Source of the DNA: Arthrobacter pigmenti
GTDB lineage: Bacteria; Actinomycetota; Actinomycetes; Actinomycetales; Micrococcaceae
DNA: 64,000 nucleotides
Reading direction: 5' to 3'
Assembly: GCF_011927905.1 (NCBI RefSeq)
Contig: NZ_JAATJL010000001.1
Location: 248,001-312,000, forward strand
Each line of letters starts with the position of its first letter. The stretch's first letter is position 1. The notes beneath the pieces were generated by a model. It was not told where the DNA came from and made no database searches. It saw only the letters and a program-made list of their open reading frames with translations. A program made the position numbers and the translations under genes. Below, piece by piece: positions 1-64,000 of the stretch.

Positions 1-288
1 ATCGTCCCAGTGGGAGGTGAACTCGTCGCGCCGGGCGAGGACCTGCTGGAAGTCGAGCGTCCCAGTGACGGCTTCCCGGGAGCCGGCGACGGCGCGGGCT
101 GCGTTCAACGCTGCGCCCGGGCGAAGGAGGGCTTTCGAAGGCATGCAGGCCCAATAGGAACACTCGCCGCCAACGAGTTCGGATTCCACAAGGACGACGG
201 ACAACCCGCCCCGCACAATGCGGGCGGCGGCATTTTCTCCGACAGCGCCGGCGCCGATGACGATGACGTCGGTGGTTTGCTCAGTCAT
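1..288 (-). CDS. Pyridine nucleotide-disulfide oxidoreductase, N-terminal part (cut by window edge)
   Basis: The first 96 codons of a leftward gene whose remainder lies outside the window. The product opens with a Rossmann FAD-binding fold (VIVIGAGAVGENAAARI, residues 8-24), followed by the redox-active disulfide segment GGECSYWACMPSK with Cys43 and Cys48 spaced C-x4-C. That is the signature of class I flavoprotein disulfide reductases (dihydrolipoamide dehydrogenase, mercuric reductase and relatives). The Trp-Ala before the second Cys, where Leu-Asn-x-Gly is common, fits the less characterised NAD(P)/FAD oxidoreductase branch rather than a lipoamide dehydrogenase. The exact substrate cannot be read from this fragment. 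Confidence 0.85.
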   Translation of the reverse strand, partial: MTEQTTDVIVIGAGAVGENAAARIVRGGLSVVLVESELVGGECSYWACMPSKALLRPGAALNAARAVAGSREAVTGTLDFQQVLARRDEFTSHWDD

Positions 289-346
289 GGACCTGAGCCT
301 TCCACCTGAGCGGAGGTCAGGGCAAGGGCCCGCCGTGCCTTAAACG

Positions 347-379
347 AAAACCGCCCCGGGCTGCTGCCGGGGCGGTTTC
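347..379 (-). terminator. Terminator hairpin after tRNA-Arg
   Basis: A GC-rich inverted repeat (ccgccccgg ... ccggggcgg) with a short loop. Read on the minus strand it ends in a T-rich run (ttttcgttt). It lies just downstream of the leftward tRNA-Arg and upstream of the leftward oxidoreductase, so it should end tRNA transcription. Confidence 0.7.
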
Positions 380-385
380 ATCTGG

Positions 386-458
386 TGCGCGCGAAGGGAT
401 TCGAACCCCCAACCTTCTGATCCGTAGTCAGATGCTCTATCCGTTGAGCTACGCACGC
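386..458 (-). tRNA. tRNA-Arg (anticodon ACG)
   Basis: The minus strand folds into a full cloverleaf. A 7-bp acceptor stem (GCGTGCG with CGCGCGC, one G-U pair), an anticodon stem TCTGA/TCAGA around loop CTACGGA with anticodon ACG, and a T-arm GGTTCGAATCC are all present. The 3' CCA is encoded, at 383-385. ACG is read with inosine to decode CGN arginine codons. Confidence 0.95.
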
Positions 459-749
459 ATTCGTAAGCTTTTGAAGGCTTTCACATGGCCGTTTGGCCGT
501 AGATAACTCTACAGCCATTCAGAACCTAATGCTAATTCGGCTATTCCGTGCGAGCAAAAGACACCATTCAGACTAGACCGGTCTACGTGACCTTAATCAC
601 AGAATTCGCATGTTCAAAAGCTTGAATTCCGTGCAATCTCGCGGTTCCTCCATCTTTGCACAATCGAAGAGAGCTCGAATTGTCCGGCTCTCTGTAACAA
701 CTCACCCCTAGCATCGATACACATCCGACACCCAACGAAGGGAAGAGAA
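459..749. other. Divergent intergenic region, tRNA-Arg / pckG
   Basis: About 290 bases with no credible gene, noticeably more AT-rich than its surroundings. It must hold the leftward tRNA-Arg promoter and the rightward pckG promoter. I could not fix a convincing -35/-10 pair by eye. A purine-rich ribosome binding site (gaagggaagag) lies just before the pckG start. Confidence 0.5.
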
Positions 750-2609
750 ATGGGCGATTCCGTGCGACAGCCGCTGCTCGCTGAACGAGCGACTGAAGAG
801 GCCGCAGTTTCCGCTGCCCCAACAACCCACGCAGCTCTGCTGGCTTGGGTTGAGGAGACTGCCGCGCTGACCCAGCCTGACCGAATCTATTGGGTCAATG
901 GTTCCGCACAGGAGAACGCCGAGCTCACCGATGAGTTGGTTGCTGCGGGCACGCTGAAGCGTTTGAACCCCGAGCTCTTCCCCAACTCGTTCGCAGCGTT
1001 CTCCGACCCCGCGGACGTAGCCCGCGTCGAGGAGCAGACCTTCATCTGCTCCCGGGATGAACGCGACGCCGGATTCACTAATAACTGGATGGATCCAGAT
1101 GCCATGAAGGACAAGCTGCGTGGCTTGTTCGCCGGGTGCATGCGCGGCCGCACCATGTACGTGATCCCGTTCGTCATGGGCCACCTGAATGCGCAGGAAC
1201 CGAAGTTCGGCGTCGAAATCACAGACAGCGCGTACGTCGTGACCTCCATGCGGATCATGGCGACCATCGGTACAGCGGTGCTTGACCGGATGACTGAACT
1301 CAATGCCGACTTCGTCCCCGCGCTGCACTCCCTTGGCGCTCCCCTGGAGCCAGGTCAGCAGGACGTCTCCTGGCCGTGCAATGACGAGAAGTGGATTGTC
1401 CACTTCCCGGAGGAGCGCTCAATCTGGTCGTTCGGTTCCGGTTACGGCGGAAACGCCCTGCTCGGCAAGAAGTGCTACGCCCTGCGTATCGCCTCCGTCA
1501 TGGCGCGTGATGAAGGTTGGCTGGCGGAGCACATGCTCATCCTGAAGCTCACCTCCCCGGAGAACAAGACGTACTACGTCTCGGCCGCGTTCCCGTCGGC
1601 CTGCGGCAAGACCAACCTGGCGCTGCTGGATCCGACCATCGAGGGCTGGAAGGTCGAAACACTCGGCGACGACATCACCTGGATGCGCTTCGGCAAGGAG
1701 GGCGAATTGCGTGCCGTCAACCCGGAGGCGGGCCTGTTCGGCGTTGCTCCCGGTACGGGTTGGAAGACCAACCCCAACGCGATGCGCGCAATCGCCAAGG
1801 GCAACTCGATTTTCACCAATGTTGCATTGACCGACGACGGCGGAGTCTGGTGGGAGGGCATGACCGAGGAAGTGCCCGCTCACCTTACCGATTGGCAGGG
1901 CAATGACTGGACGCAGTCGTCGGACGCGCCAGCCGCCCACCCGAACGCACGGTTCTGCACGCCGATCGACCAGATCGACATGCTCGCCGATGAGTTCAAC
2001 GATCCCGAGGGCGTTGAGCTGTCCGCGATCCTGTTCGGCGGGCGCCGGAAGACTACAGTTCCGCTGGTCACGCAGTCACGTGACTGGACGAACGGCATCT
2101 TCATGGGATCCACCCTCTCGTCGGAGACGACTGCGGCCGCCGCAGGCGCTGTCGGCCGGGTGCGCCGGGACCCAATGGCGATGCTTCCCTTCATGGGGTA
2201 CGACGCCGGCGATTACCTCAGCCACTGGCTGAAGGTCAGCGGCCAGGCCGACCAGTCGCGCCTGCCGGAGATCTTCCTGGTGAACTGGTTCCGCCGGACC
2301 GCCGATGGCGGCTTCGCCTGGCCCGGCTTTGGCGACAACTCGAGGGTGATGAAGTGGATCATCGAGCGCCTCGAAGGAAAGGCAGATGCGGTTGAGACGC
2401 CCATCGGTTACGTCCCAGCTCCGGATTCCCTAGACCTGACCGGCCTCGACCTCACGCCCGCGGACGTTGAGGAAGCGGTTCGGGTAGACGCGGAGGAGTG
2501 GGACGCCGAGCTTGAGGGAATCGAGCAGTGGTACCAGCAGTTCGGTGAGTCCCTGCCGAAGGAACTCGTCAATGAGCTTGAGAACCTGAAGAAGCGGTTT
2601 GCCGCCTAG
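750..2609 (+). CDS. pckG: Phosphoenolpyruvate carboxykinase (GTP)
   Basis: Catalyses oxaloacetate + GTP to phosphoenolpyruvate + GDP + CO2, the entry step of gluconeogenesis from TCA intermediates; cytosolic. At 619 residues it has the normal length of the GTP-dependent family. The hallmark kinase-1a/P-loop FPSACGKTN (about 281-289) carries the hyper-reactive Cys of GTP enzymes at about 284. The N-terminal region includes [11 protein letters not shown], and the Trp/Phe-rich guanine-binding region follows [14 protein letters not shown]. The start is supported by gaagggaagag immediately upstream. The gene stands alone and converges on the HIT remnant. Growth on organic acids or amino acids would need it, which fits the nearby cstA peptide/pyruvate transporter. 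Confidence 0.97.
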
Positions 2610-2809
2610 CTCCACTCCTCAAGATATGCCGTGATTCTGGCCCGCAGCTCATCATGCTGCGGGCCAGCCGCATTTCCGGGGCCTGACCAGTTCGATTCCG
2701 GGTAGAGCCAGACGGGCTTCCGCCTTCGATCAGGCTCCTCCCAGCCGTAGCGCGGCCAGATGTGTGCGTGGAGATAGGGGTCGGTGTTACCGAGGATTTC
2801 GATGTTCAC
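2606..2809 (-). pseudogene. HIT-family hydrolase, truncated C-terminal remnant
   Basis: Reads VNIEILGNTDPYLHAHIWPRY and then KPVWLYPESNW, the C-terminal half of actinobacterial HIT-family (diadenosine polyphosphate hydrolase-like) proteins. The HxH core is visible (LHAH); the third motif position is Trp rather than His. The homologous reading continues a few codons upstream of the GTG at 2809 (SPAFLR), back towards the manB stop at 2888. No room remains for the roughly 80 N-terminal residues of the family. I therefore call it a 5'-deleted pseudogene. Translation of a 67-residue product from GTG 2809 cannot be excluded. It overlaps the pckG stop by 4 bases, convergently. Confidence 0.7.
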
Positions 2810-2887
2810 GCGGAGGAACGCCGGTGAGCCGCCGCTATACGGCTTCGGCGCCAGTCTTGTCCTTGAGAGCCGGGTGGATCCGGCACG

Positions 2888-4294
2888 TTACTGGCGGATC
2901 TGTTCCAGTACGGCCGCGGTGAGGGTCTCCAAAGTCGCAGGGTCTTCCGCTTCGGCGTTGAGGCGCAGGAACGGTTCGGTGTTTGAGGCCCGCAGGTTGA
3001 ACCACCACGAGCCGTCCTCCGCCGTAAAGGTGAGGCCGTCCACCTCATCCACAGTGACGCCATCGTTCTCGAACTCCTGCCGCACACGTGCGGTGGCCGC
3101 AGCGGCGTCGTCAATCCGGGAGTTGATCTCTCCGGAGGAGAAGTAAGGCTCATACTCCCGGCCCAGGTCGGAGAGCGGCCGCTCCTGTTCTCCGAGCGCT
3201 GCGAGAACGTGCATCGCCGCAAGCATGCCTGTGTCTGCGTTCCAGAACTCGCGGAAGTAATAGTGCGCCGAGTGTTCGCCGCCGAACACCGCCCCCTCCT
3301 CTGCCATGACGGCTTTGATGAAGGAATGGCCCACGCGCGTCCTGACGGGGCGTCCGCTCTCTGCCCGAACCAGTTCCGGGACGGCACGCGAGGTGATCAA
3401 ATTGTGGATGATCACCGGTTCCTGCTCCCCGTTGGCCTGTGCGCGGCGGATCTCACGGCGCGCGACCATGGCCGTGACCGCGCTCGGTGACACGGGCTCG
3501 CCCTGCTCGTCGATTACGAAGCACCGATCGGCGTCGCCGTCGAATGCAAGCCCGATGTCGGCGTGATTACTCAGCACAGCCCGCTGCAGATCCTTGAGAT
3601 TCTCCGGCTCCAGCGGGTTTGCCGGGTGGTTAGGGAAGGTGCCGTCGAGTTCGAAGTAGAGGGGAATGATCTCAAGCGGTAGAGCGTCAAGGTACTGGTC
3701 ACCCAAAACAGCGGGAGTGGTTAGCCCGGCCATGCCGTTTCCGGCGTCGACAACAACCTTGAGTGGGCGGATGCCCGAAAGATCGACCAGGGAACGCAGG
3801 TACTGCGCGTAGTCCTCAAGGATGTCCCTCGAGGAGGTGGTGCCCTGAACGTCGACGGCGGGGATCGCGCCGTCGGAAAGGTACTGTTCGGCCCGCTCCC
3901 TGATCTCGGTCAGACCAGTTTCGGATGAGACGGGAACGGCGCCCGGACGCGACATCTTCATACCGTTGTACTGCGCGGGATTGTGGCTGGCGGTGAACGT
4001 GACCCCGGCAGCGTCCAGTTTCCCGCTTGCGTAGTACAACTCATCGGTGGAAATCTCACCCAGGAAGATCACATCGGCCCCGCGAGCGGTGGCTCCGTCA
4101 GCGAAAGCACTACTGAACTCCGGGGACGAGGGCCGCATGTCCCCGCCCACCAGTACAGTTTCGCCTGCAAGGCCCAGTACGTCAACGAAGGCGGCACCTA
4201 CCGCCCGCACTGTTTCGGCGGTGATGGTTTCACCCACAATTCCACGTACGTCGTAGGCCTTGAACGAAGCTGAGAGGTCGATGGTTGTGTTCAC
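2888..4294 (-). CDS. manB: Phosphomannomutase/phosphoglucomutase
   Basis: Alpha-D-phosphohexomutase interconverting hexose 6- and 1-phosphates (mannose and/or glucose) through a phosphoserine, feeding GDP-mannose and cell-envelope glycan synthesis. All four family motifs are visible: the phosphoserine loop TASHNP (Ser103), the metal site DGDADR (252-257), the sugar-recognition loop GGEHSAHYYF (338-347) and the C-terminal phosphate-binding RASNTEPFLRLN. At 468 residues it matches bacterial PMM/PGM length. It starts 124 bases from the divergent recQ. The two activities cannot be told apart from sequence alone, so the symbol is provisional. Confidence 0.92.
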   Translation of the reverse strand: MNTTIDLSASFKAYDVRGIVGETITAETVRAVGAAFVDVLGLAGETVLVGGDMRPSSPEFSSAFADGATARGADVIFLGEISTDELYYASGKLDAAGVTFTASHNPAQYNGMKMSRPGAVPVSSETGLTEIRERAEQYLSDGAIPAVDVQGTTSSRDILEDYAQYLRSLVDLSGIRPLKVVVDAGNGMAGLTTPAVLGDQYLDALPLEIIPLYFELDGTFPNHPANPLEPENLKDLQRAVLSNHADIGLAFDGDADRCFVIDEQGEPVSPSAVTAMVARREIRRAQANGEQEPVIIHNLITSRAVPELVRAESGRPVRTRVGHSFIKAVMAEEGAVFGGEHSAHYYFREFWNADTGMLAAMHVLAALGEQERPLSDLGREYEPYFSSGEINSRIDDAAAATARVRQEFENDGVTVDEVDGLTFTAEDGSWWFNLRASNTEPFLRLNAEAEDPATLETLTAAVLEQIRQ

Positions 4295-4418
4295 GCTCGA
4301 AAGTCTAGCCGGTTCGATTGGCGGGCCAGTGGGCTGGGGAGGAATGGTCGACGGCGGTTGTCAACATAGCGGACCAACCCGCGGGTTTTCGTCGGCGCCG
4401 GCTGCAATACTGGGGCGC

Positions 4419-6533
4419 ATGGCTGAAACCACCACGCTGCACCACCAGGCACTCTCGATCCTGCGCACCCTCGTGGGGCGCGAGGACGCTGCCTTCCACG
4501 AGGGCCAGTTCGAGGCTATCGAGGCACTGGTCAATGGAGGCCGCCGCGCACTGGTGGTACAGCGCACCGGCTGGGGGAAATCCGCCGTGTACTTCGTCGC
4601 GAGCCTGCTCCTGCGAATGGCTGGTGCCGGGCCAACCCTAATCGTTTCTCCGCTGCTCGCACTCATGCGGGACCAGGTAGCTGCCGCTGAGCGGGCCGGC
4701 GTGCGGGCGGCCGCAATCAACTCAGCCAATCAGACGGAGTGGCAAGAGATTTCCGCACAGCTCGAGGCAAATCAGGTTGACGTGCTCCTGGTCTCCCCTG
4801 AGCGGCTGAACAACCCATCCTTCCGGGAGAACCACCTGCCGGAACTGATCCGCCGAACAGGACTGTTGGTGATTGATGAGGCCCACTGCATCTCCGACTG
4901 GGGCCACGATTTCCGTCCTGATTATCGGCGGCTCCGGGACCTCATCACCACGCTTCCGCAGGGTGTGCCGGTGCTCGCCACCACAGCAACCGCAAACTCG
5001 CGGGTGGTCAAGGACGTAGAGGAGCAACTGGGTACTGACTGCACGCCTGTGTACACCCTGCGCGGGAACCTGGCGAGGAAATCGCTTCGGCTCGGCGTGC
5101 TCCGCCTGCCCAGTCCACGTTCGCGCCTCGCGTGGCTCCTCACCCACCTTGAAGACCTGCCCGGAAGCGGCATCATCTACGCCCTGACGGTTTCCGCAGC
5201 TGAAGACACCGCCCGGTTGCTGCGGGAGAGCGGACACCGGGTGCTCGCCTATACCGGGCGAACCGATCCGGCGGATCGCGAGTCAGCGGAACAGGCGCTA
5301 AAGAATAACGAGGTGAAGGCCCTCGTTGCCACCAGTGCCCTGGGGATGGGCTTCGACAAACCGGATCTAGGGTTCGTTGTACACCTCGGCGCTCCGTCCT
5401 CGCCTGTTGCGTACTACCAGCAGGTGGGCAGGGCCGGCCGCGGGACTCCCAATGCTGATGTGCTGCTTCTTCCCGGGGCGGAGGACAGGGACATCTGGGA
5501 GTACTTCGCCACCGCTTCGATGCCCGCCGAGGACAAAGCGGAGCGCATCCTCGACGCCCTGGCAGACGGCAGCGTACTGTCCACACCTGCTCTGGAAACC
5601 CGCGTGGACGTGCGGCGTTCGCCGCTGGAGCTCCTGCTTAAAGTGCTGGACGTGGACGGAGCCGTGCGCAAGGTGACGGGAGGATGGCAAGCGACCGGCA
5701 AGCCCTGGCAGTACGACAGCGAACGCTACGCCCGTATCGCCAAAGCCCGTGTGCACGAGCAGAAGTCCATGCTGGACTACGAGAACACCGGAAGCTGCCG
5801 GATGGAGTTCCTGGCCGCAGCTCTGGATGATCCGGCAGCAGCTCCCTGCGGCCGGTGCGACAACTGTGCAGGCCCCTGGTACTCCGACGAGGTCTCACAC
5901 GACGCCTCTGAGAGTGCAGGAAGCGCCCTCGGCAGAGTGGGTGTGGAACTCGAGCCACGAGGTCAGTGGCCCTCCGGCATGGACAAGCTGGGCGTCCCCG
6001 TGAAGGGCCGGATTCCAGCCGATCAGCTCCTGTCACCCGGACGTGCACTCGCACGTCTGACGGACCTCGGCTGGGGAAACCGGGTACGGGAACTCCTGGC
6101 CGAAGGATCAGAAGACCGGCCACTTGATGCACTGGCTGCCCAGGCATGCGTGAAGGTATTGTCCGAGTGGGGCTGGGAAACCCGGCCTGTTGCCGTTGTC
6201 AGCATGCCATCACGACGGCGCCCCCTCCTGATCCGGTCCCTCGCCGAAGGGCTCGCGAGTGTCGGAAAGATCCCGCACCTCGGCGCGCTGCAACTGCCGA
6301 ATGGCTGGCCGAGTGGCGCTTCGGGAGGCAACAGCGCGTTCAGGTTGGCGGCGGTGTGGGACAAATTCGCCGTCCCGGAAGACGGTCGCGCCTGGTTTTC
6401 TGCCAATCCGGGCCCCGTGCTCCTGGTCGACGATCTCGCAGATAGCCGATGGAGTCTGACCGTGGCAGGGAAAGCCCTCCGGGATGCGGGCGCGCAGGCG
6501 GTCCTTCCGTTCACGCTTGCACTCAAGGCATAG
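4419..6533 (+). CDS. recQ: RecQ-family ATP-dependent DNA helicase with phosphoribosyltransferase-like tail
   Basis: A 3'-5' helicase acting in recombinational repair. In the 704-residue product I see Walker A (GWGKS, 51-55), DEAH (153-156) followed by CISDWGHDFRPDY, motif V/VI ALGMGFDKPD...QQVGRAGR, and a RecQ zinc module with Cys460, Cys477, Cys480 and Cys483. The C-terminus is not a plain HRDC domain. Residues 667-704 begin VLLVDDLADSRWSLT, the PRPP-loop signature of type I phosphoribosyltransferases, as in ComF. The ATG at 4419 was chosen because the protein aligns from METTxLH-like residues and the upstream 53 codons overlap the divergent manB promoter. A strong terminator follows. Confidence 0.92.
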   Translation: MAETTTLHHQALSILRTLVGREDAAFHEGQFEAIEALVNGGRRALVVQRTGWGKSAVYFVASLLLRMAGAGPTLIVSPLLALMRDQVAAAERAGVRAAAINSANQTEWQEISAQLEANQVDVLLVSPERLNNPSFRENHLPELIRRTGLLVIDEAHCISDWGHDFRPDYRRLRDLITTLPQGVPVLATTATANSRVVKDVEEQLGTDCTPVYTLRGNLARKSLRLGVLRLPSPRSRLAWLLTHLEDLPGSGIIYALTVSAAEDTARLLRESGHRVLAYTGRTDPADRESAEQALKNNEVKALVATSALGMGFDKPDLGFVVHLGAPSSPVAYYQQVGRAGRGTPNADVLLLPGAEDRDIWEYFATASMPAEDKAERILDALADGSVLSTPALETRVDVRRSPLELLLKVLDVDGAVRKVTGGWQATGKPWQYDSERYARIAKARVHEQKSMLDYENTGSCRMEFLAAALDDPAAAPCGRCDNCAGPWYSDEVSHDASESAGSALGRVGVELEPRGQWPSGMDKLGVPVKGRIPADQLLSPGRALARLTDLGWGNRVRELLAEGSEDRPLDALAAQACVKVLSEWGWETRPVAVVSMPSRRRPLLIRSLAEGLASVGKIPHLGALQLPNGWPSGASGGNSAFRLAAVWDKFAVPEDGRAWFSANPGPVLLVDDLADSRWSLTVAGKALRDAGAQAVLPFTLALKA

Positions 6534-6570
6534 CCCCGCAGCCCGCAAACGCCGAAACAGGCGGATAACA

Positions 6571-6608
6571 CAGAGGAACCCCGGACCAGATGGTCCGGGG
6601 TTCCTCTG
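6571..6608. terminator. Bidirectional terminator between recQ and tRNA-Ser
   Basis: An 18-bp perfect inverted repeat (cagaggaaccccggacca / its complement) separated by only two bases. It lies between convergent recQ and tRNA-Ser(GCT), so it can end transcription from both sides. Confidence 0.75.
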
Positions 6609-6616
6609 TATTTCAG

Positions 6617-6704
6617 CGGAGACGGGGGGATTTGAACCCCCGGTAGGCTTTAGACCCACACTTCATTAGCAGTGAAGCCCATTCGGCCGCTCTGGCACGT
6701 CTCC
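6617..6704 (-). tRNA. tRNA-Ser (anticodon GCT)
   Basis: A class II tRNA of 88 bases with a long variable arm. Acceptor GGAGACG/CGTCTCC, anticodon stem CTTCA/TGAAG around CTGCTAA (anticodon GCT, reading AGC/AGT), and T-arm GGGGTTCAAATCCCC. CCA is not encoded. Confidence 0.95.
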
Positions 6705-6766
6705 AGCAGCTATTACTAGCCACCCAAGACTACCCAGAACCAAAGGGCAAGAGCAAAATACGCGCC

Positions 6767-8854
6767 CTACAGCTGCCCGGTGAGCGCCTTCCACACGAAC
6801 TCCTGCGACATGGCGTGCATCCGGGCGGTCTGGCGGTTGTCGGAAGCGCCCGCATGGCCACCTTCCAACGCTTCGTGGAACCACACGTTTTCCACACCAA
6901 GCGCCTTCATGCGGGCCGCCATCTTTCGGGCCTGGACCGGGCCCACCCGGTCATCGCTCGTCGCCGTCCAGATCAGCGTCTTCGGATACTGCATACCCTC
7001 GCGGAGCCGGTGGTAGGGGGAGAAGGTCTGCACGTACTCCCACTCTTCCGGCTTGTCCGGGTCCCCGTATTCAGCGATCCACGAGTACCCGGCCGAGAGT
7101 TTGGTGTAGCGCTTCATGTCCAGCAGCGGTACACCGCACGAGATCGCGCCGAACAGTTCGGGGTACTGGGTCAGCATGTTTCCCACGAGCAGCCCGCCGT
7201 TGCTGCGTCCCGTGCAGCCCAGAAGTTCCGGCCTGGTCACACCGCGATCCACCAGATCCTGCGCGATCGCTGCGAAGTCCTCGTACGCGCGGTGCCGATT
7301 CGCGTGCAGGGCCGCCTGATGCCAGCCCGGACCGTACTCACCGCCGCCTCGAATGTTGGCGAGCACATACACGCCGTGCCGTCCACCGGACGTCCGGCGC
7401 TCCAGCCAACCGCGGCCGATCACACCGCTGTACGCCGGTGTCATTGCGTTTTCGAACCCCCCGTAACCGGACAGCAGCGTCGGGTTGCCGCCGTCGAGCA
7501 ATAGACCCTTCGACGCAACCTGGAAGTACGGCACCCGGGTGCCGTCCTTTGACACGGTGAAGTGCTGCTCGACCGTGAAGGAGTCCTCGTCGAAGTACGA
7601 CGGCGATGCCTTCACCTCGGCATGCGCCCCACCGATCGTGCCCCGCACCACTGTTGTGGGGGTGAGGAAGCCTGTGGCGACAAGCCAGTAGTCGTTGCCG
7701 GCGTCGTCGTCCTCGTCATCAACCGCATAGGCATCCACTGAATGCAGGGGTGGGCACGCGTCCAGGACATCGGAGGACCAGTGATCAGAGGGGTTCAGCA
7801 CACGGATCTCGGAGGAGACGTCCGTCAGGAGGTTCAGCAGGAGGTAGTCCCGCGTCCAGCTCCAGGACTGCAGGGCGGTCTGCGCATCGGGCTCGAAGAC
7901 GGCGGTAAGCGCACGGTTGCCGCTGAGGAAGTCCTCAAGCCGCGCGGCCTGGAGGGAACCGGCAGGGTAAGTGACGCCGTCGAGGTCGAAATCCGTCCGT
8001 GGACGCAGCAGCAGCCATTCGCGGTGGAGGGAGACGTTGACGTCGTCGGGCACATCGATGTGCACCCACTCGTCGTCCCGGCGAAGATAGGTGCGGCTGG
8101 AGTAGAAGTCGACAATGTGGGCGGCGATATCGCGCTCGAACCCCGGCGTCTGATCGCGGACCACAGCAGCCATCATCGAGTTCTCAGGAATCTCGAAGTA
8201 CAGTTCCGCGGACTCCAGCGGCTCGCCGCGGCGCAGTGTACGGACGGTCCGCGGGTAGGAGCTCGTGGTCATGGAACCCGGCCCGAAGTCAGTCCCGACG
8301 TGCAGGGCGTCCGGCCCCGCCCAGCTGATCCGGCTCTTGGCAACCGGAATGTCGAACCCGCCCGCCACGAAAACGCGGTCGACGACGTCGTACTCCCGGT
8401 AGCGCTGCGCGTCACCGCCGTCGGGGGAGAGCGCGATGAGCGCCAGGCGGTAGGGCTCGCCCTCGGCGGGGCGGAGGAACATTGCGCCGCCCCACACCCA
8501 GTCCTGGCCCTCGGCCGCACTCAGGGCGTCAACGTCGAGCAGGATCTCCCAGTCAGGTGCATCCGTGAGGTAGCTGTCCCAGGTGGTGCGGCGCCAGAGG
8601 CCCTTGGGGTGCTCCTTGTCCCGCCAGAAGTTGTAGTAGTGATCGCCCCGCTTGCCGACCATGGGAATGCGGTCCGTGGAGTCAAGCACCTCAAGCAGGC
8701 GCTGCTCCATCGTCAGGAAGCCGTGGTTGATCAGTTTCGACTCGGTGACCGCGTTCTCACCGCGCACCCAGTCCAGAGGCTTCTCGCCGTAGATGTCTTC
8801 GAGCCAGAGGAACTCGTCTTCGGTTGCGGGGTCATGCTGTGTGGTGGACGTCAT
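6767..8854 (-). CDS. Prolyl oligopeptidase family serine peptidase (S9)
   Basis: A 695-residue member of the S9 family, which cleaves short peptides, often after proline or basic residues. The N-terminal two-thirds matches the seven-bladed propeller of S9A enzymes. The C-terminal alpha/beta-hydrolase carries the nucleophile elbow GRSNGG (Ser551), the acid in TSDDRVGP (Asp634/635) and the base in EGGHAG (His667). No signal peptide is seen, so it is probably cytosolic. The opening PATEDEFLWLEDIYGEKPLDWVRGEN is typical of bacterial prolyl oligopeptidase homologues. It diverges from the UvrA paralogue. Whether it acts as a true prolyl oligopeptidase or as oligopeptidase B cannot be decided here. 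Confidence 0.92.
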   Translation of the reverse strand: MTSTTQHDPATEDEFLWLEDIYGEKPLDWVRGENAVTESKLINHGFLTMEQRLLEVLDSTDRIPMVGKRGDHYYNFWRDKEHPKGLWRRTTWDSYLTDAPDWEILLDVDALSAAEGQDWVWGGAMFLRPAEGEPYRLALIALSPDGGDAQRYREYDVVDRVFVAGGFDIPVAKSRISWAGPDALHVGTDFGPGSMTTSSYPRTVRTLRRGEPLESAELYFEIPENSMMAAVVRDQTPGFERDIAAHIVDFYSSRTYLRRDDEWVHIDVPDDVNVSLHREWLLLRPRTDFDLDGVTYPAGSLQAARLEDFLSGNRALTAVFEPDAQTALQSWSWTRDYLLLNLLTDVSSEIRVLNPSDHWSSDVLDACPPLHSVDAYAVDDEDDDAGNDYWLVATGFLTPTTVVRGTIGGAHAEVKASPSYFDEDSFTVEQHFTVSKDGTRVPYFQVASKGLLLDGGNPTLLSGYGGFENAMTPAYSGVIGRGWLERRTSGGRHGVYVLANIRGGGEYGPGWHQAALHANRHRAYEDFAAIAQDLVDRGVTRPELLGCTGRSNGGLLVGNMLTQYPELFGAISCGVPLLDMKRYTKLSAGYSWIAEYGDPDKPEEWEYVQTFSPYHRLREGMQYPKTLIWTATSDDRVGPVQARKMAARMKALGVENVWFHEALEGGHAGASDNRQTARMHAMSQEFVWKALTGQL

Positions 8855-8990
8855 GCCGTTATCTTAGGCAACTTGGAGTGGTTCGCTCCACAAATAGTGC
8901 CTGCCGAATGTCGGCGCCAACTGATTAGATAGAGCCAAACGACGACGACGGCCGGCCCGGGTGCGCCCGAACCGCCCAGGAGATGGGGAA

Positions 8991-11378
8991 ATGATGAGTA
9001 CGGCCACAGGTACTGAACCGACTTCGCTGCACGCCGCGGACACGCATGATCTGATCCGCGTGGAAGGCGCACGGGAGAACAACCTCAAGGACATCAGCGT
9101 CGAGATTCCGAAGCGTCGGTTGACCGTGTTCACTGGTGTTTCGGGCTCCGGAAAGAGTTCGCTGGTGTTCGCAACCATCGCCGCAGAGTCCCAGCGGATG
9201 ATCAATGAGACCTACAGTGCTTTTGTCCAGGGCTTTATGCCCTCCCTTGCGCGGCCGGAGGTGGACCGCCTCGAGGGGCTGACCACAGCCATCATCGTCG
9301 ACCAGGAGAGGATGGGTTCCAACCCGCGGTCCACGGTGGGCACCGCCACGGATGCGAACGCGATGCTGCGGATCCTCTTCAGCCGTCTGGGCTCTCCACA
9401 GATTGGCCCGCCCACCGCGTTCTCCTTCAATGTGCCAACCCGCAAGGCAAGCGGTGTGATGTCCACGGACAAGGGCGGCCGCGTCGAGAAGAACGTGGTC
9501 AGCCAGGCCGTTTATCTGGGCGGCATGTGCCCGCGGTGCGAGGGCATGGGCAATGTCAGCGACATTGACCTCACGGCCCTGTATGACGAGACAAAGACAC
9601 TCGAGGACGGCGCGCTGACAGTTCCCGGGTACTCGATGGACGGATGGTTTGGCCGGTTGTTCGAGGGCGTTGGACTCCCGATGAACAAGCCGATCGACAA
9701 CTTCACCAAGAAGCAGCTCGACACCATGCTCTACTCCGAGCCAACCAAGATCAAGGTTGAGGGCATCAACCTCACCTTCGAGGGCATCATCCCCAAGATC
9801 CAGAAATCAATGCTGTCCAAGGACCCCGAGGCGATGCAGCCGCACGTACGCCGGTTTGTCGAGCGGGCGGTGACCTTCCAGAGGTGCCCGGAATGCGAGG
9901 GGACCCGGCTCACCCGGGAAGCCCTCGCATCGAAGATCAACGGCAAGAACATCGCCGAGCTCTGCCAGATGCAGATCAGCGATCTCACCGGGTGGATCCG
10001 GGACCTTCAGGAGCCCTCCGTTGCACCCTTGCTCAAGGGGCTGCAGCACCTCCTTGACTCCTTCACGGAAATCGGGCTGGGTTACCTCTCACTGGATCGG
10101 CCGGCAGGCACGCTCTCCGGCGGCGAAGCACAGCGCACCAAGATGATCCGGCATCTCGGATCCTCGCTGACGGATGTCACGTACGTGTTCGACGAGCCCA
10201 CCATCGGCCTTCACCCGCATGACATCGAGCGGATGAACAACCTCCTGCTGCAGCTGCGGGACAAGGGCAACACCGTGCTCGTGGTCGAGCACAAGCCCGA
10301 AACGATCGCCATTGCCGATCACGTGATCGACCTGGGTCCGGGTGCAGGCACCGCGGGTGGAACGCTCTGCTTCGAGGGAACGGTGGACGCGCTGCGCAGC
10401 AGCGACACCATCACGGGCAGGCACCTCGATGACCGGGCGGGTTTGAAGGAGACGGTGCGGGCGTCGTCCGGTGTGCTTGAGGTCCGTGGTGCGTCCACGC
10501 ATAACCTGCGGAATGTCGACGTCGATATCCCACTGGGTGTGCTCTGCGTAGTCACGGGCGTGGCCGGATCGGGTAAGAGTTCACTGATCCACGGATCGGT
10601 TGCGGGCAGGGAGGGCGTAGTGGTCATCGACCAGGGCGCTATTCGTGGTTCACGCCGAAGCAATCCCGCCACCTACACGGGACTGCTTGAGCCGATCCGC
10701 AAGGCGTTCGCCAAAGCTAACGGCGTGAAGCCTGCCCTCTTCAGTTCCAACTCGGAGGGAGCCTGCCCCACCTGCAACGGCGCGGGCGTCATCTACACCG
10801 AGCTCGGCGTCATGGCTACGGTGGAGTCTCCCTGTGAGGATTGCGAGGGCAAGCGATTCCAGGCCTCCGTGCTGGAGTACCGGTTGGGCGGGAAGAACAT
10901 CGCCGAGGTCCTCGCGATGTCCGTGACTGAAGCGGAGGAGTTCTTCAGCGGGGGTGAGGCCCGCACACCCGCAGCGCACAAAGTCCTGGACCGGCTGGCC
11001 GACGTCGGGCTTGGTTATCTTAGCCTCGGCCAGCCGCTCACCACTCTCTCCGGTGGAGAACGCCAGCGACTCAAGCTCGCCACCCAGATGGGCGAGAAGG
11101 GTGATATCTACATCCTCGACGAGCCGACCACCGGTCTCCATCTGGCAGACGTTGAGCAGCTTCTCGGCCTGCTCGACCGGCTTGTGGACTCGGGTAAATC
11201 GGTGATCGTGATCGAGCATCACCAGGCCGTGATGGCACACGCGGACTGGATCATTGACCTCGGACCGGGAGCAGGGCACGACGGCGGCAAGGTTGTCTTT
11301 GAGGGAACGCCCGCTGAGTTGGTGGCCGGCAAGTCGACGCTCACAGGCGAACATCTGGCCGCATACGTGGGAGGCTGA
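8991..11378 (+). CDS. UvrA-like ABC ATPase (short UvrA paralogue)
   Basis: A soluble twin-cassette ATPase of the UvrA family, about 795 residues against roughly 950 for canonical UvrA. First Walker A is SGSGKSS (51-57), second GVAGSGKSS (about 523-531); signatures LSGGEAQRTKM and LSGGERQRLKL are each followed by DEPT. Zinc-type Cys pairs are visible (CPRCEGMG, CPECEGTR, CPTCNGAG). The shorter length suggests a reduced UvrB-binding/insertion region, as in UvrA2/DrrC-type proteins linked to drug tolerance or specialised repair. That function is inference. The start at 8991 has ggagatgggg ahead of it; a second ATG follows directly. A hairpin (tggag...ctcca, about 8874-8892) lies in the upstream gap. 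Confidence 0.88.
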   Translation: MMSTATGTEPTSLHAADTHDLIRVEGARENNLKDISVEIPKRRLTVFTGVSGSGKSSLVFATIAAESQRMINETYSAFVQGFMPSLARPEVDRLEGLTTAIIVDQERMGSNPRSTVGTATDANAMLRILFSRLGSPQIGPPTAFSFNVPTRKASGVMSTDKGGRVEKNVVSQAVYLGGMCPRCEGMGNVSDIDLTALYDETKTLEDGALTVPGYSMDGWFGRLFEGVGLPMNKPIDNFTKKQLDTMLYSEPTKIKVEGINLTFEGIIPKIQKSMLSKDPEAMQPHVRRFVERAVTFQRCPECEGTRLTREALASKINGKNIAELCQMQISDLTGWIRDLQEPSVAPLLKGLQHLLDSFTEIGLGYLSLDRPAGTLSGGEAQRTKMIRHLGSSLTDVTYVFDEPTIGLHPHDIERMNNLLLQLRDKGNTVLVVEHKPETIAIADHVIDLGPGAGTAGGTLCFEGTVDALRSSDTITGRHLDDRAGLKETVRASSGVLEVRGASTHNLRNVDVDIPLGVLCVVTGVAGSGKSSLIHGSVAGREGVVVIDQGAIRGSRRSNPATYTGLLEPIRKAFAKANGVKPALFSSNSEGACPTCNGAGVIYTELGVMATVESPCEDCEGKRFQASVLEYRLGGKNIAEVLAMSVTEAEEFFSGGEARTPAAHKVLDRLADVGLGYLSLGQPLTTLSGGERQRLKLATQMGEKGDIYILDEPTTGLHLADVEQLLGLLDRLVDSGKSVIVIEHHQAVMAHADWIIDLGPGAGHDGGKVVFEGTPAELVAGKSTLTGEHLAAYVGG

Positions 11379-11429
11379 CCTCACGTCAGGTGAACTTCGA
11401 CTGCGTTTGAAGGCCGATAACCTAGACGG

Positions 11430-13352
11430 ATGGACAATTCGCGCGGCCTGCAGGTAGCCATCATCGGCGCCGGCCCGCGTGGCACTTCCGTGCTTGAGCG
11501 GTTGGCTGCGAATTGGTCTGCCTTTCCTGAGGGAGGACGGCCAAGGTTGACGGTCCACGTTGTGGAACCGTACGAGCCGGGGCCGGGACACGTTTGGCGT
11601 CCGGATCAGTCCAGGCACTTTCTTATGAATACGCCGGCGCTTTTTCCTACGGTGGTTCCGGTTGGCGAGGCTGCTTCCGGGCGCGCGCCATCGCTGGTTC
11701 CGGTGTGCTTCGACGGCTGGCGGCAACGAATGCTCGTCTCGCCCGATGAGAGCCTGAGCGATGAGGATCGCGCCGAGTTGGCAGCGCTGACCTCCAGCGG
11801 CTTCCCAAGCAGGGCACTGTACGGTCGCTACCTGCGCTGGGTCTACGTCTCCGTCCTGTCCTGCCTCGGCGAGGGTTTCGACGTCGTCGTCCACCAGGTC
11901 GAGGCGCGCCACGTACAACGTGTGGGAACGGCATTCCGGGTAGAACTGGGCGAGGACGAGGCGTTGGAGGCGGACGCCGTCGTTCTGGCCATGGGGCACC
12001 TTCCGGCGCAGCTGAACCGCGAGCAGGAGGCACTGCGCGACGGCGCCGCGCGGCTTGGGCTGCAGTACTGGCCACCTGCTGTGCCTGCAGACGTGGACTG
12101 GAACCGTCTTCCTCCGCGTAAGCCGGTGCTGGTTCGCGGCCTGGGCCTGAACTTCTTTGACATCATGACGCACCTCACCGAGGGGCGCGGAGGCCGGTTC
12201 GTACCGGGCGGCGAGCCTGCGGGTTGCGCGCTGACCTATGAACCGTCGGGTCGGGAACCGCTCATCATCGCGGCGTCGCGCCGGGGTACCCCGTATCGGG
12301 CGAAGGCGAAGTTGGACAGGTATGTGCCGCGGAGCGTCAACCTTCGATACTGCACGCTTGAGCGGGCGGGAAGTTTCGCTGCGGACGGGGTCCAACCCGG
12401 GTTCGACCACGACCTGTGGCCGTTGCTTCACCGTGACGCGGTCTGGGCGTACTACTGCACTTTGGCCCGGACTGCCGGACTGGGTGAGGGCTTTCTGGAG
12501 AAGCTCCAGGATGCACTCGATGCACCGGACAGCGACTGGGCAGCCAAGCTTGAAGAGACCCTTGATGCTCACGTGTCCGGTTTGGACCGGCTGGATCTGG
12601 AGGCGCTTGCCCGGCCGTTCGGGCGTCGCCGGTTCGCTTCTGCGCAGGAGTACAACCGGACGGTTCTGGAGTATTTGGAGGAAGACGCAGCCGGATCAGA
12701 CCGTGGTGAGGATGATCCGCTGAAAATGGCCATCGGAGCGATGAACGCCGGGCGGTCCGTGATCAAGCAGGTGGTTTCCGATGGCGGGCTCACGGAGGCC
12801 TCCTGGACCGCGGAGTTGCGTGGGTGGTTTGAACCTCTCGTTGAGGGTCTGGCCAGTGGGCCGCCGGCGCTGCGCATTGAACAGTTGGCGGCATTGGCGA
12901 GGGCCGGCGTCGTGCGTTTCGCCGGGCCGGCGCCGCGCTTCGAACTCGACAGCGGACGAAGCCGGTTCACGGTTACCTCCCCGTGGGTGGAGGGCGGTAC
13001 GTACGACGCCGGTGTGCTGGTGGAAGCGGTGATGCCGGCCAACCGGGTGGTGTACAACCGCTCGGTGTTGCTGCGGCGGCTGTTGGAGGACGGATTGGTG
13101 CGTGCCCGCGCGATGATGTCGGAGGACGGTGTGCCGGAGCTGTCGGCGGGCCTTGACGTGACCAAGCCGCCCTACCAGGCGCTTGGTGCGAACGGGCTCG
13201 TGCAGGAGGGACTGTATGTGCTTGGGCTGCAGCTCACCTCCGTGCAGTGGGGAACGGCGATCGCCGCCGAAGCTGGGGCGTCGCTCGACGCCGGGGGCCG
13301 AACCCTGCGTGACGCCGACGACATTGCCCGGGCAATCCTCGGCGGTTCCTAA
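11430..13352 (+). CDS. FAD/NAD(P)-binding protein (NAD_binding_9 type)
   Basis: A 640-residue flavoprotein opening with a Rossmann motif (VAIIGAGPRGTSVLERL). The segment EPGPGHVWRPDQSRHFLMNTPA is characteristic of PF13454 proteins, a poorly characterised group related to ornithine/lysine N-monooxygenases. A second nucleotide-binding stretch precedes AVVLAMGHLPAQL. Members are widespread in actinobacteria, and the reaction is not known to me. The gene starts 52 bases after the UvrA paralogue in the same direction and may be co-transcribed. No membrane segment or export signal is visible. Confidence 0.8.
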   Translation: MDNSRGLQVAIIGAGPRGTSVLERLAANWSAFPEGGRPRLTVHVVEPYEPGPGHVWRPDQSRHFLMNTPALFPTVVPVGEAASGRAPSLVPVCFDGWRQRMLVSPDESLSDEDRAELAALTSSGFPSRALYGRYLRWVYVSVLSCLGEGFDVVVHQVEARHVQRVGTAFRVELGEDEALEADAVVLAMGHLPAQLNREQEALRDGAARLGLQYWPPAVPADVDWNRLPPRKPVLVRGLGLNFFDIMTHLTEGRGGRFVPGGEPAGCALTYEPSGREPLIIAASRRGTPYRAKAKLDRYVPRSVNLRYCTLERAGSFAADGVQPGFDHDLWPLLHRDAVWAYYCTLARTAGLGEGFLEKLQDALDAPDSDWAAKLEETLDAHVSGLDRLDLEALARPFGRRRFASAQEYNRTVLEYLEEDAAGSDRGEDDPLKMAIGAMNAGRSVIKQVVSDGGLTEASWTAELRGWFEPLVEGLASGPPALRIEQLAALARAGVVRFAGPAPRFELDSGRSRFTVTSPWVEGGTYDAGVLVEAVMPANRVVYNRSVLLRRLLEDGLVRARAMMSEDGVPELSAGLDVTKPPYQALGANGLVQEGLYVLGLQLTSVQWGTAIAAEAGASLDAGGRTLRDADDIARAILGGS

Positions 13353-13383
13353 GGCCCCTCCAGGTACATCGACTCAAGGGGTT

Positions 13384-13458
13384 GCATCGACTCTCCCCAA
13401 ATGGGCGTTTTGAGGGCTATTTCCGCCCTGAGAAGCACCATTTGGGGAGAGTCGATGC
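13384..13458. repeat. Long perfect inverted repeat with 33-base spacer
   Basis: Two perfect 21-base arms (13384-13404 and 13438-13458, beginning GCATCGACTCTCCCC) flank a 33-base spacer. The spacer itself holds a weaker stem (gagggc...gccctg). It lies after the stop of the flavoprotein gene and ahead of a second hairpin. It is far larger than an ordinary terminator and looks like a mobile or REP-like intergenic element. Confidence 0.75.
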
Positions 13459-13470
13459 GGGAGGCGCAAC

Positions 13471-13524
13471 GCGAAAGCGCCCCTCCCCAGCGAATCGGGG
13501 AAGAGCGCCTTCCGGCGCTTTCGC
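13471..13524. terminator. Terminator-like nested hairpin between convergent genes
   Basis: Arms GCGAAAGCGCC (13471-13481) and GGCGCTTTCGC (13514-13524) enclose an inner stem (tcccc...gggga). Position between the convergent flavoprotein and nuclease genes supports a bidirectional terminator. Confidence 0.6.
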
Positions 13525-13550
13525 GCTCAGCCGTTGGTCGGGCTACGCCG

Positions 13551-16500
13551 CTATGGCCGGCCGATGAGGCACTTGAGGTACTCGATCAACTCGTACCCGT
13601 AGCGGATCCAGCCGAAGAAGTCCCACCATCGGGTGGGCTTGGTCGGCGGAACGCAGTTCGGCGGTTCGGGTGCCGACTCCGCGGTGACGTACAGGGTGAC
13701 CGTGGTTCCGGATTCCTCCGCAACCAGGACAATCCGTCCGTCGCCCACCGCGGTCTCCGGCACTGTGACCGTTACCTCGGCCGCGCCGCCTGAAACCGGG
13801 GTGGTGCCCAGTTCGGTGCTGACCCCACCGTCGTTGATGTAGGTTGCGGTCAGGGTGGTGTTCGCCGGGCTGCCAAGAGAGGTGAGATCAAGTTTGGCAA
13901 CGCTGAACGAAACCTCGGCGCCCGCCTCTACCTCAGCGGGTGCGTTCCGGACGATCACTCCCCGGCGGTCGAAGCTCGGCGACAGCGGGCTGTTCTCCTG
14001 GATGTAGTTGATCCAGGCGTCGCGGTCCACAAGACCTGAGTCGCGAACGTCCGTGCCCTCCCGGAAGACGGTGAAGTTGTCGCCGCCCTGGGCAAGGAAG
14101 CTGACCGTGCCGATCCGGTAGTCGCGGGCCGGGTCCAGCGGTGCGCCGTCGATGGTGACCGACGTGATGCGGGAGCCTGCTGCGAGGTCCGGGTTGTAGG
14201 TGTAGGTCACGTTGTCCGAGAGCCCGAGCGCCAGGAACGACCTGGAGCTGCCTTCCGGCTGCCACTGCTGCTCGAGCATTGTCTTGAACTGCTCACCGGT
14301 GAGGGTGATTGTCCAGAGGTTGTTGACGAACGGCAGAACCGCATTGGCCTCGGCGTAAGTGATGACGCCGTCCTCGCCGTAGTAGAGCTCATTGCGCAGA
14401 CCGCCCGGATTGACGACGCCGATCTCCGCACCACCGCGCTCCGCTGCGGAGAGCGAAGCCCTCATCGACTCGGCCACCAGGTTGCCGAGCGTCGACTCGG
14501 AGGTCCGGTCATCACGGTTGCCGTTCACGAACGCGGTGGTGATGTCAGCGGTTACCGATCCCACCGGCTGGCTGCCGATGACCTCCGCCTCGGCCAGCGC
14601 GGCGTCGACAATCGTCTTGACCTCAGCAACCCTTGGGAACTGGGCTACCAGCGTGGCGTCGTCGGTGGTGGTCCGGGCAACGTTCTGCGCGGTGTAGGAC
14701 TCGACCTCGCCGGTGGCATTGTCCACGGTGAGGGTGATGTGGCCGATGAACTCACCGTAGGAACCGGTTTGAACGATCGGGCGGGTCTCGCCCTCAGAAC
14801 CGGGAACCGGTGCATCCCACGCGTACTGCTTGTGCGTGTGACCGGTGTAGATGGCGTCGACCAGCGGCGTGGTCTCGGTGACAATCTCGGCGAAGGCGCC
14901 GCCTGCGGCGACCTCCTCCTCGATCGTGGAACCCTCAACGACGCCGTCGCCGGCACCCTCGTGGAACTCGGCGACAATGACGTCGGCAAGGTCCTGCTCC
15001 TCGATCTGGGCCGCCACACGGTTGACGGCCTCAACGGGATTGCCGAAGTCGAGTGTGGAGATACCGTCAGGGCTGACCAACGACGGCGTCTCCTGGGTCA
15101 CGACACCGATCACGGCGACGTCGATTCCACCGACGTTGACAATCTCATACTCCTGCAGCGCCGGAGTGGTGGTGCCCTTCTCGTAGACGTTCGCGCCGAG
15201 GTAGGGGAACTCCGCGAGCTCGGCGACCCGGCCGCTCAGGTCCTCGAAACCGGCGTCGAACTCGTGGTTGCCCACTGCCGAGGCGCTGAGGTCCAGTGCA
15301 TTCAGGACGTCGATCGTCGGCTTGTCCTGCGCCACAGAGGAGGCGAACAGGGACGCACCGATGTTGTCGCCCGCCGAGAGGAACAGTGAATTCTCTTCGG
15401 CGTATTGCGCGCGCAACTGCTCGATGGTGCCCGCGAACTTCACCGTGTTTGCGTCGATGCGCCCGTGGAAGTCGTTGATGCCCATCAGGTTGAGCTCGGT
15501 GGTGGTGCCCTCCGGGACAAGGTTCAGGCCCACGATCACAGGATCATGGTCACTGGCCCTGAACTGGTTGGGCTCATAGAAGTTGGTGGCGTTGTAGTTG
15601 TAGCGGCTGTACTCCAGTGCCACGGATTCCACGGCGTTGATGTTCCAGACATCGACGCCGGAGACGGTTGCATCAGCAGCCGGCGAGGCGAGGATGTGGT
15701 CGAGCGAACCCACCTGGCCCGAGAAGACGTACGAGTATCCGTCCGTCTTCGCGCCCTGGTTGACGTACCCGGCGTTGTACAGGACCTGCATAGGATCCTC
15801 AGCCGAGTAGGAGTTGAAGTCGCCGGCGAGGAATACCTTGTCGGTTCCTTCTTCGGTCTTCAACCGGTCAGCGAACGCAACAAGCGCCGTTGCCTGCTCA
15901 ATACGGTCAGCGTTCGAAGCGCCCTGGCCGTCGCCCTGGTCCGCGTTCTCACCGGTACCGGAACCCTTCGACTTGAAGTGGTTTGCGATCACGAGGAACC
16001 TGGTGGACTCATCACCGTCCACCACGTTGAAGGTCTGCGCAAGGGGCTTACGGGCGTTCGAGAACGCCTCGTTGTCATCGAGGATGACTGATTCGCCGAC
16101 CGTTTCGACTGCCGCCCTCTTGTAGATGAAGGCGGTCCGGATGAAGTCCTCATTCTCCAGTGCAGGAAGGTCCGCGGGGGAGCGGACGTAGTCCCAGACA
16201 CCAGGCGTCGCTTCGTTGAGCGCCGCCGTGAGCGTCGCGAGGGCCTCATCGCGGTCCTTGCCGAACTTCGCCGAGTTCTCGATCTCCTCGAGGGAGACGA
16301 CGTCGGCATCCAGGCCGTTGATCGCCGCAACGATCTTCGCTTCCTGGCGTTCGAGGTTCTCCGCGTTGGCGGCGCCGCGGGCATCGCAGCCGCCACGCAC
16401 CGTGATGGGATTGCCATCGCGGTCCTCGTAGTAGGTGCAGCCCGTGAGCTGGTCACCGGTGGTTGTGAAGTAGTTCAGCACATTGAATGAGGCGATCTTG

Positions 16501-18023
16501 ACGTTGCCGCCAACGTTCTCCGGCGCCTCGGGGCGGGTCCCTTCGAAGGCGGCGGGCTGAACGTCCGCGGCATTCGCTGCGGTGAGGGCAGTCAGCGGCT
16601 GGAACTTCCAGGAGCTGTTGCGGAAATCAAGGACGACAGGTGCCGTGAACGTCGCGGACGAGGTCACCCGAACGGGCTCCTCCGGCGTGAGGTAGGGCAG
16701 CGGCTGGTCCATGTTGGCGCTGTTCAGGAAGTTGGTGGTGGCGCCGTCGTCGAGCTTCACGCCGCGGGCGGCGTTGTCGGCGGCGACGGCAGCGTTCTCA
16801 GGCGTACCGGGAGGAGCAATTTCCGTTGGCTGCACCAGCGGGGAATCGCCCACCGCCAGCGCGATTTCACCGTACTGGTTCAACGCATAGTTGTCGGTGA
16901 CGGTGAATCCGCCTGTCGGGTGAACGAGCATGCCTTCGAGTGCTTCGCGGCCGGCGTCGTCCGCCGGGTAGGCCACCGATGAAGCCTTGACGGCCACAGC
17001 CGCCTCAGCTGGCTTGGTCATGCCGCCGGCGTTCACGGTGATCTGGGACAGGTCGAAGTATTCACCTGCAAGGCCGGTCACCTCGACGAAATCACCGACG
17101 GCGACGCTCTCCACGGTTTCGGGCGAGTAGATGAAGATGCCGTCCGATGCCGCGTGGTCAGAGCCGAGGTCTCCACCGGTGCCTGCAGTCTGGATGTAGT
17201 ACCCATCGAATCCGCCGGTGGGGTAGGCAGCCGTGACGACGCCGCGCGTAGTGACAGTCTGGCCCGCGTAGGGGCTGGCGGCACCGTTGCCCTGGATCTC
17301 CGCAATGGGGATGACTTCTCCGGGCGTCGGCGGATCAGGGTCGGGTTCCGGTTCGCTTCCGGCCTGGTCGCCGGCAGCATTGGTGGGAGTTACGGCGTCG
17401 AGCGCAGTGAAATCGACTTTGTTGTTGTCGGTGTCCACGAAGTCTGAGCGGTTCATGGACAGCGGGTTGGTGGTCCCGCCCGGCCCCTCTTCCGCCGCGG
17501 TCTCGTAGGTGTTGGAGGAACCGTAGCCCAGCAGGTCCACGACACCAGGTGCACCGACAACGGAGCCAACCGCAAGCGGATCGACGGCGCCGGGCTGGTT
17601 CGACAGCACGATGGTTCCGCGTGTGCCGCTGAAATTCAGACCAGTGGTTACATCCGGTGCAGGAAGAGCAGCACCGAAACTGTCATTGCTGCCGCCCTGA
17701 ACCAGGAAGTAGCCGTTCGCCGGGATGCTCCCGCTAAGCTCCGCGACGCCGGTTGGCGCGGTGACGGTACCCGCCGCGCGGTATTGCAGAGACCAGCCGT
17801 CAAGACTGACCGGCGCATCCGTAGTGTTGTAAAGCTCCACGAACTTGTGGGTGAACGGCGCGTTGGCGCTGCCGCCGTTCACATAGGCTTCATTGATGAC
17901 GACGCCGGAGCCTGCCTGGGCCTCGACGGTTTCTTCGGCGCTGGCAGGCAAGGCCGCCACCGGTGAGGCGAGCAGCCCTACCGACAGCGCCGAGCACAGC
18001 GCGCCCCTCCACGAATTCTTCAT
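13551..18023 (-). CDS. Secreted ExeM/NucH-type nuclease fused to 5'-nucleotidase
   Basis: A very large (1490-residue) exported enzyme that should degrade extracellular DNA and dephosphorylate the nucleotides. A signal peptide ends near PASAEE (about 25-30). A lamin-tail domain follows (VINEAYVNGG... FVELYNT, about 42-160), then an OB-like ExeM segment (IAEIQGNGAASPYAG, from about 240). The endonuclease/exonuclease/phosphatase domain covers about 506-830 (IASFNVLNYF, SLEEIEN, DFNSYS, SDHDPVI). A calcineurin-like 5'-nucleotidase runs from about 844 (GINDFHGRID, GNHEFDAGF, THKQY), with its C-terminal substrate domain to about 1340 (LAQGGDNFTVF). An Ig-like segment and an aromatic tail with two Cys finish it. 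There is no LPXTG anchor. The RBS aaggag is close to the ATG. Likely role: phosphate and nucleoside scavenging. Confidence 0.93.
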   Translation of the reverse strand: MKNSWRGALCSALSVGLLASPVAALPASAEETVEAQAGSGVVINEAYVNGGSANAPFTHKFVELYNTTDAPVSLDGWSLQYRAAGTVTAPTGVAELSGSIPANGYFLVQGGSNDSFGAALPAPDVTTGLNFSGTRGTIVLSNQPGAVDPLAVGSVVGAPGVVDLLGYGSSNTYETAAEEGPGGTTNPLSMNRSDFVDTDNNKVDFTALDAVTPTNAAGDQAGSEPEPDPDPPTPGEVIPIAEIQGNGAASPYAGQTVTTRGVVTAAYPTGGFDGYYIQTAGTGGDLGSDHAASDGIFIYSPETVESVAVGDFVEVTGLAGEYFDLSQITVNAGGMTKPAEAAVAVKASSVAYPADDAGREALEGMLVHPTGGFTVTDNYALNQYGEIALAVGDSPLVQPTEIAPPGTPENAAVAADNAARGVKLDDGATTNFLNSANMDQPLPYLTPEEPVRVTSSATFTAPVVLDFRNSSWKFQPLTALTAANAADVQPAAFEGTRPEAPENVGGNVKIASFNVLNYFTTTGDQLTGCTYYEDRDGNPITVRGGCDARGAANAENLERQEAKIVAAINGLDADVVSLEEIENSAKFGKDRDEALATLTAALNEATPGVWDYVRSPADLPALENEDFIRTAFIYKRAAVETVGESVILDDNEAFSNARKPLAQTFNVVDGDESTRFLVIANHFKSKGSGTGENADQGDGQGASNADRIEQATALVAFADRLKTEEGTDKVFLAGDFNSYSAEDPMQVLYNAGYVNQGAKTDGYSYVFSGQVGSLDHILASPAADATVSGVDVWNINAVESVALEYSRYNYNATNFYEPNQFRASDHDPVIVGLNLVPEGTTTELNLMGINDFHGRIDANTVKFAGTIEQLRAQYAEENSLFLSAGDNIGASLFASSVAQDKPTIDVLNALDLSASAVGNHEFDAGFEDLSGRVAELAEFPYLGANVYEKGTTTPALQEYEIVNVGGIDVAVIGVVTQETPSLVSPDGISTLDFGNPVEAVNRVAAQIEEQDLADVIVAEFHEGAGDGVVEGSTIEEEVAAGGAFAEIVTETTPLVDAIYTGHTHKQYAWDAPVPGSEGETRPIVQTGSYGEFIGHITLTVDNATGEVESYTAQNVARTTTDDATLVAQFPRVAEVKTIVDAALAEAEVIGSQPVGSVTADITTAFVNGNRDDRTSESTLGNLVAESMRASLSAAERGGAEIGVVNPGGLRNELYYGEDGVITYAEANAVLPFVNNLWTITLTGEQFKTMLEQQWQPEGSSRSFLALGLSDNVTYTYNPDLAAGSRITSVTIDGAPLDPARDYRIGTVSFLAQGGDNFTVFREGTDVRDSGLVDRDAWINYIQENSPLSPSFDRRGVIVRNAPAEVEAGAEVSFSVAKLDLTSLGSPANTTLTATYINDGGVSTELGTTPVSGGAAEVTVTVPETAVGDGRIVLVAEESGTTVTLYVTAESAPEPPNCVPPTKPTRWWDFFGWIRYGYELIEYLKCLIGRP

Positions 18024-18441
18024 CCGTTGTGTTTCTCCTTGACTTTGGCCGGTTTACGGCCGCGAGTGATACCCGCTTTCGGCAGTGAGCGTCGGCGGAT
18101 GTGGCCACGAGAGTGACGGTAGATGGTGCCGGTGACAATTCGGTCACCACAAAGCAAACCACTCCGGAATGAACGGGTGGTTACCGTGCGGGAACGGATC
18201 GGCGGAGTCGAGACCATCAACGGCGGAAACGTTTAGCTGATGTACGTCAGCGTCTTCAGAGCGGGCAGGTCCCCCGAATGCGCCGCGGTGAAAGATGTGC
18301 CAAGTTTGCAACAGGCATGTGAGCGTTTCCCATCGTCGGTCCGGTGGTGTCGGACTGCAGCGTCCAGCCCAGATCGCTCTTTAGTGACTTGGACCACACA
18401 GACGCCACACACATTCAAACACGCCTGCTTGCCATTGGGAA
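18024..18441. other. Intergenic region upstream of the secreted nuclease
   Basis: About 420 bases with no convincing gene on either strand; open frames here lack ribosome sites and recognisable sequence. It holds the nuclease promoter region, including the possible PHO-type repeats listed separately, and a small palindrome GCTGATGTACGTCAGC near 18236-18251. Confidence 0.5.
18164..18195 (-). promoter_or_regulatory. Possible PHO box (tandem GTTC-type repeats)
   Basis: Read on the minus strand, three adjacent units GTTCCCGCACG, GTAACCACCC and GTTCATTCCGG lie about 140-170 bases before the nuclease start. Streptomyces PhoP boxes are direct 11-base repeats resembling GTTCACC plus four bases. The match is partial (one unit is 10 bases), so this is a hypothesis supported mainly by the phosphate-scavenging function of the gene. 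Confidence 0.3.
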
Positions 18442-18930
18442 CTATCGGGCAGAGCCCTCCAGGATGCCTTGGGCGGTAGCGCCTGCGGGCTGGCCGACCA
18501 GGCAGATGACGCTGCGGCCGCCCTCGGCGGCCCACTCTTCCTCCACAGGGTAGAAGTACTGGAGGTCGAGTTCTGAAGCGTCGTACTCGACGCCGATGAA
18601 CTCACTGAACTCGCTGCGGCAGAACTCCTGGGCCTGCGCATCGGCTTCACCGAGGCCGGGATAGTCGCCTTCCGGAAGCTCGGTGGTAGCGAAGACTTCG
18701 AACGCGTGTTCCTCGGTGCAGGGCAGAACCTCGATGTTCGGTTCCGCCGCGGTACCGGAGTCTGTCATGCATTGACCTGCCTCCAGATTATTCTCGGAAA
18801 CCCCAGCCTGCGAAGGAGCTGGCGCGCTGGGCGGCGCCGCGCCGTCGTCGTCATTCGTTGAAGCGGTGCAACCGCTCAGCACAGCAGCGGAAAGGGCCAG
18901 GGCGGCGGCAAGCAGGAAACGCTCGTTCAT
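18442..18930 (-). CDS. Small lipoprotein, septum-formation-like domain
   Basis: A 162-residue exported lipoprotein: hydrophobic leader MNERFLLAAALALSAAVLSGC with the lipobox cysteine at position 21, a disordered Ser/Pro/Ala linker, then a globular domain with four cysteines (GQCMTD, PCTEEHAFEVFA, FCRSEF, SVICLVG). The 'C...HxxEVF' pattern resembles actinobacterial septum-formation (PF13845) proteins; the exact role is unknown. I chose the ATG at 18930 because gaggag lies 10 bases upstream and the leader then starts directly; longer in-frame starts would bury the signal. Confidence 0.75.
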   Translation of the reverse strand: MNERFLLAAALALSAAVLSGCTASTNDDDGAAPPSAPAPSQAGVSENNLEAGQCMTDSGTAAEPNIEVLPCTEEHAFEVFATTELPEGDYPGLGEADAQAQEFCRSEFSEFIGVEYDASELDLQYFYPVEEEWAAEGGRSVICLVGQPAGATAQGILEGSAR

Positions 18931-19037
18931 CGATGAAGAGCTCCTCGGCATTGTTTTCGGCACTTGGGGGAGCCTATCCGATAAGGACGGCGACATCGTG
19001 TGCCGCTGGGGGCGTCTGAGCGGTGTTTCCCGCATGG

Positions 19038-19056
19038 TATGGTAAGCCTTGCCTAA
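19038..19056 (+). promoter_or_regulatory. IdeR/DmdR-type iron box before siderophore importer
   Basis: On the minus strand the site reads TTAGGCAAGGCTTACCATA, about 14 of 19 matches to the IdeR/DmdR1 consensus TTAGGTTAGGCTAACCTAA, with the GG...CC inverted symmetry kept. It ends 26 bases before the start of the iron-siderophore binding-protein gene. It should repress the operon when iron is plentiful. Confidence 0.65.
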
Positions 19057-19082
19057 CTCGTACTCCCCTGGAAGAGGTTCCT

Positions 19083-20129
19083 TTGATTCGCTCCCGCATG
19101 CTCGCGGCGCCCCTGGCCATTATCACTCTTGCCCTCAGCCTCGCCGCGTGCGGCTCAGAGAGCAGCGCACCTGAGGATTCCTCGGGTGGGGGCAGCTCGG
19201 ACGCTGGGTGGACGCCAATCACCGTTGAGCATGCGCTCGGCACTACAACCATCGAGGAGCAACCTGAACGGGTCGCCACGGTTGATTATGCCAACCAGGA
19301 GGTCCCCCTTGCCCTCGGCATTGTGCCCGTCGGCATGTCGAAGATGACATGGGGCGACGACGACGGCGACGGGATCCAGCCCTGGGTCGAGGACAAGCTT
19401 GAGGAGCTCGACGCGGAGACTCCCGTGCTCTTCGACGAGACCGACGGCTACGACTTCGAAGCCGTCGCCGCCACCGAACCCGACCTGATCCTCGCCGGCT
19501 ACTCAGGCATGACCGAGGAAGACTACGCGACGCTGAGCGAGATCGCGCCGGTCGTGGCTTACCCCGACGCCCCCTGGGCAACCCCATGGCGGGAGTCGAT
19601 CAAGATCAACGCCACAGCGCTCGGCAAGGAGGAGGAAGGCGAGCAGCTTGTCGCCGACCTTGAGCAGACCATCGCCGATGCTGTCGCCGAGCATCCCGAC
19701 CTTGAAGGTGCCAACGGCATGTTCATGACCCACGTCGATCCCACTGACCTGAGCGAGATCAACTTCTACAGTGCTGCCGACACCCGCACCAAGTTCTTTG
19801 AGGACCTCGGCATGGCGATTGCGCCGAGCATCGTCGAGGCGTCGGGTGATGGCGGTGACTTCGCCGGCTCAATCAGTACCGAACGGGCCGACGAGCTTTC
19901 CGACGTCGACGTAGTCGTCACCTACGGGGGTCAGGAACTGATCGACGCACTCAACGGCGACCCTGTGCTTTCCCAGCTGCCAGCGGTCAAGAACGACGCC
20001 ATTGTCAACCTCGACGGTGCAAAGCCGATCGGCACCGCGGCCAACCCGACCGCCCTGTCGCTGCCGTACCTCATCGAGGACTACGTCGCACTGCTCGCCG
20101 ATGCGGTAGCGGGCAGCGCAGGCAAGTAA
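19083..20129 (+). CDS. Iron-siderophore ABC transporter substrate-binding lipoprotein
   Basis: A cell-surface receptor of the FepB/FhuD type delivering ferric siderophores to the permease encoded next. From the TTG start, the leader LIRSRMLAAPLAIITLALSLAAC has its lipobox cysteine at 23. The mature part shows the family pattern ITVEHALGTTTIEEQPERVATVDY and then GIVPVGMSK, DLILAGYSGM and VNLDGAKPI. Start choice: TTG at 19083 has gaagagg 5 bases upstream, whereas the ATG at 19098 is too far from it. First gene of a four-gene operon with an iron box upstream. Confidence 0.9.
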   Translation: MIRSRMLAAPLAIITLALSLAACGSESSAPEDSSGGGSSDAGWTPITVEHALGTTTIEEQPERVATVDYANQEVPLALGIVPVGMSKMTWGDDDGDGIQPWVEDKLEELDAETPVLFDETDGYDFEAVAATEPDLILAGYSGMTEEDYATLSEIAPVVAYPDAPWATPWRESIKINATALGKEEEGEQLVADLEQTIADAVAEHPDLEGANGMFMTHVDPTDLSEINFYSAADTRTKFFEDLGMAIAPSIVEASGDGGDFAGSISTERADELSDVDVVVTYGGQELIDALNGDPVLSQLPAVKNDAIVNLDGAKPIGTAANPTALSLPYLIEDYVALLADAVAGSAGK

Positions 20130-20142
20130 GCACCCCCGCCAC

Positions 20143-21186
20143 GTGAACATCGCCACTGACGCACCCCCGGGGACTGTTGCAACCCTGCGCCAATCCCGGC
20201 GGGTGCGCGGTGTCGCGCTAGTTGCACTGATCGGGCTCCTCGCCGTCATCTGTGCAGCCTCGATCGCTTTTGGCTCGCGGGAGGTCGGCGCCGCCGATAT
20301 CTGGGCCGGACTTACCGGGTCGACCGACGGTATGGACCAGGCGGCGGTCGCCAAACGGATACCACGCACGTTCCTCGCTGCGGTGGCTGGCGCCGCTCTG
20401 GCGGTCTCCGGTCTGGTCATGCAGGGCATCACCCGAAATCCACTGGCTGACCCCGGGATCCTTGGTGTGAACGCCGGTGCGTCACTCGCGGTGGTCACCG
20501 GGATCGCCTGGTTTGGGCTCGCGTCACCGGAAGGCTACATCTGGACGGCGATCGCGGGCGCGGCCGTCGCAGCAACCTTTGTCTGGTTGGTCGGTTCGCT
20601 CGGGCGCGGTGGTGCAACTCCCCTCAAGCTCACGCTTGCGGGGGCAGCGACTGCAGCCGCCCTCGTCTCCTTCGTGACCGCAGTTGTCCTGCCGCGTCCG
20701 GATATTTCCGAGAACGTTGTTTCCTGGCAGATCGGCGGGGTTGGGGGCGCAACCGATGAAGGGCTCCTTCGACTGTTGCCGTTCCTCGCGGTTGGAACGC
20801 TGATCTGTGCCGGGACCGCACGCGGCTTGAACATGCTCGGTTTGGGCGACGACCTGGCCTCCGGGTTGGGCGAGCACGTAACGCGCACTCGTCTGATTGC
20901 GGCTGCCGGCGGTGTGGTGCTGTGCGGCGCCACCACGGCAGTAACGGGTCCCATCGCCTTCATCGGTCTGGTGGTGCCGCACTTCTGTCGACTCATTGTC
21001 GGCGTCGATCACCGGTGGCTCATGCCCTTCAGTGCCCTTGGCGGCGCCTGCCTGCTCGTTGCAGCCGATGTGGTGGGTAGAGTAGTGGCGCCGCCGAGCG
21101 AGGTGGACGTCGGCATCATCACCGCGCTGCTGGGCGCCCCCGTTTTCATTGCCGTGGTGCGTCAACGACGGATGCGCGAGCTGTGA
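20143..21186 (+). CDS. FecCD-family iron-siderophore ABC permease (first subunit)
   Basis: A polytopic inner-membrane permease of 347 residues with about nine to ten hydrophobic segments. FecCD hallmarks: VAKRIPRTFLAAVAGAALAVSGLVMQGITRNPLADPGILGVNAGAS near the first third, and PIAFIGLVVPHFCRLIVGVDHRWLMP with GLGDDLASGLG in the cytoplasmic coupling region. GTG start 13 bases after the binding protein. It forms a heterodimer with the next gene product and overlaps it by 4 bases. Confidence 0.92.
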   Translation: MNIATDAPPGTVATLRQSRRVRGVALVALIGLLAVICAASIAFGSREVGAADIWAGLTGSTDGMDQAAVAKRIPRTFLAAVAGAALAVSGLVMQGITRNPLADPGILGVNAGASLAVVTGIAWFGLASPEGYIWTAIAGAAVAATFVWLVGSLGRGGATPLKLTLAGAATAAALVSFVTAVVLPRPDISENVVSWQIGGVGGATDEGLLRLLPFLAVGTLICAGTARGLNMLGLGDDLASGLGEHVTRTRLIAAAGGVVLCGATTAVTGPIAFIGLVVPHFCRLIVGVDHRWLMPFSALGGACLLVAADVVGRVVAPPSEVDVGIITALLGAPVFIAVVRQRRMREL

Positions 21187-22256
21187 TCGCACCTCACACC
21201 GCCCTGCCCGAAGATTCAGCGCTCCGGCCCACCGTCGAGAGGGTCGGTGCCAGTCGCCATGCCCGCACCCGCCGGTGGCGTCGGATTATTGCGCTTCTGG
21301 TACTGCTGGTCATCGCTGCGTTTGCCGGTAGCCTGATGTTCGGCCAGACCCATTACCCTCCCCACGAGGTAGTGAGGGTAATCCTCGGTGAGGACGTCCC
21401 CGGGGCTTCCTTCACGGTGGGGCGGCTCCGGCTCCCGCGTGCCGTCCTGGCCGTGCTGGTGGGCCTGAGCTTCGGCCTTGCCGGGGTGACGTTCCAGACC
21501 CTGCTGCGCAATCCACTGGCAAGCCCCGACGTCATCGGTGTCACCGAGGGTGCCAGTGCCGCTGCGGCCGTAGCGATCGTGTCGTTCGCGCTGAGTGGGC
21601 TGACCGTCTCCGGGCTGGCTGTGGCCGCGGGCCTCATCGTCGCCCTGTCGATTTACCTGCTCGCTTATCGTCGCGGCGGAGCCGCCGGTACCCGGCTGAT
21701 TCTGATCGGCATCGGTGTGGCCGCGATGATGCAGAGCGTTATCGCATGGCAGCTTGAGCGGGCAACCAACACCCAGCTGGCCCAGGCCCTGCGCTGGCTC
21801 ACCGGCAGCCTCAATGGAGCCTTGTGGAGCGATGCGGTGCCCGTTTTCATTGTCCTCGCGGTCCTCGGCACGGCGATCCTCATCCAGAGCCGGAACCTGT
21901 CGGTCTCGCGACTGGGAGACGACGCCGCTTCCGGCCTCGGAGTGCGGGTCGAACGGATGCGACTGCTCACGATTAGTGCCGCCGTCGTAATAGCCTGTGT
22001 CGCCACGGCAGCCAGCGGGCCGATCGCCTTTCTGGCATTCCTATCCGGACCAATCGCCGCACGCATCGTGGGTCCTCACGGCTCCTTGTTGGTCCCGTCA
22101 GCGCTGGTAGGTGCGCTGCTCACGCTGGTGGCGGACTTTGCGGGGCAATATGCGTTCGGGGTTCGGCTGCCAGTGGGCGTTGTGACCGGCATCCTGGGCG
22201 CGCCCTACCTTGTCTACCTCATTGTCCGAATCAACCGGGTTGGAGGTATGCTGTGA
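21183..22256 (+). CDS. FecCD-family iron-siderophore ABC permease (second subunit)
   Basis: A second 357-residue FecCD permease, partner of the preceding one. Conserved stretches: RLRLPRAVLAVLVGLSFGLAGVTFQTLLRNPLASPDVIGVTEGAS, then LGDDAASGLGVRVERMR and PIAFLAFLSGPIAARIVGPHGSLL. The arginine-rich N-terminus preceding the first membrane helix should be cytoplasmic. GTG start overlaps the previous stop (GTGA), indicating translational coupling. Confidence 0.92.
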   Translation: MIAPHTALPEDSALRPTVERVGASRHARTRRWRRIIALLVLLVIAAFAGSLMFGQTHYPPHEVVRVILGEDVPGASFTVGRLRLPRAVLAVLVGLSFGLAGVTFQTLLRNPLASPDVIGVTEGASAAAAVAIVSFALSGLTVSGLAVAAGLIVALSIYLLAYRRGGAAGTRLILIGIGVAAMMQSVIAWQLERATNTQLAQALRWLTGSLNGALWSDAVPVFIVLAVLGTAILIQSRNLSVSRLGDDAASGLGVRVERMRLLTISAAVVIACVATAASGPIAFLAFLSGPIAARIVGPHGSLLVPSALVGALLTLVADFAGQYAFGVRLPVGVVTGILGAPYLVYLIVRINRVGGML

Positions 22257-23098
22257 CTTCTTCGCAGCCACGCCTGAACATTGAAAGCCTGACCCTAGGC
22301 TATGGCGACGGCGGGTCGGTGATCAAAGACCTCGACCTGGTTATTCCGCCGGGCCGAATCACCGCCATTGTCGGTCCCAACGCCTGTGGCAAGTCCACGT
22401 TGCTGCGCTCCATGTCGCGGCTGCTGGCTCCTATGGCAGGTCACGTCCTGCTTGATGGGGAAGCTGTACACAAAATACCGGCCAAGCAACTGGCACGCAG
22501 GCTTGGCCTGCTACCCCAATCGCCGATTGCTCCCGAGGGGATCACCGTCGGCGATCTCGTGGGGCGGGGGCGGCACCCGCACCAGCGTGTGTTCGCCCGC
22601 TGGAGCGCGGCCGACGACCAGGCCGTAGCCCGCGCTCTTGCGGCGACCGACACCGTTGACCTCGTCGACCGTGCCGTCGACGAACTCTCCGGCGGCCAGC
22701 GGCAGCGGGTATGGATCGCAATGGCTCTTGCGCAGCAGACCGAGGTGTTGCTTCTCGATGAGCCGACCACGTTCCTCGACGTCAGCCACCAGGTCGAAGT
22801 CCTCGACCTGCTCACCGAGCTCAACCGCACCCACGGAACTACCGTCGTCATGGTGCTTCATGACCTTAACCTCGCGGCCAGGTATGCCGACCACCTTATA
22901 GCCCTGTCCGCGGGGAAACTTGCCGCATGCGGGTGCCCCGACGAGGTTTTGACGCCGGGCCTGGTGAAGCACGTTTTCGGCATGACGAGCACAGTCATCA
23001 CTGACCCGGTCTCGGGCAAACCCCTGATGATCCCGGTGGGCCGGTACCACGCTGACCGCGCTGCCGGGGAACGCAGCCTGGCCACAGATCAGGCCTGA
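22253..23098 (+). CDS. Iron-siderophore ABC transporter ATPase
   Basis: The 281-residue ATPase that powers the FecCD permease pair (FepC/FecE type). Walker A GPNACGKST (about 41-49), Q-loop LPQSPIAPEGITVGDLVGRGRHPHQ typical of siderophore ATPases, signature LSGGQRQRVWIAMALAQ, Walker B LLLDEPTTFLD and switch VLHDLNLAARYADH. Overlaps the upstream permease by 4 bases (GTGA). Last gene of the importer operon. Confidence 0.95.
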   Translation: MTSSQPRLNIESLTLGYGDGGSVIKDLDLVIPPGRITAIVGPNACGKSTLLRSMSRLLAPMAGHVLLDGEAVHKIPAKQLARRLGLLPQSPIAPEGITVGDLVGRGRHPHQRVFARWSAADDQAVARALAATDTVDLVDRAVDELSGGQRQRVWIAMALAQQTEVLLLDEPTTFLDVSHQVEVLDLLTELNRTHGTTVVMVLHDLNLAARYADHLIALSAGKLAACGCPDEVLTPGLVKHVFGMTSTVITDPVSGKPLMIPVGRYHADRAAGERSLATDQA

Positions 23099-23108
23099 CC
23101 CGCAGCAA

Positions 23109-23149
23109 AGGCGGCCCCGCAGGCCCTCTTGGACCAGCGGAAGCCGCCT
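23109..23149. terminator. Terminator-like hairpin between importer operon and tRNA-Ser
   Basis: Arms AGGCGGC (23109-23115) and GCCGCCT (23143-23149) with further imperfect pairing inside, located between the ATPase stop and the converging tRNA-Ser gene. No long T run, so the call rests on stem and position. Confidence 0.45.
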
Positions 23150-23165
23150 CTGACTTGGTGTAACG

Positions 23166-23253
23166 CGGAAGGTAAGGGATTCGAACCCTTGAGACGGGGT
23201 TACCGTCCACTGGTTTTCAAGACCAGCTCCTTCGGCCGCTCGGACAACCTTCC
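23166..23253 (-). tRNA. tRNA-Ser (anticodon TGA)
   Basis: A class II cloverleaf of 88 bases: acceptor GGAAGGT/ACCTTCC, anticodon stem CTGGT/ACCAG around CTTGAAA (anticodon TGA, decoding UCA), long variable arm (GGACGGTAACCCCGTCT) and T-arm GGGTTCGAATCCC. CCA is not encoded. Confidence 0.95.
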
Positions 23254-23330
23254 TTACGGGAATAGTGTTTCATGCAGGGTAGGTGCGTTCAAAACCCCCG
23301 CAAGCGATCCTGCGACGGAAAGGAAGCTTC

Positions 23331-24302
23331 ATGAGAGCCGTTGTGCTGCGAAAATTCGGTGATCCGGATGTGCTGGAGGTTGCCGACGTCGAACCTCCCC
23401 AGCCAAAAGCCGGGGAGGTGCTGATCGACGTCGTTGCCGCCGGGCTCAACCGGGCAGACGTTCAGCAGCGGCGGGGGTTCTACCCGCCGCCCCTCGGGGC
23501 CCCCGATTACCTCGGGCTCGAAGTGTCCGGACGGATCAACAATCCCGGAGACTCGGACTTCCAGGTGGGCGACGCCGTCGTCGCGCTTCTGACCGGCGGC
23601 GGTTACGCGGAGCAGGTCGCGGTAGCTGCCGGGCAGGTACTTCCAGCGCCCGACGGCGTTGATCTGGTTTCCGCGGCTGCGTTACCCGAGGTCGCGGCAA
23701 CCGTATATTCGAACCTCGTGCTGACTGCCGGGCTGCAACCCGGGGAGTCTGTGCTTATTCACGGTGCATCCGGCGGGATCGGCACGATGGCGATTCAGCT
23801 TGCCCATGCTCTGGGCGCGCGGACGCTTGTCACCGCCGGATCGGACGGGAAGCTGGACTTCGCCCGCTCCCTCGGCGCAGACGTAGGCATCAATTACCGG
23901 GAACAGGACTTCGTGCACGAGGTTCGCGAAGCGACAGGCGGTAAGGGAGTGGACGTGATTCTCGACGTCGTCGGGGCCAAGTACCTGGAGCGAAACGTCG
24001 ATGCGCTGGCAGTTGGCGGGCGATTGGTGATCATCGGGCTGCTGGGTGGCGCGAAGGCTGAACTGAACCTTGGCGCGCTTCTGTCGAAGCGCGCTTCGGT
24101 ATCTGGCACCACTTTGCGGTCCCGGCCTGTGGAGGAGAAGTCGGCGATCATGGCTGCGGTAGGTGAGCACGTCTGGCCGCTGATTTCCGACGGGTCCATA
24201 ACCGTGCCCGTTGACCGGACGTTCCCGCTGGAGGAAGTGGTCGCGGCGCACGAATACTTCGACTCCGGTGAGCACCGAGGAAAGGTGCTGCTCACCGTTT
24301 AG
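23331..24302 (+). CDS. NAD(P)H-quinone oxidoreductase (zinc-independent MDR family)
   Basis: A 323-residue member of the medium-chain reductase superfamily, quinone oxidoreductase/PIG3 branch, reducing quinones with NAD(P)H. Key features: GLNRADVQQRRGFYPPP near residues 42-58, YLGLEVSGR, and the nucleotide-binding HGASGGIGTMAIQLA at about 144-158, followed by GADVGINYREQDF and DVILDVVG. No structural zinc cysteine cluster is present, as expected for this branch. Start at ATG 23331 with ggaaaggaag just upstream. Monocistronic or co-transcribed with the TPR gene 26 bases downstream. Confidence 0.92.
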   Translation: MRAVVLRKFGDPDVLEVADVEPPQPKAGEVLIDVVAAGLNRADVQQRRGFYPPPLGAPDYLGLEVSGRINNPGDSDFQVGDAVVALLTGGGYAEQVAVAAGQVLPAPDGVDLVSAAALPEVAATVYSNLVLTAGLQPGESVLIHGASGGIGTMAIQLAHALGARTLVTAGSDGKLDFARSLGADVGINYREQDFVHEVREATGGKGVDVILDVVGAKYLERNVDALAVGGRLVIIGLLGGAKAELNLGALLSKRASVSGTTLRSRPVEEKSAIMAAVGEHVWPLISDGSITVPVDRTFPLEEVVAAHEYFDSGEHRGKVLLTV

Positions 24303-24328
24303 TCAACGGCCATGGCTACAGTAGGCGC

Positions 24329-24859
24329 ATGCCCGCACAGAAGCCTGACCAATTCGACATCACCTCTCCTGATCAGCCGGCAGACGCCTCCAGAAGCAAC
24401 TGGGAGGACCAGATCGCCGGCTTCTGGGCCTCTTTCAACGGCGATAACGCTGATGCCATGGTCGCGCTCATGCGCGAACTCGCCTCGCAGTGCCCGTACC
24501 AGGACGGGCGCGCCGACTATGAGCTGGGTGGCGTGTTCGACTCGGTCGGGCGGGAGCATGACGCGCTCGAGTACTACGAACGAGCGTTGGTGAAGGGTCT
24601 TGATGCTGAGCGCACGGCGCAGATGCGGATCCAACACGCAAGCACACTGCGGAACGTCGGACGGCCGGACGACGCCGTCGCCATGCTGAGCGATGGTGAG
24701 GAACGTGACGACGCAACGGCGGTCTTTCTAGCCCTCGCGCTGCACTCCGCCGATCGGAAGGACGAGGCCCTGTCGGTAGCGTTGACTGCGCTCGCGGATC
24801 ACCTGCCGCGCTTCGGCCGTTCCGCCCGTGCTTACGCGGAGGACTTGCTGAACCAATAG
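24329..24859 (+). CDS. Tetratricopeptide-repeat protein
   Basis: A 176-residue cytosolic protein matching the TPR_5 type: an N-terminal acidic linker, then helical repeats with the pattern ADYELGGVFDSVGREHDALEYYERAL and LALALHSADRKDEALSVALTAL. Such proteins usually mediate protein-protein contacts; no enzymatic residues are evident. ATG at 24329, no strong ribosome site (the upstream gene ends close by). Function unknown. Confidence 0.8.
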   Translation: MPAQKPDQFDITSPDQPADASRSNWEDQIAGFWASFNGDNADAMVALMRELASQCPYQDGRADYELGGVFDSVGREHDALEYYERALVKGLDAERTAQMRIQHASTLRNVGRPDDAVAMLSDGEERDDATAVFLALALHSADRKDEALSVALTALADHLPRFGRSARAYAEDLLNQ

Positions 24860-24880
24860 CGCGTCGCTATTCCCAACCGC

Positions 24881-24921
24881 ATACCCAGTATGTAAAACTG
24901 ATTCCGTTAGATACTGAGTAT
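24881..24921 (+). promoter_or_regulatory. Tandem ATAC-N3-GTAT operator pair before padR
   Basis: Two short palindromes, ATACCCAGTAT (24881-24891) and ATACTGAGTAT (24911-24921), start exactly 30 bases apart, close to three helical turns. They lie in an AT-rich gap just before the padR ribosome site (aaagggg). They are good candidates for autoregulatory PadR operators controlling the downstream exporter. Confidence 0.6.
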
Positions 24922-24935
24922 GCAAAGGGGATCTC

Positions 24936-25556
24936 GTGTCCGTACGCCATAGTCTGTTGGCGCTCCTGAAGGAGCAGTCGCGGTACGGCTACCAATTGCG
25001 CGCCGAGTTTGAGCAACGAACGGGCTCAACCTGGCCGCTGAACATTGGACAGGTGTACACAACGCTGGACCGGTTGGAGCGCGATGGTCTTGTGACCAAT
25101 GACGGCGACGACGGCAACGGCCACGTAATCTACCGGCTCACCGCAGAGGGCGCGGAGGAAGTGCGGAACTGGTTCGCGAAGCCGGTCGCCGCAACGAATC
25201 CGCCCCGCAATGAGTTAGCCATCAAACTGGCGCTCGCCGTGACCCTTCCGGGGGTTGATGTACAGGCTGTAATCCAGGCGCAGCGCGCCGCGTCAATGCG
25301 GTCGCTGCAGGATTACACGAAAGCGCGCCGCACCACTGCGGCGCACGATCGGCCGGAAGACACCGCCTGGCTTCTCGTGCTGGATTCCCTGATCTATAGC
25401 ACGGAAGCCGAGGTTCGGTGGCTTGATCATTGCGAATCACGGATGCTGCAACTCAGTGCGCAAAATGCCGCCCGGCCTCGTACGCGGAGTGTGGGGGACT
25501 CCGCGTCCGGGGCCGCGGCGGAGAAAAATTTACACATCCATGGGGGAAGAAAATGA
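24936..25556 (+). CDS. PadR-family transcriptional regulator
   Basis: A 206-residue winged-helix repressor. The N-terminal DNA-binding domain reads SLLALLKEQSRYGYQLRAEFEQRTGSTWPLNIGQVYTTLDRLERDGLV (residues 5-53), the classic PadR fold; the C-terminal Vir_C-type helical region (about 90-170) mediates dimerisation and may bind the inducer. GTG start with aaagggg upstream. The stop overlaps the ATG of the ABC ATPase (ATGA), so repressor and exporter are translationally coupled. PadR regulators in this arrangement commonly sense the exported compound. Confidence 0.92.
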   Translation: MSVRHSLLALLKEQSRYGYQLRAEFEQRTGSTWPLNIGQVYTTLDRLERDGLVTNDGDDGNGHVIYRLTAEGAEEVRNWFAKPVAATNPPRNELAIKLALAVTLPGVDVQAVIQAQRAASMRSLQDYTKARRTTAAHDRPEDTAWLLVLDSLIYSTEAEVRWLDHCESRMLQLSAQNAARPRTRSVGDSASGAAAEKNLHIHGGRK

Positions 25557-26275
25557 GTCAGGTGCTCCAGCTTGCAGGGGTTGGACGGACGTTTGGCGAA
25601 GGCGCGACGTCGGTAGCTGCCCTTCGCGATGTAGACCTCACCATCAGCAAAGGTGAGTTCGTGGCGGTCATGGGGCCGTCCGGGTCCGGCAAGTCGTCGC
25701 TGCTTGCGCTCGCTGGCGGACTGGACAGGCCGACGGCGGGTGAGATCTATGTCGAAAGCACGCCCCTTAGCGGGCTGACGCTGAATGAGTTGGCGAGGCT
25801 CCGGCGTCGGGCTGTTGGCTACGTGTTCCAGGATTTCAATCTGGTGCCCACCCTGACTGCGTCCGAGAATGTGTCGCTGCCCCGCGAGCTCGACGGCGTT
25901 CCCACCCGGAAGGCGCAGCGGCAGGCCAAAGACGCGCTGCGGCAGGTAGGAATCGAGGCGCTTGCTGATCGGTTCATGGACGAGATGTCGGGCGGCCAGC
26001 AGCAGCGCGTTGCGATTGCGCGGGCGATCGTGGGGGACAGGCACCTGATCCTGGCTGATGAGCCAACCGGTGCTCTGGATTCCGCGACCGGCGACGAGAT
26101 CATGGGCGTTCTGCGGCATCGGGCTGATGAGGGATCCGCCGTCATGCTCGTCACGCATGAGGCCCGGCATGCGGCTTGGGCGGATCGGGTTATTTTCATC
26201 CGCGACGGGCGGATTATCGACGAGTCGGAAGCGGCTCAGGACCCGGCGTCGCTGCTCGCACAGAGCGGGCTCTAG
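25553..26275 (+). CDS. ABC exporter ATP-binding subunit (MacB/LolD type)
   Basis: A 240-residue ATPase of the MacB/LolD/FtsE group. Walker A GPSGSGKSS (41-49), Q-loop VFQDFNLVPTLTASENV, signature MSGGQQQRVAIARAIV (144-159), Walker B LILADEPTGALD and the His-switch LVTHEARHAAWADR. It pairs with the FtsX-type permease that begins 2 bases after its stop. Start at ATG 25553 has gggggaaga upstream and overlaps the padR stop. Substrate unknown; antimicrobial peptide or lipid export is typical of the group. Confidence 0.93.
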   Translation: MSQVLQLAGVGRTFGEGATSVAALRDVDLTISKGEFVAVMGPSGSGKSSLLALAGGLDRPTAGEIYVESTPLSGLTLNELARLRRRAVGYVFQDFNLVPTLTASENVSLPRELDGVPTRKAQRQAKDALRQVGIEALADRFMDEMSGGQQQRVAIARAIVGDRHLILADEPTGALDSATGDEIMGVLRHRADEGSAVMLVTHEARHAAWADRVIFIRDGRIIDESEAAQDPASLLAQSGL

Positions 26276-26277
26276 AA

Positions 26278-29055
26278 ATGGGCGTGGAGGTTGGTGCGGT
26301 AAAGGGAGCCCGACGACATCGTGCCCGGCTGGCGTTTCGGCTGGCATGGCGGGACATCCTGCAGCACAAGGGCCGAAGCTTGCTCATTGTTGCGTTGATT
26401 ATGCTGCCGGTTCTCGGCATGACAGGTGTCGCCACGTTGATCCAAAGCGCGCTCCCCACCGCTGAGGAGCGCATCCGATCCGAACTGGGGTCAGCGGCAG
26501 CGAAGCTTCAGGCCAGCTTCCCGCCGGGGTCCGTGCAGCACCCTGTCGAATGGGGAATAACACAACCGACGCCGATTGGCGTCGGGGAGACTCCAAGGGA
26601 GTCTGCGGACGTCGCGGACGTCGTTCCCGCGGGGTACGAAACTCTCACCGCTCGGGGCGGCATGCTTTACATCGAGAACGGCGCCTACCCGGTGGGAGTG
26701 CAATCTCTGGATGTGCTTCACCCCGTTTTCAAGGATCGTTTCACTGTGCTTGAGGGCTCGGCTCCCGCAGCAAAGGATGAGGTTCTCGTCAGCCCGGGTG
26801 TCCTGCGTGATTTCGGTCTGGAGATCGGCGAAACCCTGACTCTGCTTGACACGGACCTCCTGATCACGGGAACACTCAGGGCTTACGGGACCGACGATGG
26901 GCTACCGGTCGTGTACCTCGTTGAAGGTCATCCGCTTGTTGAGAGCACCAACCAGGAGGGCACGCCGTTCAGCGAGACAATCTACCTTCTTGGTGGTGAG
27001 CCGCTGTTGTGGGATGACGTTCTTCAGATGAACGAACAAGGAGTCGCCGTTTATTCACGCGCCGTGGTTCAAGACCCGCCGCCTGAGTCCCTCGCCCCAT
27101 GGTCAGCGTGGAGTGTGGGCGGATCTACGCAGTACGTAAGTTTGATGCTCGCCGTCGTGGTTGGTGGCGTGCTCGCATTAGCGGGGATCAGTCTCCTCGC
27201 TGGTGCGGCTTTTGCGGTCGGCGTGAAGAGCCAGCGCAAGACGCTCGCTCTACTTTCCGCAACCGGCACTGAGAGCAGCACCATCAGGGACGTAGTTGTT
27301 GTCTCGGGGCTGGTACTTGGCGGAATCGGCGCAGTCGTTGGAATGATTCTCGGCACTGCAATTGCGACACTCATTGCGTGGCGATCTATCGACAGTGGGC
27401 AGTCCATGTTCTGGGCAATCCACCTGAGCCCACTGATCCTGCTCGGTCTAGCTGCCATGGGTGCGCTGGCAGCACTGGTGTCAGCATGGGTTCCTGCGCG
27501 CTCGGTCTCGAGGGCCAGCGCCTTCGCTGCACTGAAGGGCGCTTCCGGCGTTCACCCTGCCACCCGGAAGGTTTTTTTCGGAGGACTTGCGGTATTACTG
27601 CTGGCGTTTCTCATTGGTGGCGCAGGCGTGTTTCTGGGCGCATCGAGCCAGGATCCCGACATATATCCCCAGCGCGCTCCGTGGTTTATAGGGCTTATTG
27701 GCGCGGGGGCGCTTGCATTGATCGTTGGAACCGTCCTGGTGCTCGGCAAGCTCGTGGATGCTTTTGCACGGGCCTCTCACCCATTACCTCCGGCAGGGCG
27801 GATGGCGATTCGTGATGCGTCGCGAAATCGTAGCCGGAGCGTTCCCGCCATAGCGGCGGTACTCGCTACGACGGCGCTTGCAACACTGGGTGTTACCTTC
27901 GCGGCGGTAAGTATGGATTACTCCGAACGAAACCAGTACTGGACGTCGCCGGATCAGACCTTGGCCATAGGGCTCGACCCAGGTGCATTCGCTGCGATTA
28001 CCGCGGAGGAGGCACAGCCGCCGCTTGACCCAGCCGACGTGCAGGAAATAGTCCAGGCCGAACTCGGTCAACCGCTCGAAGGGTTGGTCATGAGCGGCTT
28101 TGAGCTCACCTGTGCTCAGGAGTCCTGCGAAAGGCTTCGGATGGTAATTCATCCGGACAATCAATGCCCGCGAACCGACTTGGGTAACGTCATTGATCCG
28201 GAGGATTGGCGTTGTGAGCAGGAGGAATTTGTCGGAACGACAATTCTTCCCGCCATCGCTGTCGGCGATGAAGAGCATCTGCGCATGCTGCTGGGGCATG
28301 AACCAGCCGCGGAGTCCGTGAAGGCATTGAAGGACGGAAAGATGGTGGCCTTCACCGAGACCTTTGTCCACGAGGGCGAGGCAACCTTCGAAGTAGCCTC
28401 TGTTGGGCTTTCCGCTGAGAACTTCGAGGAGGCCGGTCGGGAGTTTGCGATCGATGCCGTTGTCGAACGGCCGGATGAGTTCTTTGGAGTCGGCGGCATA
28501 ATGAGTCCGCTGGCTGCGAAAGCCCTGGACCTCGAAACAATAGAGACCGCCGTTCTCATGCCTTATCCACAGGACGCTGAACCGACATTTCTGAATGACG
28601 TTCAAGCGGAGCTGAACGCGATTGCTGACGGTGCATTCGTGCGGGTGACGGCGGCTCTCGGCCCAGATCCGGCATTACGCATGATGCTCTGGGCGATAGC
28701 AGGGGCGGGAATCCTCCTGTCATTGATCTCGGTGGCAATCGCCACAGGACTTGCGGTAGTCGATGCGAAATCTGACAACGCAACGCTTGCCGGAGTTGGT
28801 GCGGATCCACGCTTTCGGAAGTTGTACGCCGCATCACAGGCGGGACTCACCGCGCTGACCGGTGCCGTCATTGGAGCTGCCGTGGGACTTGCACCTATCC
28901 TCGCGGGCGTCCCCGTCACCAAAGGGGTTGCTCTAGTAATTCCGTGGTTGCCGCTCCTCGCCCTGCTGATTGCTACACCGCTGATCGGCGCCGGCGCGGC
29001 CTGGCTGTTCACCCGCGCGAAGCTTCCGATGACCCGGCGGGCGCTGCTGCAGTAA
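26278..29055 (+). CDS. FtsX-like ABC exporter permease
   Basis: A 925-residue permease with the duplicated MacB/FtsX layout: one helix near residues 34-56, a large extracytoplasmic region, three helices (about 315-440) ending in a LVSAWVPARSVSRASAFAALKG coupling motif, a central block of three helices, a second extracytoplasmic region with several cysteines (LTCAQESCERL, CPRTD, WRCEQEE), and three C-terminal helices. Partner of the ATPase immediately upstream. The cysteine-bearing outer domain could bind the exported substrate; identity unknown. Confidence 0.88.
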   Translation: MGVEVGAVKGARRHRARLAFRLAWRDILQHKGRSLLIVALIMLPVLGMTGVATLIQSALPTAEERIRSELGSAAAKLQASFPPGSVQHPVEWGITQPTPIGVGETPRESADVADVVPAGYETLTARGGMLYIENGAYPVGVQSLDVLHPVFKDRFTVLEGSAPAAKDEVLVSPGVLRDFGLEIGETLTLLDTDLLITGTLRAYGTDDGLPVVYLVEGHPLVESTNQEGTPFSETIYLLGGEPLLWDDVLQMNEQGVAVYSRAVVQDPPPESLAPWSAWSVGGSTQYVSLMLAVVVGGVLALAGISLLAGAAFAVGVKSQRKTLALLSATGTESSTIRDVVVVSGLVLGGIGAVVGMILGTAIATLIAWRSIDSGQSMFWAIHLSPLILLGLAAMGALAALVSAWVPARSVSRASAFAALKGASGVHPATRKVFFGGLAVLLLAFLIGGAGVFLGASSQDPDIYPQRAPWFIGLIGAGALALIVGTVLVLGKLVDAFARASHPLPPAGRMAIRDASRNRSRSVPAIAAVLATTALATLGVTFAAVSMDYSERNQYWTSPDQTLAIGLDPGAFAAITAEEAQPPLDPADVQEIVQAELGQPLEGLVMSGFELTCAQESCERLRMVIHPDNQCPRTDLGNVIDPEDWRCEQEEFVGTTILPAIAVGDEEHLRMLLGHEPAAESVKALKDGKMVAFTETFVHEGEATFEVASVGLSAENFEEAGREFAIDAVVERPDEFFGVGGIMSPLAAKALDLETIETAVLMPYPQDAEPTFLNDVQAELNAIADGAFVRVTAALGPDPALRMMLWAIAGAGILLSLISVAIATGLAVVDAKSDNATLAGVGADPRFRKLYAASQAGLTALTGAVIGAAVGLAPILAGVPVTKGVALVIPWLPLLALLIATPLIGAGAAWLFTRAKLPMTRRALLQ

Positions 29056-29270
29056 CTTGAGCAAGCGGAGGGTTCCGGCACTCGGGCAACGGAACCGTTC
29101 ACTTCCTGCGCGCGACGTAGATTCGAGGCACCTCCGTTTGCGGGAAGGAAACGGATCCGCCAGTTGCGCGCAGTTGGTTACGCCCAAACAGTAACCAGAC
29201 AATAAGGCTGCTTTGTATAACCGGGACGGTATGACAAGCTAATCCTCACTGACGTCCCAAGGAGGAAATC

Positions 29271-29510
29271 ATGGCCAAGCATAGGGCAGACGGCGAACCG
29301 GATCAGGCGGCACCGGGCAAGGATCAGGAATCCGGGCTGGAAAGCGCCGCAGAGAACTGGGCCGAGAACATGGCGGATCAGGTGCCCGACGGCGTCGAGA
29401 ACAACGAGCGCGACACCGCCAACGAGGGCCCCGACCCCCGCACCGAAACGCACTCCAGCCTCAGCGAAGGTTCCAACGCACGTGACGGACACGACGATCG
29501 GTCGCACTAG
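29271..29510 (+). CDS. Small acidic hydrophilic protein, unknown function
   Basis: A 79-residue product with no hydrophobic stretch, rich in Asp, Glu, Asn and Gly, predicted disordered. A near-ideal ribosome site (aaggagg, 7 bases before ATG) and a strong terminator afterwards argue it is a real, well-translated single gene. I do not recognise the family. Its composition resembles stress-associated disordered proteins, which is only an analogy. Confidence 0.7.
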   Translation: MAKHRADGEPDQAAPGKDQESGLESAAENWAENMADQVPDGVENNERDTANEGPDPRTETHSSLSEGSNARDGHDDRSH

Positions 29511-29548
29511 CTGCTAGCACCAACCGTTCATCTCAAACATTGCACCAC

Positions 29549-29582
29549 TGAGCGACCGCCCTGCCGAAGGGGCGGTCGCTCA
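29549..29582 (+). terminator. Terminator after the small acidic gene
   Basis: A strong hairpin, TGAGCGACCGCCC with GGGCGGTCGCTCA around an 8-base loop, followed by 'atcgtgg'. It ends the 79-residue gene's transcript ahead of cstA. Confidence 0.75.
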
Positions 29583-29636
29583 ATCGTGGAGGCGCTACTT
29601 TCGATGAGTTAAGCACTCAACTTTCGAGGGAGCACC

Positions 29637-31943
29637 ATGAGTGAGAAGAACCCCGGCCGGGGCGCGGGGGCACGCGGCCAACAAAACGAAGACCAGCAAA
29701 ACAACGACGCCGACGTCGTCGTCCAGGATCCGGACCTCCCACCCACGGCAGTGGATCCGGAGAAGGAGAACGGCGGCTGGACCCCGCTGAAGATCGCCAT
29801 CTGGGTGGGAATCGCGCTGCTGGGCGGCGTGAGCTGGACCGTCCTTGCGATTGTCCGCGGCGAAACCGTGAACGCGATGTGGTTTGTCTTCGCGGCGGTC
29901 TGTACCTACCTGATCGCCTACCGGTTCTATTCCAAGTTCATCGAGCGCAAGCTCCTGAAGCCCAATGACCGGCGGGCGACACCCGCCGAATACAAGGCTG
30001 ACGGCAAGGACTACGCCGCTACCGACCGCCGAGTCCTCTACGGACACCACTTCGCAGCCATCGCCGGAGCCGGCCCGCTCGTTGGCCCAGTGCTCGCTGC
30101 CCAGATGGGTTACCTGCCGGGCACCATCTGGATCATCCTCGGCGTCGTACTCGCCGGTGCCGTCCAGGACTACCTGGTCATGTTCTTTTCCATGCGCCGC
30201 GGTGGCCGTTCACTCGGCCAGATGGCGCGTGAGGAGCTCGGTGTCATCGGCGGAACAGCCGCGCTTATCGCAACGCTCGCAATCATGATCATCATCGTCG
30301 CGATCCTCGCCCTTGTGGTCGTCAACGCACTCGGCGAAAGTCCCTGGGGCGTGTTTTCGGTGGCCATGACCATCCCCATCGCGCTGTTTATGGGTGTGTA
30401 CCTGCGCTTCATCCGCCCCGGCAAAGTCACCGAGGTTTCGCTGATCGGTTTCGCGCTCCTCATGCTCGCCATCGTTGCCGGCGGCTGGATTGCCGAGACC
30501 GAGTGGGGCGTCGCCGTCTTCACCCTTGACCGCATTACTATCGCCTGGGGCATCATCATCTACGGCTTCATCGCCGCGATCCTCCCGGTATGGCTGCTGC
30601 TCGCACCGCGCGACTACCTCTCCACCTTCATGAAGATCGGCACGATCGTGATGCTCGCGGTCGCCATCATCATCGTCCGCCCGGAAATCAACGTACCCGC
30701 CTTCAGCGAGTACGCCGGACGCGCCGACGGCCCGGTGGTTCCCGGCACGCTGTTCCCGTTCCTCTTCGTCACCATCGCCTGTGGAGCGCTGTCCGGTTTC
30801 CACGCGCTGATCTCCTCCGGTACAACGCCGAAGATGATCGAGAAGGAGCGCCAAACCCGCTTCATCGGCTACGGCGGAATGCTGATGGAGTCCTTCGTTG
30901 CGATCATGGCACTGGTTGCCGCACTCTCGATCGACCGTGGCATCTACTTCGCCATGAACTCCTCGGCAGCTGCAACCGGCGGCACGATCGAGGGCGCAGT
31001 CGCCTTCGTCAACGGCCTCGGTCTCACCGGCGTCAGCCTCACACCGGATGCGTTGAGCACCCTCGCCACCAACGTGGGCGAGGAATCGATCGTGTCCCGC
31101 ACCGGCGGTGCGCCGACGCTCGCAGTCGGCATCGCCCAGATCATGCAGGGCCTCGTCGGCGGGGCAGGGATGATGTCCTTCTGGTACCACTTCGCGATCA
31201 TGTTCGAGGCGCTGTTCATCCTGACAGCCGTCGACGCCGGCACCCGCGTTGCGCGCTTCATGTTGCAGGACAGCATTGGCAACTTTGTTCCGAAATTTAA
31301 GGACACCTCATGGCGGACCGGCGCCTGGATCTGTACGGCGATCATGGTGGCCGGCTGGGGAGCCATCCTCATCATGGGCGTTACCGATCCACTCGGCGGC
31401 ATCAACACGCTCTTCCCGCTGTTCGGTATAGCGAACCAGTTGCTAGCGGCAATTGCACTTGCTGTCTGCATGGCAATCTGCGCGAAGAAGGGCGCCTTCA
31501 AGTACCTGTGGATCCCGGCGGCACCGCTTGCCTTCGCCGCTGTGGTGACCATCTCGGCGTCGTTCCTCAAGATCTTCTCGGCGGTCCCTGCCGTGGGTTA
31601 CTGGGCGCAGCACTTCGCCTTCCGTGACGCGCTCGCTGCGGGCGAAGAGAGCTTTGGGAACGCACCCACAGTGGCCGCCATGGAGGCGGTTGTCCGCAAC
31701 ACGTTCATCCAGGGAACCCTGTCCATCGTGTTTGTGGTCCTGTCCATCATCGTGATCGCGACGGCCATCATCGCCACCATCAAGGCGTACCGGGCCGGCG
31801 GCGGACCGAGCATGGAAGATCCCGCCGTGCCCTCGCGCACCTACGCCCCGGCGGGCCTCATTGCGACGTCGACGGAGAAGGAACTCGAGGCACAGTGGGC
31901 CAACCTGCCGCACGACAAGAAGCCGGCGCGGGCAGGTCACTGA
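29637..31943 (+). CDS. cstA: Carbon starvation protein CstA (peptide/pyruvate transporter)
   Basis: A 768-residue polytopic membrane transporter of the CstA family, taking up peptides or pyruvate when carbon is limiting. After a hydrophilic, charged N-terminus of about 50 residues come some 16-18 membrane helices. Family segments include RVLYGHHFAAIAGAGPLVGPVLAAQMGYLPG, GALSGFHALISSGTTPKMIEKE, and GINTLFPLFGIANQLLAAIAL. The ybdD-type gene overlaps its stop by one base, the usual pairing. Start ATG 29637 follows a gagggag ribosome site. The extended polar N-terminus is typical of actinobacterial members. Confidence 0.95.
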   Translation: MSEKNPGRGAGARGQQNEDQQNNDADVVVQDPDLPPTAVDPEKENGGWTPLKIAIWVGIALLGGVSWTVLAIVRGETVNAMWFVFAAVCTYLIAYRFYSKFIERKLLKPNDRRATPAEYKADGKDYAATDRRVLYGHHFAAIAGAGPLVGPVLAAQMGYLPGTIWIILGVVLAGAVQDYLVMFFSMRRGGRSLGQMAREELGVIGGTAALIATLAIMIIIVAILALVVVNALGESPWGVFSVAMTIPIALFMGVYLRFIRPGKVTEVSLIGFALLMLAIVAGGWIAETEWGVAVFTLDRITIAWGIIIYGFIAAILPVWLLLAPRDYLSTFMKIGTIVMLAVAIIIVRPEINVPAFSEYAGRADGPVVPGTLFPFLFVTIACGALSGFHALISSGTTPKMIEKERQTRFIGYGGMLMESFVAIMALVAALSIDRGIYFAMNSSAAATGGTIEGAVAFVNGLGLTGVSLTPDALSTLATNVGEESIVSRTGGAPTLAVGIAQIMQGLVGGAGMMSFWYHFAIMFEALFILTAVDAGTRVARFMLQDSIGNFVPKFKDTSWRTGAWICTAIMVAGWGAILIMGVTDPLGGINTLFPLFGIANQLLAAIALAVCMAICAKKGAFKYLWIPAAPLAFAAVVTISASFLKIFSAVPAVGYWAQHFAFRDALAAGEESFGNAPTVAAMEAVVRNTFIQGTLSIVFVVLSIIVIATAIIATIKAYRAGGGPSMEDPAVPSRTYAPAGLIATSTEKELEAQWANLPHDKKPARAGH

Positions 31944-32119
31944 TGAGCGTGAAGGAGCTGATCTGGCTCTTCAAGGGCGTGATGGGGGAGAACGCGTACC
32001 AGCAATACCTCAACCATCACGCCACCACGCACAGCGGTGAGCCACCAATGACTGAGCGGCAGTTCTGGCGGGATAAGGCGGACCGTCAGGACGCCAATCC
32101 GGAGGGCCGCTGCTGCTGA
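31943..32119 (+). CDS. YbdD/YjiX-family small protein (CstA partner)
   Basis: A 58-residue protein with the DUF466 pattern: GENAYQQYLNHHATTHSGEPPMTERQFWRDKADRQDANPEGRCC. Members almost always follow cstA and are thought to assist or modulate the transporter. Its ATG overlaps the cstA stop (TGATG), so the two are translationally coupled. The terminal Cys-Cys is common in the family. Confidence 0.9.
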   Translation: MSVKELIWLFKGVMGENAYQQYLNHHATTHSGEPPMTERQFWRDKADRQDANPEGRCC

Positions 32120-32137
32120 CCCGGCGGAGGAAGATTC

Positions 32138-32185
32138 GTGCAGGTTTGGCGGGTTCGGAGCGCACCGAACCCGCCAAACCTGCAC
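32138..32185. repeat. Large perfect palindrome downstream of cstA-ybdD
   Basis: Arms of 21 bases (32138-32158 and 32165-32185, starting GTGCAGGTTTGGCGGG) around a 6-base loop, followed by aaaag. It could end cstA-ybdD transcription, but the length and perfection resemble a dispersed intergenic palindrome. The GTGCAGGT(T/C)TG core recurs in the repeat at 63834-63922. Confidence 0.7.
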
Positions 32186-32230
32186 AAAAGTTCCTAGCGC
32201 AGAATCGAGTCATCATGGTTTGCTGGATGA

Positions 32231-32476
32231 ATGACTGAGAACCTTCCAGAACACCTGCGCGAGGACATCGGCGCACCCACGCCCGCCGCTGAGTCCGAGG
32301 ACGAGCACCTGCGCGAGGACGTCAACATCCCGCAGGAAGAGAACGACGGCGGCCCCGAATTCTCCGGGAAACACTTCACCTCCGGCCAACTCAACGCCGG
32401 CCAGCAGGTCCCGGGACAAAGCCCGGCCGGCGAGTACGCGGAAGGCCGTGAGGAAGAGCTCGAAGACAGGGAGTAA
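32231..32476 (+). CDS. Small acidic protein with internal repeat, unknown function
   Basis: An 81-residue, strongly acidic, Pro/Glu/Gly-rich product lacking hydrophobic segments. It contains a repeat: PEHLREDIGAP and DEHLREDVNIP. It lies 23 bases upstream of bpa in the same direction. It has the size and disorder of Pup, but the C-terminus (EELEDRE) lacks the Gly-Gly-Glu/Gln tail needed for pupylation, so it is not Pup. Ribosome site weak. Function unknown. Confidence 0.6.
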   Translation: MTENLPEHLREDIGAPTPAAESEDEHLREDVNIPQEENDGGPEFSGKHFTSGQLNAGQQVPGQSPAGEYAEGREEELEDRE

Positions 32477-32499
32477 CCCTGCCGTGAGAGCATAGCTCC

Positions 32500-33177
32500 A
32501 TGACCGATCAGCAGCCGGAACAGCAGCCCGAGCACCTCACTGTCACTCCCGAGCAGGCGGCGAAGGAAAACCAGGAGGGCGCAGTCCTCCTCGGCAAGTT
32601 GGATGCGGGCCGTGGTCTACCCGAACAGAACGACGACGACGGCGTCCCCCGCAGTGACGCTTCCCCCAGCGAAAAGGGCAAGCCAGCGAAGCTCACTGAG
32701 CTTGTCGATGAGCCCGCGAAGGTCATGCGCATCGGCACGATGCTCAAGCAACTCCTCGAAGAGGTCCGCAGCGCACCCTTGGATGATGCCGGGCGCACGC
32801 GTCTGGCCGAGATCCACGAGCGCTCGGTCCGCGAGCTCGAAGACGGTCTGGCTCCGGAGCTGGTTGAGGAACTGCACCGGATCAATCTGCCGTTCACTGA
32901 CGATTCCGTGCCCACTGACGCTGAGCTGCGGGTCGCCCAGGCGCAACTGGTCGGCTGGCTGGAGGGATTGTTTCATGGCATCCAGACGGCGCTCGCGGCC
33001 CAGCAGATGGTCAATCAGCAGCTGGCCGCACAGCTTCAGCTCAAGCAGCTGCCGCCCGGCACGGTGATCGCTCCCGGCGTCGTCGTGGGTGATGACGGCG
33101 AACCCAGGCGCGCGCCGGGCGCCAGGCAGGCCACCGGGCAGAAGCCCGACACACACGGTCCCGGCCAGTACCTCTAG
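32500..33177 (+). CDS. bpa: Bacterial proteasome activator (Bpa/PafE)
   Basis: An ATP-independent, ring-forming activator that docks on the 20S proteasome and lets unfolded proteins enter. The 225-residue product has a disordered acidic N-terminus (about 1-60), a central helical core of the DUF2587 family (ELVDEPAKVMRIGTMLKQLLEEVRSAPLDDAGRTRLAEIHERSVRELEDGLAPELVEEL... PTDAELRVAQAQLVGWLEGLFHGIQTALAAQQ), and ends with GQYL (222-225), the HbYX-type motif that inserts into proteasome alpha-ring pockets. A 20S proteasome is expected elsewhere in the genome. It is flanked by two uncharacterised genes in the same direction. Confidence 0.95.
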   Translation: MTDQQPEQQPEHLTVTPEQAAKENQEGAVLLGKLDAGRGLPEQNDDDGVPRSDASPSEKGKPAKLTELVDEPAKVMRIGTMLKQLLEEVRSAPLDDAGRTRLAEIHERSVRELEDGLAPELVEELHRINLPFTDDSVPTDAELRVAQAQLVGWLEGLFHGIQTALAAQQMVNQQLAAQLQLKQLPPGTVIAPGVVVGDDGEPRRAPGARQATGQKPDTHGPGQYL

Positions 33178-33195
33178 ACGAACTTCCCGGACACG

Positions 33196-33654
33196 ATGGC
33201 TTTTTTCGCAGCGGCCCGGCAGGGCCGCAAGGATGACGCCGAGCTGGGCTCGGGTGTGTGGCGGCGCGCCCACGACCGTTTCCGTCGCGGCCTCGACCGC
33301 TACCACCAGATTCTTGAGGGCGTGGACGACGACGCCGTGTACAACGAGCTGACCGAGCTCGCCAACGAACTGGTTCAGCTGCTGCCACGCGTGCGGACTG
33401 TTTGCGTTGCTGCGCAGTCCCAGTCGCCGAGCGAGGGCCTCGACATTCCGGGCGCGCTCCTCCAGGTGCATCGGGCACTGTCCCGGGCCGGTAACGCGCT
33501 CGCGACGACGGCGGAGGCGGCAGCCATGGCCCGCCTCGACGGCGAACGTTGGGGCATCGCATCGGCCGGACTGGACAACGTGCGGCGCCGTGCCGGCGTG
33601 GTCGCCGAAGACGTGGCCGAAGCCGAACGATTACTCGGCGCGACCAGCAACTAA
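33196..33654 (+). CDS. Predicted all-helical protein next to bpa
   Basis: A 152-residue soluble protein, start 18 bases after the bpa stop, same strand, so probably the same transcript. The sequence is rich in Ala, Leu, Arg and Asp with heptad-like spacing (VYNELTELANELVQLLPRVRTV; IPGALLQVHRALSRAGNALATTAEAAAMARL), suggesting an antiparallel helical bundle. No motif identifies a function. It overlaps the 3' end of the convergent CU044_5270-type gene by 4 bases. Confidence 0.75.
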   Translation: MAFFAAARQGRKDDAELGSGVWRRAHDRFRRGLDRYHQILEGVDDDAVYNELTELANELVQLLPRVRTVCVAAQSQSPSEGLDIPGALLQVHRALSRAGNALATTAEAAAMARLDGERWGIASAGLDNVRRRAGVVAEDVAEAERLLGATSN

Positions 33655-34754
33655 AACCTCAGCAGCGTCGAATTCGATTCCACGGCGATTTCCGCCACCG
33701 GCATGCTCAGGCCGTTACACGTGCTTTCCTCGCCGGGCCGCGTCCGGCCCTCGATGAACGGTGTCGGAAAACCCGAAACCACGTAGGGGTAACCGGCTTC
33801 ATTGAGGACCATCGGAGTGGGGCCATTGCCCATGAAGGTCCTCGGAAGGTCAGCGACGTGCGCGGTGAAACCCTCCGGCCAGACCAGATACCAGCGCTGC
33901 CCTTCGAATTCGTACCAGAAGCAGGCGCCTTCTTCGCCCACCTCGCCCTGGATGACACCTAAGACCGGGTCTTCTTGGGCCGCACCTGGAACCCGGCCCA
34001 GAACCTCCCCGTCCACGGCTTGACCGGCTCCCATACCGGACGTTTCCAACGGAACCTCGGTTACGGGCAGCAGGGTCAGCTGATTGCGCAGTTGCTCGGG
34101 TAGCGCTACCGGGTCCCCTGAAGAATCCACGACTGCGCCGGTCCGCTTGTTGGTAACGGTGAGCATGGCGAGTGGGCTTTCAACGAGTTTGTTCGTTCCG
34201 TCCAGAAAGAACAGCTGCGCGCGCTTGTAGAGACTTCCGCTGTTCGCTTCCCCGATTGTGTCAGCGTTTACTGCCGGATGGCCGGTGACGTCGAACAGTA
34301 CGGATTGGGTGGGGATTCCCCCTTTGAGGACCTGCTGAACGTCAACCTCAAGCTGGAAACGGAGCGTCTCAGAGTTCGCGCCTCCCTGGCTTTGCGCACT
34401 CAAGGGTGTACCCGCAACAACCGCTGCAGCCTCCTGAAAGAGCTTCTCCACGGCCAACGTGTTCTCTGCGACGTCAACGCCGGGACGCGGAAACAGGGTA
34501 GCCGTCACACCGAGCGCAACAATCGCGATGACCGCGATGGCGGCCGCAGCCAACCGGGCGAACAGCGGCGAAGGCGACGCGGCTGAAACGCCGGGCTTCT
34601 TACGCGAGTCCGTAATGACCGCACCGTCGTTGAGGGAGTGGACGGCGCCGTCGGTGGTTGCCTGGGCGAAAGCACGACGGCGGCTGGCAGTCAATTCGTC
34701 TTCGGGGACATTGCGTGCCGGGTCGGCTTCGGAAAGGATGCGTTCGATGTTCAT
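33651..34754 (-). CDS. Single-pass membrane protein of ECF sigma operon (CU044_5270-like)
   Basis: A 367-residue protein: cytoplasmic N-terminus (1-65), one membrane helix at about 68-88 (LAAAAIAVIAIVALGVTATLF) and a large extracytoplasmic domain with VLFDVTGHPAVN and LLPVTEVPLETSGMGAGQAV. The arrangement (MNIERILSEADPARNVPEDEL before the helix) matches actinobacterial CU044_5270 family proteins that follow ECF sigma genes and probably serve as their membrane-bound partner or anti-sigma factor. Its ATG overlaps the sigma gene stop (ATGA). I chose ATG 34754 for that reason. Confidence 0.85.
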   Translation of the reverse strand: MNIERILSEADPARNVPEDELTASRRRAFAQATTDGAVHSLNDGAVITDSRKKPGVSAASPSPLFARLAAAAIAVIAIVALGVTATLFPRPGVDVAENTLAVEKLFQEAAAVVAGTPLSAQSQGGANSETLRFQLEVDVQQVLKGGIPTQSVLFDVTGHPAVNADTIGEANSGSLYKRAQLFFLDGTNKLVESPLAMLTVTNKRTGAVVDSSGDPVALPEQLRNQLTLLPVTEVPLETSGMGAGQAVDGEVLGRVPGAAQEDPVLGVIQGEVGEEGACFWYEFEGQRWYLVWPEGFTAHVADLPRTFMGNGPTPMVLNEAGYPYVVSGFPTPFIEGRTRPGEESTCNGLSMPVAEIAVESNSTLLRF

Positions 34755-35248
34755 GGTGTTTCTCCCGTGCGTGAGAGGTAACTGGCGAATGCCTTGCGGG
34801 CACGGTGGAGCCGCACGCGGGCGGCTCCCGGCGTGCAGCCGAGCAGATCGGCTGCTTCTGAGATCGGAAAGCCATCCCAGTAGGTGAGGATCAGGATCTC
34901 GCGGTCCGCAGGTTTGAGCCGGGCTAGTGCAGCATGGACGTGGTCCGGCTGGTTCTCCGTCCGGTCGAAGCCCTCCCGAATGCGGTCCACCAGCCGGGCG
35001 AAGCGTCGCTGGGATCGCTGATGATTCCGCAGCACGTTCCTGGCGACCCCGAACAGCATGCCTGCGGACAGTTCCGAACCCGCAGCAAGCTTCTGCCACA
35101 CGATCCGGAAAGTCTCAGCGCACAGGTCCTCCGCGGTTTCGTGCGATTCCGTCCGGCGGCGCAGGTACAGGTACACACGGTCATGATGCTCCCGGTGCGT
35201 CTGCGCGAAAAGCCGCTCACGATGCTGCGCCCTCGTCGTCGAAGTCAT
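34751..35248 (-). CDS. ECF-family RNA polymerase sigma factor
   Basis: A 165-residue sigma-70 factor lacking regions 1 and 3. Region 2 spans about 10-75 (LFAQTHREHHDRVYLYLRRRTESHETAEDLCAETFRIVWQKL), region 4 about 105-160 (LARLKPADREILILTYWDGFPISEAADLLGCTPGAARVRLHRARKAF). ATG start with aaggggga upstream. Coupled by ATGA to the membrane partner gene, the usual sigma/anti-sigma arrangement, so activity is probably released by an envelope signal. Confidence 0.93.
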   Translation of the reverse strand: MTSTTRAQHRERLFAQTHREHHDRVYLYLRRRTESHETAEDLCAETFRIVWQKLAAGSELSAGMLFGVARNVLRNHQRSQRRFARLVDRIREGFDRTENQPDHVHAALARLKPADREILILTYWDGFPISEAADLLGCTPGAARVRLHRARKAFASYLSRTGETP

Positions 35249-35386
35249 CCGTGTCCCCCTTGCGGTTTGTGACCATACACATTAATGTCCGGTTGCCGGG
35301 CCATCTGTTACAGCAATCGCAGGAATACTTCCCATCCCGCCCAGGTTGCCATCCTTCGGAACGCAAGCAGCTATTGAAAGGGATAC

Positions 35387-36226
35387 ATGAGTACCTCACC
35401 AAACCTGACGTTCAACGACGGCCGCATCATCCCCCAGCTCGGCTACGGCGTCTGGCAGGTCGACGACGCAACTGCGGAGGACGTCGTCGGGCGCGCTTTC
35501 AAAGCCGGCTACCGTCACATTGACACCGCCAAGATCTACGGCAATGAAGACGGCGTTGGGCGGGCTATCGCCTCCTCCGGTCTCGGCTACGACGAGCTGT
35601 TCATCACCACCAAACTGTGGAACGCCGACCAGGGCTATGAAAGCACCCTCGAGGCATTCGAAGGGTCCATGCAGCGTCTTGGCCTTGAGACCCTCGACCT
35701 GTACCTGATCCATTGGCTGCAGCCGAAGCAGGGCAAGTACGTTGACACGTGGAAGGCCCTCATCGAGTTGCAGAAGCGTGGCCGCGTGCGCTCCATCGGT
35801 GTCTCGAACTTCACGGTCGAGGCCCTGCAGGAGATCATCGACGAGACCGGCGTGGTGCCCGCGATCAACCAGGTGGAGACGCATCCGTACCTGAATCAGG
35901 CCGAGCTGCGCGCCTTCGAAACCGAGAAGGGAATCCTGCACGAATCCTGGTCGCCGCTTGGGTCCGGCAAGGGCCTCCTGGACGATCCCGTGCTCGCAGG
36001 CATTGCCGAGAAGCGCAACGCAACTCCCGCGCAGGTTGTCCTCGCCTGGCACCTGGCCCTCGGCAGCGTGGTCATTCCGAAGTCGGTGACCGAGTCCCGC
36101 ATCATCGAAAATTGGGGCGCGCTGGACGTTACCCTCACTGACGATGACATCGAGGCAATCAATGCCCTCGACAAGGGCGAAGTCGGCCGCATCGGCGCTA
36201 ACCCGGCAACGGCGGACTTCGCCTAA
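35387..36226 (+). CDS. Aldo/keto reductase (2,5-diketo-D-gluconate reductase type)
   Basis: A 279-residue NADPH-dependent reductase of the AKR superfamily. The catalytic tetrad is complete: Asp46 (GYRHIDTAKIYGNE), Tyr51, Lys76 (ITTKLWN) and His109 (LIHW). The NADPH region VVIPKSVTESRIIENW is near the C-terminus. It matches AKR5-type enzymes acting on keto-sugars, aldehydes or methylglyoxal; natural substrate not deducible. Start ATG 35387 after gaaagggatac. Followed by a hairpin and the convergent flagellar fliW. Confidence 0.95.
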   Translation: MSTSPNLTFNDGRIIPQLGYGVWQVDDATAEDVVGRAFKAGYRHIDTAKIYGNEDGVGRAIASSGLGYDELFITTKLWNADQGYESTLEAFEGSMQRLGLETLDLYLIHWLQPKQGKYVDTWKALIELQKRGRVRSIGVSNFTVEALQEIIDETGVVPAINQVETHPYLNQAELRAFETEKGILHESWSPLGSGKGLLDDPVLAGIAEKRNATPAQVVLAWHLALGSVVIPKSVTESRIIENWGALDVTLTDDDIEAINALDKGEVGRIGANPATADFA

Positions 36227-36249
36227 GCGAAACAACAACAAACGACGAC

Positions 36250-36281
36250 GGCGCCCCGGGGGCTCATTCCCGCGGGGCGCC
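36250..36281. terminator. Terminator-like hairpin between aldo/keto reductase and fliW
   Basis: GGCGCCCC (36250-36257) pairs with GGGGCGCC (36274-36281), with further G/C pairing inside. No T run, but it sits in the short gap between convergent genes. Confidence 0.55.
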
Positions 36282-36308
36282 TCGCGCGTTCTGGGCTTGA
36301 ACGTGAAC

Positions 36309-36680
36309 CTACGCAGCGAGTGGAGCCCGCATGGGCCACTGCCCGCCGTCGAGAATCACCTGCGTGGCCGCTCCCGTTGCGGGGTTGACCAGGATCGGCG
36401 CCATAAGGTTCACGGTTGTGCCGTCCCCACCCGGGTTCGCGACAACGAAAACGGTCGGTTCGTCGGCCTCCTCCAGACCCAGACCGGCACGATCCGCAAG
36501 CGGCACCGCAGGTTCGTAACCGGTGAAGTAGCGGGAAGCATCGAGCACGAACAGCCGCACGCCGGCCTGCTCCGTGGACTCAAGGGAGTACAGCCCTTCG
36601 GCGCCGTCAATGGCTCGAAGGCTGAAGTCCACCAGCGGTGCCAGCCCGGGCGGCGGAGATGTGAAGCGCAGGCCGCTCAT
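36309..36680 (-). CDS. fliW: Flagellar assembly factor FliW
   Basis: A 123-residue FliW: binds flagellin and, in other bacteria, antagonises the translational repressor CsrA. Family pattern visible in SLESTEQAGVRLFVLDASRYFTGYEP and ANPGGDGTTVNLMAPILVNPATGAATQVILD. Its ATG overlaps the flgL stop (last gene of the flgN-flgK-flgL-fliW leftward operon). No csrA gene is nearby, although csrA is often adjacent to fliW. Confidence 0.9.
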   Translation of the reverse strand: MSGLRFTSPPPGLAPLVDFSLRAIDGAEGLYSLESTEQAGVRLFVLDASRYFTGYEPAVPLADRAGLGLEEADEPTVFVVANPGGDGTTVNLMAPILVNPATGAATQVILDGGQWPMRAPLAA

Positions 36681-37552
36681 CGCAGGAAGTCCATGAGCGT
36701 TGGCTGCAGAACCCGCGCTGTCACAGCGAGCGCTGCCTGATACGAGGTTTCCTGAAGCTTCATGTCGAGGATGACCTGCGCCAGGTCAATGTCCTCGACG
36801 CCCGCGCGCTGCGCTTCAAGCGCGCCCAACTTCTCCACCGTGGCCTCCTGTGCCCCCAGTATGCGTCCGTGACGCGATCCAACCGACGTAACCTCCGCCC
36901 GGACGGCCGCAAGCCTGTCTTCCAGCGCGGTCAGGTGCGCGGAGACGCCGCCCCCGCTGCGCAGGTCCGCGGCAATCGTATCAAGCAGCGCAAACGCCGA
37001 AGCATCGCCCACACCGAACACCGTGGCCCCATCAGCATCCACCCGGACGGTGGTCCCGGCGTCGATCCGGCGCTCCACCGGCCCGGAGGCGTTGTAGGTG
37101 AGGTCCTCGTTGAAGGCGGTCCCGGCGTCGGAATTGCCGGCGAACACCGTACGTCCCTGGTACTGCGTATTGGCCAGGGAAAACAGCTCGGTCCGCAGCG
37201 ATTCGATTTCCACGGCCAGCGCTTCGCGGGCGGCGGGGGAGATTGAACCGTTGATGGCCCGCAGGGTCAGGTCGTGTGCGCGGCCGAGGACGTCGTTCGT
37301 GGATCCCAGGGTCGCGTCCAGCGTGGTGAGCCAGGCGTCGCCGTCGTCGATGTTCCGCGCGTACTGTTCGGTTGCCCGCAGGTCTGCACGGACGCGGAGG
37401 GAATCGGCCGCGGCGGCCGGATCATCGGAGGGGCGGTTGATCGCCTTGCGGCTGGATGCCTGGTCCTGCAGTTCGGCCAGGCGCGCGAGGTTGGCCTGCA
37501 GGTTCCGCTGGGCGGTCTGCGCCATGGTCTGGTTGGTTATGCGGCCGATCAT
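36677..37552 (-). CDS. flgL: Flagellar hook-associated protein FlgL (HAP3)
   Basis: A 291-residue junction protein linking hook-filament adaptor FlgK to flagellin. N-terminal flagellin-like D0 segment (MIGRITNQTMAQTAQRNLQANLARLAELQDQASSRKAINRPSDDPAAAADSL) and the C-terminal coiled coil (AQVILDMKLQETSYQAALAVTARVLQPTLMDFLR) are both intact. Two bases separate its start from the flgK stop. Exported by the flagellar type III apparatus, no cleavable signal. Confidence 0.95.
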   Translation of the reverse strand: MIGRITNQTMAQTAQRNLQANLARLAELQDQASSRKAINRPSDDPAAAADSLRVRADLRATEQYARNIDDGDAWLTTLDATLGSTNDVLGRAHDLTLRAINGSISPAAREALAVEIESLRTELFSLANTQYQGRTVFAGNSDAGTAFNEDLTYNASGPVERRIDAGTTVRVDADGATVFGVGDASAFALLDTIAADLRSGGGVSAHLTALEDRLAAVRAEVTSVGSRHGRILGAQEATVEKLGALEAQRAGVEDIDLAQVILDMKLQETSYQAALAVTARVLQPTLMDFLR

Positions 37553-37554
37553 CG

Positions 37555-38955
37555 CTACCTTCCTACAATTCCGGTTCGGTTGATCAGGGTGTCGAGCATC
37601 TGGTCCACGGCCGTCATCACGCGCGCCGCACCCTGGTATGCGTGCTGGAAGGTCAGCAGGTTCAGCTGCTCCTCGTCCATGCTCACCGCGGAGCCTGACA
37701 ACTGTCGTTCAACGGCCGACGACGCCGCCAGCCCGGCGAGCGTCGCCGCCTTCAGCGTGGTCTGGGTTTCAGAGCCCAGCTCAGTGACGAAAGCGGTCCA
37801 GGCGGAGTCGGGGGAGGCAGCACCGGCGCCGAGGCCCGCCACCGCGTCGGCGATGCTCCCGTCCAGCGCTCCCGCTCCCGGACTGGCCGCAGCGATGTCC
37901 TCCTCACCGCCCGGTACAACGCCCAGATTCAGCGCCGCCGGATCGCCGAAAACCGTGAAGAAGTCCAGCCCCGTGCGGCCGTCGGCAGTCGCTCCGGTCC
38001 GGTGGACGGCATTGACCTGGCTCGCAAGGTCCTGCGCAAACGTGTTGTAGAACCCCGCCGCCTCGGCGATGGCCCCCGTCGCCGCGAGCATGGTGAGGGC
38101 GCCTGCGATCTCGCCGCCGTCGAGCGCCGCCGGTACGCCGGGGCGGTGCGCCCATTCAACGCGCACGACGTCGGCCGCCGCACCTTCGAGTCCACGCGCA
38201 CCGGCCACTTGCAGCGGCCGTGCGGTGTCCCCGGACACCAGTGCATTCCCGCCGATCAGGACATCGATGGTGCCGTCCCCGGCATCCCGGACGGTGCCGC
38301 CGGCCAGTGACGCCACCGAGGCCGCAAGCTGTGCGCGCTGGTCGATCAGCTCGTTCGCGGAGGTGCCGGCCGCCGTCGTCGTGCGGATGGCGACGTTGAG
38401 TTCAGCGATGCGGACTGCGGCGCTGTTGACCTCGGCCACCATTGCCTCGGTGCTTCGGCGAAGTGAACCCCACTGGGCCTGCGTTTCGCGGTAACCGGTA
38501 GCGATCCGGTTGCTGAGCACTCCGGCGGCGTCGAGGACTACGGTGGCGGAAGATACTTTGCCGGTGTTGTTGGCGAGGTTCTGCCAGGAAGCCCAGAACT
38601 CGCCGAGCCCGGCGGAGATGCCGTTCTCGCCGGGTTCATTGAGCGTGGTCTCCAGGGCGGCGAGTGCCTCTGCCCGGGTCGTAGCAAACCCGGACGCCGC
38701 ACCGGTAACGCGTACCCGCGCGTCCAGGTGCGCGTCACCGAGCCGTGCAATCCCGTCGACGAAGACGCCCTGGCCCGGGCGGACCGGCCCGGAGAACATC
38801 CCCGCGCGCACCGCGTGGGCAGCTGACGTATCGACGCGCTGCCGGGTGTAGCCGTCGGTGTTGGCGTTCGCGATGTTCTGGCCGACGACGTCGAGCCCCC
38901 GGCTCGCCGCAACCAGTCCGGTGTAGGCGGTGTTGAGTCCACTGAACGTGCTCAT
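37555..38955 (-). CDS. flgK: Flagellar hook-associated protein FlgK (HAP1)
   Basis: A 466-residue rod/hook-family protein placed at the hook tip. N-terminus MSTFSGLNTAYTGLVAASRGLDVVGQNIANANTDGYTRQRV is the rod/hook signature; the C-terminus NLLTFQHAYQGAARVMTAVDQMLDTLINRTG carries the matching D0 helix. A little shorter than enteric FlgK (about 550), mainly in the central domains. Second gene of the flgN operon; overlaps the flgN stop by four bases. Confidence 0.96.
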   Translation of the reverse strand: MSTFSGLNTAYTGLVAASRGLDVVGQNIANANTDGYTRQRVDTSAAHAVRAGMFSGPVRPGQGVFVDGIARLGDAHLDARVRVTGAASGFATTRAEALAALETTLNEPGENGISAGLGEFWASWQNLANNTGKVSSATVVLDAAGVLSNRIATGYRETQAQWGSLRRSTEAMVAEVNSAAVRIAELNVAIRTTTAAGTSANELIDQRAQLAASVASLAGGTVRDAGDGTIDVLIGGNALVSGDTARPLQVAGARGLEGAAADVVRVEWAHRPGVPAALDGGEIAGALTMLAATGAIAEAAGFYNTFAQDLASQVNAVHRTGATADGRTGLDFFTVFGDPAALNLGVVPGGEEDIAAASPGAGALDGSIADAVAGLGAGAASPDSAWTAFVTELGSETQTTLKAATLAGLAASSAVERQLSGSAVSMDEEQLNLLTFQHAYQGAARVMTAVDQMLDTLINRTGIVGR

Positions 38956-39437
38956 AGGTCCCTATCCACGATGTGCGAGGTATCAGCCGGGGAGTCCGAC
39001 CGGCCGGACGACGTGTAGGTTCCGGCATCCGGGTTGAGCCCGGCGAGTGTCTCCTGGGTGGACCGTGCAGCGGCGCGCAGGTACTGCTGGTTCGCGTCTC
39101 GAAGTTCCTTGATCTCGGCGGTCAGCTCGGTCATTGCCTTGAGGTGCGATGCGAGAATCTCATCCCACGGACCGTTGGCGGCATGGGTTGTCAGCTCACG
39201 CAGTGTGGCGTCTTCTGAGGTGCCCCACTCCTTGGCCAGGGCGGAAACCTCAACAGTGCGGGCCAGGCCTGCGCTGCGTAGGCGTTCCAAAACCTGCTCA
39301 ACCTCGCGGGTGGCATGCTGCAGCCAGCGGGTGCGGCCGGCGGTCAGGAGCAGTTGCTCCTCCTCCAGCTTGAACACCAGCAACTCCAGTAGTTCACGTT
39401 CCTGCCACAGCAGGGCAGAGAGTTCGTGCGCTCCCAT
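38952..39437 (-). CDS. flgN: FlgN-like flagellar export chaperone
   Basis: A 161-residue, mostly helical protein at the head of the flgK-flgL-fliW operon. FlgN chaperones prevent premature assembly of FlgK and FlgL and guide them to the exporter. Long amphipathic helices (LLWQERELLELLVFKLEEEQLLLTAGRTRWLQHATREVEQVLERL) fit the family. I chose the ATG at 39437, which has aggaagg nine bases before it. A sigma-28-type promoter lies about 50 bases upstream. Confidence 0.85.
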   Translation of the reverse strand: MGAHELSALLWQERELLELLVFKLEEEQLLLTAGRTRWLQHATREVEQVLERLRSAGLARTVEVSALAKEWGTSEDATLRELTTHAANGPWDEILASHLKAMTELTAEIKELRDANQQYLRAAARSTQETLAGLNPDAGTYTSSGRSDSPADTSHIVDRDL

Positions 39438-39486
39438 CCCGGCCACCCTTCCTGTTCGGATGTGCCGAAAAGACAATCCGTTTTCA

Positions 39487-39513
39487 CTATCGGCATTGCA
39501 AAGCCCGGCGTTA
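39487..39513 (-). promoter_or_regulatory. Sigma-28 promoter of flgN-flgK-flgL-fliW
   Basis: On the minus strand: TAAC (-35), a 15-base spacer, then GCCGATAG (-10). The known sigma-28 (FliA) consensus is TAAA-N15-GCCGATAA. The -10 ends about 50 bases before flgN. The same arrangement precedes flagellin and flgB. Confidence 0.85.
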
Positions 39514-39653
39514 GTGATACGTTGCACCTAATGTCGCTTAGCAAATGCGGCGTCTTGGGGTAATTCTCGTACGATTCCTCAGGATTCGCACAGTTTTTGC
39601 ACCCGTTATGCGCCTGAAGCGGCTCTCGTACATATTCAGTTGGGGAACTGTTA

Positions 39654-40463
39654 ATGAATAAAGTTGAGCGTGACCAGATCGTTGTAAACAATCTGCCACT
39701 GGTCGGTTATCTGGTGTCCGAACTCTGCGCCAAGGCTACGCACCTCTCGCGTGATGACCTGGCATCGGTTGGTGCGCTCGCGCTGATCACCTCCGCCGAG
39801 TCATACGATCCCAGTCTAGGCGTGCCCTTCGGGGCCTATGCCAGGCGTCGCATCACCGGAGCTTTTGCCGATGAGCTGCGGTCCAACGACTGGGCCCCGC
39901 GTTCGGCCCGCAAGCGTATCCGGGAAGCCCTCGCTGTCCAGGAGACGCTGACCGGCGCACTGCTCCGCCCGCCCACCACGGACGAACTCGCCGCAGCCAT
40001 GGGCGTGGACCGCGCTACCGCGGACGCTGCACTCGCAGACGCGTCCCGCACGGTCAGCTCCCTCGATGACAACGTGGCGGACTTCATTGTCTCCCGCGAT
40101 GAGACCCCGGAAACCGCAACTCTCGCGGCAGAGCGAATCGCCTACCTGCGCGCCTCCGTTGCCTCGCTGCCGGAGAAGATGCGCTACATCATCGAGCAGA
40201 TCTATTTCGAGGACCGTTCTGTCAAGGACCTCGCCGAGGAACTGGGCTCAACCCACTCGGCCGTGTCGCAGCAGCGTTCCGAGGCCATCCGCCTGATGCA
40301 GGACGGCCTCGCCACCCACTACTCCGACGAGCCCGACGCCGCCTACACGCCGCAGTCCCGCGTCTCGCCGAACCGTCGTACGGCCTACCTGGCAACACTG
40401 GCGGACCAGACGATGGGCGGTATCACGCGCGCTGCCCGCCTGCTGGACCCGGCGGCGTCGTAA
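39654..40463 (+). CDS. fliA: Flagellar sigma factor FliA (sigma-28)
   Basis: A 269-residue sigma factor of the FliA/WhiG class with regions 2, 3 and 4 but no region 1. Region 2 includes LPLVGYLVSEL...LSRDDLASVGALALITSAESYDPSLGVPFGAYARRRITGAFADELRSNDW; region 3 about 85-125 (LLRPPTTDELAAAMGVDRATADAAL); region 4 about 165-220 (LPEKMRYIIEQIYFEDRSVKDLAEELGSTHSAVSQQRSEAI). It is placed between two operons carrying its predicted promoters. No flgM anti-sigma gene is recognisable nearby. ATG start with a weak gggga site. Confidence 0.93.
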   Translation: MNKVERDQIVVNNLPLVGYLVSELCAKATHLSRDDLASVGALALITSAESYDPSLGVPFGAYARRRITGAFADELRSNDWAPRSARKRIREALAVQETLTGALLRPPTTDELAAAMGVDRATADAALADASRTVSSLDDNVADFIVSRDETPETATLAAERIAYLRASVASLPEKMRYIIEQIYFEDRSVKDLAEELGSTHSAVSQQRSEAIRLMQDGLATHYSDEPDAAYTPQSRVSPNRRTAYLATLADQTMGGITRAARLLDPAAS

Positions 40464-40481
40464 TAAATCCTCCCGGGTTGC

Positions 40482-40508
40482 TAACGGCCAGGCTCCTTCG
40501 TCCGATAG
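40482..40508 (+). promoter_or_regulatory. Sigma-28 promoter of flagellin
   Basis: TAAC (40482-40485), 15-base spacer, TCCGATAG (40501-40508): matches the FliA consensus TAAA-N15-GCCGATAA at 9 of 12 fixed positions with exact spacing. It begins 19 bases after the fliA stop and leaves an untranslated leader of about 55 bases before flagellin. Confidence 0.85.
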
Positions 40509-40570
40509 CTCTTCTGTGCAGGCCCATGGATGGGCCAGTGAATTAGACCCACTCACGGAGGAGTATCACA

Positions 40571-41746
40571 ATGGGTTTCCAGATCAACACCAACGTGTCG
40601 GCCATGAATGCCTACCGCAATCTGTCCAACACGCAGAACGACATGTCCAAGTCCCTGGAGAAGCTTTCCAGCGGTCTTCGGATCAACCGCGCAGCGGATG
40701 ACGCCGCCGGCCTGGCCCTCGCTGAAGGTCTGCGTTCGCAGGTCAACGGCCTGGGCGTTGCAGCCCGTAACGCACAGGACGGCATCGGAGTCATCCAGAC
40801 CGCTGAAGGTGCGCTGAGTGAAACACATGCCATTCTGCAGCGTATGCGTGACCTCGCGGTTCAGGCGGGCAACGACTCGAACAATGAGGAGTCGCGTGCA
40901 GCGATCAGCACGGAGGTTGCGGGCCTGGCCGCTGAGCTGGACCGCATGGCGAAGACCACCAACTTCAACGGCAACCAGCTGCTCAATGGTTCCACCACCA
41001 GCATGGCGTTCCAGGTTGGTGCCGAAGGCAACGTTAACAACCAGATCACCATCAACCTGGGCTCGGCCAACGTGCAGGCCGTTGCAAATACCCTCACCGG
41101 TGGTGACCTGACCACTACGGGCACAAGCTTCGCGATCGCTGACGTCGCTGATCTTGCTGGTCCTGCTTCGTTTACAACGTCGAAGGACGGCGTGGCGACA
41201 ACCGTCACCACCGGTGCCCTGGGTGCCGCAGCGTCCTTCGATAGCGTCGAGGATTACGCTGCCGCACTGCGGGAGGATGCTGCATTTGCTGCAAACTTCA
41301 GCGTCGCAGTTGAGACTGACGCAAACGGAGCCGGAGTTGGCATCGTGGTGACCGCGCTCAATGGCGGGACGCTGACGACTGCTGACAACGCCACCGCTGG
41401 AGCGGGCCTCGGTGCCGGGGCTGAAGGAACTTCGGTCACCGGAGGGCTCAACTTTGACAATGCCGCCAACGCACAGGCGTCCATTGAAATGATTGATGAG
41501 CAAATCAAGACAATCTCCACCGCCCGCGCTGAGCTCGGTGCTGTGCAGAACCGGTTCGAGTCGACGATCAACTCGCTCAACGTCTCGGCTGAGAACCTGT
41601 CCGCTGCAGAGTCCCGCATCCGCGACACCGACATGGCAAAGGAGATGTCCAACTTCACCCGGTCAAGCATCCTTTCCCAGGCCGGTACCGCAATGCTGGC
41701 GCAGGCCAACCAGATGAACCAGGGTGTCCTTCAGCTCCTCGGCTAA
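40571..41746 (+). CDS. fliC: Flagellin
   Basis: The 391-residue filament protein. N-terminal D0/D1 (MGFQINTNVSAMNAYRNLSNTQNDMSKSLEKLSSGLRINRAADDAAGLALAEGLRSQ) and C-terminal D1/D0 (ESTINSLNVSAENLSAAESRIRDTDMAKEMSNFTRSSILSQAGTAMLAQANQMNQGVLQLLG) are well conserved. The middle, about 180-290, is an Ala/Thr/Asp-rich variable region exposed on the filament. RBS ggagg sits nine bases upstream of the ATG. Expressed from the sigma-28 promoter above; a long stem-loop follows. Confidence 0.97.
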   Translation: MGFQINTNVSAMNAYRNLSNTQNDMSKSLEKLSSGLRINRAADDAAGLALAEGLRSQVNGLGVAARNAQDGIGVIQTAEGALSETHAILQRMRDLAVQAGNDSNNEESRAAISTEVAGLAAELDRMAKTTNFNGNQLLNGSTTSMAFQVGAEGNVNNQITINLGSANVQAVANTLTGGDLTTTGTSFAIADVADLAGPASFTTSKDGVATTVTTGALGAAASFDSVEDYAAALREDAAFAANFSVAVETDANGAGVGIVVTALNGGTLTTADNATAGAGLGAGAEGTSVTGGLNFDNAANAQASIEMIDEQIKTISTARAELGAVQNRFESTINSLNVSAENLSAAESRIRDTDMAKEMSNFTRSSILSQAGTAMLAQANQMNQGVLQLLG

Positions 41747-41778
41747 ATCTCTGTCACGAGACAAGATTTCCGCTTGAA

Positions 41779-41853
41779 CTGAAGGTAAAACTGTCTGGCG
41801 GCACGGGAAACTGACTTGGACCTCACACCCTGTGCCGTCAGGCATACCTTCAG
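41779..41853 (+). terminator. Long stem-loop between flagellin and fliD
   Basis: Nested arms: CTGAAGGTA (41779-41787) with TACCTTCAG (41845-41853) outside, CTGGCGGCAC (41795-41804) with GTGCCGTCAG (41832-41841) inside (one mismatch in each 10). No T run. It may partially terminate flagellin transcripts, or stabilise the abundant flagellin mRNA, lowering expression of fliD and fliS. Confidence 0.5.
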
Positions 41854-41913
41854 CACCTCACCTGACCAACCTGTTCTTACCCATCCTGACCGCTGAACCG
41901 AAAGGAGCCGGAC

Positions 41914-43302
41914 ATGGCCTTCTCCATTGACGGCATCGCCAGCGGACTCGACACGACCACCATGATCAACCAGCTCATGCAGCTGGAAGCCCGCCCGCAG
42001 ACCCTCATCAAGAACAAGGTCAGCGCTACGGAGGTTCTGATCTCCGGGCTGCAACAGCTCAACACCAGGCTTGCATCGCTCGGTGAGCTGGCCGGGAAGA
42101 CCGCGAAGCCCGACGCACTGAGCCTTTACACGGCCAGCACAAACTCCGAGGACCTCACCGCCAAAGCCTCCAGCACCGCACGCGCAGGTTCCCTCGACTT
42201 CACCGTCGACCGTCTGGCACAGCGCCAGGTTTCCGTCACTGCGGCCATGACCACATGGCCGGGTAACCCCGCCACCCTCACCATTACCGCGTCTGACGGC
42301 ACCGCCACCGAGGTATCCCCAGCCTCGGCGTCGCTCGATGACATCGTCACCGCAATCAACGATTCCGAATCCGGTGTCACCGCACTGAAGGTTTCCGCCG
42401 GGACGGACCCCACTACCGGCGAACCTCTCTTCCGGCTGCAGCTCAGCGCAGCTGAATCCGGCGTAGACGGAGCCTTCACCGTCCACCGCGGATCGGCCGC
42501 GGATGTCACGGCCGGCACAGCCACAGACCTGCTCGCCGAGCCGGGCGCCGCACATGTCCGTACTGCTCAGGACGCCCAGGTGACCCTCTGGGCGGGAACG
42601 GCGGCAGCGCAGGCCGTGACGTCGTCGTCGAACACGTTCAGCTCACTGCTGCCCGGTGTCGATGTAACCGCCAAGGCAGTTTCCACGGAACCCGTGACGG
42701 TGACGGTAGCCCGGGATGAGGCCGCGTCCCAAAGGGTGGCCAGGGACCTTGTGTCCGGCCTTACCGGCGTGCTGTCCTTCATTTCGGCCAACTCCACCGT
42801 CACACCATCAGCGCCCGGTGAGGATGCTGCCGCCGGCGGCGTTTTCACCAGCGACAGCGCCGTGCGGGATGTTGAGCGCCGCATTCTTGACGCCGCAACA
42901 GGACCGGTGGACGGGCGGTCGCCTTCTGAAATTGGAATCAGCATCACCCGTGACGGCTCCGTTGAATTCGACGCCGAAAAGTTTGACCAGGCAATGGCTG
43001 AGGACCCTGCACGAGTGGCTCATGTGCTGCAGACCATCGCGGGGCGCGTCGCTGAATCGGCGACCGAGCAGTCCGACAAGTTCGACGGCAGTCTTACCCT
43101 CCGCATCCAGAGTCAGGAGCGCAGTGTCGGCAATCTGAATGACGAGATTCTCGACTGGGACCGTCGACTCGAAACGCGCCGGGCCACGTTAGAAAGGACC
43201 TGGTCGTCGCTCGAAGTGCAGTTGCAATCCCTGCAATCCCAAGGCGAATGGCTTTCCTCACAACTGGGCAACCTGCCGACCATAGGAGGCAATGACAAAT
43301 GA
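41914..43302 (+). CDS. fliD: Flagellar filament cap FliD (HAP2)
   Basis: A 462-residue filament cap promoting flagellin assembly. N-terminus MAFSIDGIASGLDTTTMINQLMQLEARPQTLIKNKV is diagnostic; the C-terminal coiled coil (LTLRIQSQERSVGNLNDEILDWDRRLETRRATLERTWSSLEVQLQSLQSQGEWLSSQL) matches the family. Strong RBS aaaggag seven bases upstream. Its stop overlaps the fliS start (ATGA). A sequence before the start vaguely resembling a sigma-28 element is the ribosome site itself. Confidence 0.95.
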   Translation: MAFSIDGIASGLDTTTMINQLMQLEARPQTLIKNKVSATEVLISGLQQLNTRLASLGELAGKTAKPDALSLYTASTNSEDLTAKASSTARAGSLDFTVDRLAQRQVSVTAAMTTWPGNPATLTITASDGTATEVSPASASLDDIVTAINDSESGVTALKVSAGTDPTTGEPLFRLQLSAAESGVDGAFTVHRGSAADVTAGTATDLLAEPGAAHVRTAQDAQVTLWAGTAAAQAVTSSSNTFSSLLPGVDVTAKAVSTEPVTVTVARDEAASQRVARDLVSGLTGVLSFISANSTVTPSAPGEDAAAGGVFTSDSAVRDVERRILDAATGPVDGRSPSEIGISITRDGSVEFDAEKFDQAMAEDPARVAHVLQTIAGRVAESATEQSDKFDGSLTLRIQSQERSVGNLNDEILDWDRRLETRRATLERTWSSLEVQLQSLQSQGEWLSSQLGNLPTIGGNDK

Positions 43303-43739
43303 CCCTGACCTACGGCAGCTCGGCGCTGCGTTCCTCGGCCGCTAACGAATACGCGCGAAACTCCGTTCTCTCGGCCAGCCCGGTCCGTCTCCTGACCATG
43401 CTCTATGACCGGCTCATGCTCGATCTGGCACGTGCAGCGGCTGCGCAGGAGAAGGGCGAGTGGGCGGAAGCGTCGGAGCAGCTGCTGCACGCACAGGCGA
43501 TCCTCGGTGAACTGACCGCGTCACTGAAGACCGACGAGTGGGACGGCGCAGAGGGGTTGAAGTCCCTGTACGCCTACGTCATGACTGCGCTGATCCAGGC
43601 CAACATCGGCCGCAGCATAGACCGCACCCGTGAATGCGTGGAACTCCTCGAACCCATCCGGACCGCGTGGCACGAAGCCGCGGAGTCCCTGCCCGCACAA
43701 CCCGCGACGACCGGGACCGGGACCCTTGGAGTCGGTTGA
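43299..43739 (+). CDS. fliS: Flagellin export chaperone FliS
   Basis: A 146-residue helical chaperone binding the C-terminus of flagellin to stop it polymerising in the cytosol. Pattern NEYARNSVLSASPVRLLTMLYDRLMLDLARAAAAQEKGEWAEASEQLLHAQAILGELTASLKTDEWDGAEGLKSLYAYVMTALIQANI is characteristic. Coupled to fliD by ATGA overlap. A further small gene overlaps its end. Confidence 0.95.
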   Translation: MTLTYGSSALRSSAANEYARNSVLSASPVRLLTMLYDRLMLDLARAAAAQEKGEWAEASEQLLHAQAILGELTASLKTDEWDGAEGLKSLYAYVMTALIQANIGRSIDRTRECVELLEPIRTAWHEAAESLPAQPATTGTGTLGVG

Positions 43740-44031
43740 GCGCTGGGCCGCCATTCTGGATGAGCTCGAGGCCGCAGCGCTTGCTGCCGGGACCGTTGCG
43801 CCGTCGTCGTCGGGCCTTGATTGGTCTGCTCCGGCAACCTTCGGACCGATTCCGTTCGGATTGATCGGCCGTGCGCGGTATGTACGGGAACTGCAGGTGG
43901 AGGCCGAGAACCGGCTCCGGGCCTCCCTGACCTCGGCCCGCGCCCAGGCAGACCTGCTCGGCGCCGTCAACGCTGCGGCGGGGCGCACCGGTTCCGCGAA
44001 ACGGTCAGCGTACCTGGACGTCTCCGCCTGA
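43726..44031 (+). CDS. Small flagellar-locus protein, FliT-like position
   Basis: A 101-residue soluble helical protein beginning at TTG 43726, overlapping fliS by 14 bases. Sequence SVERWAAILDELEAAALAAGT... and YVRELQVEAENRLRASLTSARAQADLLGAVNAA shows amphipathic helices but no clear family signature. FliT chaperones often follow fliS, so a FliT-like role is a reasonable guess from position. The TTG start is uncertain; no alternative ATG or GTG lies in the plausible window. Confidence 0.6.
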   Translation: MESVERWAAILDELEAAALAAGTVAPSSSGLDWSAPATFGPIPFGLIGRARYVRELQVEAENRLRASLTSARAQADLLGAVNAAAGRTGSAKRSAYLDVSA

Positions 44032-44082
44032 TACTGCGCCACCCCATTGCAAGAACGCTTCATGGAAGTTGCAGCGAACAAC

Positions 44083-44109
44083 TAACGCATCCCGAAACCC
44101 GTCCGATAG
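44083..44109 (+). promoter_or_regulatory. Sigma-28 promoter of flgB rod/hook operon
   Basis: TAAC (44083-44086), 15-base spacer, TCCGATAG (44102-44109), identical in both boxes to the flagellin promoter. It sits in the 158-base gap before flgB and is about 80 bases from the start codon. In many bacteria rod/hook genes are not sigma-28 dependent, so this is notable. Confidence 0.82.
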
Positions 44110-44189
44110 GGAATTCTGAGCACGGATCGCTCGTCCCAGGGCCATGGATCGGCCGCACGCACCTGTCGGTATGAAGGGGTTGTTCTGCT

Positions 44190-44531
44190 GTGTTTGAATC
44201 CGTGACGACCATGGCGCTGACCAGCGCACTCGATGCGCTGTCGCTGCGACAACGCGCCATCGCGAACAACATCGCCAATGTGAACACGCCCGGATTCCAG
44301 GCGCAGCGAGTCAGTTTCGAAGACGTCCTCGCCCGATCGGTAGCCAACGGGGACGGCGTCGTGAAAGCGTCCATGGACCGTTCCCTCGAACCCACGCGGC
44401 TCAACGGCAGCAACGTAAATCTCGACACCGAGACCCTCTCCAATATCGACACGGTCCTGCGCTACCAGTTCGCGGCCCGGGCGGTAGAGGGCACTTTCAG
44501 CAGCGTGCGCACAGCGATGAGGACAACCTGA
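44190..44531 (+). CDS. flgB: Flagellar basal-body rod protein FlgB
   Basis: A 113-residue proximal rod subunit, a little shorter than the usual 130-140. The rod signature is clear: LTSALDALSLRQRAIANNIANVNTPGFQAQRVSFEDVL. C-terminal D0 helix: LSNIDTVLRYQFAARAVEGTFSSVRTAMRT. GTG start with aagggg about 10 bases upstream. First gene of the long basal-body/hook operon; overlaps flgC by one base. Confidence 0.93.
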   Translation: MFESVTTMALTSALDALSLRQRAIANNIANVNTPGFQAQRVSFEDVLARSVANGDGVVKASMDRSLEPTRLNGSNVNLDTETLSNIDTVLRYQFAARAVEGTFSSVRTAMRTT

Positions 44532-44923
44532 TGACCTTCGACGCAATCGGCATTGCCGGAACCGGGTTGACAGTCCACCGCAAGTGGCTCGACGCCGTCG
44601 CGGACAACCTGGCCAACGCCAACAACGCGACAGCGACCGACGGCGCCGCATTCCAGGAACGCTTTGTCCTCGCCCAGGAGGGGGAGGGTACGAGCGGGGT
44701 GTACGTTGCAGGCGCCGAGTTCGGCGACGAGGAAGGCCGGCTCGTGCACCAGCCGGACCACCCCCTAGCGGACGAGGACGGTTACGTCCGCTACCCGGAC
44801 ATCGACATGTCAGCCCAGATGGGTTACCTGATCATGGCGCAGCGCGGCTACCAGGCGAACGCCGCCGTCGTCGACCGCGCCAAAACCACCTACGAAGCCG
44901 CACTGCAGATTGGACGCAACTAA
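44531..44923 (+). CDS. flgC: Flagellar basal-body rod protein FlgC
   Basis: A 130-residue rod subunit. N-terminus MTFDAIGIAGTGLTVHRKWLDAVADNLANANNATATDGAAFQ and C-terminus YLIMAQRGYQANAAVVDRAKTTYEAALQIGRN are typical of FlgC. Coupled to flgB through TGATG overlap. Confidence 0.95.
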   Translation: MTFDAIGIAGTGLTVHRKWLDAVADNLANANNATATDGAAFQERFVLAQEGEGTSGVYVAGAEFGDEEGRLVHQPDHPLADEDGYVRYPDIDMSAQMGYLIMAQRGYQANAAVVDRAKTTYEAALQIGRN

Positions 44924-44924
44924 T

Positions 44925-45218
44925 ATGCCCATCGAAGCCGTCCAGGCAGTAAGCGCAACCGGGTACCTTCCGCAGGTCCAGCGGCCTCAGGGCACGGACG
45001 AAGGTTTCGCCACCGCGCTGACGGGCGCAGTCGACAATCTGGTGTCGCTGCAGTCGGCGTCGAACGAGCTGTCTGTTCAGGCCGTCACCGGAAACCTCTC
45101 GGACATCCACAACGCGACCCTCGCTTCCACCCGTGCCCAGGTCACCCTTGAACTCGTAGCCGCGGTCCGCAACAAGGGCGTTGACGCGTTCAACGAGATC
45201 ATGAGGATGCAGGCCTGA
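44925..45218 (+). CDS. fliE: Flagellar hook-basal body protein FliE
   Basis: A 97-residue adaptor joining the MS ring (FliF) to the rod. C-terminal helix NATLASTRAQVTLELVAAVRNKGVDAFNEIMRMQA is the conserved part. ATG at 44925, one base after the flgC stop. Its stop overlaps the fliF ATG. Confidence 0.93.
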   Translation: MPIEAVQAVSATGYLPQVQRPQGTDEGFATALTGAVDNLVSLQSASNELSVQAVTGNLSDIHNATLASTRAQVTLELVAAVRNKGVDAFNEIMRMQA

Positions 45219-46822
45219 TGCCCCGGGCCATGAACTCCGCCTTCGCGCGGCTGGGCACAACCGTACGCGGCTTCACCGTTGCGCAGCGGACCATTGCGCT
45301 GATCGGTATCGCGGTGCTGGTGCTCGGTACCGCGGCCCTCGTCACGTGGGCCAGCAAGCCGGCGTTCAGCCCGCTGTACTCGGGGCTGGGTGGTGAGGAC
45401 GCCAGCGCGATCGTCGAGCAGTTGCAAACCGACGGCGTTCCCTACGAACTGGCCGACGGCGGTGCCACCATCCTGGTTCCCGAAGCCCAGGTGTACGACC
45501 AGCGGCTCAAGTCCGCGGCCGCCGGCCTGCCGAGCGCTTCAACAGGCGGTTACAGTCTCCTGGACGACATGGGCGTGACGTCCTCGGAGTTCCAGCAGTC
45601 CACCACGTATAAGCGCGCGCTCGAGGGTGAGCTGGCGGCGACGGTATCAGCGCTCGACGGCGTCAAGACCGCAACCGTCCGGCTGGCCATTCCGGAGGAA
45701 ACGGTCTTCGTGTCCGAGGAGGGCGAGCCCACGGCATCGGTCTTCATCGAGACCGATGCCGGTGTCACGCTGACCACCGAGCAGGTCCAGGCCGTCACCC
45801 ATCTCACCAGCGCCTCGATCGACGGCATGGATCCGGCAAACGTGGCGGTGATCGATTCAGAAGGCAACGTCCTCTCGGCCGTGGGTGTTGGCGCTGCGGG
45901 ATCGGCGGATCAGCAGGCCTCCGACTACGAGACCCGCATCACCGCCTCCGTGCAGTCGATGCTGGACCGCGTGGTTGGGCCGGGCAATGCGACAGTCGCC
46001 GTCGCGGCCGACATGAACTACGAATCCGCCGAGCGCGTCGAGGAAACCTTCACCACCCCCGAGGACGCTCCGGCGCTCAACGAGTCAACCACCACCGAAG
46101 AGTACGAGGGTGCCGGCGGCCCGGGCGCGGGAGTGCTTGGGCCGGACAACATCGCCGTACCGGAGGGCGGGGCCGGGCAGGGAACGTTCTCCTCCGAGGA
46201 AACCACGCGGAACAACGCGGTTAACAAGGTCACCGAATCCCGGATCATTCCAGCGGGTGACATCACGCGTCAGACAGTGTCAGTGGCTATTGACGACGCC
46301 GCAGCGGCAGGCCTCAACGTCGCCGACCTCACCGCGCTGGTTGCCAGCGCGGCCGGGATCAACGCCGACCGCGGAGACGAGGTCACCGTTGAGCTGGTCC
46401 CGTTCAACACGGCCGGCGCCGCAGAAGCGGCCGAAGCCCTCGCGGCAGCGGAGGAGGCCCGGCAGGCGGAGCAGCGGGCGCAACTGCTGCAGACCGGGAT
46501 GATCGTGCTTGGGGTGCTGATTGTCCTGATTATCGGGCTGATCATCTACGCCCGGCGTTCCCGCCGCCAGCGCCGCGAGCCGTTGGACCTCGGGGAACTG
46601 CAGGAAGTGCATCCCGCGCTCGGCGGCGGGGGAGCAGCCGCGGCCCTCCCGGCTCCCGAACCGGCGACCACGGCAATCAGCTCCATGCCCCTGGCCGGAA
46701 TCGAAGCACCGGAGACGGACATCAACCGCAAGCGGGCGGATATTGAGGCGATGGCCCAGCGGGATCCGGCCAAGACGGCGGAATACCTGCGCAGCCTCAT
46801 GGATGACAGGCAGCCGGTATGA
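45218..46822 (+). CDS. fliF: Flagellar MS-ring protein FliF
   Basis: A 534-residue membrane ring protein. First helix about 27-46 (IALIGIAVLVLGTAALVTWA), ring-building motifs (SPLYSGLGGEDASAIVEQL, GYSLLDDMGVTSSEFQQSTTYKRALEGELAATVSALDGVKTATVRLAIPEE), and a second helix about 427-445 (GMIVLGVLIVLIIGLIIYA) before a cytoplasmic tail that binds FliG. The C-terminal tail ends ...KTAEYLRSLMDD, the FliG-binding helix. Overlaps fliG by 4 bases. Confidence 0.95.
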   Translation: MPRAMNSAFARLGTTVRGFTVAQRTIALIGIAVLVLGTAALVTWASKPAFSPLYSGLGGEDASAIVEQLQTDGVPYELADGGATILVPEAQVYDQRLKSAAAGLPSASTGGYSLLDDMGVTSSEFQQSTTYKRALEGELAATVSALDGVKTATVRLAIPEETVFVSEEGEPTASVFIETDAGVTLTTEQVQAVTHLTSASIDGMDPANVAVIDSEGNVLSAVGVGAAGSADQQASDYETRITASVQSMLDRVVGPGNATVAVAADMNYESAERVEETFTTPEDAPALNESTTTEEYEGAGGPGAGVLGPDNIAVPEGGAGQGTFSSEETTRNNAVNKVTESRIIPAGDITRQTVSVAIDDAAAAGLNVADLTALVASAAGINADRGDEVTVELVPFNTAGAAEAAEALAAAEEARQAEQRAQLLQTGMIVLGVLIVLIIGLIIYARRSRRQRREPLDLGELQEVHPALGGGGAAAALPAPEPATTAISSMPLAGIEAPETDINRKRADIEAMAQRDPAKTAEYLRSLMDDRQPV

Positions 46823-47919
46823 CCGAGCAGCTGACCGCGGGGCCGCAAGCCAAAGCGCAGCAGGGTGGTGCCCAACAGCCTGGTGCGCCGCAGCCTGGAG
46901 CACAGCTCAACAAAGCACAGCTGACCGGAACGCAGAAGGCCGCCATGGTACTGATGCAGATGGACCAGGAGCGTGCTTCGGAAGTCCTCAAGCAGTTCAG
47001 CGATTCCGAGGCCGAGGAGATCGCGGCGGAAATCGTCCGCCTTAGACGTGTTGACGCTGCTGTTGCCGAGCAGGCACTCACCGAATTTCATGAGCTCACG
47101 GTGAGCGGCCGTCGTCGTCCTCGTGGCGGGCGCGAGGTGGCAATCGGTCTCCTCGAATCGTCCTTCGGGGCGGAGCGCGCAGCCGGGGTGATGGACCGGC
47201 TTGCATCCTCCATGGCTGGGAAGTCCTTCGAGTTCCTTGAGTCGGTGGAGCCTGCGCAGGTTGAAACGCTGCTCGGGGGCGAACTGCCGCAGACCATTGC
47301 GCTGGTGTTGGCGCATCTGCGGCCGGAGCATGCCTCAGCGGTGTTGGCGGGGCTGGATCATCCGCTGCGGACCGATGTCGCGCAGTGCATCGCGACCATG
47401 GGTTCGGCAACACCGGAAGCTGTCAGCGTGGTCGCCGAGAACCTGAAGGTGCGCGCCGGGGCCGTGGCGTCGCCGCATCAGTCCTCCGCAGTGATCGGTG
47501 GGATCCAGCCGCTGGTGGACATCATCAACCGGTCCGATGTCGCGACCGAGCGAGCGTTGCTCGACAGCCTCGAACAGCGCGACCCGGACCTCGCCGAAGA
47601 GGTTCGCGCCCGGATGCTCACCTTCGCCGACATCGTGAACCTGGAACGGCGCGACATTCAGTTGGTGCTGCGCGGAATCGACGCCGCTGTGCTGGCACTG
47701 GCGATGAAGGGGGCCTCGGAGGCGGTGACGGAGATGATCCGCACCAACGTCTCCGAACGCAACCGGGAACTGCTCGACGACGAAATCAGCGCGGCAGGGC
47801 CGGTCCGAGTCTCCCAGGTGGAGGAGGCCCGCGCCGAGGTGGTGCGCGCAATCCGGGATCTGGAGGCGCAGGGCACCATCACCATCCAGCGCAGCGAGGA
47901 GGACGAGTATGTCTACTGA
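46819..47919 (+). CDS. fliG: Flagellar motor switch protein FliG
   Basis: A 366-residue C-ring protein transmitting torque from the stator. After a Gln/Ala-rich leader (1-35) come FliG-N (LTGTQKAAMVLMQMDQERASEVLKQFSDSEAEEIAAEI), FliG-M (LLGGELPQTIALVLAHLRPEHASAVLAGL, with the EHPQ-like region altered) and the torque domain FliG-C (VRARMLTFADIVNLERRDIQLVLRGIDAAVLALAMKGASEAVTEMIRTNVSERNRELLDDEI), whose charged residues match the family. ATGA overlap with fliF; its last bases overlap fliH. Confidence 0.95.
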   Translation: MTEQLTAGPQAKAQQGGAQQPGAPQPGAQLNKAQLTGTQKAAMVLMQMDQERASEVLKQFSDSEAEEIAAEIVRLRRVDAAVAEQALTEFHELTVSGRRRPRGGREVAIGLLESSFGAERAAGVMDRLASSMAGKSFEFLESVEPAQVETLLGGELPQTIALVLAHLRPEHASAVLAGLDHPLRTDVAQCIATMGSATPEAVSVVAENLKVRAGAVASPHQSSAVIGGIQPLVDIINRSDVATERALLDSLEQRDPDLAEEVRARMLTFADIVNLERRDIQLVLRGIDAAVLALAMKGASEAVTEMIRTNVSERNRELLDDEISAAGPVRVSQVEEARAEVVRAIRDLEAQGTITIQRSEEDEYVY

Positions 47920-48580
47920 CTTCGCTCACGCCTCATACCCCGTTCTCGCCAGCCCGGACGCGAACAAGGTCCGCGAGGCCGGCGTCGCGAAGGGGCACGC
48001 GGCCGGGTATGCGGAGGGCATGCGCGCCGCACAGGCTGAACTGGCCCAGCGCCGGATGGTCCTTGAGACTGAATTTCAGGCGATGAACGACGACGCCGCC
48101 CGCCGGCTCGAGCGCGTATTGGTCACCCTGGGCGCGGCCACCCATGCGTTGAACGGGCGCCTCGCGGCGTCGTCGGCGGCGTCCATGAACGCGCTGGCGG
48201 CGGCGGCATTCGAACTGGCTGAGGCGATCATCGGCGTCGAACTCGAGCGGGGTAGCACAGCACCGCGGGCTGCCGTGAGCCGCGCCCTCTCGGGGGTGGA
48301 TACCGGTGCCGCGTTGAGGGTTCGCTTGAACCCGCTGGATCTTGCCGAGCTTTCCGGGGTGGAGCATCCCGCCGGTGTCGAACTGGTGCCGGATGTGTCG
48401 CTGGCCCGCGGGGACGCCATGACCGAGACGAACGAGAACTACCTCGACGCGCGGATCGGCACCGCGCTGCAGCGGGCAAAGGAAGCGCTCCTCGGGAACT
48501 TTCGTGCAGCTGAGGCGGCTTCGCCGTCGTGGAACTCGCCAGAGGTGCACGAAAGTTCTGGAAACGGAGCGCGCTGGTGA
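47909..48580 (+). CDS. fliH: Flagellar export ATPase regulator FliH
   Basis: A 223-residue protein that binds and inhibits FliI and couples it to the C-ring. Its N-terminus has glycine-containing repeats (AGVAKGHAAGYAEGMRAAQAEL), the GxxxG hallmark of FliH, then a helical central region and a C-terminal domain (GVELVPDVSLARGDAMTETNENYLDARIGTALQRAKEALLG). Overlaps fliG by 11 bases and fliI by the GTGA junction. Confidence 0.9.
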   Translation: MSTDFAHASYPVLASPDANKVREAGVAKGHAAGYAEGMRAAQAELAQRRMVLETEFQAMNDDAARRLERVLVTLGAATHALNGRLAASSAASMNALAAAAFELAEAIIGVELERGSTAPRAAVSRALSGVDTGAALRVRLNPLDLAELSGVEHPAGVELVPDVSLARGDAMTETNENYLDARIGTALQRAKEALLGNFRAAEAASPSWNSPEVHESSGNGARW

Positions 48581-49959
48581 GAACAGTGTTTGCTGAACGG
48601 CTCCCTGAACGCCTCCCTGAACAACTCCCGGAAGGGCTCGCAGAGCGGCTCGGCGCCGCGAAGGCTGCGGCGGCGCCCGAGCGGCTTGGCATGGTGCAGT
48701 CAATTGTGGGGCTGGGGGTCGACGCCGTCGGGCTGGATGCCGCGATCGGAGACCTGGTGACGGTGGGCGGTGCCGCCGGTGTCCCGGCCGAAGTGGTCGC
48801 GACGTCGCGGACGGGTGTGCGCTGCATGCCCCTTGGATCGCTCACGGGCATCCGTGCCGGGACGCCAGTTCGTGCCACAGGCAAGCGCTTCACCGTGCCA
48901 ACCGGACGCGGCCTGCTGGGGCGGGTGCTGAACGGCATGGGCGAGCCGATCGACGGGAAAGGGCCGCTCACAGGAGGCACCGGCGTCGGGCTTGGCGCTG
49001 TCCCGCTCGACAATGTCTCGCCGCCGGCACTCCAGCGCACGCGCATCACCGAACCGCTCCAGCTGGGCGTGCGGGCGATGGACACTCTGACCACGGTCGG
49101 GAAGGGTCAGCGCATGGGTCTGTTCGCGGGATCCGGTGTGGGGAAGTCGTCGCTGCTGTCGATGATTGCCCGCGGTACGGATGCCGCCGTTTCGGTGATT
49201 GCGCTGGTGGGGGAGCGCGGCCGCGAGGTGCGAGAGTTTCTCGAGGACGATCTCGGCGCGGAGGGCCTCGCCCGTTCGATCGTGGTGGTGTCCACGTCGG
49301 ACGAGCCCGCGCTGATGCGGATGCGCGCCGCGTTCGTGGCCACACGCATCGCCGAATCGTTCCGCGACGAAGGCAGAGACGTCATGCTGATGATGGATTC
49401 GCTCACCCGGGTTGCGATGGCGCAGCGCGAGATTGGCCTGTCCGTCGGGGAGCCGCCCGCAACCCGTGGGTACCCGCCGTCGACGTTTTCGCTGCTCGCC
49501 CAGTTGTTGGAGCGCGCGGGTACCGGCGCCACCGGATCTGTAACCGGCATCTATACGGTGCTGGTGGACGGCGATGACCACAACGAGCCAATTGCCGACA
49601 CCGCCCGCTCCATCCTCGACGGTCACGTGGTGCTGGACCGTGTGCTCGCCGTCGCTGGCCATTTCCCCTCAATCGATCCGCTCGCTTCCGTGTCCCGGGT
49701 GGCCTCCCGGGTGACTTCGCCTGAGCAGGCCAAAACGGCGTCGGCGTTGCGCAAAATGCTCGCCGCGCGGCGCAAGGCGCAGGACCTGATCGACGTCGGG
49801 GCGTACCAGAAAGGCACCAACCGCCTGGTCGATGCCGCCCTGGAGCACGAGGACGCGATCAATTCATTCCTCCAGCAGGGCATGGCTGAGCAGAGCCCCT
49901 CCGTGCAGTCCTGGGACCGCCTCAACCGAGTCGTTGCGAACAGCGGGGTGTTGCAGTGA
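48577..49959 (+). CDS. fliI: Flagellum-specific ATP synthase-like FliI
   Basis: The 460-residue export ATPase driving type III secretion of flagellar subunits, an F1-beta homologue. Walker A GSGVGKSS (about 185-192), Walker B VMLMMDSLTRVAMAQREIGL, arginine-finger and signature PPATRGYPPSTFSLLAQLLERAG. I chose GTG 48577, which overlaps the FliH stop as GTGA and has acggag upstream. The N-terminal repeats ERLPERLPEQLPEGLAERL are unusual. Confidence 0.95.
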   Translation: MRTVFAERLPERLPEQLPEGLAERLGAAKAAAAPERLGMVQSIVGLGVDAVGLDAAIGDLVTVGGAAGVPAEVVATSRTGVRCMPLGSLTGIRAGTPVRATGKRFTVPTGRGLLGRVLNGMGEPIDGKGPLTGGTGVGLGAVPLDNVSPPALQRTRITEPLQLGVRAMDTLTTVGKGQRMGLFAGSGVGKSSLLSMIARGTDAAVSVIALVGERGREVREFLEDDLGAEGLARSIVVVSTSDEPALMRMRAAFVATRIAESFRDEGRDVMLMMDSLTRVAMAQREIGLSVGEPPATRGYPPSTFSLLAQLLERAGTGATGSVTGIYTVLVDGDDHNEPIADTARSILDGHVVLDRVLAVAGHFPSIDPLASVSRVASRVTSPEQAKTASALRKMLAARRKAQDLIDVGAYQKGTNRLVDAALEHEDAINSFLQQGMAEQSPSVQSWDRLNRVVANSGVLQ

Positions 49960-50381
49960 ACCGCCGCTTCCCGCTCGCCGGCCTCCTCCGATTGCGTCAG
50001 GTCAACCAGGACCAGGCGGCCGCGGACCTCGCGGCAGCGAACGGCCGCCTGCGTGAAAGCAGCGCACGACGACGGCAGGCCCTCGTGGCACTCGACGGCA
50101 GCACTGCACACATCGCCGACACAGCCGCACTCCACGCCATCGCGGCCGCACGGTCCGCTGCCCGGGGGATGCTGACGGAGCTCGCCGCCGTAGAGGACGG
50201 TCTCCGTTCCGAGGCAACCCGCGCCCAGGAGGCGTTCAACGCCGCGCGCACTCAAACGATCGGGCTCGAGAAGCTCAAAGAACGACACGCGGCCGAGGTC
50301 TCGGCGGAGGACTTGCGCACCGAACAGAAGACACTCGACGAACTCGCATCACGTACCCGGGGGAACAATGACGCTCACTGA
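49956..50381 (+). CDS. fliJ: Flagellar export protein FliJ
   Basis: A 141-residue, entirely coiled-coil protein linking the FliI hexamer to FlhA. Typical opening MNRRFPLAGLLRLRQVNQDQAAADLAAANGRLRES, continuing as two long antiparallel helices. GTG start overlaps the fliI stop by 4 bases. Confidence 0.88.
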   Translation: MNRRFPLAGLLRLRQVNQDQAAADLAAANGRLRESSARRRQALVALDGSTAHIADTAALHAIAAARSAARGMLTELAAVEDGLRSEATRAQEAFNAARTQTIGLEKLKERHAAEVSAEDLRTEQKTLDELASRTRGNNDAH

Positions 50382-51093
50382 CACCGTGGGGCGGGTCCAG
50401 CAGATCCAGTCCACGCTCACCCAGCTCACAACGCCGGTTCGGTCAGGCAACTCCGGTGCGGCTTTCGCGGAAGCGCTCGCGGCGCAGGCTGCAACGGCCT
50501 CCCCGCGTGCCTCCGCCGCTCCGGTCACTGGTCTCGCAGAGATTCTGAACGGGACCGGTGCCGGCTTGGGCTCTGCTTCCGGTTTGCCCGCGGCTCCCGG
50601 CCTCGGCGCCGCTCCGGATCTTGCGGGGGCGATCGCCGCGCTCGTGCCGGATGCATCCGAAAGTCCAGGCGCCGGCGCGCAGAAGCTGATCGACGCTGCC
50701 ATGAAGTACGAAGGCCTGCCGTATGTCTGGGGCGGGACGGACCCCGCCGTCGGGCTGGACTGTTCGGGTTTCGTGCAACGCGCGTTCCGGGATATCGGCA
50801 TTGAGCTGCCGCGGGTGACGTGGGATCAGATGAAGGAGGGCACGGCTGTTGCATCGATGGCTGATGCCCGGCCGGGTGACCTGCTCTTCAGCTTCGACGG
50901 CGGCCACGTGTCCATCTATCTTGGCAACGGCAAGGCGATCGATGCGCCGCAGCCAGGTGACACGATTGCCGTTCGCGACGCCTGGGAGACCGATGCCAAT
51001 GTCACAGCCATCCGCCGTATACTCCCGGCCGATGACGCCGCAGCCCTTGCTGCCGCCGCACAGGCCGCACTCGTCACTGGCGGCACGCCATGA
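50368..51093 (+). CDS. NlpC/P60 cell-wall hydrolase in flagellar operon
   Basis: A 241-residue protein with an N-terminal linker (VQQIQSTLTQLTTP, flagellin-partner-like) and a C-terminal C40 peptidase (about 105-215): catalytic Cys in LDCSGFVQRAF, His in GGHVSIYLG, preceded by YEGLPYVWGG. C40 enzymes cleave D-Glu-mDAP bonds of peptidoglycan. Placed between fliJ and fliK, it probably opens the wall for rod growth, replacing FlgJ. No signal peptide is visible, so export through the flagellar apparatus is likely. Confidence 0.88.
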   Translation: MTLTDTVGRVQQIQSTLTQLTTPVRSGNSGAAFAEALAAQAATASPRASAAPVTGLAEILNGTGAGLGSASGLPAAPGLGAAPDLAGAIAALVPDASESPGAGAQKLIDAAMKYEGLPYVWGGTDPAVGLDCSGFVQRAFRDIGIELPRVTWDQMKEGTAVASMADARPGDLLFSFDGGHVSIYLGNGKAIDAPQPGDTIAVRDAWETDANVTAIRRILPADDAAALAAAAQAALVTGGTP

Positions 51094-52778
51094 TGTCGGC
51101 GCCGGTAGCCGGTTCGCTTGCCAAGACGCCGGTTCTCGCTGCTACGAAGCCGGGCACGCTCGGGGACACTTTCGGGGAAACGTTTGCGGCGCACGTTGGG
51201 CAGCGTGACCACCTGCACGACGACGGCGGCATCCGCCCCGAGCGCGAACCCGCCTCATCAGCTGGGAACCGTGATGAGGCGGATGCTGCTGCGCGCCGTG
51301 CTGCCGGTAAGGCGGACGACGCAGCGCCGGCCGGCGCTTCGATGCACTCCGAGGTGGGTACTTCGTTGGAATCCGCGCGGGACCGTTCCGATGCTCATGC
51401 GCCGGGTGCGGTTTCGACGTCTGGTTCGGCTGGGTCGGATGATTCGGCAGGGGCGGCGGCTTCCAACGGTCGCAACGCGCTCGGTGCCGACGGAGCTCTT
51501 ACGGGTGCCCAGCCCGGGGCTGCGGCGCCGACCGGGAGCGCCGCGACTTCGGACGCTGATGGTTCTCACCCGCTTCAGGCCAGCGCAGCGGGGTCGGGCG
51601 CTGTGAACCGTGCGTCCTCCGGTGCTCAGGTAGTGCAGCAGGGTAGGTTCACGAACGGAACTTCTGCGGTCGGACCCGCCGGTGCGCCAACACCACCCGG
51701 CACTTCGCCTGCGGCCAGCGAGCTTGCTGCGCTTGACCAGTCTTCGTCGGGTGCGGCAGCGTCTGGCACCAAACCGGCGTCCGGCACCGAGTCTGTGTCC
51801 GGTACCGCTATTGCATCCGGAAGCGCGCCGCCCGGCAGCGCGGGTGCTGTGGGCATCCCGTCCACATCCAACAATGTGTCCAACACTGGAACGGCGTCCG
51901 GCCGCCTGCCAGCCAAGGCGACCGCGACCGGTAACGGCGTCCCCGCTTCCGGTCGCCGCCTGCCAGCCAACGCGACCGGTAACGGCGCGTTAGGCACCGG
52001 CGCCGGTACCGGTGCTGCCGCTACTGCTGCCGCAACGGGTACCGGTTCCTTGTCCAGCACTCCGGCCGTGTCCGCGGCGTCGCCAGCATCCTCCAGTTCA
52101 GCGGCTTCAGCTCAGGGTTCGCCGGGCGGAGCTCTGAACCCAACCGACCAACAGGTCGCGCCTCCAGCGAGTACGACCGCGGGACCGGCAGAAGCACACG
52201 TACCGCCGAACCCCGCTAGCGCCGCGCCTGCTCACGTGGAGGTAAAGCCGGCCGGTCCTCAGGTCGCAGCGCTCATCGCGAAGGTGTCTTCCGAGGCCGC
52301 GCCCACGCCGGCGGAAGGTGCGCGACCCGCGCAGGGGGCGGCGCCGTCGTCGTACCCGTCCCTGGCCGGGCAGATCCTGAAGCCTGCATTCTCGCTCGCC
52401 CAGGTCGCGCCGGGGGAATACGCGATCACAGTCCAGGTGGCGCCGGAGAACCTTGGTCCGGTCACGGTGAAAGCGTTCGTGACGCATGACGGAATGCGCG
52501 TGGAACTGTTCGCCCCGAACGAGGCCGGGCGTGAAGCGCTCAAGGCCGTCTTGCCCGAACTGCGACGGGAATTCGGGGGTGCTGCTTCCGCGACCGTGGA
52601 CGTTTCGTCGCAGAATGCGGACACCGACACCGGATCAGACGGCGCCGACGGCGGCCGTGAACGCCGCGACTTCGACCTCCGCCACCAGCCGGCCAGTCCT
52701 GCACAGCCCGACGAACCCCAACCAGAACGGACGGTGCGAACGTGGCACTCGACCTCAACCATCGACCTGTTGGCCTGA
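51090..52778 (+). CDS. fliK: Flagellar hook-length control protein FliK
   Basis: A 562-residue ruler protein that sets hook length and switches export specificity. The first ~420 residues are low complexity, Ala/Ser/Gly/Thr-rich, including the near-duplicated segment GRLPAKATATGNGVPAS / RRLPANATGNG. The C-terminal type III export switch domain (about 430-510) is recognisable: ISQ-like SLAQVAPGEYAITVQVAPENLGPVTVKAFVTHDGMRVELFAPNEAGREALKAVLPELRREF. Coupled to the NlpC/P60 gene by ATGA. Confidence 0.85.
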   Translation: MMSAPVAGSLAKTPVLAATKPGTLGDTFGETFAAHVGQRDHLHDDGGIRPEREPASSAGNRDEADAAARRAAGKADDAAPAGASMHSEVGTSLESARDRSDAHAPGAVSTSGSAGSDDSAGAAASNGRNALGADGALTGAQPGAAAPTGSAATSDADGSHPLQASAAGSGAVNRASSGAQVVQQGRFTNGTSAVGPAGAPTPPGTSPAASELAALDQSSSGAAASGTKPASGTESVSGTAIASGSAPPGSAGAVGIPSTSNNVSNTGTASGRLPAKATATGNGVPASGRRLPANATGNGALGTGAGTGAAATAAATGTGSLSSTPAVSAASPASSSSAASAQGSPGGALNPTDQQVAPPASTTAGPAEAHVPPNPASAAPAHVEVKPAGPQVAALIAKVSSEAAPTPAEGARPAQGAAPSSYPSLAGQILKPAFSLAQVAPGEYAITVQVAPENLGPVTVKAFVTHDGMRVELFAPNEAGREALKAVLPELRREFGGAASATVDVSSQNADTDTGSDGADGGRERRDFDLRHQPASPAQPDEPQPERTVRTWHSTSTIDLLA

Positions 52779-52793
52779 CGAAAGGAAACTCCC

Positions 52794-53237
52794 ATGCCCG
52801 TTGATCCCGTCAGCGCCGCTCCTCCCAGCTTTCAACCCGGGGCCGCGGAGCGTTCGCCGAAGCAGTCGATGGACGGCGAGGTGTTCATGTCGCTGCTGGT
52901 CAGCCAGCTGCGGAACCAGGACCCGAGTTCGCCCATGGACACCAATGCCATGATCGCCCAGACCACCCAGCTGGCGATGATGGAGAAGATGAACGAGGTC
53001 GCCTCCCTCACTGAGGAGGGGTTTTTCCTCGGTATGCGTTCGGCTGCCGCGGACCTGATTGACCGTGAGGTCAGCTACCTCGACGACGGCGGCGAGACCC
53101 TCACCGGCACCGCGACCGCCGTCTCCTACGCCGGGCCTGTCCCGATCGTGACCGTCGACGGTGAGGCGATAGCGCTCGATGCCATTGCCGGAATCGTTGG
53201 CGACACGCTTCCCGTCGAACCTCAAACTCTCGTCTAA
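52794..53237 (+). CDS. flgD: Flagellar hook capping protein FlgD
   Basis: A 147-residue scaffold for hook assembly. Conserved FlgD segment DGEVFMSLLVSQLRNQDPSSPMDTNAMIAQTTQLAMMEKMNEVASL (about 23-68). Shorter than proteobacterial FlgD (about 220), lacking most of the C-terminal FlgD_Ig region, as is common in Gram-positives. gaaagg RBS. Followed by flgE after 23 bases. Confidence 0.93.
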   Translation: MPVDPVSAAPPSFQPGAAERSPKQSMDGEVFMSLLVSQLRNQDPSSPMDTNAMIAQTTQLAMMEKMNEVASLTEEGFFLGMRSAAADLIDREVSYLDDGGETLTGTATAVSYAGPVPIVTVDGEAIALDAIAGIVGDTLPVEPQTLV

Positions 53238-53260
53238 CCTCGCTCCGAAAGGCGTTCCTC

Positions 53261-54436
53261 ATGCTTCGCTCTCTGTACTCCGGAATCTCCGGTCTCCGTT
53301 CGCACCAGACCATGCTCGATGTCACCGGCAACAACATCGCCAATGTGAACACCGCGGGCTTCAAGTCATCCTCCACACAGTTCCAGGACACCCTTTCCCA
53401 GCTGACGCAGGGGGCGGGCGGGCCGCAGGCAGCTGTTGGCGGCACCAACCCGGCGCAGGTTGGTCTCGGTGTGCAGGTTGCCGGGATCTCGACCAACTTC
53501 GCGCAGGGTTCGGCGCAGGCCACCGGCCGGGCCACGGACATGATGGTTGCAGGCGACGGCTTTTTCATCACCCGCTCCGGCAACGAGACGCTCTACACCC
53601 GTGCAGGTGCTTTCGAGTTCGACGCCGATGGTCGCCTCGTTTCCCCGGACGGTGGCATTGTGCAGGGCCGGTCGGCGGTGAACGGGCAGATCAACCCGGG
53701 TGCCGCCGTCGGCGACATCACGGTGCCGCGCGATGCTGTCTCGCCTGCGGCGGCCACCAACGCTGCAGTCGTGACGGGCAATCTGCCCTCCGACGCGGCC
53801 GTTGGAACTTCCCTGGTGCAGGACATTGAGGTGTACGACGGCGGCGGCGATCCACGCACCCTGGCGCTCACCTTCACGAAGACCGCGGCGGGTTGGGATG
53901 TAGCGGGTAACGACGGCGGCGGTGCCACCGGCACCGGGGCGATCACCTTCGACGCGAGCGGCAACCTGACCGGTGGAGGGACCCTGGCACTTGGCGGTAT
54001 CGGCGTCGACCTGAGTGCGCTCACCGGGTACGCCGAGCTGTCCACAGTGTCGATCGAGTCGCAGAACGGTCGGCCCGCGGGGACGCTGGAGTCCTTCAGC
54101 CTGTCCGAGGATGGGACGCTGATCGGTTCCTTCAGCAACGGCGGCAGGCAGCCGTTGGGCCAGATTGCACTGGCTGGCTTCGTGAACCCCGCGGGTCTGG
54201 AGAAGGCAGGATCGTCCTCGTACCGGGTAACTGAAAACTCCGGCGATGCCGCGGTAGGCGCCGCGGGCGAAGACGGTCTGGGATCGCTGGCGGGCGGGAT
54301 GCTTGAGATGTCCAATGTTGATCTGTCGCAGGAGTTCACCAATCTGATCGTGGCGCAGCGCGGCTTCCAGGCGAATGCGCGCATCATCACGACGTCGGAT
54401 GAGGTGCTGCAGGAGCTGTCGAACCTGAAGCGCTAG
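53261..54436 (+). CDS. flgE: Flagellar hook protein FlgE
   Basis: A 391-residue hook subunit. N-terminus MLRSLYSGISGLRSHQTMLDVTGNNIANVNTAGFKSSSTQFQDTLSQ and C-terminus GGMLEMSNVDLSQEFTNLIVAQRGFQANARIITTSDEVLQELSNLKR are typical. Middle: VAGDGFFITRSGNETLYTRAGAFEFDADGRLVSPDGGIVQG (FlgE domains). Last gene of this flagellar block; accessory genes follow instead of flbD. Confidence 0.95.
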   Translation: MLRSLYSGISGLRSHQTMLDVTGNNIANVNTAGFKSSSTQFQDTLSQLTQGAGGPQAAVGGTNPAQVGLGVQVAGISTNFAQGSAQATGRATDMMVAGDGFFITRSGNETLYTRAGAFEFDADGRLVSPDGGIVQGRSAVNGQINPGAAVGDITVPRDAVSPAAATNAAVVTGNLPSDAAVGTSLVQDIEVYDGGGDPRTLALTFTKTAAGWDVAGNDGGGATGTGAITFDASGNLTGGGTLALGGIGVDLSALTGYAELSTVSIESQNGRPAGTLESFSLSEDGTLIGSFSNGGRQPLGQIALAGFVNPAGLEKAGSSSYRVTENSGDAAVGAAGEDGLGSLAGGMLEMSNVDLSQEFTNLIVAQRGFQANARIITTSDEVLQELSNLKR

Positions 54437-54606
54437 CTACGCCGTCTACGGCATTACCGTTCAGTAACGTTCGGGCGTTGGGGGCTCTCCAGGGCTGACG
54501 AAGTGAGCCGCAGACGTAAGGCTGAAGGAACTTAAGCCGTCGATTGCTTGTGCGCCGGGACGAATGGGGGCGTCAGCATCGGCCCAATTGCGGGGAATCG
54601 GAGTAA

Positions 54607-55032
54607 ATGATGACGCATCAGAGGCTAAGTTCTGGACGCAAGGCATTGAATGCGGCGTTTTTGGCTCTTGTCGTCGTTATGGTTGCGTCGCTGTATTCCC
54701 TCAACCGAGGCCGGGAGGGATTTGCCCGTTCCGAGGAGCTTGCTGACCTGTTCCTGCTCTGGTGGGCGATAGCGACGGTCGTAGGCTGCGGCGCTGTCGT
54801 TGCTCGCAGAGTGGGCCTCGGGCCGGCACGGTTGATGGAGGGCATCTGGTTTTTCGCTATCGGCTCTATCGTGGGAATCGTTGCGGCGGCCACGGACTGG
54901 TCAGTGGCCACGGACTGGACCAGTGGTGTCGAAGGACAGGGACCGGTGATGTTGACTGTTCCGCTGTTGTTCGCGCTCACTGGTTCGATGTTTGAGAAGA
55001 CTAGGAAGTCGACGGAGCCAGCGCGGGTCTGA
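54607..55032 (+). CDS. Small multi-pass membrane protein, unknown
   Basis: A 141-residue protein with four hydrophobic segments: ALNAAFLALVVVMVASLYSL (about 14-33), LFLLWWAIATVVGCGAVVA (about 47-65), GIWFFAIGSIVGIVAAATDW and VMLTVPLLFALTGSMFEK. I do not recognise the family. It heads an accessory stretch separating flgE from flbD. Followed 48 bases later by a second small membrane protein, probably co-transcribed. Confidence 0.65.
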   Translation: MMTHQRLSSGRKALNAAFLALVVVMVASLYSLNRGREGFARSEELADLFLLWWAIATVVGCGAVVARRVGLGPARLMEGIWFFAIGSIVGIVAAATDWSVATDWTSGVEGQGPVMLTVPLLFALTGSMFEKTRKSTEPARV

Positions 55033-55080
55033 CGCTTGTCGTACTGACGCGTGGGTATGAGTAGAAATAGGGGAAATTTC

Positions 55081-55383
55081 GTGAACGACGCCGCACGGCT
55101 CCACAAACGGACGTTGACCGTCGGAATTGCGTTGGGAGTTTTAGGGCTTCTCGTCCTGCTCGTCGGTGACTATCTGCTCCTCCAATATGGTGCCGTCTCC
55201 TTCCAAGCGTCGAACGGGTTCTTCTTCTTTCTGACGAGGCTGTCCGCGATTGGCAGCGTTGCCTTGCTGCCGTTCTCTGCGGCGCTGGTGTCAGCCGCGC
55301 TGGTGATGAAGTACTGGGACAAGCGGCTGCAGGCGTTGGGCGCCCCAGACGAGGACGACGACGCCGGCCCGGACCTTCACTAG
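55081..55383 (+). CDS. Small two-pass membrane protein, unknown
   Basis: A 100-residue protein with hydrophobic segments LTVGIALGVLGLLVLLVGDYLLL (about 11-33) and LSAIGSVALLPFSAALVSAALVM (about 55-77) and an acidic tail (DEDDDAGPDLH). GTG start at 55081 selected because aggggaa is five bases upstream. Family not recognised. Confidence 0.6.
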   Translation: MNDAARLHKRTLTVGIALGVLGLLVLLVGDYLLLQYGAVSFQASNGFFFFLTRLSAIGSVALLPFSAALVSAALVMKYWDKRLQALGAPDEDDDAGPDLH

Positions 55384-55658
55384 CTGATCGCGAGCATGTG
55401 CCTGTCGTGTTCCAGGCGGGACGCGGCAGTCGGATCATCACAACTGGTCAGCGCCCGGTGATAACCACCTGATCAGCTGGCAGGTGTTGACGCGGTGCCG
55501 GTGGTCAACGGGTGAAGGTCTGCCAGTTGCACGGAGCGTGAACATGACTCAACGCTCACCTAGCCCCTTGTCCGTATCGGCGGGGCATTGAGACAGGACG
55601 AAGCGCATTACTGAAGACGCTTCTCGTCCCATTTGGCCCCAGCCTGGCTACTCGTTCT

Positions 55659-57407
55659 CTAGAAGGGTGGTGGTGGTTCGGGGAGGGTGGTGTAGGTTTT
55701 GCCGGCGAGTGAGGTGATGTGCATTGCTCCGGATGGGGTTGTTTGGGTGTCTGCCCAGATGCCTTCGGTTTTGAGTGTGTGGTGGAGTTTGCATCGGGGC
55801 GCGAGGTTGCTGAGTTCGGTGTTGCCGCCGTGGGCCCAGGGGGTGGTGTGGTCGATTTCTGAGGTCCAGGCGGATCGGTTGCAGCCGGGGTGGATGCAGG
55901 TTGGGTGGGTGATCCGTACCCAGTCCTGGAGGTGTTTGGGTGGGCGGTATCTGTCCCGGCCGACGCTGAGGACGGCACCGGTTTCGGGGTGGACGAGGAT
56001 TCTGGTGAAGCTGGGTGCGTGGGCTGCGAGGTTGCGGGCGGTTTCCGGGTCGATGGGCCCGTAACCGTCCAGCAGGCCATTCGCGCACCCGTCCAGGTCA
56101 GGGGCGCCGGCACGCATACCGGCACCGGGAACAGCACAGTTCGAGTACGGGCCGTTCAAGTCAGGGCCGAAATCAGCACCCGGACCAGTACCGGACGCGT
56201 CTGAACCGTTCGAACCATTCTTAACCGGATCCGCAGCGTCCCAACTGGAACCATTCGCATGGACGCCGCGGCGGTGGTCGCCAACGGTATCGAGGTTTCC
56301 TGCTCCTACGCTGACGGGATCTGGGTCGTTGTCGCCAGTTCCTGTGCTCGATCCTCCGACACCGCTGTCGGTGGCGTTCTGCCAGTTGGGTTTGCGGTGT
56401 CCGAGGAGGGTCATGACGGGGACGGTGATGTATACGTTCGCGTTGATGCCGCGGTGGCCGGTGCCGTTCTTCGGGTCCCCGGTGCAGGTGTGGGTGAGGA
56501 CGTCGGTGAAGACGTCCGCACGGAGTTGGTTGAGGGTGCGGGGTTCCTCCGGGCTTTGCAGGGAGCGGGCTGCGGCGTTGACCCGGTTGAAAATCCCGTG
56601 CGCTTGTTCCGCGGGCAGGTACGCGCCGAGCCAGGCCATACCGTCCTGCTCGGGCTGGATGGCGACGTCCCGGTCTTTCACGGCCCGTTTGCGGCGTTCG
56701 ATGATCGATTCCGGATGCAGTTCCTCACGTAACCGTCGGCACCGTTGTGCCAGTTTGGGACGGGTCAATCCGGTGGCGGTGTCCAGGACTTCCTCCTCGT
56801 ACCCTGGCATCGCCTCGGTTGGGATGGACCCGGATTCCTGCACGATCACCTGGGCTTGGACGGGGCTGAGAGTCCCGGATTCGAGGGCTTCCCAGGTGGC
56901 CGGTAGATCCTCACACAGGGTGAGCGCTTCACTGAGCATCTGCTGCGCCGTCCGGCCCGGTACCCGCAACAAGGGTGCGATCTCCTGGGCGGCTAACGTG
57001 AAGCCCGTCCCGGGGCGGTCCAACCCGGTCCGGAAGACCTCGTCCCCGTGCATCTGATGGAACACCTGGGCAAGCAATGCCGCTGACTGCGCGGCAGCCC
57101 ACGAGGTGAGCCGGTCAGCAGCCCGTATCAGGTCCAGTGCGTCCGGTAGGCCCTGCAACCACGGATTCTCATCCGTGAGCATCGCGACCAACGCCTTCGG
57201 ACCAGCGGCCTCCACACGTTCGCGCTCATCCTCAGCCGAGGAACCGCCCTCGAAATCCGCAGAACGGCCTGAATCGAACCTGTTCTCATCAAACCGCGGA
57301 CCGAGGCAGGACAGACCATCACAAGCGGCATCGCGCGGGCATGCGCAGGTAGTCCCACTTGCTTCCCCGGCAGGGGAACCGGCTTCTGCTGTCGCTGATC
57401 CGTTCAT
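55659..57407 (-). CDS. HNH endonuclease-signature 13E12-repeat (DUF222) protein
   Basis: A 582-residue member of the actinobacterial 13E12 repeat family. N-terminal DUF222 domain (about 60-300: PWLQGLPDALDLIRAADRLTSWAAAQSAALLAQVFHQM... LRRLREELHPESIIERRKRAVKDR), a Gly/Asp/Ser-rich variable linker (about 340-440), and C-terminal HNH motif CIHPGCNRSAWTSEIDHTTPWAHGGNTELSNLAPRCKLHHTLKT (about 520-560). These are abundant in Micrococcales genomes, often as repeated near-identical copies, and behave as mobile or recombination-active elements. Biological role unclear. Confidence 0.9.
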   Translation of the reverse strand: MNGSATAEAGSPAGEASGTTCACPRDAACDGLSCLGPRFDENRFDSGRSADFEGGSSAEDERERVEAAGPKALVAMLTDENPWLQGLPDALDLIRAADRLTSWAAAQSAALLAQVFHQMHGDEVFRTGLDRPGTGFTLAAQEIAPLLRVPGRTAQQMLSEALTLCEDLPATWEALESGTLSPVQAQVIVQESGSIPTEAMPGYEEEVLDTATGLTRPKLAQRCRRLREELHPESIIERRKRAVKDRDVAIQPEQDGMAWLGAYLPAEQAHGIFNRVNAAARSLQSPEEPRTLNQLRADVFTDVLTHTCTGDPKNGTGHRGINANVYITVPVMTLLGHRKPNWQNATDSGVGGSSTGTGDNDPDPVSVGAGNLDTVGDHRRGVHANGSSWDAADPVKNGSNGSDASGTGPGADFGPDLNGPYSNCAVPGAGMRAGAPDLDGCANGLLDGYGPIDPETARNLAAHAPSFTRILVHPETGAVLSVGRDRYRPPKHLQDWVRITHPTCIHPGCNRSAWTSEIDHTTPWAHGGNTELSNLAPRCKLHHTLKTEGIWADTQTTPSGAMHITSLAGKTYTTLPEPPPPF

Positions 57408-57625
57408 GACTTCAGTCCATCACCTGCCACTGACAGAAATCGGCCCGATAAGAGCGACCAGATTATGCCCACAGCGAACACCCGAATGGTGAGCAATCCG
57501 AAGGTCCGCCCAGAGGCGCTCCGACCGTTAACGTCCTCACACAACAGGAAGCGCGACCACCCCGAGGCGCGCTCGAAACACCCGCTTCCGTTGCGGGGTC
57601 ACGCGTTAGCCATAGCGTGGTCGGA

Positions 57626-57700
57626 ATGAACAGCACGCGGCTCGGCCGGGACTTCGGGTGGTTATGGGCAGCCTACTCGGCGAGCTCTCTCGGCACCGCC
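57626..57700 (+). pseudogene. MFS transporter, N-terminal fragment
   Basis: Twenty-five codons reading MNSTRLGRDFGWLWAAYSAS and then SLGTA, the typical cytoplasmic start and first helix of a major-facilitator transporter. The match ends abruptly and the frame reaches a stop about 20 codons on. The rest is missing, so it is a truncated remnant next to IS30 debris. Confidence 0.55.
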
Positions 57701-57779
57701 GGAAGCATGGCATCTGCGGTCGAAGCGAACGATGCGAGTGCCAAGGGCCCCACGAGCGAGTAAGCGCGGGAGTTTGAAG

Positions 57780-58110
57780 AACATGGTGTCCATCCACCAC
57801 CGGCCAACCCATATCGAAGATCAAACCGAGATCGGTCATTTGGAAGGTGACCTTGTGATGGGTTCTCGCCCTTCAGCTGACGCAACGCTCGTTGATCGGA
57901 AGGCCAGGTACGTTCGCCTGGTGAACCTACCCTCAAGCTTCGGCGAGCTGCCGCTCGAACAACGCCTGTCGCTGACCTGAGGTCGAGGCAGGGAACTGGC
58001 CGAGCATCAGGAGCTCACGGCCGAACTGGGCCTGCATCTACTTCTGCGACAGACGCAGTCCTTGGCAGCGCAGCACGAACGAGAACACCAACTTGACTGG
58101 GCGACTTCTT
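57780..58110 (+). mobile_element. IS30-family transposase remnant (nonsense and frameshift)
   Basis: Conserved IS30 transposase pieces: IEDQTEIGHLEGDLVMG, then LVDRKARYVRLVNLP, then after an in-frame TGA at 57978-57980 (expected Trp in the SLTW motif) GRELAEHQELTAELGL, and in the +1 frame from 58036 IYFCDRRSPWQRSTNENTN. At least one nonsense mutation and one frameshift mark it as inactive. No N-terminal helix-turn-helix region or terminal repeats are evident. Confidence 0.85.
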
Positions 58111-58213
58111 CAGCCGCTTTTCGAACCGTCCACGTCCGCTACCGCTGTTCCAGGAGGATCCGCAAACGTGCTTGGAGACGGCGTCACTTTCTGGACTACC
58201 CGTGGTCCTTAGG

Positions 58214-58411
58214 ATGAGGCATGAGCAAGGCAGCAAGTGCGGGTTCTGGGTCCTCTTTCTAGTAGTGATGCTTCTTCGTCTACCAGCTCCTCGGATGGGT
58301 TGGCGTTCTGCATTATGGGAAAGGGGGGCTATAGGGGCAGGCACAGTACTCCCCATCAACCGAAAAGCGCAGCAGGACGAGCGCAAGGCACGCTTCCGCA
58401 GCGATGACTGA
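58214..58411 (+). pseudogene. Possible decayed small membrane-protein gene
   Basis: An open frame reading SKCGFWVLFLVVMLL, then losing hydrophobicity until AIGAGTVLPINRKAQQDERKAR. An alternate frame supplies a hydrophobic middle (VYQLLGWVGVLHYGKGG), so two frameshifts within a once-continuous small membrane protein is a plausible reading. Low confidence; it could be noise. Confidence 0.25.
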
Positions 58412-58477
58412 TTCCCGCTGAGGGATCGTCAAAGGGCGATCCCGGGCGACACTACGTTTTGGCATGGCAATCCCGGG

Positions 58478-58831
58478 TTACAGCCCGAGGTCCTTCCGCG
58501 ATGTCAGCGCCAGCCTCTCGACGAGGTCGGCGGGGATGGGATTGCTCGCCGGAAATGTGATGCCAGTCTTGGTGGCATTCAGCCCGGCGGCGGCGATCTC
58601 ATTGGTATGAGCGGTAATGGCTCCGGGGGAGAGGTAAAGGCCGCATTGCTTGCTGAAGGCGGCGTAACTGGCGACGATTGATCGCCCGATCCTGAACCCC
58701 GGCATGTTGTATTGAATGACTTCCTCCGCGTCTGGCAGGGTGCGCGCGAGCTGGGCACGCAACGTGGCCAGCAGTGGGCAGAACCGTTGCGGAGCCGCAG
58801 CGATGTACGCGTCGTGGTCGGAGAATGTCAT
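58478..58831 (-). CDS. DUF1801-domain protein
   Basis: A 117-residue soluble protein of the YdhG/DUF1801 type, built around PLLATLRAQLARTLPDAEEVIQYNMPGFRIGRSIVASYAAFSKQCGLYLSPGAI...TKTGITFPASNPIPADLVERLALTS. Frataxin-like fold; linked in some bacteria to iron handling, not established here. I chose ATG 58831; the longer in-frame opening lacks homology. No clear ribosome site. Confidence 0.8.
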   Translation of the reverse strand: MTFSDHDAYIAAAPQRFCPLLATLRAQLARTLPDAEEVIQYNMPGFRIGRSIVASYAAFSKQCGLYLSPGAITAHTNEIAAAGLNATKTGITFPASNPIPADLVERLALTSRKDLGL

Positions 58832-59356
58832 TCGACCATTGTTCAGCAAGGGGGTTCGTCCCTCAACAACGGGCCTCATCGTCGCATGGCGTCCGGTGCG
58901 GTGCTGGCCGCGCTCGGGCAGGGCCGAATCACCTGCGCATACTCCGAACCCATGCATCCGTTTGCGGATGGGCTTGGGGTCGAAGACCACCAATTTGTTG
59001 CCATGCCTCCTGAGGGTTCGGCGCCCGAGGCTTCCCCTGCTTTTAGGTCAGGGTCTACATTTTTGCCTATGGTGAAGACCGAGGGACCGCAGGTACGACG
59101 CTTCAAGATTGTGGGTAGTGTCGGCGTCATCTTGCTCCCCTCATCGGCGTACTACTCACGCTAACTGCACGTTGGAGTCGTTGGGCTGCTTCCGCTCTTC
59201 CGCTATCCTGATTACTTTCCCGTTGTGGCTCTTGGCGAAGCGGGAGCGAGGCGGCAGGCAGACTGTCGAATCAGATGCTCAATCTCGAAAACGAACGTTG
59301 AGGGATCCCCCACCGTGCCTGTCGGCAGTAGTTGGCTGGGATGAGTGATCGTGCCG
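58832..59356. other. Intergenic stretch without a confident gene
   Basis: About 525 bases. Plus-strand frames give a reading that ends VRRFKIVGSVGVILLP, and the next frame continues LIGVLLTLTARW, suggesting a frameshifted membrane-protein remnant around 59100-59170. I cannot name it and report no gene here. Confidence 0.4.
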
Positions 59357-59620
59357 TCATTCCGAAGGACTAATCCCATCGGATGCAGATCCAGTAATGC
59401 TCGTCTTGGTCTCATGCCGACTCACACGCACTCGCATCACGGCAAGTACAACCCATACTGCTGTTATCCCTGAACCTACGACAACGAAAAATATGTTGAT
59501 CCTCGTCCATCCCTCCTCCTCCAGCCGCAATAGAGGTGGGATGACCACGCAAACCCCCACGATGATTCCTATCCAAATCTGGAACGGGTGTGGGTACCGC
59601 CCACTCAATGAATGTGGCAT
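59357..59620 (-). CDS. Small two-pass membrane protein, hypothetical
   Basis: An 87-residue frame with two hydrophobic segments, FQIWIGIIVGVCVVIPPLL (about 13-31) and INIFFVVVGSGITAVWVVLAVM (about 41-62), and charged ends. ATG start; ribosome site poor (agggggc is too distant). Family not recognised; it may be real because the helix-loop-helix pattern is clean. Confidence 0.45.
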   Translation of the reverse strand: MPHSLSGRYPHPFQIWIGIIVGVCVVIPPLLRLEEEGWTRINIFFVVVGSGITAVWVVLAVMRVRVSRHETKTSITGSASDGISPSE

Positions 59621-59775
59621 GCCCCTAGCTTGCCCCCTGGAGGGGTCTAAGCAGAAGGAAGCTCAAGTGGAAATTATTTCGGTCCTGGTCGGAAGCGATC
59701 CCCACCGCGCCACCCGCCGATTCCTTGTTGGGACTTGAGCGCTTCGTGTCGGCACGAGGCTACCCGCCGGAGGAA

Positions 59776-60630
59776 CTAAGCCGCCTCAATCGGCAACCAC
59801 AACTGCCCGCGGCCGCTCGCGCCGTCGGGCTCTGGTTGCACGCTCAGCAGCTGCGGCCCGGGCGCCCACCGGTAGGGGTTGGCCGGGAACCACTCGGTGG
59901 CGGCGTTGGCCCAGAGATGCTGAAGGGCTTCCGGGAACTTCCCTTCGGCCTCGAACACCACCCACATACCGGCCGGAACCTCCTGCGACTCGAATCCGTC
60001 CGGCGCCGGTTGTGAACTCGCGACAGCCCGCCAGTAATCCAACACGCTGCCCTCTGTACCCGGTTCCTCTATGTTGTCCGTCACAGCGAGGGATCCGGCC
60101 GGGTCAACATCCGATAGCTCCGCCAGCCGCAACCGAACCGAAGGGTCAAGGCTCCGCTCGAATGCCTCAATATCCGGGTTTGGCCCCTCGTATACGAGCC
60201 CTACACGCGTCCGAACTCCGATCAGCCGGAAGGCTTCCTTGTCGACGATGCGGTGTTTCATATTGCTTCTCCCTTCAACTCGAAGATGAAATCTCAACTG
60301 GGGCTGGGAATGCAGTACGGCTCCAGGGCTCCGCGCCTCGGACGGCGTCAGCCCGTGCATAGTCTTGAACGCCCGGGCGAAAGCCTCAGCGGACCCATAC
60401 CCGTAGCGAATGGCCACATCCAATACCGGGTCACCGGCAAGAATCTCAGCGGTCGCCGCCGTGAGCCGCCGTCGTCGTATGTATTCCGACAGGGGCATGC
60501 CGGCCAGCGAAGCAAACATGCGCCGGAAGTGATATTCCGAAGTGAGGGCAACCCGCGCCAGCGCGCAGACGTCGATCGTCGTCGTCAGATCCGCTTCGAT
60601 GAGCTCAATCGCCCGGTTCCATTCCTGCAT
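59776..60630 (-). CDS. AraC-family regulator with GyrI-like effector domain
   Basis: A 284-residue regulator. N-terminal AraC DNA-binding domain (about 1-105): EWNRAIELIEADLTTTIDVCALARVALTSEYHFRRMFASLAGMPLSEYIRRRRLTAATAEIL...DVAIRYGYGSAEAFARAFKTMHGLTPSEAR. C-terminal GyrI-like/BacR effector-binding fold (about 125-284): VDKEAFRLIGVRT ... WVVFEAEGKFPEALQHLWANAATEWFPANPYRWAPGPQLLSV. Such proteins bind small hydrophobic molecules. I chose ATG 60630; GTG at 60639 is possible. It lies divergently from the flbD-motA-motB operon. Confidence 0.88.
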   Translation of the reverse strand: MQEWNRAIELIEADLTTTIDVCALARVALTSEYHFRRMFASLAGMPLSEYIRRRRLTAATAEILAGDPVLDVAIRYGYGSAEAFARAFKTMHGLTPSEARSPGAVLHSQPQLRFHLRVEGRSNMKHRIVDKEAFRLIGVRTRVGLVYEGPNPDIEAFERSLDPSVRLRLAELSDVDPAGSLAVTDNIEEPGTEGSVLDYWRAVASSQPAPDGFESQEVPAGMWVVFEAEGKFPEALQHLWANAATEWFPANPYRWAPGPQLLSVQPEPDGASGRGQLWLPIEAA

Positions 60631-60699
60631 ATCAATCACGCTACCGGGGCTGCACCACCGGACACCCGACAATCCTTGCCCGAACAAATCCTCCAACGC

Positions 60700-60726
60700 T
60701 TACAAAAAGGCGCTGCCGTCCGACAG
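60700..60726 (+). promoter_or_regulatory. Sigma-28-like promoter of flbD-motA-motB
   Basis: TTAC (60700-60703), 15-base spacer, TCCGACAG (60719-60726). It differs at one base of each box from TAAC-N15-TCCGATAG found before flagellin and flgB, with identical spacing, and lies about 50 bases before flbD. Confidence 0.6.
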
Positions 60727-60776
60727 TAAAGGGTGAGGCCATCAGGGGCCTTATCCAAACTGCCCAGGACGTGCCC

Positions 60777-61070
60777 ATGATCGTTGTCACCCGGCTCAAT
60801 GACAGCCAGTTCGCGGTGAACCCCGACCTCATCGAGAGGATCCACGCCAGCCCGGACACCACGCTGGTACTGGTGGACGGAGCCCAGTTCGTGGTGCGGG
60901 AATCAATGGAGCAGGTCATCGGGATGATCGCGTCCTACCGCGCGGAAATCATCCGACTCGCCCGCGACCTCCCCACGGGCACTGAAACCCCGCGCGCACT
61001 CGGTCTCGTGCCGGGACCAGGAACGACGACGACGACGGCCGCCGTCCCGCTGCGGCCCGGGAGGCAGTAG
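60777..61070 (+). CDS. flbD: FlbD-family flagellar protein
   Basis: A 97-residue small protein with the FlbD core MIVVTRLNDSQFAVNPDLIERIHASPDTTLVLVDGAQFVVRESMEQVIGMIASYRAEIIRLA. In many Gram-positives and spirochaetes it precedes motA. Function uncertain. Start ATG 60777 chosen over GTG 60771 because homologues begin MIVVTRLN and agga lies eight bases upstream. Immediately followed by motA. Confidence 0.88.
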   Translation: MIVVTRLNDSQFAVNPDLIERIHASPDTTLVLVDGAQFVVRESMEQVIGMIASYRAEIIRLARDLPTGTETPRALGLVPGPGTTTTTAAVPLRPGRQ

Positions 61071-61892
61071 ATGGATCCGGCCACAATCATCGGCCTCGTT
61101 GTAGCGTTCGGGGCGCTTTTCGCGATGATCAAACTCGAGGGCGCGCACGTCGAGGCCATCCTGTTGCCGGCTCCCATGGTCCTGGTGTTCGGCGCGACAA
61201 TCGCCGTCGGAATAGCGGGTGGAACACTGAAGGACTTCATCATCGCGGTGAAGGCCCTGCCCCGCGCGTTCATCGGCAAGCCAACCCCACCGCAGCAGGT
61301 CATCGACAGCGTGGTCGGGTTCGCAGAGAAGGCCCGCAGCGAAGGCCTTCTCGCCCTGGAGCAGGAAGCCACTAACGTCAAGGACCCGTTCCTGCGCAAT
61401 GCCCTGCAGAACGTTGCTGACGGCACCGACTCCGAAGAACTGCGCACCCTCCTCGAAGACGAAATCCACACCAAACAGCAGTCAGACCGCACAGCCTCGA
61501 AGTTCTTCATGAGTATGGGCGGATACGCGCCGACCATCGGCATTATCGGAACCGTCGTCTCGCTGACCCACGTCCTCGAGAACCTTTCCAGCCCGGACAC
61601 GCTCGGGCCCATGATTGCGACGGCGTTCGTCGCCACACTCTGGGGCCTGCTCTCCGCGAACTTCCTCTGGTTGCCGATCGGCACCCGTCTCAAGCGGCTC
61701 TCCGACCTCGAAGCCGACCGCATGAACCTCCTCATGGAGGGTATCCTCGCCGTCCAGGCCGGAAGTCAGCCGCGCCTGCTCAGCGAACGGTTGCTCGCCA
61801 TGGTTCCGGACCACGCGCGTTCGAAGTCCAAGGCGAAAGACAAAGCCAAGAGCGGGAAGGCGGATCAGCCGCCCGCCGCGAAAGCGGCATGA
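61071..61892 (+). CDS. motA: Flagellar motor stator protein MotA
   Basis: A 273-residue four-helix stator subunit, with two N-terminal helices (IIGLVVAFGALFAMI, and VLVFGATIAVGIAGG near 40-58), a large cytoplasmic domain and two C-terminal helices (MGGYAPTIGIIGTVVSLTHVLENLSSPDTLGPMIATAFVATLWGLLSANFLWLPI). The charged cytoplasmic residues that contact FliG are in the EKARSEGLLALEQEATNVKDPFLRNALQ region. Begins directly after flbD and overlaps motB by ATGA. Confidence 0.95.
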   Translation: MDPATIIGLVVAFGALFAMIKLEGAHVEAILLPAPMVLVFGATIAVGIAGGTLKDFIIAVKALPRAFIGKPTPPQQVIDSVVGFAEKARSEGLLALEQEATNVKDPFLRNALQNVADGTDSEELRTLLEDEIHTKQQSDRTASKFFMSMGGYAPTIGIIGTVVSLTHVLENLSSPDTLGPMIATAFVATLWGLLSANFLWLPIGTRLKRLSDLEADRMNLLMEGILAVQAGSQPRLLSERLLAMVPDHARSKSKAKDKAKSGKADQPPAAKAA

Positions 61893-62701
61893 GCCCGCGG
61901 CCAGGGCGCCGTCGTCGTCGTTCTGCTGACGAGGGCGAGGAACATCCCGACGAACGCTGGATGGCCTCGTACATGGACATGGTCACCGTGCTGATGTGCA
62001 TGTTCATTGTCCTGTTCGCGATGTCCACGGTGGATCAGAAGAAGTTCGAGCAACTGCGCAACTCGCTCGCGACCGGGTTCGGTGCCGTCGAAGTGGCCGC
62101 AGTGGATACCGCTGAGGGCATCGTGGTTCCCCCAGAACGCGTGAACGAGGAAGGGCCGGCCGCGGAGCTGACCGACCTGGATCTAGCGATGATCGAGGTC
62201 GAGAACCTGCAGGCACTGCAGGAGAAAATCGACGCCGGCCTTACGGAGAAGAACCTGCAGGACGCCGTCCGCTACGAGATCGACGAACGCGGACTCACCG
62301 TCCGATTGGTCAGCTCGAAGACGTTCTTCCTGCCCGACAGCGCGGTACTGACACCGCAGACCGTCGACGTGCTGGACATCATCGGGCCTGCGCTCACGCC
62401 TACTGAATACAAGGTCTCCGTCGAAGGCCACACAGCAAAACTTCCCGACGGATCGCCCGAACCGCTCGACTGGGAGCTGTCCACGGAGCGTTCCGTAAAT
62501 GTCGTCAGGCACCTGGTCGGCAAGTCCGGCCTGCAGCCGAACCGGGCCGCCGCCGTCGGGTTCGGCGAGTCGCGGCCGCTTGCCTCCGGCATGACCGAGG
62601 AGGAGCTGCAGCTGAACCGGCGCGTAGACATCGTAGCGCTGTCCAACCAGCCCGAAAACGTGCGCGCGCTGATTCCCGAGCTTGTCGGGGAAACGCCGTA
62701 G
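61889..62701 (+). CDS. motB: Flagellar motor stator protein MotB
   Basis: A 270-residue stator subunit: single N-terminal helix with the proton-carrying Asp30 (SYMDMVTVLMCMFIVLFAMSTVD), a plug/linker region, and an OmpA-like peptidoglycan-binding domain (about 155-255: DSAVLTPQTVDVLDIIGPALTPTEYKVSVEGHTAKLPDG...WELSTERSVNVVRHLVGKSGLQPNRAAAVGFGESRP... NRRVDIVAL). Arg-rich start (RPGRRRRRSADEGEEHPDERWMA) is typical. Last flagellar gene in the window. Confidence 0.95.
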   Translation: MSPRPGRRRRRSADEGEEHPDERWMASYMDMVTVLMCMFIVLFAMSTVDQKKFEQLRNSLATGFGAVEVAAVDTAEGIVVPPERVNEEGPAAELTDLDLAMIEVENLQALQEKIDAGLTEKNLQDAVRYEIDERGLTVRLVSSKTFFLPDSAVLTPQTVDVLDIIGPALTPTEYKVSVEGHTAKLPDGSPEPLDWELSTERSVNVVRHLVGKSGLQPNRAAAVGFGESRPLASGMTEEELQLNRRVDIVALSNQPENVRALIPELVGETP

Positions 62702-62730
62702 CTTCTCAGATGTGGGGCAGAATGGTCGCC

Positions 62731-63807
62731 ATGGAAACCGCGAAGCTCTGGATCGGCACCTACCCCGCGAACGGCACGGACCCGGGTTCAGGTGAAGGAA
62801 TCTGGCAAGTCACACTGGACCGGCGGACCGGGAAACTCAGCGTCGCCCGGCTGGCCATTACGACGCCGTCGCCCTCCTTCCTCGCGCTCCACCCTTCCAG
62901 CCCGGTGCTGTATGCGGTCTCCGAAACGGCCCAGGGCGAGGTCTCGGCTTTCGCGCACGACGACGGCGGACTGACGCACCTGCGCACCGTCCCCACAGGC
63001 GGCAGCTCGCCCTGCCACATCTATGCACAGCAGCACACTCTCTGGGTTGCCAACTACGGCGACGGCGTAGTGACGCAGATTTCCCTCGACGACGGCGTCC
63101 CCACCGGCGAGTTTCAAGCGCACGAACACTCGGGTTCCGGCGTAAACAAGGACCGGCAGGAGGGGCCCCACGCGCACTTCGTCCACGAGGCCGGCGCTGG
63201 ACAGAGGGAACTGTGGGTGAGCGACCTCGGTACCGATGAGCTCCGCCGCTTCACGTCCTCCGGTGCGGACGGGATTGCAGCGGTTCTGCCGCCCGGAACC
63301 GGGCCACGGCATGCGGTCGCGCTGCCGGGCAGGGCAGGCGGTGCCGGTGAGGGTGGCGGTGTGAGCTCCGCCGCCGTCGTCGTCGTTGGAGAACTGGATG
63401 CGCGGCTGCATGTGATCTCGGTTCCGGATGGTGCTGTCCTGTCCAGTCAACCCGCGCTCACTACGCAGGCTTCCGAGGATAAGCCGAGTCAGCCATCGCA
63501 TATCGGAGTCGGTGTCTCTTCGGCGACCGCTCACCTGCTCTATGCCGCAACCCGCGGACCGGATGTGCTGTCGGTGTTCGCGGTGGGGGAGGGCGCGTCT
63601 CTTACCCACCTCGCTGAGAGCCCGATCGGCGGGCAGTGGCCGCGGCACTTCGCCGTGGTTGCCGCCGCCGACGACGCCGCGGACCTGGTGATCGTCGCCA
63701 ACCAGTACTCGTCAACGCTGGACGTGCTCCGGTGTGATCCGTCCGGGCGGGCGGTTCAGGTCGAGTCGCTCGGGCTGCCCGTGCCGGCCTGCGTGCTGCC
63801 GGCATAA
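62731..63807 (+). CDS. Lactonase family protein (6-phosphogluconolactonase-like beta-propeller)
   Basis: A 358-residue seven-bladed propeller of the YbhE/Pgl type: METAKLWIGTYPANGTDPGSGEGIWQVTLDRRTGKL, LALHPSSPVLYAVSET, HLRTVPTGGSSPCHIYAQQHTLWVANYGDG, then EGPHAHFVHE. Members hydrolyse sugar lactones such as 6-phosphogluconolactone. Starts at 62722 and 62710 are possible; I kept 62731 because homologues begin near METAKLWIG. It may follow motB transcription, but it is not a flagellar gene. Confidence 0.8.
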   Translation: METAKLWIGTYPANGTDPGSGEGIWQVTLDRRTGKLSVARLAITTPSPSFLALHPSSPVLYAVSETAQGEVSAFAHDDGGLTHLRTVPTGGSSPCHIYAQQHTLWVANYGDGVVTQISLDDGVPTGEFQAHEHSGSGVNKDRQEGPHAHFVHEAGAGQRELWVSDLGTDELRRFTSSGADGIAAVLPPGTGPRHAVALPGRAGGAGEGGGVSSAAVVVVGELDARLHVISVPDGAVLSSQPALTTQASEDKPSQPSHIGVGVSSATAHLLYAATRGPDVLSVFAVGEGASLTHLAESPIGGQWPRHFAVVAAADDAADLVIVANQYSSTLDVLRCDPSGRAVQVESLGLPVPACVLPA

Positions 63808-63833
63808 GCCCCGCCGGTGGCGGGTGCACGCCC

Positions 63834-63922
63834 ATTCCGTGCAGGTCTGCCGAGCGCGGCCCCGCAAATCTCGGCGTGTCCCGCTACGACACACTGATGA
63901 ACGGCGCAGACCTGCACGGAAT
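63834..63922. repeat. Spaced inverted repeat at right end
   Basis: Perfect 17-base arms ATTCCGTGCAGGTCTGC (63834-63850) and its complement (63906-63922) separated by 55 bases. The arm contains GTGCAGGTCTG, matching the core of the palindrome at 32138-32185 (GTGCAGGTTTG) except one base. Nothing else is recognisable between the lactonase and the window end. Confidence 0.7.
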
Positions 63923-64000
63923 CGCGGACGGCTGGGCGCAGGCTGCTGCTACTCGTGCCTGCGGGAGGTCACGTACGGCGGATGATTCAGCGCCATTCCT

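Follow-up and report, generated by a model that had tools for sequence, protein, structure and literature searches.

Promoters of the sigma-28 class have a consensus spacer of 15 bases, and the flagellar genes of Actinoplanes missouriensis carry a consensus of the CTCA type. The two boxes of the FliA/SigD/WhiG consensus are given as TAAA and GCCGATAA (PMC8325347, in the part used here). The locus described below shares with these promoters the two-box layout and the CCGAT core. It differs in its −35 box, CTAAC, in a −10 box that ends in G and in carrying such sites also before the rod/hook and the switch/export operons.

With the hag switch of B. subtilis and the flaA switch of Campylobacter the locus has in common csrA, fliW and a flagellin leader in which GGA occurs at two sites, once over the Shine-Dalgarno sequence. 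In contrast to this CsrA-FliW-flagellin switch we found that the flgB operon additionally has a 5'-terminal double hairpin, detected no FlgM and predict that all units depend on the same sigma factor. For C. jejuni, an enrichment of flgB with CsrA of only 1.6-fold is given, and deletion of csrA changed the levels of FlaG, FlaB and FlgI little (PMC4894983, sections cited here). In the leader of E. coli flhDC, CsrA shields the message against RNase E (PMC7652899); our flgB leader resembles it in that its 5' end carries two CsrA-type sites, but flhDC encodes a master regulator, whereas here a structural operon is concerned and the effect is a predicted one.

The 2008 genome paper on Kineococcus radiotolerans (PMC2587704) reported that csrA adjoins the flagellar genes, suggested for the Shine-Dalgarno sequence of flagellin a CsrA site like that of hag and found no FlgM in the flagellated actinobacteria sequenced by then. 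It left open how FliA is regulated and how flagellar synthesis is ordered without FlgM. The flgB element, the promoter shared by early and late operons and the leaderless fliM message are not named in the portion of that account drawn on here. The CsrA-FliW model proposed below is a concrete and testable answer to the question of ordering without FlgM and brings in a double element of CsrA type at the 5' end of a structural operon. The sigma factors and their promoters further offer a natural pair of variants for studies of −35 recognition.

Sigma-28-type promoters of the flagellar operons

The window, i.e. the whole stretch of DNA analysed, comprises 64,000 nt of Arthrobacter pigmenti (GCF_011927905.1, NZ_JAATJL010000001.1, positions 248,001-312,000, forward strand). 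A preliminary description had proposed three promoters with the local consensus TAAC-N15-KCCGATAG, and all three were recovered as exact matches with a 15-base spacer: on the minus strand at 39487-39513 before flgN-flgK-flgL-fliW (TAACGCCGGGCTTTGCAATGCCGATAG) and on the plus strand at 40482-40508 before fliC-fliD-fliS and at 44083-44109 before the operon running from flgB to flgE. Across these sites the box bases vary only at the first position of the −10 box, and the consensus departs from TAAA/GCCGATAA in the last base of each box, as had been claimed. Three exact matches compare with 0.0075 expected (mean over 400 dinucleotide-shuffled versions of the window, of which 397 had no match and three had one). 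In the 3.79-Mb genome there are four, against ∼0.44 expected when the window shuffles are scaled up, and all four precede flagellar operons; the fourth lies before fliM (C1:314364-314390), 2.4 kb beyond the window end. At these four places the local consensus is exact, a TAAA-like −35 box and a GCCGATAA-like −10 box, each different in its last base, being combined with a 15-base spacer. A weaker site with two mismatches, TTAC-N15-TCCGACAG, stands before flbD-motA-motB (60700-60726, plus strand). By their sequence these sites resemble sigma-28 promoters, and we predict that they are used as such.

Looser matches were rejected as evidence of a wider regulon. With up to three mismatches the window contained 49 matches versus 44.5 expected, and with at most one mismatch the genome contained 18 (14 with one mismatch, one of them inside the window at 54857-54883, minus strand) versus 40 for the reversed pattern. 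The window count is thus about as expected and the genome count below its control; these matches correspond to background, and we claim no regulon outside the flagellum.

The minus-strand operon consists of flgN (38952-39437; Pfam FlgN), flgK and flgL (36677-38955; FlgK_D1 for flgK, Flagellin_N and also position for flgL) and, as its last gene, fliW of the CsrA antagonist family (36309-36680; Pfam FliW, E 1.7e-20). Divergent from flgN lies a fliA-type sigma factor gene (39654-40463, plus strand, 269 aa). Its best model is that of the FliA_WhiG subfamily, TIGR02479 (E 1.5e-37; 129.5 bits, below the curated cut-off of 189.6). Pfam detected sigma regions 2 and 4 in the product, but not region 3; the best-matching solved structure is that of a FliA (6pmi), aligned over residues 15-218. 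No other FliA-like gene was found in the A. pigmenti genome at E ≤ 1e-20. On the plus strand follow fliC, fliD and fliS (40571-43739; Pfam), the flgB to flgE operon for rod, MS ring, switch, export ATPase and hook (44190-54436; flgB, flgC, fliF, fliG, fliI, fliK and flgE named by Pfam, the others by position) and flbD, motA and motB (60777-62701; Pfam).

To compare relatives we scanned the strict family pattern CTWAC-N16-CCGATAR with the reversed pattern as control. The 12 FliA-bearing genomes of the family gave 39 matches versus one for the control, and 20 genomes of the family that lack a FliA match gave five versus 16. Of the 39 matches, 36 fall by position within flagellar clusters. The preliminary description had suggested a genome-wide scan and a search for mcp genes behind the matches. 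In the scan the matches were concentrated at flagellar loci, with FliA-negative relatives at chance level; the mcp comparison is inapplicable, since no chemoreceptor domain was found in the 12 FliA-bearing genomes. In 12 of 12 of these genomes csrA is also preceded, at a distance of 8.1-8.9 kb and on its own strand, by a strict site. Within the family a scored site was present in 17 of 18 fliC rows and in all 16 flgB rows (15 of 16 convincing in a separate EM list), and a similar upstream site was scored in six of seven flbD rows. Unprimed EM on the relatives recovered the flgN-type promoter CTAACG-N13-TGCCGATAG; in the EM run aimed at promoters the leaders had been trimmed from the upstream sequences. 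Early operons (flgB for rod, hook and basal body, fliM for switch and export) and late ones (flgN, fliC) carry the same family-conserved site, which agrees with the earlier remark that the rod/hook operon has the promoter pattern of the late genes. Given this conservation within the family and no more than chance-level matches in FliA-negative relatives, a single FliA-type sigma factor very probably serves early and late operons alike.

Hairpins in the fliC and flgB leaders

EM on the fliC and flgB upstream sequences found leader sequence before it found promoters, and in this way the hairpins were noticed. The fliC leader contains the hairpin GGCCC-AUGGAU-GGGCC (40521-40536, plus strand), a putative CsrA site, and ACGGAGG over the Shine-Dalgarno sequence (40555-40561, plus strand), a putative second one. 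We counted hairpins with an ANGGA loop and a stem of at least 4 within 120 nt before the start and compared the counts with the shuffled expectation. Such a hairpin occurs in 58 of 72 fliC leaders (1.4 expected) and is lacking by the same rule in 14; A.GGAGG near the start was seen in 51 of the 72. For flgB the count was 59 of 60 leaders versus 1.2 expected, in tandem in 51. The remaining leaders gave one of 60 for flgN (1.7 expected), three of 72 for fliA (1.7), none of 15 for fliM (0.3) and none of 14 for flbD (0.2).

The stems of 55 of 56 fliC hairpins were aligned. In total 83.9% of the stem cells were paired, versus 64.6% in shuffled and 27-50% in slid alignments, and the covariation was 0.427 versus 0.119 for shuffles, none of 500 scoring as high; since the picking demanded three pairs, a fair test is confined to the outer pairs. 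A long stem from the 5' end to the Shine-Dalgarno sequence in the window's fliC leader was dropped, as it is seemingly missing in L022, the one relative compared by eye. Rfam over 36000-46000 gave nothing convincing, with a single match at E 2.3.

In the flgB leader of the window hairpin 1, GAGC-ACGGAUC-GCUC (44118-44132, plus strand), lies 8 bases past the −10 box, where the mRNA is predicted to begin, and hairpin 2, GGCC-AUGGAUC-GGCC (44140-44154, plus strand), is a putative second CsrA site. Hairpin 1 was recognised in 52 flgB leaders and not recognised in a further eight; its distance from the −10 box is 7-9 bases in 48 of the 52 and 7-8 bases in 16 of 19 leaders from other orders. The two sites are 20-26 nt apart in the leaders used, and in most loci the second GGA lies ∼36-52 nt before the start and not over the Shine-Dalgarno sequence. 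Leaders bound by CsrA have GGA in a hairpin loop and often two sites, 10-63 nt apart according to a review (PMC7652899, cited in part). Both the spacing and the GGA in the hairpin loop agree with this layout, and we regard the fliC and flgB hairpins as putative CsrA sites.

The flgB stems hardly vary in sequence (GAGC/GCTC; GGCC/GGCC within the order), and because of this conservation their covariation is modest. A first alignment held 42 of 50 leaders (four had no pair; L176, L181, L190 and L137 (= L027) were omitted; L135 and L150 entered with hand-corrected coordinates), and 27 of 500 shuffles reached its covariation score. A wider alignment of 52 rows combined 34 of these 42 with 18 of 19 leaders from outside the order; the eight rows dropped include L145, L166 and L171, whose pairing was out of register, a choice that favours the count. 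Here 89.5% of the stem cells were paired (86.7% shuffled, 22-36% slid) and the covariation was 0.100 versus 0.058, with none of 500 shuffles as high, but on two of the five measures the alignment did not exceed the shuffles (110 of 500 for pairs with both partners changed, 393 of 500 for additional pair types). Of 200 shuffles of the window's flgB leader, 187 fold at least as well as the leader itself (z +1.45), and hairpin 2 is absent from the leader's minimum-energy fold.

An RNA model of the flgB leader had one match at E ≤ 1 in the A. pigmenti genome, the flgB leader. It also matched directly before flgB in eight genomes whose flgB leader was outside the model building. Within the order 30 of 38 genomes matched at E ≤ 0.001 and the others more weakly. 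Outside the order a match preceded flgB in 19 of 36 FliA-bearing genomes of the class; the other 17 had none at flgB, and four of the 23 matches lay elsewhere. In G303 one good match (E 1.4e-6) did not coincide with any flagellar gene that we could recognise. Across the phylum, of which few flagellates were sampled, eight of 396 genomes matched, strongly only A. pigmenti and one relative. We did not find the element in the published literature.

For fliM an in-frame GTG follows the −10 box after the same 8-base gap in 11 of 11 genomes read (of the 12 FliA-bearing ones in the family), though each fliM also has other in-frame start codons. Nine loci were used, eight with a site; the ninth, L149, ends short and was replaced by L266. 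The fliM message is probably leaderless.

A proposed role of CsrA and FliW in the order of flagellar synthesis

Profile searches covered 60 of 130 FliA-bearing genomes, mainly the stronger matches, and 20 of 266 genomes without a FliA match as a control for CsrA. CsrA was detected in 60 of the 60 FliA-bearing genomes and FliW in 59, and CsrA in none of the 20 FliA-negative relatives. For FlgM none of the 60 exceeded the cut-off (two weak matches were in other genomes), in agreement with PMC10746217, as far as cited here. A. pigmenti has both partners of the switch, csrA and fliW, and its CsrA retains L4 and R44, which are critical for RNA binding according to the cited part of the review (PMC7652899).

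We consider it likely that one sigma factor serves all units and that CsrA and FliW set the order post-transcriptionally. The single FliA-type factor would transcribe five units, flgN-K-L-fliW, fliC-D-S, flgB to flgE, flbD-motAB and the fliM operon, and without FlgM the order of synthesis would be set after transcription. CsrA would bind the ANGGA hairpins of two messages. On fliC it would cover the leader hairpin and the Shine-Dalgarno sequence and block translation, until flagellin export frees FliW and FliW removes CsrA. On the flgB message a CsrA dimer would clamp the two hairpins at the extreme 5' end, distant from the ribosome site, while fliM would be read from a probably leaderless message without CsrA-type sites. 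By analogy with E. coli flhDC it is somewhat more likely that CsrA protects the flgB message during hook building than that it represses it. The sites themselves fit flgB repression equally well.

Repression or destabilisation of the rod/hook message would make the element a control of number or resources and not a timer: retained flagellin would titrate FliW, CsrA would be free and unfinished flagella would halt new basal bodies. CsrA is often a repressor (PMC7652899, cited in part), flgB uses the same hairpin loop as fliC, and free CsrA would hit both messages simultaneously. We see this as a possibility of some weight but doubt it, given a second GGA that in most loci stays off the Shine-Dalgarno sequence and a hairpin 1 located where the message is predicted to begin, an arrangement like that of the stabilised flhDC message in the same review. 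It is quite improbable that the flgB repeats are no CsrA sites at all, but a mere message-stabilising 5' stem-loop or a DNA operator. The stems are nearly invariant, as an operator's could be; however, the loop GGA is invariant and the loop not palindromic, G-U pairs occur in the stems, fliC has the same loop on freely changing stems, and CsrA accompanies FliA in the proportions given above.

The two remaining alternatives concern transcription. Early operons might have extra promoters for the main sigma factor, the sigma-28 site merely boosting them. We think this unlikely, as both the 5' hairpin of flgB and the GTG of fliM stand at a near-fixed 8 bases from the sigma-28 −10 box, a distance most simply explained if transcription starts at that promoter. 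The preliminary description held that one shared sigma factor replaces a temporal hierarchy altogether. The shared factor does take away one transcriptional tier, and the common promoter and the failure to detect FlgM in the 60 genomes speak for that view, but a complete absence of hierarchy is the least probable of these readings: csrA and fliW are present, and CsrA-type hairpins occur on the fliC and flgB messages only, which points to post-transcriptional ordering.

Variation of the −35 box and of the FliA recognition helix

We scored sites in 206 rows, of which 41 fell under the score cut and were dropped. In three families the −35 box reads CT[A/T]AC or [AG]TTAC in 103 of 103 scored sites, and the sister families show CTTAC with GCCGAGAG. 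Of 62 sites scored in the remaining families, 54 have C at the corresponding −35 base; the box is mostly CTCA elsewhere in the class. The earlier reading of TAAC as an altered −35 box holds as far as the difference from TAAA goes, but the form is that of a clade and not private to this genome. Alongside the change from CTCA to CT[A/T]AC the FliA recognition helix also differs, xSR versus HSA/HAA/PSA. This parallel between region 4.2 and the −35 box was rejected as independent proof, because it follows a single split of the tree.

Only tentatively would we extend the model across flagellated Actinomycetes. Timing would have moved to the RNA: without FlgM, one sigma factor would fire all operons, and CsrA-FliW would block flagellin and act oppositely on rod and hook via the 5' double hairpin, so that one protein sets both early and late phase. 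Sigma factor and −35 box would have co-diverged, from xSR to HSA/HAA/PSA and from CTCA to CT[A/T]AC. The FliA of 6pmi, which we take to be that of E. coli, has an SR helix, and yet the consensus of E. coli FliA is TAAA.

Promoter motif and probable shared sigma factor

The preliminary description reported three identical sigma-28-type promoters of the form TAAC-N15-KCCGATAG, and these are exact at window positions 39487-39513 before flgN (minus strand), 40482-40508 before fliC and 44083-44109 before flgB (both plus strand). Dinucleotide shuffling of the window (400 shuffles) gives an expectation of 0.0075 such matches. Genome-wide there are 4 matches compared to ∼0.44 expected (scaled from the window shuffles), the fourth lying before fliM; looser matching in window or genome contributes background only. 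The observation holds and is stronger than could be told from the window alone. A strict pattern, CTWAC-N16-CCGATAR, matched 39 times in the 12 FliA-bearing family genomes and its reversed control once; for the 20 family genomes without a FliA match the counts were 5 and 16, respectively. Judged by position, 36 of the 39 matches fall in flagellar clusters, and the other three are on contigs G300:C4, G319:C3 and G141:C44. Unprimed EM on family upstream regions recovered CTAACg-N13-tGCCGATAG. A scored scan located the site in 16/16 flgB, 17/18 fliC, 6/7 flbD and 15/20 flgN rows of the family. Four of the flgN rows without a site apparently represent an additional flgN-like gene that neighbours a fliA lying away from the cluster, and for flgB of genome G041 the EM listing has no convincing site, in contrast to the scored scan. 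The spacer measures 15 bases in 44 and 16 bases in 10 of 54 family sites.

All 103 scored sites of families f1, f13 and f19 carry CT[A/T]AC or [AG]TTAC as the -35 pentamer. Its third base, which itself lies outside the scoring, is C in 54 of the 62 scored sites of other families, and 19 flgB promoters from other orders show CTCA when read by eye. The region 4.2 helix reads HSA, HAA or PSA in the TAAC/TTAC families and xSR in the other families and the solved FliA structure 6pmi. This suggests from sequence a co-change of helix and -35 box, short of proof because it is possibly one phylogenetic split.

The same site precedes the flgB (rod/hook), fliM (switch/export), flagellin and hook-junction operons as well as the flbD-motAB motor genes, where it is weaker. 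The claim that early and late operons share one sigma factor is well supported; transcript starts at these sites are predictions. Only one FliA-like gene is present in this genome at E<=1e-20. For Actinoplanes, one paper describes WhiG-like sigma factors for the flagellar genes (PMC8325347). In 12/12 FliA-bearing family genomes a strict site shares the strand of csrA and lies 8.1-8.9 kb upstream of it; in all 11 of these that were read it stands before fliM, with an in-frame GTG beginning after a gap of exactly 8 bases from the -10 and more in-frame starts downstream. In E. coli, transcription begins ∼7 bases downstream of the -10, and a leaderless fliM transcript is therefore probable.

Two further elements were observed near fliA. 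The stretch tTaGTG.TA..TT.cctcag (window 39500-39540), upstream of fliA, is kept in the family and overlaps the flgN -35 box; it might serve as the promoter of fliA or as an operator. In 13 loci from families f8, f9 and f3 (L155, L157-L159, L163, L164, L166-L170, L173, L177) the flgN-fliA gap holds a CRP-like palindrome, TGTGA-N6-TCACA, which could be the input switching on fliA there; the palindrome is reduced to GTGA-N6-TCAC in two f1 loci and has a 3-mismatch form in the window.

Hairpins in the fliC and flgB leaders

Stems capped by an ANGGA loop, resembling CsrA-binding sites, are present in the fliC and flgB leaders. Within 120 nt before the start we observed such hairpins in 59/60 flgB (shuffled: 1.2) and 58/72 fliC leaders (1.4), compared to 1/60 for flgN (1.7), 0/15 for fliM (0.3), 0/14 for flbD (0.2) and 3/72 for fliA (1.7). 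The fliC stem varies freely with pairing kept (55 sequences; covariation score reached by 0/500 shuffles), and 51/72 fliC leaders have A.GGAGG near the start. The tandem flgB hairpins are more conserved, with 90.2% of cells paired across 42 leaders vs 27-37% in slid controls, and covariation there is modest (27/500 shuffles as high). For a wider alignment, the 42 leaders minus 8 plus 18 from other orders, 0/500 shuffles reached the covariation score and two other measures were at shuffle level; its second stem shows compensatory GC to CG changes in 6/51 rows and is unpaired in 11. The GGA-GGA distance in the flgB leaders used is 20-26 nt. Hairpin 1 begins 7-9 bases past the -10 in 48/52 leaders with a recognised hairpin (in 8 further leaders it was not recognised, and 4 have no -10 by rule), a position that coincides with the 5' end predicted for this transcript.

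A covariance model of the flgB element has a single match in this genome at E<=1, the flgB leader, and matches 30 of 38 FliA-bearing genomes searched at E<=0.001. It also located the element directly 5' of flgB in eight genomes that had contributed no flgB leader to the model. Outside the order it precedes flgB in 19/36 FliA-bearing genomes, and 4 of the 23 matches at E<=0.05 are not at flgB. Genome G303 has a second good match, a near-perfect flgB double hairpin (L263:1909-1957, minus strand, E 1.4e-6), with no flagellar gene nearby matched by the flagellar queries used; it is possibly another CsrA target. G260 carries two additional tandem copies, one close to fliP and one in the fliI-fliG interval (L217:1675-1722 and 11429-11477).

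CsrA, FliW and a proposed order of expression

FlgM, the usual anti-sigma checkpoint, was found above the cut-off in 0/60 FliA-bearing genomes searched; CsrA was present in 60/60 of them and FliW in 59/60, and CsrA in 0/20 family genomes without FliA. Residues L4 and R44, critical for RNA binding according to a review, are both present in the CsrA encoded here. A published survey reports FlgM missing from later actinobacterial classes (PMC10746217). The 2008 Kineococcus genome paper, which posed the question of FliA regulation, already describes absent FlgM, a csrA gene adjoining those for the flagellum and, on flagellin, a CsrA site similar to that of hag (PMC2587704), so these points are not new. 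For CsrA-type sites before flgB in actinobacteria we found no paper among the matches listed, which covered titles and abstract openings and few subscription papers.

The further suggestion that the shared promoter might replace a temporal hierarchy is probably wrong, given the CsrA and FliW genes and the CsrA-type hairpins in both leaders. In the mechanism we propose, FliA would switch on all flagellar units. Early on, flagellin unable to leave the cell would hold FliW, and free CsrA would block fliC translation as in Bacillus hag, where a review describes such a block. The same CsrA could bridge both hairpins at the extreme 5' end of the flgB message. The sequence is compatible with either repression or protection of that message; protection is somewhat more likely because the hairpins are clear of the Shine-Dalgarno, and would resemble the protection by CsrA described for flhDC in a review. 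Upon hook completion flagellin would be exported and FliW would remove CsrA, so that fliC would be translated and the flgB message would lose its CsrA clamp. CsrA binding and its direction of effect on flgB are predictions here.

Flagellar gene layout

The window comes from a one-contig genome of 3.79 Mb, in which it spans 248001-312000. Pfam places flgL, flgK and flgN on one strand and, on the opposite strand, the sigma factor, fliC, fliD, fliS, flgB, flgC, fliF, fliG, fliI, fliK and flgE, then flbD, motA and motB, with fliM and flhA past the window end; the names fliE, fliP and flhB were assigned from position. Downstream of flhA come one more gene and then csrA, and fliW follows flgL. This order is common to many relatives. 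An NlpC/P60 cell-wall hydrolase gene within the flgB operon, 5' of fliK (50368-51093), possibly opens peptidoglycan for the rod. The ∼6.3-kb gap between flgE and flbD (54437-60776) holds a DUF222/HNH gene, an AraC-type regulator and small ORFs, and may be an insertion; the two genes adjoin in L218-L220 and are ∼1-3 kb apart in L221, L226 and L227.

No MCPsignal (chemoreceptor) domain was found in 12/12 FliA-bearing family genomes, which thus have motors without taxis; a survey counts 14/69 flagellated actinobacteria without any chemosensory system (PMC10746217). In several relatives fliA lies apart from the main cluster (L134, L136, L140-L143, L149, also L029, L030, L032), in some of them adjoining a second flgN-like gene. 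The closest named relatives of this FliA are from Arthrobacter and an uncultured member of the Micrococcaceae. The contig of L030, labelled Vibrio cholerae strain 35D, encodes a FliA that is 64% identical to that of this genome and lies near FliAs of Arthrobacter records, which probably reflects mislabelling or contamination.
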